From Candidatus Zhuqueibacterota bacterium (GTDB lineage Bacteria > Zhuqueibacterota > Zhuqueibacteria > Residuimicrobiales > Oceaniaggregativiventaceae): 37,914 nt of DNA. The translations under genes were made by a program, and so were the position numbers. Under the pieces are notes generated by a model. It searched no databases and was not told where the DNA came from. It saw only the letters and a program-made list of their open reading frames with translations. Each line of letters opens with the position of its first letter. Position 1 is the first letter of the stretch. Shown here one piece after another: positions 1 to 37,914 of this stretch. The stretch is from the NCBI GenBank assembly GCA_016929055.1, contig JAFGJN010000014.1:1-37914 (forward strand), in the 5' to 3' direction.

Positions 1-489
1 CCTGACTTCCTCCGTCGGTTTTGCGGCTTTGCAGCTTGGCAGTGCACGCGGCTGCTGAATCGCTGTATCGCACAGCTGCTGCGATGGAGGCGATTCGCCC
101 TGCTCCGATACGCTCGATATCCGTTCCTTTTCATCTTGCAACGACTCTGCCCTCGAACCGCAGCCGTCTGCCGAGTTGCCCAACCTTTATGGAGCCAAAT
201 GCTGTGAAACGACGAGCAACTACCACCAGATAAAAGAACCTTCCCGATATGAGCAAAACGAATCAGGAGGGGGGACGACTGCTGACAGGCCAGTCCAAAT
301 CCTTGTCCCCGCTAAAAAACCTTTCTTGCAACTTGATATCACCTTTCCAACAAATGATGCCCATTTTCAGCTCAACCTCCCACTTTTGATTTGATCCCCA
401 AAGCGTCCGCCTCATACTTTTTTGACAGGAGCGAATAACCCGACCGGGCGGTTCGCTCAAGGCCCGTATATCTCTTTGGGAGGTTTACA

Positions 490-1552
490 ATGAAAATGTC
501 GTTTTTTCTCCTCATCTTGTTTGCCCTTGCTTCCTTTGCAGCAAATCCCGATCACGTACACACAATCAGCGGTGCGGTTTATGGTGTCCACCATCATGAC
601 GGCGAGGCGCACCTCGAGCCGCTCATTGCCGCCAACATCTATTGGAACAATACCACCATCGGCACAACAAGCGACGCTGATGGTCGGTTCACACTTGCCC
701 TCACATCGATGACGAATCAACTGATCGTTCGCTATGTGGGCTATGCAGCCGATACTCTCACGGTTGCACCGCATTCGCCGTTTCTCGAGATCCATTTGCA
801 AACCCTGCACACGCTGCAAGAGGTGACCGTTCATGCCGAAAAACCGCATACCCTGCATCATTTGCACGAGACGGTCAACACACAATCGATTACCCAACAG
901 GGATGTTGAAGAGGCAAGGAATGGCGGTCTGCAACTCTATCGGGAATTCCGGTTGGGAGAGGATCGTCCGGGTTCTCTGACGATCGATTTTTACCGCACC
1001 GAATTTCACAACCAGATCGTTGTCGATCTGGATTCGGACGTTCAAGCCATTCACGTATCCAACCTGGACGGTTGCGCGTTTTCCAACAGCGGTCAGATCG
1101 AATTCATAGTCACGGCCGCTCACGGCCTCGAGGTCACCGGCGCTTACCGTCTCAACGATGTCAAGTCGACCTCTGTGCACCGGTTGCGCGAGTTGCCGTT
1201 GAATCCTAGACACAAGGGGCTGGTCGCTCTATCGTACACGTGTCCCGGGCGCGCCTGGCGTTTCGACGTCACGACCCAATATACCGGCCGTACCCGATTG
1301 CCCGATACCGATGCCAATCCGCCCGAATTTCGCCTGGCTGGTATTTCTCCGGACTATGTCCAGATATTTGCCCAGATTACGCGCAAATTTTCAGCCCTTG
1401 AGCTCTACGCAGGCGTGGAAAATCTCGGCAACTTTCGCCAATCGCAGCCGATCCTGGCCTGGAGCGAGCCGTTCAGTCCTTATTTCGACTCGTCACAGAT
1501 TTGGGGGCCGACTGTGGGACGTCGTTTTTATTTGGGCCTGCGGTTGAACTAG
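490..1552 (+). pseudogene. TonB-dependent receptor remnant: N-terminal signal and carboxypeptidase-regulatory-like/TonB-box region (490-909) and C-terminal beta-barrel part (about 900-1552) in a different frame
   Basis: ORF 490-909 (ISGAVYGV...GTTSDADGRFTLAL...LQEVTVHAEK) is the typical start of a TonB receptor. ORF 833-1552 contains FRLGEDRPGSLTIDFYRTEFHNQIVVDLD...GVENLGNF...WGPTVGRRFYLGLRLN, a typical receptor C-terminus. The plug and most of the barrel are missing and the frame changes at about 900. Confidence 0.75.
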
Positions 1553-1662
1553 TCAGTTTTGCAGCGCACTCGAGTCCAGTTTGCAGGCCGGACTCGAATG
1601 CAGCTTCAATAAAATCATCTTTCGGCGGGTATCTAAATTCAGGGAATCGATTTGAAATCATT

Positions 1663-1688
1663 GGTGTCCGGTCGAACGACCGGACACC
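1663..1688. repeat. Perfect 12-bp inverted repeat (GGTGTCCGGTCG-AA-CGACCGGACACC)
   Basis: Direct reading; no T-tract follows on either strand. Confidence 0.9.
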
Positions 1689-2317
1689 AGCGATGTAAAA
1701 TATTTTATTGTCTTTTACAAAAAATAGTTGCGCTTTACTGGCATAATCGCTATTTTGATTTCAGTGAAATGAACGGTGTTCAAACGCTTTCGTGATTCTC
1801 CGGCATACTCGATCGCCTATGCTGCCGATGCAGGTAAGTGACGATACTCCCCAGAGCTGATCCGATACCGCGACCGACACACCGCCCCTGAGCCCAAACC
1901 TTCATTTCACCGACGCACAAACACATGCCCGTGAAACGGATTCAACGGAGACGATCTGTGGTTCCGAACGGTTATTTTGACGGAAGCGACGCGAAGCTTG
2001 GCGACAGTTTGTGGAAATGTTTGGGCGATCCATCCTACCCCGTTAATTGCCAAAATCCCAAAATCAGCTTGATTCCAGCTCTGTATTTTAAGGATCGCAG
2101 AGAGCTGTTCAGCGATCGAGCATCGCATAAGGGGTGATCCGGCACCGTTTCGCAAGGATTGTCGAGCAGGCAGATTGTGCTCTCATTTTCTCAGCTCAAG
2201 GCTGTAACAGCGAGTCGGTTTCATGCAATTCCTTTCACCGTTTCACATCTCCGGCACAAGAATCGTGCCGGCTTTTCAGAGATAGCCAACTCCCGTCTAT
2301 TCGCGACTCTGATGGTT

Positions 2318-2333
2318 GCGAAAACGTTTCCGC
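2318..2333. promoter_or_regulatory. Imperfect palindrome GCGAAAACGTTTCCGC resembling a LacI-family operator
   Basis: 14 of 16 positions are symmetric around a central CG; it lies just upstream of the AGGAGG RBS and ATG at 2354. Confidence 0.35.
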
Positions 2334-2353
2334 GCTAACCCAGGAGGACGGTT

Positions 2354-3391
2354 ATGATCGTGAAAGCCGATGCTCTGTTCTCTTTTCTCACCCGCTGCGC
2401 CAAAGAGGAACTCTCGCCTTATTCCCAGGTTTTCTTTCCCCTGCGGCCGACGACTCACCCCGATACACTGGTATTAAGCGACAACCCCGATCTCGGAACT
2501 CTGGAAATTGATTCCTATCGCCCGGTCGATCCGGTCAAGCTCTTGCTTTATTCGGTGCGCGAACGGGTTTATCCCGAAATTCGCAATGTTCCTGAACGAT
2601 TGATCGTCGGCGTCAAGGCCTGTGATCTCCGCGCCGTCGAGGTGCTGGATCGTGCCATGATCAATGATGATTTCACTGATCCTTCTTATGCCGCCTGGCG
2701 CAAAGCGACAACGCTCGTTTCCTGCGACTGCACAGCAACCGCCCCGACCTGTCATTGTACCCTGGTCGACGGCAAACCTTACGCCGAGAGCGGATTTGAC
2801 GCCAATCTCTCCCGCCTGGGCGACGAATTTTTGCTGACCGCAACAACAGAGAAAGGCAAAGCGTTCGTTCAGGCGCTTCAGGACTTTACTTCACTTGCCG
2901 CCGCCACCAGGGAATCCAAGATAGAGGTGACGAAAAATCGCGAACAGATGATTCAACAGGTCGATCGACAAAATGCCGATCTGAAGCGTTCGAGGGATTA
3001 TACGGCGATGCGCAAAGTAAAGGAGCAGCCGTGGGAGATCGAATCCAAAGAATGTGTCGGATGCGGCGCCTGCACTCATATTTGCCCAACCTGTTATTGC
3101 CTGATCCTGAACGATGAAAGCCAGGGCAAACGCTTTGTCAAGGTGCGCAGTTACGACTCGTGTCAATGGAATGGCTATGCCCGAGTCGCCGGCGGTGGCA
3201 CACCCCGGCCAAAGATGACCGAGCGATTTCGCAATCGCTATTTGTGCAAGTTCGATTATATGCCGAGCAATTTCGACCGTCTCGGCTGCACTGGCTGTGG
3301 CCGCTGTACCGATGCTTGTCCGGCCAAAATCGATTTCCGCAGTGCGGTGCAAATGATCCTCAAAGCCGGCACGCTTGAACAGACCAGATGA
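2354..3391 (+). CDS. 4Fe-4S protein, sulfhydrogenase beta-subunit/HydB-AsrA-like
   Basis: AGGAGG RBS; two cluster motifs CVGCGACTHICP and CTGCGRCTDACP; family-typical N-terminal region. Confidence 0.85.
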   Translation: MIVKADALFSFLTRCAKEELSPYSQVFFPLRPTTHPDTLVLSDNPDLGTLEIDSYRPVDPVKLLLYSVRERVYPEIRNVPERLIVGVKACDLRAVEVLDRAMINDDFTDPSYAAWRKATTLVSCDCTATAPTCHCTLVDGKPYAESGFDANLSRLGDEFLLTATTEKGKAFVQALQDFTSLAAATRESKIEVTKNREQMIQQVDRQNADLKRSRDYTAMRKVKEQPWEIESKECVGCGACTHICPTCYCLILNDESQGKRFVKVRSYDSCQWNGYARVAGGGTPRPKMTERFRNRYLCKFDYMPSNFDRLGCTGCGRCTDACPAKIDFRSAVQMILKAGTLEQTR

Positions 3392-3420
3392 TCAAAAGCA
3401 AAAGGGAGGAGGGGTCTCTG

Positions 3421-4242
3421 ATGAGCAATCCCTACCGCGTCATTTCGGCGAGTATCACAGAAGTGATACAGGAATCGCCGCTGATCCGGACATTAAAGCT
3501 TTTGCCGGAGGAACCCATAGTTTTTAAAACCGGACAGTTCGTCGAGCTCTCCATTCCCAATATCGGCGAAGGTCCATTTACGCCCTCTTCGTCCCATTAC
3601 ATCTCCGACCGCATGGATATCACCATCATGAAAACCGGTTTTGTCACCGATTATGTCCACCGGGCGCAGGTCGGCGATACGGTCGGGTTGCGGGGCCCTT
3701 ACGGCAGCCACTATCCGCTTGAAAAATTCGATGGTAAGGATGTGCTGATCCTCGGTGGCGGTTGCGGTCTCGCCCCGCTGCGGTCGCTTTTTCTTACCCT
3801 GCTGCACGATGTCGACCGCTACAAAAGCATCACCTTTTTTGCCGGCGCCAAGTCTCCCCAGGATTGCATCTACAAGGATCAGGTGAGCGGTTGGCGCCAG
3901 TTTCCAACCGTTCGTTTTGTCCGATCCGTCGACGCGGTACCGGAAGGCCAGGAATGGAATGAAGATGTCGGGCTGGTCACCAAACTGCTCGCTAACCTCG
4001 ATATCGATCCAAAGACCAATCCCGCCATTGTCTGCGGTCCGCCTCTGATGATGAAATTCGGCACCCTGGAACTGCTGAAAAACGGTTTCAAGGAATCCAA
4101 TATCTATCTCTCCATGGAAAAAAAGATGTACTGCGGTTTTGGCCAATGCCGTCACTGCGTCATGGGCCCCTATTATGCCTGCAAAGACGGCCCGGTATTT
4201 ACCTATGAAAGCATAAAAAACGAGGAGGGCATTTGGGAATGA
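3421..4242 (+). CDS. FAD/NAD(P)-binding 2Fe-2S oxidoreductase, hydrogenase gamma-subunit (HydG-like)
   Basis: Ferredoxin reductase-like fold motifs (GGGCGLAPLRSL, CGPPLMM) and C-terminal CGFGQCRHC...C cluster. Start set at 3421 after AGGGAGGAGG rather than at 3388. Confidence 0.85.
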   Translation: MSNPYRVISASITEVIQESPLIRTLKLLPEEPIVFKTGQFVELSIPNIGEGPFTPSSSHYISDRMDITIMKTGFVTDYVHRAQVGDTVGLRGPYGSHYPLEKFDGKDVLILGGGCGLAPLRSLFLTLLHDVDRYKSITFFAGAKSPQDCIYKDQVSGWRQFPTVRFVRSVDAVPEGQEWNEDVGLVTKLLANLDIDPKTNPAIVCGPPLMMKFGTLELLKNGFKESNIYLSMEKKMYCGFGQCRHCVMGPYYACKDGPVFTYESIKNEEGIWE

Positions 4243-4742
4243 AACGATTGTTTATCGACGTCCCGGAGCTGCTCCGCACCGGCACCTCGCCCGAATCCAT
4301 TCGCTGCGAATATCTTTTTCATCGCAAAAACAACGGTCCTTTTTCCCTGCTCGAAGTGGCCGAGTTTGCGTCGTATTGTCGTCAATGCACCGACGCTTTT
4401 TGCGTCATCGCTTGTCCGACCGAAGCGCTCGAACGTCTCTCTTCAGGAACGATCAAACGCTACAATATGCGCTGTGTCGGTTGCAAAAGCTGCATCCTGG
4501 CCTGTCCCTTTGGCACCATCTTTCCACAAGTGATCAATTATGTCACCGCCCAATGCGATTTTTGCCTCAATCAACTGGAACAGGATGCCGATTACATCCC
4601 CGAATGCGTCAAAACAGCACCGGCCCAGACGTTTCGAATGATTGAAATCGATGAGGACAAACCGGAGGAACAGGTTTTTCTCGTCGGCGAACATTTGGCG
4701 GTCAAAAGCCCGAACTGGCGTAAAAAGGAGGGGCGGATATGA
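4239..4742 (+). CDS. 4Fe-4S electron-transfer subunit, CooF/HycB/HydN-like
   Basis: CRQCTDAFCVIACP, CVGCKSCILACP and CDFC...C motifs; ATGA overlap with the upstream gene. Confidence 0.85.
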   Translation: MKRLFIDVPELLRTGTSPESIRCEYLFHRKNNGPFSLLEVAEFASYCRQCTDAFCVIACPTEALERLSSGTIKRYNMRCVGCKSCILACPFGTIFPQVINYVTAQCDFCLNQLEQDADYIPECVKTAPAQTFRMIEIDEDKPEEQVFLVGEHLAVKSPNWRKKEGRI

Positions 4743-5668
4743 GTCTGCTGACGCTGTTTTATTTGCTCATTTTTCCGGGCCTGTTGTTTACCGCCGTTCT
4801 TGGCCTGTCGGTGGGATGGGTTGACCGCAAACTTTCGGCCCGCTTTCAATTCCGGGTCGGACCACCGTTTTTTCAGAATTTTTATGATTTTATCAAACTT
4901 TTGGGCAAAGAGACCCTGATTGTACGCGATTCGGTCCAATCGCTCTTTATCGCCGCTCCCTTGATCGCTTTTGCCGCGCTGGTGTGCATCTCGGCGTTGA
5001 TCGGCGTCGCGCTCTTTTTCGGTGCCAGCTTTATCGGCGACTTGTATGTGCTTATGTATCTGCTGATGGTCTATTCTGTCATGGTCATCCTCGGCGGTTC
5101 CGCCACCGGCAATGTCTATTCCAGCATCGGTGCCGGACGCGAGATGAAACTCTTGCTTGCCGATGAACTTGCTTTTATCCTGGTCTGCCTGGTTCCGATC
5201 GTCAAGGCCGGGTACGAAATTCGCCTGAGCGAAATTCTCTCTGCCCAACAACTGGGCGGCGCCTTTATCGCTTCACCTTCCGGTATCCTCGCTTTTCTTA
5301 TCGCGCTGATCTGCATTCAGGCAAAAATGGCGCTGCCACCCTTTAATATTCCGGAAGCCGAAACCGAGATTGTCGAAGGCCCCTTTATGGAATACTCGGG
5401 ACCGCCGCTTGCTTTCTGGAAGCTTAACCATTTCATGATGTATGTTTTTTATCCGTTTCTTCTGATCCTGCTTTTTCTCGGTGGTTTTTCTGCCGGAGGA
5501 TGGGGTGTGCTCTGGTTTATCCTCAAATATTTGCTTATCGTCGTGGTCATGATCATTATTAAAAATACCAATCCGCGCGTGCGCATCGATACTGCGCTGC
5601 ATTTTTTCTGGAACATCGCCTTTCCCGTCAGTCTTGTCGCATTGATTCTCGCCGTATTAGGAGTCTAA
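4739..5668 (+). CDS. Membrane anchor subunit, NuoH/MbhM/EchB-like
   Basis: RVGPPFFQNFYDFIKLLGKE and PFNIPEAETEIVEGPFMEYSGPPLA are NuoH-family signatures. Confidence 0.9.
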   Translation: MSLLTLFYLLIFPGLLFTAVLGLSVGWVDRKLSARFQFRVGPPFFQNFYDFIKLLGKETLIVRDSVQSLFIAAPLIAFAALVCISALIGVALFFGASFIGDLYVLMYLLMVYSVMVILGGSATGNVYSSIGAGREMKLLLADELAFILVCLVPIVKAGYEIRLSEILSAQQLGGAFIASPSGILAFLIALICIQAKMALPPFNIPEAETEIVEGPFMEYSGPPLAFWKLNHFMMYVFYPFLLILLFLGGFSAGGWGVLWFILKYLLIVVVMIIIKNTNPRVRIDTALHFFWNIAFPVSLVALILAVLGV

Positions 5669-5670
5669 AT

Positions 5671-6090
5671 ATGGGATGGTACAACAAACGCCTGGCCAAA
5701 TCGATCTGGGTCTTTCATATCAGCGGATCGCCGTGCAACAACTGCGACATTGAAATTCTCGATTTGCTGACGCCCCGATACGACTTGGAACGCATGGGAA
5801 TCAAACTGGTCGGATCGATTCGCCATGCCGATGTTCTCCTGGTCACAGGAATCTTTAATCAAAAAGTCGCCCCCAAAATTGCGCATATCTACAAGCAGGC
5901 ACCCAAGCCGATATTTGTCGTAGCAATCGGGACTTGTCCCACTTCCGGCTGTTGCTTCAAGGATAGCTATAATATAACAGCCAAACGAGAGGATGTGATT
6001 CCCATCGATCTCTATATACCCGGTTGTCCGCCAAAACCCGAGTCGATGATCGAGGGTGTGGCCAAGCTGGTGGAGGTGCTCAATGGATAA
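5671..6090 (+). CDS. Hydrogenase small subunit, NuoB/MbhJ/EchC-like
   Basis: SPCNNCDIEILDLL...GTCPTSGCCF...YIPGCPPKPE, proximal [4Fe-4S] ligands. Confidence 0.9.
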   Translation: MGWYNKRLAKSIWVFHISGSPCNNCDIEILDLLTPRYDLERMGIKLVGSIRHADVLLVTGIFNQKVAPKIAHIYKQAPKPIFVVAIGTCPTSGCCFKDSYNITAKREDVIPIDLYIPGCPPKPESMIEGVAKLVEVLNG

Positions 6091-6514
6091 AATGGATCAA
6101 TTCATCGTCGATATGGGAGACTTGATCGGCAAAACTGTGCGCAAGAAGAAACGGCTCTATTTTCAAGTCAAACAGGAAAATTTGCGCCAAGTCGCCGGTA
6201 TTCTTTTCAATCGTATGAAATGCCGGTTATCGACGGCCACCGCCACGGAAACTTTTCATCACATCGAAGTGCTCTATCATTTTTCGCACGATGCAACAGG
6301 GGATTATTTTTGTCCGCGTATCCTGATTGACGACAAAAAAAATCCCCGGGTTGACTCGATTGCGCCAGTGATCAAAGGAGCGGAGTGGATCGAGCGCGAG
6401 ATGTTTGATTTCTGGGGAATCGATTTTGTTGGTCATCCCCATTTGCAGCGCCTTTTGGCCAAGGATCATCCGCAAGGGCTGGACCAGCCGCTTCGATTCA
6501 GGAGGGATAGATGA
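6083..6514 (+). CDS. NuoC/MbhK-like 30 kDa subunit
   Basis: Position between NuoB- and NuoD-like genes; region IERE(M)FDFWGIDFVGHPHLQRLL is typical. Start moved to 6083. Confidence 0.85.
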   Translation: MDKMDQFIVDMGDLIGKTVRKKKRLYFQVKQENLRQVAGILFNRMKCRLSTATATETFHHIEVLYHFSHDATGDYFCPRILIDDKKNPRVDSIAPVIKGAEWIEREMFDFWGIDFVGHPHLQRLLAKDHPQGLDQPLRFRRDR

Positions 6515-7698
6515 GCACAAACCAAATTCCGGTCGGGCCTTTTCACCCACTCTTGGAAGAGGCCGAATATTTCAACATCAAGGTGGAAGGGGAGACCGTC
6601 GTCGATATCGAAATGGATATCGGGTGGATGCATCGGGGACACGAGTTCATTTCCGAGCAAAAGACCTTTACCCAGTCCATTTTTCTGGTCGAGCGTATTT
6701 GCGGTATTTGTTCAACATCCCACCCGATCGCTTGCGTCCATGCGGTCGAAGACATCGACAACATCGATATTCCTCTGCGGGCGCGCTATATTCGCACGTT
6801 GATCGGTGAACTGGAGCGCATTCACAGCCACCTGCTCTGGCTTGGTTTGGCTGGCCATTTTATCGGCTACGATACCCTGTGGATGTGGGCATGGAAGTAT
6901 CGCGAACCGGTACTGCAGATGTTTGAAATCATCTCCGGCAACCGCAACCATTACGGGATGATGCGCGTCGGCGGCGTGGCGCGCGACGTGGATCCCGATG
7001 CTTTGCCGGCGCTGCTCAAGATCCTCGATGAAATCGACGCCAAGATGGAGATGATCGCCAAAGCGGCCAACGATGATCCGGTACTCAAGAGCCGACTCAA
7101 GGGCGTGGGCGTGCTATCGCATCGGGACGCCATCGACTATTGCGCCGTCGGTCCCACCGCTCGAGCTTCCGGCGTCAAAACCGACGTGCGTAAAGATGAA
7201 CCCACAGACGCCTATGATCTCGTCGACTTTGAGGTCATTGTCACTCAGGCGGGCGATGTCTATGACAAAACTGTTGTGCGTCTGCTTGAAATCATGGAAT
7301 CGAGCAAGATCATACGCCAGTGTCTAGAAAAGTTGCGAAGCGTCTCGGGGCCGATTGTCAATAATGTCAAAGAGATCTCCCCGGGCGAAGGAATCGGACG
7401 ATACGAGGCACCGCGCGGCGAGGTTTTTCATTATATGCGCTCCGATGGCTCCAATCGCCCGATTCGCCACAAAGTCCGTGCGCCCAGCTTTGTGAACATT
7501 CCCACCTTTACCGCTTCCTGCAAAGGAATTCCTTTGGCCGATGCCCTGATCACCTTGGCGTCGGTTGATCCGTGCTATTGTTGTACCGAGCGCGCCATAC
7601 GCGTGGTCGGCCATGCGGAACAGGCTGAATCAATCGATCTGTTGCGTTTATCCCGTGAAAAGACAGAACGAATCAGGAGAACCATTCATGGAGCCTAG
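6511..7698 (+). CDS. Group 4 [NiFe] hydrogenase large subunit, NuoD/MbhL-like
   Basis: N-terminal RICGICSTSH and C-terminal DPCYCCTER retain both Ni-binding CxxC pairs; 34-residue tail after CTER. Confidence 0.92.
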   Translation: MSTNQIPVGPFHPLLEEAEYFNIKVEGETVVDIEMDIGWMHRGHEFISEQKTFTQSIFLVERICGICSTSHPIACVHAVEDIDNIDIPLRARYIRTLIGELERIHSHLLWLGLAGHFIGYDTLWMWAWKYREPVLQMFEIISGNRNHYGMMRVGGVARDVDPDALPALLKILDEIDAKMEMIAKAANDDPVLKSRLKGVGVLSHRDAIDYCAVGPTARASGVKTDVRKDEPTDAYDLVDFEVIVTQAGDVYDKTVVRLLEIMESSKIIRQCLEKLRSVSGPIVNNVKEISPGEGIGRYEAPRGEVFHYMRSDGSNRPIRHKVRAPSFVNIPTFTASCKGIPLADALITLASVDPCYCCTERAIRVVGHAEQAESIDLLRLSREKTERIRRTIHGA

Positions 7699-9508
7699 TG
7701 CGCTGATCTACTTTTTGGTCATTCCGGCCGCGGTTTCATTGATCAATTTGCTCCTGCCGGTTCGGGCTGCAAAAGCGCTGACGGTTATAGCCCTGCTCTA
7801 CCTGTTGGTGCGGTCGATCCACAGCCTGTCCCATCTGCCACTGCTTTCCGAGTGCGGGTTATGGGGAGCCGATCGGTTGGCCGCGTTTGTGTTGCTGTTT
7901 GTGCATATTCTCTCTTTGGTCATCCTCGTTTTTTCACTCAAAGGGGTGCGGAGCGAAATCCAGAGAGCCTTTTTTGTTCTCTATCCTCTGACCGTAGCCT
8001 TTTGCAACGGGGTTTTGCTCAGCCAGCATACCATCGCTTTTATCATTTTTTGGGGATTGTCCGGTCTGAGCCTTTACTTTTTTGCCCTGATGGGTCAAGG
8101 CGACTCTTATTCTCAGACCGCGAAAAAAACCTTTATCATCATCGGCGGCAGCGATGTTTTCCTGATCTTCGGTTTCATTCTCCTGGCTGCCAGGTTGCCG
8201 GTCAAGGAATGGAACCTGTCGGCCTTGCAGATGCAGAGCGGTGATCCACTTTACTATCTCGCGTTCTTTTCTTTGCTGATCGCCGTCCTGGCCAAGGCCG
8301 GAGGATTTCCGTTGCACAGTTGGGTGCCGGATTTTAGCAAAACATCGCCGATCGAATCCACTGCGTTTTTACCTTCATCGCTCGACAAATTGCTCGGCAT
8401 CTTTTTACTCGCCCGTATGATGACTGCATTTTTCGCGGTTGAATTGATCGTCAAAATGATTATTATCAGTATAGGCGCCATAACGGTGGTTGGCGCGGTT
8501 ATGATGGCCATTATGCAACCCAATGCTCGACGACTGCTCGGTTACAGTACCGTCAGTCAGGTAGGGTATATGCTCATGGGTGTCGGTAGCGGCAATCCAA
8601 TCGCTTTTGCCGGCGGTCTGTTCCATATGGTCAACCATACCCTGTACAAGTCCAATCTCTTTCTCTCGCTCGGTTCGGTAGAGAAACAGACAGGAAGCAG
8701 CGAGTTCCGAGATCTTGGCGGAATAGCCAAAGGTATGCCTCTGACCTTTCTTATGGCATTGATCGGCTCACTGGCCATATCCGGTATTCCTCCGTTCAGT
8801 GGATTCTATTCCAAGTGGATGATCTACCAGGGTTTGCTCGAACAAACAAAAACCCTGCCGGCAGGATATCAGATCTGGATGTTGATTTGTCTTTTGCTGG
8901 CCATCTTTGGCAGCGCTCTGACGCTGGCCTGTTTTGTCAAATTTTTGCACGCAGTCTTTCTCGGCCGCAACCCGGGTCGGGAAAAGATCCACGAAGCCCC
9001 TGCTAATCAATGGTTGGCGACCGGCATTTTTGCTCTTTTCTGTATCGTTTTCGGCCTTTTTGCCGCTGCTCTGCCGCTCAAACGGTTGATCATTCCGGTT
9101 CTCGCCGAGCTGGGTATCGCCGCCGATCTCTCCCTGATCGGGTATTACGATCCCTTGCTATTAACAGGATTGTTTGCGATCGTCTTTTTGATCGGATGGG
9201 TCGTCTACCGCGCCACACGCGTGGTTCGCTATGATGAAATCTATCTGGGGGGCATGGCGGCAGAAACGCGTTTTCGCGTCAGCGGCGTTGATTTTTATCG
9301 CGAAATTAGACAAATGCCCCTGTTGCAGACCATTTATACGGCAGCCGAAAAAAAATACTGCGATATCTATGAGCTGGGGAGTAAGGGCACCTTTTTCTTT
9401 TCCGGGATACTGCAAAAATTGCATCCCGGGCTTTTACAGTGGTATCTGTTCTATATACTCCTCGGTCTATTGCTTCTCTTACTGATCACGATCAATATCG
9501 GAGGATGA
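7688..9508 (+). CDS. NuoL/MrpA-N-like antiporter-type membrane subunit
   Basis: AKAGGFPLHSWVPDF, VGYMLMGVG and AGGLFHMVNHTLYKS motifs. Start ATG 7688 overlaps the end of the large-subunit gene. Confidence 0.85.
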   Translation: MEPSALIYFLVIPAAVSLINLLLPVRAAKALTVIALLYLLVRSIHSLSHLPLLSECGLWGADRLAAFVLLFVHILSLVILVFSLKGVRSEIQRAFFVLYPLTVAFCNGVLLSQHTIAFIIFWGLSGLSLYFFALMGQGDSYSQTAKKTFIIIGGSDVFLIFGFILLAARLPVKEWNLSALQMQSGDPLYYLAFFSLLIAVLAKAGGFPLHSWVPDFSKTSPIESTAFLPSSLDKLLGIFLLARMMTAFFAVELIVKMIIISIGAITVVGAVMMAIMQPNARRLLGYSTVSQVGYMLMGVGSGNPIAFAGGLFHMVNHTLYKSNLFLSLGSVEKQTGSSEFRDLGGIAKGMPLTFLMALIGSLAISGIPPFSGFYSKWMIYQGLLEQTKTLPAGYQIWMLICLLLAIFGSALTLACFVKFLHAVFLGRNPGREKIHEAPANQWLATGIFALFCIVFGLFAAALPLKRLIIPVLAELGIAADLSLIGYYDPLLLTGLFAIVFLIGWVVYRATRVVRYDEIYLGGMAAETRFRVSGVDFYREIRQMPLLQTIYTAAEKKYCDIYELGSKGTFFFSGILQKLHPGLLQWYLFYILLGLLLLLLITINIGG

Positions 9509-9509
9509 C

Positions 9510-10055
9510 ATGCCGATAGAAACCTGGTTGATCTTTACGATGGGAATCATGTTGGTCGGATCGATCGTCGCTCTGGAGATTCGGGATGTCCTCTCGGCGA
9601 TTATCGCCATCGGCATTGTCGGGTTGGCCGTCTCGATCGCTTTTCTGTTTCTGCAGGCGCCGGACCTGGCGATCGTTCAATTCTTGTTCGAAATTTTCGC
9701 CTTGATCATTCTGGTGCGTGCCTTTATTGGAAAAAAAGCGCACGAGGATTCCCTGGCGAGCAACAAAACGGCCGCGGTGGTCGTCGGCGTCGTTCTTTTG
9801 GCCATTCTTTTCCTTTGCCTGCCGATTTTTCGCGCGCTGCCGCCCTTTGGTGAACCGCTTTTCATCACCAGCGCTCACTATACCAAAATGGCGACACAGG
9901 AGACCGGAGCGGCCAACCTTGTTGCTTCCATCATCCTCGATTATCGCGCCTATGATACCCTGGGCGAAGTAACCGTTCTCTTTGCCGCGATTCTGGGGGC
10001 CCTCACCGTCCTCAGAACCTCTCGCCGGACCCAGAAAGGGAAGGAGTCGAAATGA
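9510..10055 (+). CDS. MbhD/MbhE-like fusion (DUF4040 plus MrpA C-terminal/MnhB-N-like region)
   Basis: APDLAIVQFLFEIFALIILVRAF (DUF4040-like) followed by ANLVASIILDYRAYDTLGEVTVLFAAILGALTVLR. Confidence 0.8.
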   Translation: MPIETWLIFTMGIMLVGSIVALEIRDVLSAIIAIGIVGLAVSIAFLFLQAPDLAIVQFLFEIFALIILVRAFIGKKAHEDSLASNKTAAVVVGVVLLAILFLCLPIFRALPPFGEPLFITSAHYTKMATQETGAANLVASIILDYRAYDTLGEVTVLFAAILGALTVLRTSRRTQKGKESK

Positions 10056-10501
10056 AAGATCAGCAAGGCATGTCGATCATCGTCAAGACCGTGACACGGG
10101 TGAGCGTCTGGCTGATCCTCCTCTACGGCTGGTACATCATCCTTCACGGCCACCTCACTCCTGGCGGCGGATTTGCCGGCGGGGTGATTATCGCATTGGC
10201 TTTTTTAAACGTCATGCTCGCCTATGGCAAGGATTTTACTGTCAAGTGGCTCAACATCCAATTCCTCAAGGATATGGAAGCCGCCAGCATCACCCTTTTC
10301 CTGGTCATGGGATTGCTGGGCATCTCTTTTGGCGGCGCTTTTCTGGCCAATTTTCTCGGTAAAGGCAAGCTGTTCCATCTCTTCAGCGCAGGCACGATCC
10401 CTCTCTTTAATGTCATCATCGGAATCAAGGTGGCAATGTCGCTCTTTCTCGTCGTCTGGGTATTGGCCGACATCGATAGCACGAAAGGAGGGGAGCTGTG
10501 A
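10052..10501 (+). CDS. mrpB: MrpB/MnhB-like antiporter subunit
   Basis: GHLTPGGGFAGGVIIALAF signature. Confidence 0.85.
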   Translation: MKDQQGMSIIVKTVTRVSVWLILLYGWYIILHGHLTPGGGFAGGVIIALAFLNVMLAYGKDFTVKWLNIQFLKDMEAASITLFLVMGLLGISFGGAFLANFLGKGKLFHLFSAGTIPLFNVIIGIKVAMSLFLVVWVLADIDSTKGGEL

Positions 10502-10836
10502 TTCTCTATGTCCTGTGTTTTGCGCTCTTTTTGGTCGGTGTCTATGGACTGCTGACCAAACGCGACCTCATCAAGATCATTCTCTCCACGGCTATCATGG
10601 GTTATGCCGCCAATTTGTTTCTGGTCCTCTTTGGCTACCGGCACGACGCCACTTTTCCCATCCTCACAGAGGCAAATGCCGGTCAACCCATGGTCGACCC
10701 TCTGCCGCAGGCATTGGTCCTGACCTCGATCGTGATCGAATTGGGCATAACAGCGCTCTTGGTCGCTCTGGCCATCCGTCTGTATCAAAAGTATGCGACT
10801 TTTGATATCACAAAAATGAGGAGCCTGAAAGGATGA
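10498..10836 (+). CDS. mrpC: MrpC/MnhC/NuoK-like subunit
   Basis: DPLPQALVLTSIVIELGITALLVALAIRLY signature. Confidence 0.88.
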   Translation: MILYVLCFALFLVGVYGLLTKRDLIKIILSTAIMGYAANLFLVLFGYRHDATFPILTEANAGQPMVDPLPQALVLTSIVIELGITALLVALAIRLYQKYATFDITKMRSLKG

Positions 10837-12314
10837 TTCTTCCCTATTTTGTTATTTTACCGCTGCTGGCGGCATTCCTGATCACTTTGCTGGCGGGGAA
10901 AAAAGATGATTGGGCCATTACGCTGGCTTTCATGGCTCTCATCTCCCTTTTGGTTCTCTCGATATTCGGTTTCGTCACCATGCACGAGGAGACCGTCGTC
11001 TATTCCATGAGCGGGTGGGATGCCCCGATCGGCATTTGTCTGGTTCAGGATGCACTCAGCCTCTTTATGCTGGTCATGATCAATTTGATCGCACTGACAT
11101 CGCTCTGTTTTTCAATCCAGTATATCCGCCATCTATCCCAGGACTGGAAGTATTACGCTCTGTTCATGCTCCTTATAGCCGGTATGAACGGAGTCGTTGT
11201 AACCGGAGATCTGTTCAATCTCTATGTCTTTATGGAAATCGCTCTGATTTCGGCCTTTGCTCTCGTGGCTTACGGATGTCGCGCCGAGGAATACGAGGCT
11301 TCTTTCAAGTATGCCGTGATGGGGGGGCTTTCATCCTCGATCATCCTCATCGGCATTGCCTTTACCTACAGCGCCACTTCAAGCCTGACTCTGGCTCGCA
11401 TTGCAGAGGTTTTGCCGACTGTGGATCCACGGTTGGTCCTGTGGATCGGCGCGCTTTTTCTCGCTGGATTTGGCCTCAAGGCGGCTTCGATGCCCTTTCA
11501 CGCCTGGCTGCCGGATGCTCACTCGTCCGCACCGGCCCCCATTTCGTCTATGCTTTCAGGGGTTCTGATCAAGGCGCTGGGTGTTTATGTACTCTTTCGC
11601 CTCTTCTTTAACGTTTTTGGGGCACCGGCGATTTTCATGCAGCTTTTGCTCGTTCTCGGTGCTCTGTCGATTGTGCTTGGCGTCTTTTTGGCGATCGGTC
11701 AATGGGATCTCAAACGCCTGCTGGCCTATCACAGCATCAGCCAAATCGGCTATATCCTGCTGGGTATGGGCCTTGCTACACCGCTCGGTATCCTCGGTGC
11801 GGTTTTTCACCTCTTAAACCATGCGCTGTTTAAATCGCTGCTGTTTTACAATGCCGGCGCAGTCGAGATGGTGCTGGGGACAAGAAATTTGCGAAAAATG
11901 GGGAAATTGGCCAAGCTGCTGCCTGTCACTTCCGGCACCAGCATGGTCGCTTCGCTCTCCATTTCCGGAATCCCGCCCTTTAACGGGTTCTTTAGTAAAT
12001 TGATCATCATTATCGCTGCGATTCAAGCCGGACACCCGATATTTGCTTTTTGGGCCGTTTTGGGCAGTTTGTTGACCCTGGCCTCATTCATGAAAGTCCA
12101 GCGCTATGGTTTTTACGGCGAAATTGAACACAAAACCCCGATTATGATGCCCGGCAATCTTGTGCGCTTCGCGATGCTGACTCTGGCCGTGCTCTGTGTG
12201 CTCTCCAGCCTGATGGTGTTGCCGGGAATCCGGGAGCTGACGCTTGATCCTGTGGTCGATGTAATTCTGAACAAAACCGGATATATTCGAATGGTCTGCG
12301 GGAGGGCCCTATGA
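10833..12314 (+). CDS. mrpD: MrpD/MnhD-like antiporter subunit
   Basis: FNLYVFMEIALISAFALVAYG, GLKAASMPFHAWLPDAHSSAPAPISSMLSG, VFHLLNHALFKSLLF. Confidence 0.9.
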   Translation: MILPYFVILPLLAAFLITLLAGKKDDWAITLAFMALISLLVLSIFGFVTMHEETVVYSMSGWDAPIGICLVQDALSLFMLVMINLIALTSLCFSIQYIRHLSQDWKYYALFMLLIAGMNGVVVTGDLFNLYVFMEIALISAFALVAYGCRAEEYEASFKYAVMGGLSSSIILIGIAFTYSATSSLTLARIAEVLPTVDPRLVLWIGALFLAGFGLKAASMPFHAWLPDAHSSAPAPISSMLSGVLIKALGVYVLFRLFFNVFGAPAIFMQLLLVLGALSIVLGVFLAIGQWDLKRLLAYHSISQIGYILLGMGLATPLGILGAVFHLLNHALFKSLLFYNAGAVEMVLGTRNLRKMGKLAKLLPVTSGTSMVASLSISGIPPFNGFFSKLIIIIAAIQAGHPIFAFWAVLGSLLTLASFMKVQRYGFYGEIEHKTPIMMPGNLVRFAMLTLAVLCVLSSLMVLPGIRELTLDPVVDVILNKTGYIRMVCGRAL

Positions 12315-12817
12315 CCGTGCAAAATAAAAGTCGTTTGACCGTTTTTGTGCTCGCCGTCCTGGTCTGGGCGGCGCTGACCGATATTCGAAAAATTGAAGAG
12401 CTCATCATTGGGTTGGTGGTGGCAGCGATCGTCAGCCTTTTGGCCGGTAAATTTTTCCTTACGGGTGAGCGCCGGCAGAGATTGTGGCGTCGAGTGGGCT
12501 ATGGTGTCTATTATTTGATCCATTTCATCTGGGAAATGATCAAAGCCAACGTGCATGTCGCCTATCTTGTCATCCATCCCCGCGTGCCGATCAAGCCCGG
12601 CATTATCAAAATCAAGACCAATTTGTCCCGTGAAACCGCGCTTACAGTTCTGGCCAATTCCATTACTCTGACCCCGGGAACCCTGACAATCGATATCGAT
12701 CCCGCAAAAAAAATACTCTATATCCACTGGATCGATGTTCAGTCAACAACGGTTGAAGAATCGACTCGACAAATCGGCGGCCGATTCGAAGCCATTCTGA
12801 TGGAGGTGTTTGAATGA
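12311..12817 (+). CDS. mrpE: MrpE/MnhE-like subunit
   Basis: ETALTVLANSITLTPGTLTIDID signature. Confidence 0.9.
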   Translation: MTVQNKSRLTVFVLAVLVWAALTDIRKIEELIIGLVVAAIVSLLAGKFFLTGERRQRLWRRVGYGVYYLIHFIWEMIKANVHVAYLVIHPRVPIKPGIIKIKTNLSRETALTVLANSITLTPGTLTIDIDPAKKILYIHWIDVQSTTVEESTRQIGGRFEAILMEVFE

Positions 12818-13152
12818 AAAGCGTGCGCTGGTTTTTGGGCCTCATAATTTTGGCGGCGCTCTTTTATGCCAACTTTGTTGTTTTTCAGGGCGATATTTTG
12901 GCCAAACTCATCAACGTCTATTTATTCAGCGCGCTCTTTGTACTCTATCGCGTTTTGATTGGGCCCTCAGCAGCCGATCGCCTGGTCGCCGTCGATATTT
13001 TTGGAATTCTCATCGTCGGTTTGCTTGCCATTATCGGTCTGGCCAACGAAAATGACTTTTTTATGGATATCGGTCTGATTTGGGCGCTGTTGAGTTTTAT
13101 CGCTTCGCTGGCCTTTGCGAAAATATTGGAAGGGAGATCCCTCGATGATTAG
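12814..13152 (+). CDS. mrpF: MrpF/MnhF-like subunit
   Basis: LYRVLIGPSAADRLVAVDIFG signature. Confidence 0.88.
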   Translation: MKSVRWFLGLIILAALFYANFVVFQGDILAKLINVYLFSALFVLYRVLIGPSAADRLVAVDIFGILIVGLLAIIGLANENDFFMDIGLIWALLSFIASLAFAKILEGRSLDD

Positions 13153-13486
13153 AGAAACTCTGGGCATGAGCCTGATTTTTTTGGGTATCGCCTTTGATTT
13201 TTTCGGTGTGCTGGGATTGGTTCGATTGCCCGATGTCTATAACCGATTGCAGGCGGCAACAAAGTGCGTGACATTCGGATCCGCCGGGGTTCTTTTGGGT
13301 GTTTTTATCCTAAAGGGATTCACACCCTTTGGATTTAAGGCTTTGCTCGGTATTGTTTTCATTTTTCTTGCTTCTCCGGTTGCGGCACATGTCATCGCGC
13401 GCGCCGCTCATCGCACCAATATTCCGCTCACGCCGAGCACGGTCACCGACCAATACGCCGATGATCAGAAAACGCAAAAAAAGTGA
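13145..13486 (+). CDS. mrpG: MrpG/MnhG-like subunit
   Basis: GVLGLVRLPDVYNRLQAATKCVTFGSAGVLLG signature; start set at 13145, overlapping the mrpF end. Confidence 0.88.
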   Translation: MIRETLGMSLIFLGIAFDFFGVLGLVRLPDVYNRLQAATKCVTFGSAGVLLGVFILKGFTPFGFKALLGIVFIFLASPVAAHVIARAAHRTNIPLTPSTVTDQYADDQKTQKK

Positions 13487-13534
13487 ATGCAAAACAGTGC
13501 TCCCGGCGGTTCGGACATTTCTTCGGAGGTTGTT

Positions 13535-14137
13535 ATGATTCTTCCCAAAATTCGGGAAATAAAAGAAGCCCTTGGCTCGCTCTTTTCAGCACCGATAACG
13601 ACACCCTTTCCGGCCGTTCCATTTGAGGCGGAGAAAAACTATCGCGGTATTCCCCGCTATAACGCCGAACATTGCATCGGCTGCGGAACCTGTGCCCAGG
13701 TTTGTCCCTCTACGGCAATAACGATAACCGATGACCTGAAAAAAAAGATCCGTACATTGACCGTCGATCTGACTTCTTGCATGAACTGCGGACAGTGCGA
13801 AGAGAAATGTATTACCGAAAAAGGCATTCAACTATCCAACGAACACTCGCTTTTCTATGCCGATCGCAAGGAACCGCAGCTTTATGAGCGGCTGGAAAGG
13901 GAACTGATTCTTTGCGAAATCTGCAACAAGCCGATCGCCTGCCTCGATCATCTCCAGTGGGTTAAAAACCGTTTGGGCGCCAAAGCCTATGCGCACCCCA
14001 ATTTTCTGCTCCTCGTGCAGGCTAAGAGCAGCACGATCGAACCCTCCTCACCCAAGGAGCGGCTGCGCCGGGAAGATCAGATCAAATGGGTCTGTGCCAG
14101 TTGTCGTCAACAGATCGTCACGATCGATGAATTTTAA
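13535..14137 (+). CDS. NuoI/HycF-like 2x[4Fe-4S] subunit with extra C-terminal cysteine pairs
   Basis: CIGCGTCAQVCPSTAI, CMNCGQCEEKC, then CEIC...CASC; GGAGG RBS before ATG 13535. Confidence 0.85.
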   Translation: MILPKIREIKEALGSLFSAPITTPFPAVPFEAEKNYRGIPRYNAEHCIGCGTCAQVCPSTAITITDDLKKKIRTLTVDLTSCMNCGQCEEKCITEKGIQLSNEHSLFYADRKEPQLYERLERELILCEICNKPIACLDHLQWVKNRLGAKAYAHPNFLLLVQAKSSTIEPSSPKERLRREDQIKWVCASCRQQIVTIDEF

Positions 14138-14597
14138 TGACCTCTATAAACAGCTTTCCGGCTGTGCTTCCGAGCGGATCGTTTTCGTGGCCCTCGGCAA
14201 TGACTTGCGCGGGGACGATGGCGCAGCCTATCGTTTTGTCGATAAACTGAAAAGCCGTTCAAAATTTGCCTCCATACAGGTCATTCGCGCCGGTACAACA
14301 CCGGAAAATCATCTGCATCAAATTTGCCGCGATTCTCCTCAGGCGGTTGTTTTTATCGATGCGGCGGATTTTGGCCAAAAACCGGGGACGATCGAGATGT
14401 TGCCGGATGACCGGTTGAAAACCAGCGCCAGCACACATACCTATTCTCTGGCAATGATCGCACAATATCTGCAGTTCGAATGCCCCGCCGCCGCTGTTTA
14501 TTACCTCGGGATTCAGCCGCATTCACTGGCCTGCGGCACTCTTATTTCTGCCGAGGTGAATGCGGGTCTGGATCGATTTTTTGCCGGTTCCATCTAG
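14127..14597 (+). CDS. Hydrogenase maturation endopeptidase (HycI/HyaD family)
   Basis: FVALGNDLRGDDGAAYRFVDKL and VVFIDAADFG motifs; start ATG 14127 overlaps the preceding stop. Confidence 0.85.
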   Translation: MNFNDLYKQLSGCASERIVFVALGNDLRGDDGAAYRFVDKLKSRSKFASIQVIRAGTTPENHLHQICRDSPQAVVFIDAADFGQKPGTIEMLPDDRLKTSASTHTYSLAMIAQYLQFECPAAAVYYLGIQPHSLACGTLISAEVNAGLDRFFAGSI

Positions 14598-14643
14598 CTG
14601 TCTTGTCCTTCGCAACCAAGTCATCCGGACTAAGTGGACCTTT

Positions 14644-16023
14644 ATGTTTTCGCAATTCAAAATCATTACGCCCTTTCATACGATCGAAGCGATGAGAACC
14701 CGCCTGGCCTGGTATGTCAATCTGCGCTGGTTGACCATCTTTGCCATTCTTGCTGTTGTCCCGCTGGGGCAACGATTGCTCAATTTTGACCTCCCTTATC
14801 ATATGATCATTCTAATCGCTTCGGTCTTGCTCTGGCTTAATGTCAGTTATTTCATGCTTTGCCGCTATATGCCGCGGAAAAATATGGTGCAGGAATTGAT
14901 CTTTGCCCAGGTGCAGATTGTCGGCGACCTGCTGATTGTCTCCTTGTTGATTCATTTTTCCGGAGGTATCGAAAATCCTTTCTTTTTTCTCTATATCGTT
15001 CAAGTGATTCTTTCAGCAATCATGCTGCCCGGTCACCGACTGCCCGTCATCAATGCGGTGCTGGCTGCCGTGCTGATCACAGTTTGGACTTTGCTCGAAT
15101 ACATGCAATGGGTGCCGGCGTATACTCTGGGTGAGGCTCGAATGAGCAAACCCTATATCGTTACCGCTCTCGCTGCTTTTTATATCACCAACTTCGCCGG
15201 TCTTTACATCATTCAGACCTTTATGATACGCTATCGCCATCTCAAAGAACTCATCGACAAAAAAAATCGCCTGCTGGAAAAGTCGATTCGCGAACGAAAA
15301 ACCATATTTCGTTACGCTGCACATGAACTGAAATCGCCTCTGGGTGTGATTAAAAGCACCCTGCAGGCCGTACGGGTTTTGAGCGGCGATATACTGCCGC
15401 CCGAAGTGGCCGATATGGTGCTGCGGGGGGAAAATCGGTCGGCTCAGGTCATGGAAATGGTCAACGAAATGATCGCTATAACCCGATACAACCAGGGCGT
15501 GGAAAAACATGTGCCGGAATGGATTGACTTTCAGGATTGGCTGAATCAAGTGGTGGAATTACAGCGGGATTTCGCTCTAACCAAACGTATTCACTTGCAA
15601 ATGTGTCGAATTCCCGAACCGATTCGTGTGCGTATCGATAAAATAGATATGGAACGTGTGGCGCGAAATCTTGTCAACAATGCGCTTCGCTACACACCGG
15701 AAGGAGGGGAGGTTGTGGTCAAGCCGTTTCTATCCCCCCTTTCCTTTGGATTTTCGGTTCGCGATTCAGGTATCGGAATTGCTCGAAAAGACCTGAAGAA
15801 AATTTTTAACGAATTCTATCGCGCTGCCAATGCAAAGGAAATGGAGCGAGTGGGAACCGGTTTGGGATTGATTCTGGTCAAGGAGATCATGCGCCGCAAC
15901 GGCGGTACGATTCGAGTGAAAAGCACCCTGGGCAAGGGATCGGTTTTTACAATCGAGTTTCCGCTGACACCCGCAGCACACTTGACCTCGAACACTGAAA
16001 TCGTGAAAATCGGATCCGGCTGA
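14644..16023 (+). CDS. Membrane sensor histidine kinase with RegB-like GGxxNPF motif
   Basis: Several N-terminal hydrophobic segments; HFSGGIENPF; H-box RYAAHELKSPLG; N-box NLVNNALRYTPEGG; G-boxes DSGIGI and GTGLGL. Confidence 0.88.
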   Translation: MFSQFKIITPFHTIEAMRTRLAWYVNLRWLTIFAILAVVPLGQRLLNFDLPYHMIILIASVLLWLNVSYFMLCRYMPRKNMVQELIFAQVQIVGDLLIVSLLIHFSGGIENPFFFLYIVQVILSAIMLPGHRLPVINAVLAAVLITVWTLLEYMQWVPAYTLGEARMSKPYIVTALAAFYITNFAGLYIIQTFMIRYRHLKELIDKKNRLLEKSIRERKTIFRYAAHELKSPLGVIKSTLQAVRVLSGDILPPEVADMVLRGENRSAQVMEMVNEMIAITRYNQGVEKHVPEWIDFQDWLNQVVELQRDFALTKRIHLQMCRIPEPIRVRIDKIDMERVARNLVNNALRYTPEGGEVVVKPFLSPLSFGFSVRDSGIGIARKDLKKIFNEFYRAANAKEMERVGTGLGLILVKEIMRRNGGTIRVKSTLGKGSVFTIEFPLTPAAHLTSNTEIVKIGSG

Positions 16024-16060
16024 TCAGACAAAATCGAGTTGCACTGCTCTTTTGTCCGAT

Positions 16061-17122
16061 TCAGCAAATTCGCGGAAGCTGTTCACCGCTATATAAATCG
16101 AGTATTCTTTCCCCTCCATAGGCATTGCGCAAACGCACCTGCCCCCCCTTGTCCGGACCAATGACCCGTCCAATTGTCCGCACCGCTCCCGGCGCCTGTT
16201 CCGCCAGCACTTGAGAAACGCGTTCACCATCGCGAGCATCGACAAAGGCTATAAATCTTCCTTCATTGGCAACCGCCAACGGATCGAGTCCGAAAAGATC
16301 GCAGGCGCTTTGAACGGCAGCAAGGACGGGTATTTCCGGTTCATAGAGCTCGATATCCCAGCCGCCACTCCGGGCTAGCTCTACCACCGCAGCACTCAAA
16401 CCGCCCCGGGTCAGATCACGCATGCAGTTTATCCGGTATTTCGACTGATACAGAGCTTGAACCTGATCGGTCAGCGGTGCACAGTCGCTTCGAATCTCGG
16501 TTTCGAATTCCATGCCATCCCGCAGAGCGAGAATACAGGTGCCGTGTCGCCCAATATCTCCATTGAGCACCAAGAGATCTCCTTCAGCGATTCGAAAAGG
16601 AGAGGGTGGCGGATCGAAAACAGTGATCCCGATGCCGCTGGTGGTAATAAACATACCGGCTTCGTCTCCCTGCCCTTCGATCACTTTGGTATCTCCCGTA
16701 ACGATCTGTACATTAGCTAGTTTCGCTGATAACTTTATGCTTTGCATGATAGATTCAAAGGTGGAAATTTCCAGTCCTTCCTGTAAAATCAAAGAAAGGC
16801 TCAGGAATTTGGGTATTGCCCCGCTCATGCACAGATCGTTGACGGTTCCGTAAACGGCCAGTGTGCCAATATCGCCGCCCGGGAAAAAAAGGGGCGTGAC
16901 AACGTAGGAATCGGTGGTGAAAGCAATGGGAGCGCCAGGGTTTGGCAAAACGGCACCATCGTGTTCCTGGTTTAAAAAGGGATTGCCGAGAAGAGGCCGT
17001 ATTCGTGTTTCGATGAGGTCGCGCGTCAATCGTCCTCCGCCCCCATGCCCCAGAGTTATGCGGGACTGGGGATCGTTTTCGACAGGACAAACCGCTCCGG
17101 TGTAAGGTTCCTTTGAGGTCAT
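16061..17122 (-). CDS. hypE: Hydrogenase maturation protein HypE
   Basis: GHGGGGRLTRDLI...TRGGLSAAVVELA...; ends in PRIC, the HypE C-terminal signature. Confidence 0.95.
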   Translation of the reverse strand: MTSKEPYTGAVCPVENDPQSRITLGHGGGGRLTRDLIETRIRPLLGNPFLNQEHDGAVLPNPGAPIAFTTDSYVVTPLFFPGGDIGTLAVYGTVNDLCMSGAIPKFLSLSLILQEGLEISTFESIMQSIKLSAKLANVQIVTGDTKVIEGQGDEAGMFITTSGIGITVFDPPPSPFRIAEGDLLVLNGDIGRHGTCILALRDGMEFETEIRSDCAPLTDQVQALYQSKYRINCMRDLTRGGLSAAVVELARSGGWDIELYEPEIPVLAAVQSACDLFGLDPLAVANEGRFIAFVDARDGERVSQVLAEQAPGAVRTIGRVIGPDKGGQVRLRNAYGGERILDLYSGEQLPRIC

Positions 17123-18210
17123 TTTTTTCTCCGATAGCGAAAGTAAGCAGCGCATGCACCTTCGGAAGAGACCATCGGTGCCCCTAAAGGATTTTCCGGT
17201 GTACAGGAAACGCCAAAGTAGGGGCATTGATCCGGTCGTAGCAAACCTTGAAGAATCCGTCCACTGGGACAAATTTCCGATTGCTCAGGTCTTGGGCTGA
17301 GGCTGTCGGCAAAACGCCATTTGGCATCGAAGTGACGGTAACGCTCGCGAATTGCCAGGCCGCTCTGGGGTATGGTTCCGAGGCCGCGCCAATTCCGATT
17401 GACGATTTCAAAGATTTGTGTCAATTTCTGTTGGGCATGACTGTTTCCTGGATCTCGTGCCACTCGAGAATAGGCATTTTCGACGCCAAAATTTTTTTCT
17501 TCCAATCTGACAACACAGCGATAAAGTCCATAGAGAAGATCCAGCGGTTCAAAGCCGGTCACAACGATGGGGAGTTGAAAGCGGGAGGCGATTATCTCAT
17601 ATTCCTTGCAGCCCATGATGGTGCAGACATGTCCGGCGGCAAGAAATCCGTCGATTCGGTGATCGGGATGGCTCAAGAGGAGCTGAATCGCCGGTGGAAC
17701 GCGGACATGGGCGCAAAGAACAGAGAAATTTTGCGCGTTGCGTTTTTCAGCTTGTTCGATGGTCCAGGCCACTGCCGGGGCGGTGGTTTCAAATCCGACA
17801 GCAAAAAAAACCGCCTGTTTAGCCGGGTGCGCTTCGGCCCAGGTCAAAGCATCCATTGGCGAATAGACCATGTTCACCGAGGCGCCGGCCGATTTGGCAG
17901 ACAAGAGATCGGTTTCACTGCCGGGCACGCGCAGCATATCACCAAAGCTCAAGAGGGTGATGTCGGAGCGATTGGCCAGAGCGACGGCTGCATCGATCCA
18001 CTCAACACCAGTCACACATACCGGACATCCGGGTCCGTGTAACAACGATATTGACTTCGGCAGCAGACGATCAAGTCCGTATTTAAGAAACACATGCGTC
18101 TGGCCACCGCAAATTTCCATCACGCTCCACTTGCGAGTCGTGACGTCGTCGAGGCTTTGGAGCAAGCGCTGGACGGTTTCAGGATCGCGAAACGCGTTTT
18201 GATATGTCAT
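17119..18210 (-). CDS. hypD: Hydrogenase maturation protein HypD
   Basis: MEICGGQTHVFLKYGLDRLLP...HGPGCPVCVTG...AVGFETTAPA; start MTYQNAFRD. Confidence 0.95.
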   Translation of the reverse strand: MTYQNAFRDPETVQRLLQSLDDVTTRKWSVMEICGGQTHVFLKYGLDRLLPKSISLLHGPGCPVCVTGVEWIDAAVALANRSDITLLSFGDMLRVPGSETDLLSAKSAGASVNMVYSPMDALTWAEAHPAKQAVFFAVGFETTAPAVAWTIEQAEKRNAQNFSVLCAHVRVPPAIQLLLSHPDHRIDGFLAAGHVCTIMGCKEYEIIASRFQLPIVVTGFEPLDLLYGLYRCVVRLEEKNFGVENAYSRVARDPGNSHAQQKLTQIFEIVNRNWRGLGTIPQSGLAIRERYRHFDAKWRFADSLSPRPEQSEICPSGRILQGLLRPDQCPYFGVSCTPENPLGAPMVSSEGACAAYFRYRRKK

Positions 18211-18454
18211 GCAATCGCTGCTGATTTTTCTGCTCCACTTGTTTGAGATGATCGAGAACTTGTTGCGCTTCATGAGAGTCCATAAGCGATAAGGCAAATC
18301 CCACATGAACAGTCACATAGTCTCCGACACCGGCTTCAGGGACATAACTCAAATTGACCGTCTTAATAATTCCCCCGAAATCCACCCGTCCCAAACGATT
18401 TTCCAGGTTGTTTTGGCTGATTTCAACGATTTTACCGGGTATGGCCAAACACAT
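18179..18454 (-). CDS. hypC: Hydrogenase maturation chaperone HypC
   Basis: MCLAIPGKIVEI...GDYVTVHVGFAL. Confidence 0.95.
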   Translation of the reverse strand: MCLAIPGKIVEISQNNLENRLGRVDFGGIIKTVNLSYVPEAGVGDYVTVHVGFALSLMDSHEAQQVLDHLKQVEQKNQQRLHDISKRVSRS

Positions 18455-20801
18455 TGGCAGCTCCTTGGTTTGTCAACGCGGCAGTCGAATTTGTCTCGAA
18501 TGTCTGCAAAGAGGGTAAATAAGCCAGCGCCGCCAATTGCCCGAGACTAATTCCTCCGTCGTTCGGTGGAACGCGCTGGTGAACAATGGGTTCAAACCCG
18601 CACCGACTCAGGTCGCTCGAAACCGATTCCTGCAACAACGCGTTTTGAAAACATCCGCCGCTTAAAACAATACGGTTGATACCTGCGCGCAGCGCAACCG
18701 AGACAACGATTTGGGCAAGCGTGTTGTGAAATTTCCTACAAAGACTTGATACAACGTCATTAATACCATTCTTTTCAAGTAATGCTTTAAATAATGGTGT
18801 CCAGTCAATTTCGATGGGATCCGAATCGGACAGGCGATAGGGCAGATGGGCCGTCCGGTCGGGGCATTCCAGCGCGGCAAATTCGACCGCCTGGGCAGCC
18901 TGAGCTTCATATTCATTGAAATGGCAAAGATCGAGCGTGGAAGCAACAGCGTCGAACAAACGCCCGACACTGCTGGTCAGAATCGAATTTTGCGTATCGG
19001 AATAAAGGCGATAAAGATTATTGATTTCTGTCGGTGTCCAGCCGGTTTGCAGCCATTTTTGCCTTTGCAGCGCTTCTTTGCCGCAAATAGACAGGTCAAT
19101 TGCGAGAGCGCATCGACGCGGTTCGCGTATAGCCCGCTCGCCGCCCAAAAGTGGAAAGCGGCGGAAATGGGCAAATCTTTTCCAGCCATCCTTGCGAATG
19201 GTGAAAAATTCTCCACCCCAAATGGTCTTGTCGCTACCGTAGCCGCTGCCGTCCCAGGCGACGCCGAGCACCGGTGGTTCGATATCGTTTTCTGCCATGC
19301 AGGAAAAAATATGAGCCACGTGGTGTTGAATCGCGATGGGTGAAGGCGTGAGACGACGGGCGTAAATCGATGCGCGATAGGTGGGATGTGCATCGCACAC
19401 CACTTTTTGCGGTGTAATTTGCAGCAATTCACCGAGATCGTTTGCAGTTTGCAGGAACGTTCGGTAAGCGGGTACCGAATCGAGGTCGCCGATATGCTGG
19501 CTGATAAAGATGCGATCGCTTTTGCTGTAAGCTAGGGTGTTCTTTTGCTGCCCGCCGGCGGCAAAAGCCGACGGCAGGGGAGTGCGGATCGTGATCGGCA
19601 GAGGGGCATAACCGCGTGCCCGTCGCAAAACAAGACGGCGTCCTCCCACAATGCGACCGATCGAGTCATCGGCGTGGCGGACGATGCGCCGATTGTGCAA
19701 CACAAAGGCATCGGCAATGTTTCCCAGACGATCGATGGCCTCCTGATTGCCGATACAGACGGTTTCTTCAGCAAGATTGCCGCTGGTGGCAATCAGCGGA
19801 AATTTACAGAAACGCATGAGCAAATGGTGCAGAGGCGTATAGGGCAGCAGCACGCCCAGAAAAGGATTGTTCGGCGCGACCGCCTGAGCAAGTGTCGCAA
19901 CACCTGGCGCCGTTCTTTTTTTTCGCAAAATCAAAAGGGGGGACTGGGGTGAATCCAACCATTCGGATTCAAGAGAATCCAAACTGCAATACTGGTGCAC
20001 GCTGTCGAGATCGGCAAGCATGATCGCCAGAGGTTTGCTTTCGCGCTGTTTTCGGTTGCGCAGACGCAAGACGCTTTCTTGATTGCGCGCATCGGTCATA
20101 AGATGAAAGCCGCTTAACCCTTTAACCGCCACTATTTCCCCGGATTGGAGTGCTCGTACGGTCTGTTCCAGCGCTGCTTGACCACAGCTCTCCACATTTC
20201 CCCGGCTGTTGCAGTAGGCAAGCTGAGGCCCGCACACAGGACAAGCATTGGGTTGGGCATGGAAGCGGCGATTCGTCGGATCGGCATATTCCTGGGCGCA
20301 ATCCGGACACAGCTGAAATTCATCCATAGAGGTGTTGGGTCGATCATAGGGCAGACGCTTGAGGATGGAAAACCGAGGTCCGCAATGGGTACAATTGATA
20401 AATGGATAGAGATAACGCCGATTTTCAGGGTCAAGGAGCTCTTGCAGGCAATCGCTGCAAACGGCGAGGTCGGGTAAAACCCAAGCGGTAGCCGTATCGT
20501 CGCCACTGCTTGAGAGAATATCAAAAGACAAAGAACCGACGGGATTCATCCACGCCGTTTCCAGCGTATAGATAACCGCCTGAGCGGGTTTTTCATGCTG
20601 CAGAGCATGCAGAAAGAGCAAAAGGTTGGTTTCAGGCCCCTCGAGGTGCACCTCAACTCCGTGCGGAGTATTGCGCACCCAGCCGCCGAGATTCCAACGC
20701 GTGGCCAGGCGATAGAGAAAAGGCCGAAACCCGACTCCCTGCACCGCACCATTCACGGTTATGCGCACGGCTTTCACCGTGTCAGCCCGATCCAGCGTCA
20801 T
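18432..20801 (-). CDS. hypF: Carbamoyltransferase HypF
   Basis: Acylphosphatase VNGAVQGVGFRPFLYRLA; zinc-finger CxxC motifs; C-terminal LSGGCFQN. Confidence 0.95.
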   Translation of the reverse strand: MTLDRADTVKAVRITVNGAVQGVGFRPFLYRLATRWNLGGWVRNTPHGVEVHLEGPETNLLLFLHALQHEKPAQAVIYTLETAWMNPVGSLSFDILSSSGDDTATAWVLPDLAVCSDCLQELLDPENRRYLYPFINCTHCGPRFSILKRLPYDRPNTSMDEFQLCPDCAQEYADPTNRRFHAQPNACPVCGPQLAYCNSRGNVESCGQAALEQTVRALQSGEIVAVKGLSGFHLMTDARNQESVLRLRNRKQRESKPLAIMLADLDSVHQYCSLDSLESEWLDSPQSPLLILRKKRTAPGVATLAQAVAPNNPFLGVLLPYTPLHHLLMRFCKFPLIATSGNLAEETVCIGNQEAIDRLGNIADAFVLHNRRIVRHADDSIGRIVGGRRLVLRRARGYAPLPITIRTPLPSAFAAGGQQKNTLAYSKSDRIFISQHIGDLDSVPAYRTFLQTANDLGELLQITPQKVVCDAHPTYRASIYARRLTPSPIAIQHHVAHIFSCMAENDIEPPVLGVAWDGSGYGSDKTIWGGEFFTIRKDGWKRFAHFRRFPLLGGERAIREPRRCALAIDLSICGKEALQRQKWLQTGWTPTEINNLYRLYSDTQNSILTSSVGRLFDAVASTLDLCHFNEYEAQAAQAVEFAALECPDRTAHLPYRLSDSDPIEIDWTPLFKALLEKNGINDVVSSLCRKFHNTLAQIVVSVALRAGINRIVLSGGCFQNALLQESVSSDLSRCGFEPIVHQRVPPNDGGISLGQLAALAYLPSLQTFETNSTAALTNQGAANVFGHTR

Positions 20802-21463
20802 CGGCTTGCTCTGAGTTTATCCTGCTGCGCGTGGGACAGCCAATCCACCCAGGCGGGTAACCCCTGACCGGTTTTTGCCGAAACGTTGATGATTTCGAGT
20901 CCGGGATGTACAGCATGAACATGTTTGCCATAGGCTTCCTGGTCAAACTCGACGACCGGTGCCAGATCCATCTTGTTGAGGAGGCAGAGAGACGCTTCCC
21001 GAAAAACGCGGGGATATTTGATCGGCTTGTCTTCACCTTCGGTGGTGCTGGAAATGACGACTTTATGATCCTCACCTAGATCAAAACAAGCCGGACAGAC
21101 CAGATTTCCTACATTTTCAATAAAAAGCAAAGAGACACCGGATAAATCCGCTGAATTCATGGCATCGCGAATGAGGCCGGCGTCGAGGTGGCATCCACCA
21201 TGAGTGACGATTTGGACTGCGCGAAATCCAAGCGCTGCGATGCGTTGTGCATCGCGATCCGTCTGTACATCGCCTTCGATGACCATAACCGTTGGGGGAT
21301 CGAGGTGCTGCAACGTCCGTTCGAGCAAGGTGGTTTTGCCCGCCCCCGGAGAACTGAGCAAATTGATGACCGCAATCCCGTTGCGTAAAAAATAGTGCCG
21401 ATTGGCGACGGCTATTTCATCGTTTTTTTGCAAAATGCGTCGTTCGACCGTAATCACCGACAT
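20798..21463 (-). CDS. hypB: Hydrogenase nickel incorporation GTPase HypB
   Basis: SSPGAGKTTLLERTL, EGDVQTDRDA, GGCHLDAGLI, LLNKMDL. Confidence 0.95.
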   Translation of the reverse strand: MSVITVERRILQKNDEIAVANRHYFLRNGIAVINLLSSPGAGKTTLLERTLQHLDPPTVMVIEGDVQTDRDAQRIAALGFRAVQIVTHGGCHLDAGLIRDAMNSADLSGVSLLFIENVGNLVCPACFDLGEDHKVVISSTTEGEDKPIKYPRVFREASLCLLNKMDLAPVVEFDQEAYGKHVHAVHPGLEIINVSAKTGQGLPAWVDWLSHAQQDKLRASR

Positions 21464-21464
21464 T

Positions 21465-21803
21465 TCAGAACTCCACTTCAGAGACCATCAATTCATCGCC
21501 GCTGTTGATATCGAGCCCGGTCGATTCACAGTGCGGGCAGCAAAAACTAAACTGCTCGAGTCTAAAGTCGCGTGCGCATTTCCGGCATTGCGCACGAACC
21601 GGGATACGGATGATTTCCAGCCGCGAACCGACCAATTTGCTGTCTGCGATCAATGCCTCATAGCAGGACTGTAACTGGTCAGGAATAAGCGGATTGAGCT
21701 CGCCGACTTTGACCCGGACGCATTTAAGCGATTTTTCCGGGTGTTGAAGCATAATCTCGTCGACGATGGCGACAATCTCGCGAGCCAATGACAATTCGTG
21801 CAA
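21465..21803 (-). CDS. hypA: Hydrogenase nickel metallochaperone HypA, TTG start
   Basis: Start (TTG)HELSLAREIV places the required MHE N-terminus; zinc site CRKC...CPHC. Confidence 0.9.
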   Translation of the reverse strand: MHELSLAREIVAIVDEIMLQHPEKSLKCVRVKVGELNPLIPDQLQSCYEALIADSKLVGSRLEIIRIPVRAQCRKCARDFRLEQFSFCCPHCESTGLDINSGDELMVSEVEF

Positions 21804-22108
21804 TGCGCATCCTTTCCTGGAACAGGGTTTGCTTAAAGTAAATGACCAGACGTTAAAACGCAACAGAAAACTCGATTTGCGGAAATCGCATTTTTGACTC
21901 TTTACATCAGAATCCAAATGATTGATACGAGATTCGCTGCTTTGTAACGAATCGCTCGCCCATTTTTGACTTGATTTAGTCTATTGATTTTTATACTTTT
22001 TCTGATCGCTATTTCGATTCATGCCAAGAGCTGAAAGACTTTTTTTGGGGGCGCAACGGTAACCGAATTCACTTCCATAACGGCTCGAAACTTTTCGAGG
22101 GCAAGAGA

Positions 22109-24562
22109 ATGCAGAACGAGTATCAATTCGAGACAATCGAAAAAAAATGGCAAAAACGTTGGCAAGACTCTGGGCTCTATAGCGTCGATATCGAAAAATC
22201 CGATCGCAAGCTCTATTGCCTGGTGATGTTTCTCTATCCCTCGGGTGACAAATTGCACATCGGTCACTGGTACAACTATGCGCCGACCGACAGTTGGGCT
22301 CGGTTCAAGCGTATGCAAGGATATCAGGTTTTTGAACCCATGGGCTACGATGCCTTTGGCTTGCCAGCCGAAAACTATGCCATCAAAAAAGGCGTTCACC
22401 CAAAGAAAAGCACAGAAAACAACATTCGGTTCATCCGCGAGCAGCTCAAGGCCCTGGGTGCCATGTACGATTGGGACAAAGAGATCAACACCAGCGATCC
22501 AGGCTATTACAAATGGACGCAATGGATGTTTTTGCAACTCTACAAACACAACCTGGCGTATCGCAAAAAAGCGGCGGTGAATTGGTGCCCGTCTTGCACC
22601 ACGGTTCTGGCCAACGAACAGGTCATCGAAGGCCAGTGCGAGCGATGCGAAAGCGAAGTTGAGACTCGGGACCTCGAACAGTGGTTTTTTAAAATCACCG
22701 ATTATTCCGAACGGCTGCTGGAAGGGCACGATCGTATCGATTGGCCGGAAAAAACGATTACCATGCAAAAAAACTGGATCGGGAAAAGCACGGGCGCGCT
22801 CATCGGATTTCCGCTGGCAGATGCAGACGATATCATCCAGGTCTTCACCACCCGTCCGGATACCGTTTATGGTGTGACCTATATGGTTCTGGCCCCCGAG
22901 CACCCTCTGGTGGCGAAAATTACCACAGCAGCGCACCAACAGGACGTCAAGGCCTATATTGAACGCACCCGGCGAACCAAAGAGATCGACCGCCTCTCGA
23001 CCGAACGGGAAAAAACCGGCGTTTTTACCGGAAGTTATTGTCTCAATCCGGTCAACAACAAGCGCGTCGAGATCTGGATCGCCGATTACGTATTGGTGAC
23101 CTATGGCACCGGCGCCGTCATGGCTGTTCCCGCCCATGACCAACGCGATTTTGAATTTGCGACCCGTTACGGGTTGGAAATCATTCAAGTGATTTCGCCA
23201 CACGGCAAGCCAACCAGCGAGGCTCTGGAATGCGCCTTTGAAGATCCGGGTATCATGATCCATTCCGGCACGTTTGACGGCACTCCGTCTGTGCAGGGAA
23301 AGCAGGCCGTAATCGATTATCTGCAGCAAAACGGGTGGGGAGAGGCCAAGATCAATTTTCGCCTTCGTGATTGGTTGATTTCACGCCAGCGATACTGGGG
23401 TGCACCGATCCCGATCGTCTATTGCGACACCTGCGGCGAAACCCCGGTGCCGGAAAAAGACTTGCCGGTCCTGCTGCCCGATCAGGTAGAATTTTCCGGA
23501 CAAGGCCAATCGCCCCTGTCCACCAACCCCGATTTCGTCAACACGACCTGTCCCACTTGCGGGGGGCCAGCCCGTCGTGAGGTAGACACCATGGATACCT
23601 TTGTCTGCTCATCCTGGTATTTTTTGCGTTTTCCCAATCCACATCTGAGCGACAAAGCCTTTGACCCGGAAATTATCAAAAAATGGCTTCCCGTTGATCA
23701 ATATGTCGGCGGTTCGGAGCACGCCAACATGCATCTGCTCTATGCGCGTTTTTTCACCAAAGCCCTTTATGATTTCGGCTATATCAATTTCGACGAACCT
23801 TTTACCCGCCTGGTGCATCAGGGCATCATCACCAACGCCGGCGCCAAAATGTCCAAATCGCGCGGCAATGTCGTCAATCCCGATGTTTATGTGGAAAAAT
23901 ACGGAGCCGATACCTTTCGCGTTTACATGATGTTTATGGGTTCGTATGAAGAGGGGGGTGACTGGAACGACGAGGGCATCATCGGCATCAACAAGTGGAT
24001 CAAACGCGTTTGGCGACTGATTCACCAGATTAACGATCAGCCGCCACAAGGCAATGAAAATGATAGATTTAAAATCGTTTTACGTCAGATGCATTATGCC
24101 ATCAAAATGATCGGCATCGACATGGAGCGATTTCACTTCAACACCTGTATCAGCCGCATCATGGAGCTGATCAACGAGATGTACCTCTATATTCAGGACG
24201 TTCCGGTTGCAGAACAGAATGCCACACTGATCGATGTCATGCACACCCTGGTCAAATTGCTTGCGCCGTTTACTCCGCATCTGGCCGAAGAGGTCTGGCA
24301 TGAGCTGGGAAACTCGAGCAGCGTCTTTGATGTTTCATGGCCTGAATACGATGAAGAACAGTTGACGCTGGACACCATTCAAATGGGCGTGCAGATCAAT
24401 GGCAAGATTCGAGCCCAGATGCAGTTCAGTGCCGATGCATCGGATCAAGAGATCATTGAAGCGACGACAGCTGATGACAAGGTACAAAAGTATATGGAGG
24501 GAAAAAAGATCGTCAAATCATTTGTAGTCAAAAACAAATTGGTTATTTTGGTTGTCAAATAA
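22109..24562 (+). CDS. leuS: Leucyl-tRNA synthetase
   Basis: HIGHWYNYAPTD, KMSKSRGNVVNPD, editing domain. Confidence 0.97.
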   Translation: MQNEYQFETIEKKWQKRWQDSGLYSVDIEKSDRKLYCLVMFLYPSGDKLHIGHWYNYAPTDSWARFKRMQGYQVFEPMGYDAFGLPAENYAIKKGVHPKKSTENNIRFIREQLKALGAMYDWDKEINTSDPGYYKWTQWMFLQLYKHNLAYRKKAAVNWCPSCTTVLANEQVIEGQCERCESEVETRDLEQWFFKITDYSERLLEGHDRIDWPEKTITMQKNWIGKSTGALIGFPLADADDIIQVFTTRPDTVYGVTYMVLAPEHPLVAKITTAAHQQDVKAYIERTRRTKEIDRLSTEREKTGVFTGSYCLNPVNNKRVEIWIADYVLVTYGTGAVMAVPAHDQRDFEFATRYGLEIIQVISPHGKPTSEALECAFEDPGIMIHSGTFDGTPSVQGKQAVIDYLQQNGWGEAKINFRLRDWLISRQRYWGAPIPIVYCDTCGETPVPEKDLPVLLPDQVEFSGQGQSPLSTNPDFVNTTCPTCGGPARREVDTMDTFVCSSWYFLRFPNPHLSDKAFDPEIIKKWLPVDQYVGGSEHANMHLLYARFFTKALYDFGYINFDEPFTRLVHQGIITNAGAKMSKSRGNVVNPDVYVEKYGADTFRVYMMFMGSYEEGGDWNDEGIIGINKWIKRVWRLIHQINDQPPQGNENDRFKIVLRQMHYAIKMIGIDMERFHFNTCISRIMELINEMYLYIQDVPVAEQNATLIDVMHTLVKLLAPFTPHLAEEVWHELGNSSSVFDVSWPEYDEEQLTLDTIQMGVQINGKIRAQMQFSADASDQEIIEATTADDKVQKYMEGKKIVKSFVVKNKLVILVVK

Positions 24563-24583
24563 TTTGTTGTTGCGTTTTGCCGA

Positions 24584-24630
24584 AAAAAACGGGCGAAGGG
24601 CGTGCAATCGAGCCGTACGCCCGTTTTTTT
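24584..24630 (+). terminator. Rho-independent terminator after leuS
   Basis: AAAAAACGGGCG...CGCCCGTTTTTT hairpin with T-tract. Confidence 0.8.
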
Positions 24631-24776
24631 ATTTTGAAACCAAGCAAAATGCAATCATTCGAATCGAGTTCGAGAAAAGAAAAAGGGGGGGGAAGCAAAA
24701 GAAAATGCAAACCAGGCGGAATAAAACTGTGCGCAATCCTCAAGTTAACATAACTAATATTATGCTCAGAAAGAGC

Positions 24777-26174
24777 TCAGCGGCTGAGACGCTCGATTTC
24801 CTGACGGGCGCGATCTTTTAAGGGCGAGTCTATTTTGTTCCATAAAATCTCTTCCAGGTTCTGGCGACCGGCCTCTTCCTGTCCCAACGAGATCAACAGA
24901 TGCGCAAAATGGTATCGCGCATTCAAATTGTTCGGATTCTGACGAACCGCTTCCTGCAAATATTTTAAACCATCCTGAGAATTTCCCTGCGCGGCCAGAT
25001 TCTTTCCCAATAAGGACAACGTGATACTGTCCGTCTTTCCAAGATCCATGGCTTTCTGAGCCGCTGTCGCAGCTTCTGCGGCGTTGCCTCGAATGTCATA
25101 CAGCATGGCCGCTTGCTTGTAGAAACTGGCGCGGTTCGGGCTCATCGCCATTGCCCGTTTGATCGATTGTACCGCTTCGTTCATCAAACCCAATCGCAAT
25201 TCACAAGACGACAAAGTCGCCCAAACGTCCGCATCTTTGCCTTCCATCGCCAAATACTTTTTGTACGCCGTGCGTGCTTCCTGCAAATCGCCGCGAATAA
25301 AGTTCTGATAACCAATTCGGTACAATTCCTGGATATCGGTAATACCGGCGATCGAGGCGCCACTGCTGTCTGCTGCAGAATTCTCCGCTTGAGCCGTGCT
25401 TTCGATTTTGATCGATTGTTTGGCGATATGGCCCAATTTTCCGTCTGGATCCAATTTTACCACGGCGTTGAAACAGCGGTTGGCGTTATCGGTATCGCTT
25501 TGGGCGAGATAGATTTTGCCCAGCCCGAAATAGGCTCTTATTTCTTTAGGAGACAGACTGATCGCTTTTTCAAAATAACGAATCGCCTCGTCGAATCGCC
25601 GGGTGATGCTCATAACCGCCCCCAGTCCGACCAGAGCACTGATGTTGTTGCGATCCAGCTGCAGACAGCTCTTTAAATAGCTCTCGGCTTGTTCAAACTG
25701 GCGCATTTTGCTGTAAACGGTGCCTAAAACCAGATAGGCACGCTTGTAGATCGGACAGATCCGCACGGCCTCCAACAGCCGGGTGATGCCTAGCTGGGTT
25801 TCGCGCAGTTCCAGATAGGTCAATCCCAGATTGTACTGCATATCGGGGTCCAGAGCGTTTAACGCGATGGCATGCTCCCAGCGATCAACCGCCTGACGAT
25901 ATTCCTTGCCTCTGAGATGTAAAAGTGCGGCGCGATTCTCCGCTTCTGCGGCAGCGCTGGAAATCGGCGCCTGCCAAACAATATTGACTAGTGAACCGTT
26001 AAGCGAAATCTTAAAATTCGTTGCCGCTCCTCGGTAGCGGGTATTGAGAAAGCTCGTCAATCGCGCGAGTTTTTCCTGATCGCCAAGCATCTCGGATGCC
26101 GACAGTTCTCCGCCCAGATCCGAGAGTTCGATGCTGACTTTGATCGTTTTGGTTGCCACACTCTCTGCAGTCAT
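24777..26174 (-). CDS. Tetratricopeptide repeat protein
   Basis: Multiple TPR units (e.g. AEAENRAALLHLRGKEYRQAVDRWEHAIALNALDPDMQYNLGLTY); start MTAESVATK favoured. Confidence 0.85.
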   Translation of the reverse strand: MTAESVATKTIKVSIELSDLGGELSASEMLGDQEKLARLTSFLNTRYRGAATNFKISLNGSLVNIVWQAPISSAAAEAENRAALLHLRGKEYRQAVDRWEHAIALNALDPDMQYNLGLTYLELRETQLGITRLLEAVRICPIYKRAYLVLGTVYSKMRQFEQAESYLKSCLQLDRNNISALVGLGAVMSITRRFDEAIRYFEKAISLSPKEIRAYFGLGKIYLAQSDTDNANRCFNAVVKLDPDGKLGHIAKQSIKIESTAQAENSAADSSGASIAGITDIQELYRIGYQNFIRGDLQEARTAYKKYLAMEGKDADVWATLSSCELRLGLMNEAVQSIKRAMAMSPNRASFYKQAAMLYDIRGNAAEAATAAQKAMDLGKTDSITLSLLGKNLAAQGNSQDGLKYLQEAVRQNPNNLNARYHFAHLLISLGQEEAGRQNLEEILWNKIDSPLKDRARQEIERLSR

Positions 26175-26485
26175 TCCTGTACCATGTTTATCGACTTTTA
26201 TCACTGCGCTCCAGCACGGCAGTTCAAAATAAATCTGTACCGCAGTGTTAGACAGTTTCAAGCAGGTTCGGTGGTTTGCTCGTCTGGAACTCCACCAGTC
26301 AAAAGAGGTTTTGCGTCATGCTCTTTTGGGTTCGGTTTTCTGAACTCATACCTTGCGTGGTGGTTCAAATCCAAAGATAGCGATGCTCGACAATAAATAT
26401 TAAACTTTTACGCACAACTTGCAACTCTTTTTTACCTCTCTTCTCAAGATAGGTGGCCGCCAGCAGACCGATTATCGGGATCGGT

Positions 26486-26527
26486 AAAAAAAAGCCGGTC
26501 AGGCGAATTGCATGACCGGCTTTTTTT
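26486..26527 (-). terminator. Symmetric rho-independent terminator AAAAAAAAGCCGGTCA...TGACCGGCTTTTTTT
   Basis: Inverted repeat with flanking A and T runs downstream of tRNA-Arg. Confidence 0.8.
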
Positions 26528-26530
26528 AGA

Positions 26531-26606
26531 GTGCGCCAGGCGGGAGTCGAACCCACAACCTTTGGCTCCGGAGGCCAACGCTCTGTCCTATTGAGCTACT
26601 GGCGCA
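26531..26606 (-). tRNA. tRNA-Arg (anticodon CCG)
   Basis: Cloverleaf readable on the minus strand; anticodon loop CTCCGGA; T-loop GGTTCGACTCC. Confidence 0.93.
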
Positions 26607-26609
26607 AAA

Positions 26610-27488
26610 TCAGGACTGTCTTTCAGCGGCTTTGACCGTATTGACCAGCAACATGGCAATGGTCATCGGGCCCACACCACCGGGTACCGGGGTGATCGCT
26701 GCAGCTTTTTCAGATACACTGGTAAAATCGACATCGCCGACAAGGCGATAACCTCGCTGTGTAGACGGATCGTCTATGCGGTTGACGCCGACGTCTATAA
26801 CCACAACCCCTTTGCGCACCATGTCACCGGTGACGGTATTCTGTCTTCCGGATGCGACAACGAGAATGTCGGCGCGGCGTGTATAATCTTCCAGACCTTG
26901 CGTGCCGGTGTGACAAAGAGTAACAGTCGCATTGGCGCCTTTTTTCTTCTGCATCATCATAATGGCAAACGGCAATCCGACGATCAGGCTGCGACCGACA
27001 ACGACGATGTGTTTTTTTTCGGGTGAAAAGCCGTTGCGCACCAAAAGCTCTTGAATACCGGCCGGTGTGCAAGGCAAATAGCACTCTTCACCCGATACCA
27101 ATCGTCCCCGGTTTACAGGGTGGAAACCATCGACATCCTTTTCCGGCGCAATGCGCTCGATCACTTGCGGAGCTGAAATAGATTGCGGCAATGGCAATTG
27201 CACCAAAATACCGTGCACATCCCGATCGCGATTCAAACGATCCAAAAGCGCAAGCAGCCCCTCAGCAGGTGTATCGGCTGGCAGCCGATGAGTTTCCGAA
27301 CGAATCCCGTATTTTTCACACGTTTTCTGTTTCATGCCCACATAGACCTGCGAAGCGGGATCGTCGCCTACAAGGACGACGGATAAATGGGGCACCACTC
27401 CCCTTTTGCCAAGAGTGGAAATATGCGTTTGCAATTCACCATAGATTTGACGGGCTGTTTCTTTTCCGTCGATCAATTTCGCGCCCAT
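26610..27488 (-). CDS. folD: Bifunctional methylenetetrahydrofolate dehydrogenase/cyclohydrolase
   Basis: VGDDPASQVYVGMKQKTCEKYGI, PEKDVDGFHPVNRG, VVGRSLIVGLP, PVPGGVGPMTIAML. Confidence 0.96.
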   Translation of the reverse strand: MGAKLIDGKETARQIYGELQTHISTLGKRGVVPHLSVVLVGDDPASQVYVGMKQKTCEKYGIRSETHRLPADTPAEGLLALLDRLNRDRDVHGILVQLPLPQSISAPQVIERIAPEKDVDGFHPVNRGRLVSGEECYLPCTPAGIQELLVRNGFSPEKKHIVVVGRSLIVGLPFAIMMMQKKKGANATVTLCHTGTQGLEDYTRRADILVVASGRQNTVTGDMVRKGVVVIDVGVNRIDDPSTQRGYRLVGDVDFTSVSEKAAAITPVPGGVGPMTIAMLLVNTVKAAERQS

Positions 27489-27499
27489 GATCGGTGTCC

Positions 27500-28291
27500 T
27501 TATGCTTCGGGCAAGATCAAGCGTTCGATGTTTTGGGCCTTTCCGCTGGACGGATCGATTTTTATCACGACCGCACACAATCGGTTGTTGCCACTTCCGA
27601 CCCGATAACGCTCGGGTAATTGTGTCGTGAAACGCTTGATTGCCACCTCTCGATCCATGCCGATGACCGAGTCATGTGGACCGGTCATCCCTGCATCGGT
27701 GATGTAGGCGGTTCCGCCGGGCAAGATGCGCTCATCGGCGGTCTGAACATGCGTGTGGGTTCCGACAACGGCACTGACCAGTCCGTCGAGATACCAAGCA
27801 TAGGCCATTTTTTCGGCGGTTGCCTCGGCATGAAAATCGATAAAAAGAACAGGGGTTTTTTCTTTAAGCGACTCGATTTCCTTTTTGGTTCGCAAAAAGG
27901 GACAATCGATGGGATACATGAACGTTCGGCCCTGAGCATTGAGAACGCCCACTGTCGCTTTGCGTGTTTCGATCAGGATGGAACCATTGCCGGGAACCGA
28001 TTCAGGATAATTCAACGGTCGAAGAACCCGACTTTCATTACGCAAATACTTGCGAAAATCAGCTTGATTCCAGGTGTGATTGCCGCCGGTGATGACATCG
28101 ATTCCAAGATTGTGGTATTGTTTGACCAGTTGTTCTGTCAAGCCCAGGCCATGATACCCGTTTTCGCCATTGGCAATACAGAGATCGACGTCATATTTTT
28201 TGCGCAACCCCGGCAAAAAGAATTGCACCAGCTCCATGCCGGGGCGTCCGACGATATCGGCGATGAAAAGCAGAGTAATCGAATCGCTCAC
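27500..28291 (-). CDS. TIGR00282/YmdB-family metallophosphoesterase
   Basis: LFIADIVGRPG, CIANGENGYHGLGLT, GGNHTWNQ, VGTHTHVQTADERILPGGTAYITDAGMTGP. Confidence 0.92.
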   Translation of the reverse strand: MSDSITLLFIADIVGRPGMELVQFFLPGLRKKYDVDLCIANGENGYHGLGLTEQLVKQYHNLGIDVITGGNHTWNQADFRKYLRNESRVLRPLNYPESVPGNGSILIETRKATVGVLNAQGRTFMYPIDCPFLRTKKEIESLKEKTPVLFIDFHAEATAEKMAYAWYLDGLVSAVVGTHTHVQTADERILPGGTAYITDAGMTGPHDSVIGMDREVAIKRFTTQLPERYRVGSGNNRLCAVVIKIDPSSGKAQNIERLILPEA

Positions 28292-28337
28292 ACAATTTCC
28301 ATTATAAGATAAAATTATATCAATTCAAACAATTTTT

Positions 28338-29900
28338 TCAGCGGGCATAGTCCACTGCCCGGTATTCACGTATGACGGTAACCTTGATCTGGCCGGGATA
28401 TTCCATGGAGCCCTGAATTTTTTCCGCGATTTCATTGGCCAGATTTTCCGACATGGCATCGTCGATTTTTTCGTGTTCGACGATGACACGAATTTCACGG
28501 CCGGCCTGAATTGCAAAGGCCTTGCCAACACCTGCGAACGATGTGGCGATCTGTTCCAGGTTGGAAAGCCGCTTGATATAGCTCTCCAGGGTTTCGCGTC
28601 TGGCACCAGGACGTGATCCGCTCACCGCATCCGCTGCCTGCACCAGGATGGCGATGGGAGATATGGGAGGCACATCTTCATGGTGAGAAAGAATGGAATT
28701 GACTACGATGGGGTGCTCACCGTATTTTTCCGCCATTTCAGCGCCGATTTGCGTATGCGTTCCTTCGGTATAGCGATCGATAGCCTTGCCGAGGTCGTGG
28801 AGCAATCCGGCGCGTTTGGCCAGATTTCCATCCAATCCCAGACTGGAGGCCATCAGGCCGGTCAGATAAGAGACCTCTATGGCATGCTGCAAAACATTTT
28901 GTCCGTAACTGGTTCGATATTTGAGTTTTCCGAGCAATTTGAGCAATTCGGGGTGGAGGCTGGCGATGCCGGTTTCCAACAGCGCCCGCTCCCCTTCTTC
29001 CACCACCTTTTCTTCCATTTCCTGGGTGACTTTGGTAACGACCTCTTCGATGCGGCTGGGATGAATACGGCCGTCCGCGATCAATCGTTCCAGGGAAATC
29101 CGCGCGATTTCGCGCCGGAACGGATCGAATCCGGACAAGACCACCGCTTCCGGCGTATCGTCGACGATCACCTCGACGCCGGTCGCCTGTTCAAAGGAAC
29201 GGATATTGCGGCCCTCGCGGCCGATGATGCGGCCCTTCATCTCATCGCTGGGCAGATTGACCACCGAAACGGTCGTTTCGGTCGAATGGTCCGCTGCCGT
29301 GCGCTGAATAGCCTGAATAATGATTTCCTTGGCCTCGCGATTGGCGGTCTGACGGGCGCGATCTTTGATCTCTTTAACCATCTGCGCCGCTTCTTGTTTG
29401 GCCTTTTCTGTCATGTTCTGGATCAGGATGCGTTTGGCGTCTTCACTCGTCATGCCACTGATCTTTTCCAGTCGCGAATTTTGTTCTTCGATTATGACCG
29501 AAAGATCGGATTCCAATTTGTTGACGCGTTCCTCGCGGGTTCGCAATTTCTTTTCGACATCGTTTAATTCATTTTCTTTTTTGGTAATAAAATCATGGCG
29601 TCGATCGAGATTGAGATCGCGAGAGTTTAATTTGTTTTCGAGCTTGACGAGTTCACCGCGGCGCGATTTGATCTCGTTATCGAGACTTTGCTTGAGGCGC
29701 AGCCATTCGTCTTTTGCCTCAAGCATTTTTTCTTTTTTGAGCGTTTCCGCTTGTTTGGTCGCTTCCGCGACCAATCTTTCGGCGGTTCTCTCCGCATTGG
29801 CTATTTTCCCCTGACCGACTCGCTTGGAAACGATCCAGCCTATGATAAAAAAACACACGGCGACGACAATAGCCAGGGAGATGGTGGACACAAGATTCAT
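28338..29900 (-). CDS. rny: Ribonuclease Y
   Basis: N-terminal TM helix and coiled coil, KH domain MKGRIIGREGRNIRSFE, HD domain; start MNLVSTISLA. Confidence 0.95.
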   Translation of the reverse strand: MNLVSTISLAIVVAVCFFIIGWIVSKRVGQGKIANAERTAERLVAEATKQAETLKKEKMLEAKDEWLRLKQSLDNEIKSRRGELVKLENKLNSRDLNLDRRHDFITKKENELNDVEKKLRTREERVNKLESDLSVIIEEQNSRLEKISGMTSEDAKRILIQNMTEKAKQEAAQMVKEIKDRARQTANREAKEIIIQAIQRTAADHSTETTVSVVNLPSDEMKGRIIGREGRNIRSFEQATGVEVIVDDTPEAVVLSGFDPFRREIARISLERLIADGRIHPSRIEEVVTKVTQEMEEKVVEEGERALLETGIASLHPELLKLLGKLKYRTSYGQNVLQHAIEVSYLTGLMASSLGLDGNLAKRAGLLHDLGKAIDRYTEGTHTQIGAEMAEKYGEHPIVVNSILSHHEDVPPISPIAILVQAADAVSGSRPGARRETLESYIKRLSNLEQIATSFAGVGKAFAIQAGREIRVIVEHEKIDDAMSENLANEIAEKIQGSMEYPGQIKVTVIREYRAVDYAR

Positions 29901-29915
29901 ATCCCCTCCCAAAAT

Positions 29916-30024
29916 AAAAAAACCCAGTTGATGCACGTCATTGTTTTCTACACATCGAGACGGAGGGTTTGACAAAAGATCGAACCAACCCCTTTCCGTC
30001 CTTTCAATTACGGCATTCCGGGTT
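29916..30024 (-). ncRNA. ssrS: Candidate 6S RNA (compact, Bacteroidales-1/6S-Flavo-like size) between zapA and rny
   Basis: AACCCGG at the 5' end pairs with CTGGGTT at the 3' end, followed by a T-tract; internal paired segments (TGC/GCA, ATTG/CAAT, GACGG/CCGTC, GGGTT/AACCC) form a rod with an asymmetric central bubble; zapA-rny synteny. Confidence 0.6.
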
Positions 30025-30056
30025 ACAAACAACTGAAGAAATTGTGCGTCACGGCT

Positions 30057-30371
30057 CTAGGGCTCGCGATCCTCCAAGTCACTGAAACCGTCTTCGAGTC
30101 TCTTGGTCAGCTCGGTTACTTGCGTCTCCAACTGAGCGACCCGCTTTCTCTCGATCTCGCGTTGTTGCAGCAATTCATCGGTGATGTTCATCGCCGCCAA
30201 GATGGCGATCTGATGCAACGGACGATTGGGTTTGGCCCGCTGCACCTCGTTCATTTTGGCATCCACATAATCCGCCACTTTGCGAATATATTGAATATTG
30301 GCGTTCGATTTGAGCGGATACTCGTAACCAAATATTCGAACTTTGAGTATGTTATCGTCGTTTCTCATCAC
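30057..30371 (-). CDS. zapA: Cell division protein ZapA-like
   Basis: IFGYEYPLKSNANIQYIRKVADYVDAKMNE...IAILAAMNITDELLQ. Confidence 0.88.
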   Translation of the reverse strand: MMRNDDNILKVRIFGYEYPLKSNANIQYIRKVADYVDAKMNEVQRAKPNRPLHQIAILAAMNITDELLQQREIERKRVAQLETQVTELTKRLEDGFSDLEDREP

Positions 30372-30380
30372 CTGCGTGCT

Positions 30381-30683
30381 TTACGACTGATCCAATTGAT
30401 CTAGATCGTTCAACCGAGAGAGCATGCTCTGGATCCGTTGCTTGATCTGGACTTCATTTTGCTGATATCTCTTCAGAGTCTCGTGATTTCTGTCTTTTTG
30501 CAATTCTTCAATATGTTTTTGCAACCCTTCAATGCGGTTTTCCTGTTCCGAACAAAGCGCTTCGAGTTCCTTTTTTTCCTCCACAATTAAGCTGTACTGT
30601 TTCCGCAGCTCTACGTACCGATTAATCGCTCGACCGATTATTTCGTCGAGTCGGCCGATCGAATTGTTGTCCTCTTGACCCAT
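30381..30683 (-). CDS. Short coiled-coil protein upstream of zapA
   Basis: 100-aa heptad-rich ORF adjacent to and in line with zapA. Confidence 0.6.
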   Translation of the reverse strand: MGQEDNNSIGRLDEIIGRAINRYVELRKQYSLIVEEKKELEALCSEQENRIEGLQKHIEELQKDRNHETLKRYQQNEVQIKQRIQSMLSRLNDLDQLDQS

Positions 30684-30907
30684 TATCGGCCCAATCGAGC
30701 AAGTTTGAAATCAATCCAATTTTGCTGTTAAATGTAGTGTCTTTTTGGGAAAAGGTCAATAAAAATTATATCTTTACGTGCTCAAATCACATTTTAACCA
30801 GATTAAAAAACGTTCAATCCGCTATTATTCAATAAGTTGAGAATAATTTCTTTTTGAATTTTTATCTCGGCAAAACCATCAGTCCAGGGATCCATTTGGT
30901 TAAGGAT

Positions 30908-30950
30908 AAAAAAAAGCCGGTTCGCAAGCAAATTGCTTCAGAAACCGGCT
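30908..30950 (-). terminator. Rho-independent terminator for the infC-rpmI-rplT operon
   Basis: Minus strand AGCCGGTT...AACCGGCT followed by TTTTTTTT. Confidence 0.8.
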
Positions 30951-31043
30951 GATGGTGAATCATCGAATTGTTTCGACACGATCGAACACGAGAAAAACGC
31001 GTTGCGGCGGCACCTGCAGAGGCGTCGTCACAACGCGATTGTC

Positions 31044-31391
31044 CTAAGCATGCAGATTTGAAACCAGTTCACCAAATGCTTTAATGTCCTTGACCGCGAG
31101 GTCAGCGAGCATTTTACGGTCGATGGTGATGTTCTTTTTATTCATGGCATCGATCAGAGTCGAATAGTTCATTCCATGGATGCGGGCGGCAGCGTTGATA
31201 CGCGCGATCCACAGAGTGCGGAAAGCCCGACGGCGATTACGCCGGTCGCGATAGGCATACTGCAATCCTTTTTCGACCTGTTCTTTGGCGGCCTTGAACT
31301 GGCTGTGCTTGCCACCCCAATATCCCTTGGCAGCTTTGAGTATTTTTTTACGCCGATGCCGTGTCGGAACCGACGAATGCGCTCTGGGCAT
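31044..31391 (-). CDS. rplT: 50S ribosomal protein L20
   Basis: KAAKGYWGGKHSQFKAAKEQV...RDRRNRRRAFRTLWIARINAAAR. Confidence 0.97.
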   Translation of the reverse strand: MPRAHSSVPTRHRRKKILKAAKGYWGGKHSQFKAAKEQVEKGLQYAYRDRRNRRRAFRTLWIARINAAARIHGMNYSTLIDAMNKKNITIDRKMLADLAVKDIKAFGELVSNLHA

Positions 31392-31511
31392 AACTCCTCC
31401 ATCACTTGATATCTCGATATGACGTCTGCTCGCTTATCGAGTCGAACAGCGTTTTACAATCTATGATCTCGCTTTTTCAGCGGATCGTGCAAAAAATCCG
31501 TTGAATCCTAT

Positions 31512-31706
31512 TTATGCTAGAATCATGCGCTTGACGCGACCGGCGTCTGCCTGATCGACCAGGGTGCTCTTGCGCAGATTGCGTTTGCGCTTGCTGCTTT
31601 TCTTGGTCAGAATGTGGCTGGCATAGGCCTTGTAGCGCCGAATCCGACCGCTGCCGGTCAGACGAAAACGCTTGGCTGCAGCACGGTTTGATCTCATTTT
31701 CGGCAT
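31512..31706 (-). CDS. rpmI: 50S ribosomal protein L35
   Basis: [46 protein letters not shown]. Confidence 0.96.
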
Positions 31707-31723
31707 TGTCTTTCCTCACAGAG

Positions 31724-32233
31724 TTATTTTTTGGATAAAAACATGATAATTTGATTGCCTTCCATCTTGGCGCCGCGATCGATCTTGGCGATATCGGTGA
31801 CCTGATCTTCAAATCGCTTCATTACATTAAAGCCAAGTTCGCGATGCACCATCTCGCGGCCGCGAAAAAAAAGCGAAACCTTGACGCGTGCGCCCATCTC
31901 CAGGAATTTTCTGGCATTGCGGACTTTGAACATAAAATCGTGATCTTCGATTTTCGGCCGCAACCGCACTTCTTTTGTCACAACAACATGTTGCTTTTTC
32001 TTGGTTTCTTTTTCTTTTTTGCTCTGTTCGTATTTGTATTTACCAAAATCCATGATTTTGCAAACAGGCGGCTTGGATGTCGGTGCAATCTCGACCAGAT
32101 CCATGCTGGCCGCTTCAGCTAGTTCCAGCGCTTGCTGCAAAGTAACGATCCCGACCTGCTCACCATCCTGATTGATCAGGCGAACTTGCGGAATCCGGAT
32201 TTCGTTGTTGATTCGAACAGTTTCCTGTTTAAT
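31724..32233 (-). CDS. infC: Translation initiation factor IF-3, ATT start codon
   Basis: Translating upstream of the listed ORF gives (ATT)KQETVRINNEIRIPQVRLINQDGEQVGIVTLQQALELAE; GGGAGG RBS just upstream of ATT. Confidence 0.95.
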   Translation of the reverse strand: MKQETVRINNEIRIPQVRLINQDGEQVGIVTLQQALELAEAASMDLVEIAPTSKPPVCKIMDFGKYKYEQSKKEKETKKKQHVVVTKEVRLRPKIEDHDFMFKVRNARKFLEMGARVKVSLFFRGREMVHRELGFNVMKRFEDQVTDIAKIDRGAKMEGNQIIMFLSKK

Positions 32234-32286
32234 GGCATCCTCCCTTAACTTGACCTTTTCAACTGACCAGCTATGTTCCGATCACT

Positions 32287-32307
32287 GGTGTCCCGCATGG
32301 GCACACC
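32287..32307 (-). promoter_or_regulatory. Stem-loop in infC leader (GGTGTGCCCATGCGGGACACC)
   Basis: GGTGT/ACACC and CCC/GGG pairing about 55 nt upstream of the infC ATT start. Confidence 0.4.
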
Positions 32308-32325
32308 ACAAATCCTGATTGATGT

Positions 32326-32370
32326 AAAAACTGCAAGTCTATTATTAACAAAAAAAAAGTCTGCAGTTTT
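32326..32370 (-). promoter_or_regulatory. Second inverted repeat in infC leader (AAAACTGCAG...TTGCAGTTTTT), attenuator-like
   Basis: About 9-10 bp stem followed by a T-run on the minus strand. Confidence 0.35.
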
Positions 32371-32481
32371 ATCGTTTGGCCCACGCTTCTCTTTACTATC
32401 AGGCCACTCATGCCAATAAAATCTGTTTTGGCCAGGAATGTGTTGCAATAGACTATAAGATAAGCATATATGACCGGCAAA

Positions 32482-34398
32482 TCAATTCTTTTTTTCGTTT
32501 ACCAAAATCTGAATTTCGTCGACGATCTGCTGCAATGAAAAGGTTCCTGCATCTCCAATGCCCCGTTTTCGCACCGAGATGCTTTTTTCGGCGACTTCTT
32601 TGTCACCAACGATCAGCATGTAGGGTATTTTTTGCGTCGAGGCTTCTCTGATTTTATAGCCGATTTTTTCGCTGCGATCATCCAGCTCAACCCGAATCGC
32701 TGCTTCTTTTAGTCGATCACAGACCTCACGGGCATAATCATGCTGCTTGTCGGTGATGGGTATCACGCGGGCTTGAACCGGAGCCAACCACAATGGAAAG
32801 GCGCCGGCATAATGCTCGATCAAAACGCCGAAAAAGCGCTCCAATGATCCCAATAAAGCGCGATGAATCATGATCGGTCGGTGGCGTCCGCCGTCCTGTC
32901 CGATATAGGTGAGATCAAAACGCTCCGGCTCGTTGAAATCGACCTGAATCGTGGAACATTGCCAACTGCGACCGATGGCATCACGAATTTTAATATCGAT
33001 TTTGGGACCATAAAAAACGCCCTCGCCCGGATCGATGGCATAGTCGATACCCAGTTTTTCCAATCCGGCTTTGAGTGCCTGCGTGGCGATTTCCCAGTTC
33101 TCAACCGATCCAACCGCATTTTCGGGCCGAGTAGAAACATAGATGTCGTAACCGCTAAAGCCGAACTGTTCAAGCATTTGCAGAGAAAAGGAGACCACGC
33201 GCTCGATTTCGGCATCGAGTTGATCCGGACGACAAAAGATATGCGCATCGTCCTGGGTGAAACCGCGCACCCGCAGCAAACCGTGCATCACGCCGGAACG
33301 CTCGTAGCGATAGACTGTCCCGAGTTCAGCCCAGCGCAAAGGCAAATCGCGATAGCTCCGGGTGTCACTTTTATAGATATGCAGATGAAAAGGGCAGTTC
33401 ATCGGTTTGACGAGATACTGCATCTCTTCAACCTTCATGGGCGAAAACATGTTTTCTTTAAAGAAATCGATGTGGCCGCTCGTTTTCCACAGATCGATTT
33501 TGGCCAGATGCGGCGTATTGACAAAGTCATATCCGCCTGTGAGGTGCTTTTCCTTCCAGAATTCTTCGATCTTGTGGCGAATAAAGGCTCCCTTGGGATG
33601 CCACAAAACCAGGCCAGGTCCGACCTGGTCGTTGATCGAAAAAAGATCGAGTTCGCGTCCGAGTTTGCGATGATCGCGTTTTTTTGCCTCTTCAAGCCGG
33701 GTCAGATAGTCATCCAATTGCGACTTTTTTGGAAACGCAATGCCATAGACCCGCTGCAGTTGGGCATTCTTCTCGTCACCCAGCCAGTAGGCGCCGGCAA
33801 CGCTTAAAAGTTTAAAATAGCGAACGTATGCGGTGGAAGGCAAATGCGGTCCACGGCACAAATCGATAAAACCGCCCGACTCGTAGACGCTCGGTGGCTC
33901 GCCAAGCCGTTCAATTTGCTCGACTTTGTAAGTTTCATTCCGTTTATGAAATATATCCAGAGCTTCTTTAACACTTAAATCGCGACGCTGGAACGGATAA
34001 TCCGCATTGACGATCTCTTGCATTTTCTTTTCGATGCGCTCGAGGTCTTCCGGCACCAACGGTTTTTCCAATTCGACGTCGTAATAGAATCCCTGTTCCA
34101 CCGGCGGTCCGAAAGCGAATTTGGCATGGGGAAAAAGCGACTTGATCGCATGCGCCATCACATGGGCGGAGCTGTGCCAAAAAACGTCGCGTCCATCGTC
34201 GTCGGCAAAAGTCAGAAAGTGAATCGAGCCGTCGCCCTGCAACGGTCGGGTCAAATCGACAACCGAGCCGTCGTACCTGGCAGCGATCGATTCCTTGAGC
34301 AGTCGTCCGCCCAACTCTTGCAGAATGGTGGCGGGCGTTATGCCAGCAGAAAAAGTCTGTTGCTTGCCATCGGGAAAAGTAACGGTTATGTTCGACAC
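32482..34398 (-). CDS. thrS: Threonyl-tRNA synthetase
   Basis: TGS domain; YLVKPMNCPFHLHIYK; GVMHGLLRVRGFTQDDAHIFC. Confidence 0.97.
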   Translation of the reverse strand: MSNITVTFPDGKQQTFSAGITPATILQELGGRLLKESIAARYDGSVVDLTRPLQGDGSIHFLTFADDDGRDVFWHSSAHVMAHAIKSLFPHAKFAFGPPVEQGFYYDVELEKPLVPEDLERIEKKMQEIVNADYPFQRRDLSVKEALDIFHKRNETYKVEQIERLGEPPSVYESGGFIDLCRGPHLPSTAYVRYFKLLSVAGAYWLGDEKNAQLQRVYGIAFPKKSQLDDYLTRLEEAKKRDHRKLGRELDLFSINDQVGPGLVLWHPKGAFIRHKIEEFWKEKHLTGGYDFVNTPHLAKIDLWKTSGHIDFFKENMFSPMKVEEMQYLVKPMNCPFHLHIYKSDTRSYRDLPLRWAELGTVYRYERSGVMHGLLRVRGFTQDDAHIFCRPDQLDAEIERVVSFSLQMLEQFGFSGYDIYVSTRPENAVGSVENWEIATQALKAGLEKLGIDYAIDPGEGVFYGPKIDIKIRDAIGRSWQCSTIQVDFNEPERFDLTYIGQDGGRHRPIMIHRALLGSLERFFGVLIEHYAGAFPLWLAPVQARVIPITDKQHDYAREVCDRLKEAAIRVELDDRSEKIGYKIREASTQKIPYMLIVGDKEVAEKSISVRKRGIGDAGTFSLQQIVDEIQILVNEKKN

Positions 34399-34507
34399 CG
34401 ATCAACCTCGCTTTGTAAGAATCGCGTCTTTGCTGCGTCAAAAAGAAAACCGCCTGCTTGGGAGGCGGTTTTCCTGAATACCGACGATCGAGAACAGAAA
34501 CGCAACG

Positions 34508-34584
34508 TGGTGGGCGGTACTGGATTTGAACCAGTGACCCCTTGCATGTCAAGCAAGTACTCTAACCAACTGAGCTAACCGCCC
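34508..34584 (-). tRNA. tRNA-Val (anticodon GAC), CCA encoded
   Basis: Anticodon loop TTGACAT; acceptor GGGCGGT/ACCGCCC; followed by CCA. Confidence 0.93.
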
Positions 34585-34646
34585 CTTTGAATCGCCTATT
34601 TACAAAAAAAGCGCAATTCAATTACGCTTTCTAACCTCCTCTAACG

Positions 34647-34732
34647 TGCCGAGGGCCGGAATCGAACCGGCACGGACTCAAGAGTCCGAGGGATTTTAAG
34701 TCCCTTGCGTCTACCAATTCCGCCACCCCGGC
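34647..34732 (-). tRNA. tRNA-Leu (anticodon TAA)
   Basis: Class II tRNA with long variable arm; anticodon loop CTTAAAA. Confidence 0.93.
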
Positions 34733-34753
34733 CTGGCTGCTATGGCAGCAAGT

Positions 34754-34828
<75 letters not shown>

Positions 34829-34840
34829 AGTACGCATAAG

Positions 34841-34912
34841 AGCGGGAGACGAGACTTGAACTCGCGACCCCAACCTTGGCAAGGTTGTGTTCTACCACTG
34901 AACTACTCCCGC
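34841..34912 (-). tRNA. tRNA-Gly (anticodon GCC)
   Basis: Anticodon loop TTGCCAA; acceptor GCGGGAG/CTCCCGC. Confidence 0.93.
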
Positions 34913-35186
34913 TTGAATTTCGTTCCATAATATAAAAATCCTGTTAGAGTTATGCAAGCAAATTTTTACTAATTTGAATTTTTTTCTTGTTAAAAACAGA
35001 TTATAGCCTAAATCACGGGGGCCTCCGTGTGGGATACCCGACGTTTTTTGATAAATGCTTCTCCCCTTTTGTCCGCAAATCACCGACTCTGAGCGTATGG
35101 ATAAACGAAAAGAGAATCAGACTCTAACATGAACGGCATGCTGTTGCGCCTGCCAGGAGGATAATACGAAAACGCAGAACGATGAT

Positions 35187-35393
35187 TTGGTGGAACAACA
35201 GGAACTGATTCTGACCTGCGAAAGTTGTGGCGAAGTGATTCACACGCGAATCGACCATGAAAGCCAAATCGATCAAATCCTGCTTTCGCATCAATGCAAG
35301 AATAAATGCAAAGCTGAATATCGAAGCTATATCATTATCGGAAAGGTGAATCTGGACAAAGTCAAGTCCATCGTCAAAGCAGTGGGTACCTGA
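35187..35393 (+). CDS. Small cysteine-rich (possible zinc-binding) hypothetical protein
   Basis: TCESCGEVIHTRID...HQCKNKC; an AGGAGG lies upstream at 35155, so the true start may be earlier than the TTG at 35187. Confidence 0.5.
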   Translation: MVEQQELILTCESCGEVIHTRIDHESQIDQILLSHQCKNKCKAEYRSYIIIGKVNLDKVKSIVKAVGT

Positions 35394-35503
35394 GCCGCCA
35401 GCTTCATTCGAAACAATTCCCACTCTTTTCGGCCATTGCTCTTAACTTTCGGCAAGATTATGCCGATTTTCCTCTATTGGCGGATCGATACGGTTACCTC
35501 TTT

Positions 35504-36034
35504 TCAGGTGTCACGATCGGCTGCTTTTTTATTCAGCAAATCAACATAGGCCCGGTCGATCAGGTCGTTTTTCGCAATACCCAGCGCAGCCATCAATTCG
35601 CGCGCTTTTTTCATTCCGCTGGATTCGCTCTCCCCTTCAGCCAGCACAACCTCCAACTCTATAAATGCTCCCAGTCCCTCAACCTGGTCGATATGCACCC
35701 GGGTCCGTCCAATCGTGTAAAGCGTCCGTCCTTTGCAAACCCGACCCAGGATACCATACGCCAGCTCGAGCGCAACATGCATAGAGTCTGCCTGTGCCAG
35801 GGGAACGACCTCATAATGCGAGGTTTTGGGTCCCGCTTCGTTTTTCCGCCGGTAAAAGATCAATTCGCCACTGCCGTCCGGAAACCGCCGCAACTTGAGA
35901 CGGCCATTGGGACAGGTGAAAAAAGTGTCGTCCTGGCGGATCTCTATGGGAGCAGTTTCCGCCAGGCGGGAAACCGTTTCCCGCATTTGGGCAAGCGATC
36001 GAATCCTGGCCTTGATTTCGATATTACGAGCCAT
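35504..36034 (-). CDS. CYTH-domain protein (class IV adenylate cyclase/triphosphatase-like)
   Basis: NIEIKARI N-terminal ExExK-type motif; GRLKLRRF, ELIFYRRKN, FIELEVVL. Confidence 0.85.
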   Translation of the reverse strand: MARNIEIKARIRSLAQMRETVSRLAETAPIEIRQDDTFFTCPNGRLKLRRFPDGSGELIFYRRKNEAGPKTSHYEVVPLAQADSMHVALELAYGILGRVCKGRTLYTIGRTRVHIDQVEGLGAFIELEVVLAEGESESSGMKKARELMAALGIAKNDLIDRAYVDLLNKKAADRDT

Positions 36035-36129
36035 ATCGGGCTCCATGTATTGCTTGAACAAAAAGCTCAAATCGCAGGCTGGAAAGCTTGTTACAGCGAC
36101 CGCCGATTGTCGACTATGAGGGATGCCGG

Positions 36130-36372
36130 CTACAAATGCATACCGATAAAAGCATCGATACCCTCATTGCGGATCGAGGTCTGGGCTTCATCGAAAGCTT
36201 CGGAATCGGTTTCGAACTCGTCATCCCAAACAGTCGAATTGCCGAATTCATCCACAATTTCAAGTGACCACCCTCCTGTTTCGCCGCGGTAAATTTCGAT
36301 CCGCACCGACTTGCCATCAACTGTCATCTCCTGACACAAGGGACTCATTTCGAGGGGATCGTCATCGTGCAT
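36130..36372 (-). CDS. Small acidic hypothetical protein
   Basis: 81-aa ORF MHDDDPLEMSPLCQEMTVDGKSVRIEIYRG...; preceded by AGGAGAA. Confidence 0.55.
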   Translation of the reverse strand: MHDDDPLEMSPLCQEMTVDGKSVRIEIYRGETGGWSLEIVDEFGNSTVWDDEFETDSEAFDEAQTSIRNEGIDAFIGMHL

Positions 36373-36394
36373 GGGTATTCTCCTGATTTGTGGG

Positions 36395-37489
36395 TTAACT
36401 AGCATCCCATTCATACTTTGATCGCAGTTTATTGTGCCAGGAGTTCATGATATAGCCATCATGGTGTAATCTTCCAACAACGATTCCAGGATCGATCTCC
36501 AGACTGCGAGCGAATAATTCAATGTCATCAGAAAAGAAGGAACCTGTTTTGACAAAATCCAGATATGCATTTTGTTGAATCAAAGTATTGGCAGCAAAAT
36601 GATCCGCTTCTTTTTCGAACCTTGGAAAATCATTTTTAGGGCGATCATCCTCTAAAAAAACTGTAGTTTTGTCATGCAGGAGCAAATGTCCGATTTCGTG
36701 AAAGAAGCTAAACCAAAAAATATCAGCCCAGCTGCCACGAATCGTCAGCATCAATACGGCTTTATTTGAACCCATTTTGAATGTCGCCCCGCGAAGAAAA
36801 GTTTTGGGAAAATGCGGGAAAAGTACAAGGACCACTCCTGCATTCATCAGCACTTTTTCGAGTTTTGGCAGAAAAGTGTCAGGTGTCAGCAAAGACATTT
36901 TTCGAATGCAAGGTAACGTATTGGATAGATCAGCTTTATTGAATGGTGCAGTATTTGTTTTTTGCCCTTCGAGTTCACCAATTCTTAACCACGTTGCAGT
37001 GGCCTCAGGAGATCGGTTACCTTTGCCCTGACGAAAAATAGCCTCATAGCGCTTTAAAGAAGCAATCGTGTGCAGCGAGGTCACACCGAAAAAGCGATGC
37101 AGCTCTTGAACTTTTTCTATTGACTTTGTTTTTTTAACCACCTTGCCTAATTTTACCAATTCTGAATAGCAATATTTTGGTATTAAAACCGATTCTTCTT
37201 TTAATCTGTGCAATTCGGCCGCCTCGCTATTTCGGGCAAGAGTCAGACGATATTGCGACTCTAACCCAACCCAGATATGGGCCGGGACGCCCGTAACTTT
37301 TTCCAGTTGCAGCGCGGTATCAGGTGTACTAGCTTTTTCTCCATTGAAAATTACACTCAGCTTGGGAGCTGGACGATTCATCCGTCGAGCGAGTTCATTT
37401 TTAGTCATTCCTAACTCTGGCAGGACTTCACCAAGATATTCGCCCGGTGGAATCGCCAGGTCAGAATGATAGTTCTCCCTAATCATCAT
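36395..37489 (-). CDS. HigA-like XRE antitoxin fused to ImmA/IrrE-type metallopeptidase domain
   Basis: N-terminal HTH (PPGEYLGEVLPELGMTKNELARRMNRPAPKLSVIFNGE); HEIGHLLLHD zinc motif. Confidence 0.88.
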   Translation of the reverse strand: MMIRENYHSDLAIPPGEYLGEVLPELGMTKNELARRMNRPAPKLSVIFNGEKASTPDTALQLEKVTGVPAHIWVGLESQYRLTLARNSEAAELHRLKEESVLIPKYCYSELVKLGKVVKKTKSIEKVQELHRFFGVTSLHTIASLKRYEAIFRQGKGNRSPEATATWLRIGELEGQKTNTAPFNKADLSNTLPCIRKMSLLTPDTFLPKLEKVLMNAGVVLVLFPHFPKTFLRGATFKMGSNKAVLMLTIRGSWADIFWFSFFHEIGHLLLHDKTTVFLEDDRPKNDFPRFEKEADHFAANTLIQQNAYLDFVKTGSFFSDDIELFARSLEIDPGIVVGRLHHDGYIMNSWHNKLRSKYEWDAS

Positions 37490-37764
37490 AATGCTTACTC
37501 ACATCCTCAATGCAGGCGATTTCCAATAAATCGCCTTTCAGTGTAAACAGCAACCGATAAAATCCTGTAAGCTTAATCGCCCATTGACCTTTTCTGTCAC
37601 CTTTCAGAGAATGACAGGTCAGATCAGGTAAAGAACACAGTTCACTGATATCTCTTGCGCTCTTTATAATATTGATTCGTTGAATATATTTTCGAGCGAC
37701 TTTTTTCCCATAGCAGCGTTCGGCGTCATTTGAATTTTTATACTGCTTCTGAGTATCCGTTCGG
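37479..37764 (-). CDS. HigB/RelE-like toxin, no ATG/GTG/TTG start seen in frame
   Basis: Minus-strand frame reads ...TDTQKQYKNSNDAERCYGKKVARKYIQRINIIKSARDISELCSLPDLTCHSLKGDRKGQWAIKLTGFYRLLFTLKGDLLEIACIEDVSKHYDD*, overlapping the antitoxin start. Upper boundary approximate. Confidence 0.7.
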
Positions 37765-37914
37765 TGAACCCCATCGTGCAGAGTTGAAATTGAGCAATTA
37801 TATTCATTATCACTTTTATTGATGTCGACAGTGCTGCATCCACGCTGTCCGGTTGGTTCACGACGACAAGTGAGCTGTTGGCCCCCTGGGAGATGCGATG
37901 CGCCAAATGATCAC

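Follow-up and report, generated by a model that had tools for sequence, protein, structure and literature searches.

The window, meaning here the whole 37,914-nucleotide stretch of DNA that was analyzed, contains 16 plus-strand genes at 2354..14137 which, together with the gene for a HycI-type hydrogenase maturation protease ending at 14597, form a single tight operon. The original prediction had described 2354..14137 as one operon in which HydB- and HydG-like subunits are combined with a CooF-type ferredoxin, an Mbh-like core, and an Mrp-type antiporter set; domain and profile matches confirmed this, with the HydB/HydG pair AsrA/AsrB-like as well, and all the genes claimed were found there, co-directional. 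The genes are as closely packed as had been stated: neighbors overlap by up to 11 nt or are separated by at most 29 nt, and many junctions are 4-nt stop/start overlaps. The protease gene (14127..14597; Pfam HycI; TIGR00072 above cut-off) had been missed. It overlaps the last Fe-S gene, and the operon end was therefore moved to 14597. The genes hypE, hypD, hypC, hypF, hypB, and hypA for [NiFe] cofactor maturation (16061..21917, minus strand; Pfam HypD, HupF_HypC, HypF domains, cobW/HypB, HypA, and AIRS) are convergent with the operon. A promoter and terminator scan of the window was uninformative.

The catalytic core is encoded by genes for a NuoH/MbhM-type membrane anchor (4739..5668; Pfam NADHdh 2.2e-64), a NuoB/MbhJ-type small subunit with the proximal 4Fe-4S cluster (5671..6090; Pfam Oxidored_q6 1e-27), a NuoC/MbhK-type subunit (6083..6514; Pfam Complex1_30kDa 2.4e-21), and a NuoD-type group 4 [NiFe] large subunit (6511..7698; Pfam NiFeSe_Hases and Complex1_49kDa). 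With the NuoI/HycF-type subunit (13487..14137; NCBIfam formate hydrogenlyase iron-sulfur subunit 1.9e-28), which has two [4Fe-4S] motifs and a C-terminal four-Cys motif, the NuoB-, NuoC-, NuoH-, and NuoI-type partners of a group 4 [NiFe] hydrogenase are all present in the operon. The nearest PDB relative of the large subunit is Pyrococcus furiosus MBH alpha (E=9.3e-85). Homology to Mbx and Nuo subunits could mean that the core is a complex I-like relative that does not make H2. We regard this as extremely unlikely, because both CxxC motifs are intact, the four Ni-ligand Cys are conserved in every covered homologue (92-93/93), the operon encodes a HycI-type protease, and hyp genes adjoin it.

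Upstream of the core lie a CooF/HycB-type polyferredoxin gene (4239..4742; Pfam Fer4_11; PDB matches to NrfC- and HycB-type proteins), whose product has, by Cys counts, two complete 4Fe-4S motifs and a third that lacks its last Cys here, and the genes for the HydB/AsrA-like Fe-S subunit (2354..3391; Pfam Fer4_22) and the HydG/AsrB-like subunit with FAD, NAD(P), and 2Fe-2S domains (3421..4242; Pfam FAD_binding_6, NAD_binding_1, and DHODB_Fe-S_bind). The HydG reading frame is open from ATG 3388, but ATG 3421 is the likely start because a purine-rich Shine-Dalgarno-like stretch precedes it and many homologues begin there. HydB has two classical 4Fe-4S motifs and a further group of conserved Cys (C90, C126, C133, and C135), and its Cys are kept in essentially all of 67 homologues; the four 2Fe-2S Cys of HydG are kept in 72 of 72. 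The nearest PDB relatives are the beta and gamma subunits of sulfhydrogenase I (9nez_B, E=2.6e-37, for HydB; 9nez_C, E=7.5e-51, for HydG). HydB scored 141 bits with the NCBIfam HydB model, 135 with ShyB, and 112 with AsrA, while the top model for HydG was AsrB (206 bits), with the sulfhydrogenase HydG model at 178 bits. The HydB, HydG, AsrA, and AsrB scores all lie below the curated equivalog cut-offs (HydB, 750; HydG, 650; AsrA, 323; AsrB, 289 bits), and at this level of profile similarity the names HydB and HydG are family-level assignments.

The AsrB match, together with that of HydB to AsrA and the activity after which sulfhydrogenase was named, suggests another role for the pair, in which it would be the outlet of the complex, reducing sulfur/polysulfide or sulfite, and H2 oxidation would be coupled to sulfur reduction and ion export. 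We consider this improbable, since the operon has no AsrC-like gene, HydG retains its NAD(P)- and FAD-binding domains, and HydB is nearer to the HydB model than to AsrA. The AsrB match is nevertheless a point against an NAD(P)H-linked enzyme, since it leaves room for a different electron partner. A second, bifurcating flavin subunit of the NfnB, EtfAB, or NuoF type was not found among the operon products; flavin-binding domains occur only in HydG, and the NuoF-like genes of the same genome sit on other contigs. Flavin-based confurcation, which the original prediction had allowed for, was therefore rejected.

The original prediction also described a full Mrp set. MrpB to MrpG are indeed present, namely, MrpB (10052..10501; NCBIfam antiporter subunit B, above cut-off), MrpC (10498..10836; NCBIfam antiporter subunit C, E=5.5e-25), an MrpD/MbhH-like antiporter subunit (10833..12314; PDB matches Mrp D, 7.4e-77, and MbhH, 2.2e-76), MrpE (12311..12817; Pfam MNHE 1.1e-44), MrpF (12814..13152; Pfam MrpF_PhaF 1.9e-15), and MrpG (13145..13486; Pfam PhaG_MnhG_YufB 3.4e-25). 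The set is complete, however, only if a NuoL/MrpA-N/MbxH'-like antiporter subunit (7688..9508; top PDB match MbxH' 6u8y_X, then MrpA) and an MbhD-MbhE fusion (9510..10055; Pfam MbhD and MbhE) are counted as a split MrpA. The fusion is the equivalent of the MrpA C terminus, which it matches in NCBIfam, aligning to about positions 602-768 of NF009287. In the NuoL-like subunit the transmembrane Glu is missing, the sequence reading FWGL where FWEL is expected; Gly occupies this position in 69 of 73 homologues, and the three Lys are invariant. The MrpD/MbhH-like subunit retains the Glu and three Lys (Glu and two Lys in 60/60 homologues, the third Lys in 59/60). As only MrpD has the full set of charged residues, it appears to be the likelier ion channel of the two. 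The Glu-less subunit offers a natural test of the number of ion channels that such complexes need.

The order HydB-HydG-CooF-NuoHBCDL-MbhDE-MrpB..G-NuoI is kept in relatives with 55-87% large-subunit identity, and its conservation down to about 55% excludes chance as the cause of the layout. HydB and HydG are both present in 53 of the 55 named loci with upstream coverage (52 found by script and L118 by inspection), from many phyla, and at least 8 of the 9 antiporter/NuoI genes are present in 38 of the 40 with downstream coverage. Pairwise distances of HydG and HydB correlate with those of NuoD (r = 0.88 and 0.77, against 0.66-0.86 for pairs of core subunits; 0/500 permutations as high), values that are inflated by the organism phylogeny common to the compared subunits. 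In the HydG tree, the group 4-linked proteins form one clade (support 100/97) apart from the HydG of group 3b. Tree members include MAGs labelled Ignavibacterium, Thermotogales, and Clostridia; in the large-subunit tree, the deep branching of MBH and HycE was not used because of long branches. Among the relatives, a HydBG-linked group 4 hydrogenase with a predicted selenocysteine at the second (bridging) Cys of motif L1 was also seen; its gene has a UGA with a hairpin.

Soluble group 3b enzymes use homologues of HydBG, and three related genomes (L043-L045) have a 3b-like hydB-hydG-small-large operon immediately upstream of the group 4 one. The pair could accordingly form a soluble enzyme of its own, with nothing but the transcript in common with the membrane hydrogenase, a case which the original prediction had itself raised. 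Near-universal linkage to the core, co-inheritance with it, and the separate HydG clade speak against this and make it very improbable. In addition, HydA and HydD, the group 3b catalytic subunits, are absent from the operon, and neither a 3b enzyme nor any other [NiFe] hydrogenase large subunit is detectable in the genome, which has only one HydB. Linkage in 53/55 loci, the separate clade, the distance correlations, and the lack of another such enzyme in the genome together argue that HydBG belongs to the group 4 hydrogenase unit.

That nearly all members of this clade carry HydBG suggests a partnership with NAD(P)H and not with ferredoxin alone. The Rex family senses NADH/NAD+, and a Rex-type protein (Put_DNA-bind_N and CoA_binding) is encoded directly upstream of HydB in two relatives (L036 and L046); upstream of the operon in the window, no Rex operator site above chance was found. 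Some relatives have a gene for a molybdopterin-family protein between those for HydG and CooF, and the module there may serve another substrate.

The best reading of the operon is an NAD(P)H-linked, ion-coupled hydrogenase. We propose, with a probability of roughly 0.6, that its products form a single membrane complex in which a reversible NAD(P)H:H+ oxidoreductase reaction is tied to ion transport of the Mrp type. What was observed is which genes are present, in what order and with which cofactor ligands, and how far they are conserved and inherited together; the complex, the route of the electrons, the role of NAD(P)H, the direction, and the ion are inferred from this. The FAD of HydG would oxidize NAD(P)H or reduce NAD(P)+, and electrons would travel between the HydG 2Fe-2S cluster and the [NiFe] site, where H+ and H2 would be interconverted, by way of the 4Fe-4S clusters of HydB, the two ferredoxin subunits (CooF and HycF-type), and then the cluster of NuoB. 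NuoH would couple this to ion movement in the Mrp-like arm made up of the split MrpA and MrpB to MrpG. A reversible enzyme is expected because there is little difference in potential between NAD(P)H and H2. A point against the proposal is that H2 production from NAD(P)H is endergonic under standard conditions, so NAD(P)H oxidation could power the export of ions unaided only when H2 is low. At low H2 pressure the complex would make H2, with the ion gradient as driver if needed; at high H2 it would reduce NAD(P)+ and export ions.

Ferredoxin may instead be the main donor, feeding CooF and HycF of an ion-pumping Mbh while HydBG exchanges some of the electrons with NAD(P)H, which would make an Fd:H+ plus Fd:NAD(P)+ enzyme and be confurcation in the widest sense. 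The core is nearest to ferredoxin-linked MBH, reduced ferredoxin is probably available in view of several POR-family and Rnf/Nqr-family genes in the genome, and a Cloacimonadota relative (L073) keeps the core and CooF although HydBG is absent, so the core can work without HydBG. Such an arrangement seems unlikely to us, since a second flavin protein for flavin-based bifurcation is missing and HydBG is almost never missing beside the group 4 core in this clade. An extension of the NAD(P)H-linked reading is offered tentatively and with considerable doubt: reduced ferredoxin might enter the enzyme that interconverts NAD(P)H and H2 through CooF/HycF, and both pools would be coupled to an ion gradient that takes over the part of flavin bifurcation in keeping NAD(P)H in balance with H2. 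This would add a third kind of input, besides ferredoxin and formate/CO, to the Mrp-linked respiratory hydrogenases.

The doubt about novelty in the original prediction was justified. The layout recurs across many uncultured bacterial phyla and has appeared in print once, unexplained. Novelty is limited because Matheus Carnevali et al. (2019, PMC6349859) already described an asrA-asrB-cooF-Mrp-group 4 region in Saganbacteria RX5A, which they called enigmatic and which includes a molybdopterin oxidoreductase that the window lacks. They found its hydrogenase closest to Zixibacteria and Omnitrophica enzymes and proposed an "oxidoreductase module" and an Mbh-like function; the excerpted text of that paper offers no NAD(P)H-linked mechanism. 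No HydBG-group 4 complex was found in excerpted literature on Thermotogae, Moorella, and Armatimonadota, and no laboratory test of the HydBG-group 4-Mrp layout was found in the literature. Caldithrix abyssi was rejected as a known example, as its paper reports no group 4 hydrogenase. HydDB group 4g is listed as putatively ferredoxin-coupled with an "undetermined role" (PMC5037454), which the HydBG layout makes testable. An NAD(P)H partnership would predict the way in which many uncultured fermenters use H2 to get rid of reducing power or to regain it.

Mrp-linked 4g enzymes have been described in Cloacimonadota and Omnitrophota, with one assigned to Ca. Celaenobacter, in a paper with no mention of NADPH, flavin, sulfite reductase, or HydG (PMC8542988). 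The large subunit of this organism (L073) is 71% identical to that in the window, an indirect pointer to group 4g, and the core and Mrp arm are alike, but HydBG is absent. P. furiosus MBH (group 4d) shares the core subunits, MbhD/E, MrpB-G-type subunits, and the MrpD-like MbhH. It is ferredoxin-linked, and its set of MbhA-N, with MbhH as the single antiporter-like subunit and no flavin module, does not match the operon, where there are also HydB, HydG, CooF, and, as second antiporter subunit, a NuoL-like protein. Sulfhydrogenase I (group 3b, HydBGDA) has homologous HydB and HydG but is soluble, with other catalytic and small subunits and no membrane arm. The Thermococcus onnurineus Fdh2-Mfh2-Mnh2 formate hydrogenlyase (group 4b type; PMC8965080) likewise combines an input enzyme, a membrane hydrogenase, and an Na+/H+ antiporter in one cluster; its input is a formate dehydrogenase, whereas that in the window is HydBG.

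On the + strand of the window, gene calls place sixteen genes between 2354 and 14137 and a seventeenth ending at 14597, with coordinates that put gene-to-gene spacing between an 11-nt overlap and a 29-nt gap. Pfam and NCBIfam were used to identify the subunits. The first gene, starting at 2354, encodes a HydB/AsrA-like Fe-S protein. The operon also encodes a HydG/AsrB-like FAD/NAD(P)/2Fe-2S protein, a CooF/HycB-type ferredoxin, NuoH, NuoB, NuoC, a large subunit with the [NiFe] signature, a NuoL-like antiporter subunit (7688-9508), an MbhD-MbhE fusion, MrpB, C, D, E, F, and G, and a HycF/NuoI-type ferredoxin ending at 14137; the seventeenth gene encodes a HycI-type protease. By sequence, the best solved relatives of HydG and HydB are the gamma (7.5e-51) and beta (2.6e-37) subunits of sulfhydrogenase I, that of the large subunit is Pyrococcus furiosus MBH alpha (9.3e-85), that of the NuoL-like subunit is MbxH', and those of MrpD are Mrp D and MbhH. 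Because HydB and HydG score below the NCBIfam equivalog cutoffs for sulfhydrogenase and sulfite reductase subunits alike, they are assigned to the wider families, HydB/AsrA and HydG/AsrB. After the operon, 14560-16023 encodes a sensor histidine kinase with a PilS-like membrane domain; a similar-sized gene lies 3' of the protease gene in several close relatives and was confirmed as a kinase in one (L034). The window also contains remnants of a TonB-dependent receptor at 490-1552 (N-terminal regulatory-like domain and barrel end, in two frames) and, on the - strand at 36395-37489, an HTH_3 plus IrrE/M78-type protein.

The original prediction placed HydB and HydG in one operon with the group 4 and Mrp genes, and both the tight junctions and the relatives bear this out. 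The same gene order is found in same-phylum genomes at 78-87% and at 55-57% large-subunit identity. Linkage was scored in the 80 best named loci, which are the closest relatives and not a neutral sample; 55 had at least 4.2 kb of upstream coverage by script. Both genes are present in 53 of these 55, 52 found by script and one by inspection (L118, with three inserted genes 3' of HydB-HydG). Locus L073 (Celaenobacter) lacks both, and L114 has HydG on a contig that starts inside or just ahead of that gene. At least eight of nine antiporter/NuoI genes occur in 38 of the 40 loci with full downstream coverage. Record titles, in which MAG labels may be wrong, assign loci to a wide range of phyla that includes Neomarinimicrobiota, Ignavibacteriota, Cloacimonadota, Thermotogota, Omnitrophota, Fibrobacterota, Bacillota, Zixibacteria, Elusimicrobiota, Hydrogenedentota, Planctomycetota, Spirochaetota, and Nitrospirota. 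In three loci (L043, L044, and L045), the group 4 operon is immediately preceded by a HydB-HydG-small-large hydrogenase operon like those of soluble group 3b.

Pairwise distances of the large subunit correlate with those of HydG at 0.88 (71 loci) and of HydB at 0.77 (67 loci), values reached in none of 500 permutations; core subunit pairs range from 0.66 to 0.86. Organism phylogeny accounts for part of these correlations. A tree built from 81 HydG sequences groups the 74 from group 4 in one clade (support 100/97), apart from the few 3b sequences sampled (four) and three from a predicted selenoprotein clade. In the window's own genome (completeness 90.5%), a single [NiFe] large subunit and a single HydB were detected.

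The four Ni ligands are kept wherever covered among 93 large subunits, as are the 2Fe-2S cysteines in 72/72 HydG homologs and the two 4Fe-4S motifs in 67/67 HydB homologs, nearly all of which share an additional Cys set (C90, C126, C133, and C135). Two of the CooF motifs are complete; the third lacks its last Cys, both in the window protein and in nearly half of its homologs. MrpD retains its Glu and Lys residues. Three Lys are invariant in the NuoL-like subunit, and 69 of 73 homologs have Gly at the site of the transmembrane Glu. The MBX and MrpA chains aligned with this subunit have Glu there.

We favor a single membrane complex that would act as an NAD(P)H:H+ oxidoreductase coupled to Mrp-type ion transport. 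By homology, electrons would pass from NAD(P)H through FAD, 2Fe-2S, the 4Fe-4S clusters of HydB, CooF/HycF, and NuoB to the NiFe site. On textbook values for the potentials (about -320 mV for NAD(P)H; for H2, -414 mV at 1 bar and about -300 mV at 10 Pa), the NAD(P)H/H2 reaction lies near equilibrium at low H2, so a reversible enzyme balanced by the ion gradient would be expected. Flavin-based confurcation, also suggested originally, requires a second flavin site; the operon encodes none, and we discarded the idea. Elsewhere in the window's genome, two contigs (C180 and C234) carry [FeFe]-hydrogenase-type genes close to NuoF-like genes; Rnf/Nqr-family and POR-family genes are present as well, a set consistent with a fermenter possessing other H2 routes. 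A Rex-type protein is encoded directly before HydB in L036 and L046; no Rex site was found within the window.

The layout has published precedent. In Saganbacteria RX5A, a group 4 hydrogenase has been described together with Mrp subunits, cooF, asrA, asrB, and a molybdopterin oxidoreductase; its closest relatives are enzymes of Zixibacteria and Omnitrophica, and it was termed enigmatic (PMC6349859). Loci L092, L099, L111, and L114 match this gene set, including a molybdopterin-family gene, which they carry between HydG and CooF. HydDB treats subgroup 4g as putatively ferredoxin coupled, with an undetermined role, and Mrp-linked 4g enzymes have been described with no flavin module mentioned (PMC8542988). 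The open-licence literature searched yielded neither a purified example nor an NAD(P)H-linked interpretation of the layout.

A lead from outside the window is a separate clade of group 4 large subunits in same-class relatives (42-48% identity), each with one in-frame TGA. In the twelve loci read (L019 and L021-L031, from same-class and same-order genomes), TGA takes the place of the second Cys in motif L1 (RICGIUG), which predicts a bridging selenocysteine. The bases 3' of the TGA form a hairpin, ACAGTAC-GGN-GTACTGT, almost invariant through synonymous positions, although the genus of L019, L021, and L022 has lost the pair adjoining the loop; such conservation is as expected of a bacterial SECIS, and the element appears SECIS-like. 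Among the clade's 14 genomes, a strong tRNA-Sec (at least 68 bits) occurs in nine, SelB over the cutoff in ten, and one or both in 12, the exceptions being G032 and G050. Rows of Table 1 in a 2026 selenoproteome review give UxxC for hydrogenase alpha subunits, and no report of Sec in the L1 form was found in the open-licence literature searched. In three loci where the reading was extended (L050-L052), the operons contain HydB and HydG, with a molybdopterin oxidoreductase confirmed in two. Known [NiFeSe] enzymes have Sec as a terminal Ni ligand, in place of the first Cys in the C-terminal motif; in this clade it is predicted at the second L1 Cys, which bridges Ni and Fe.
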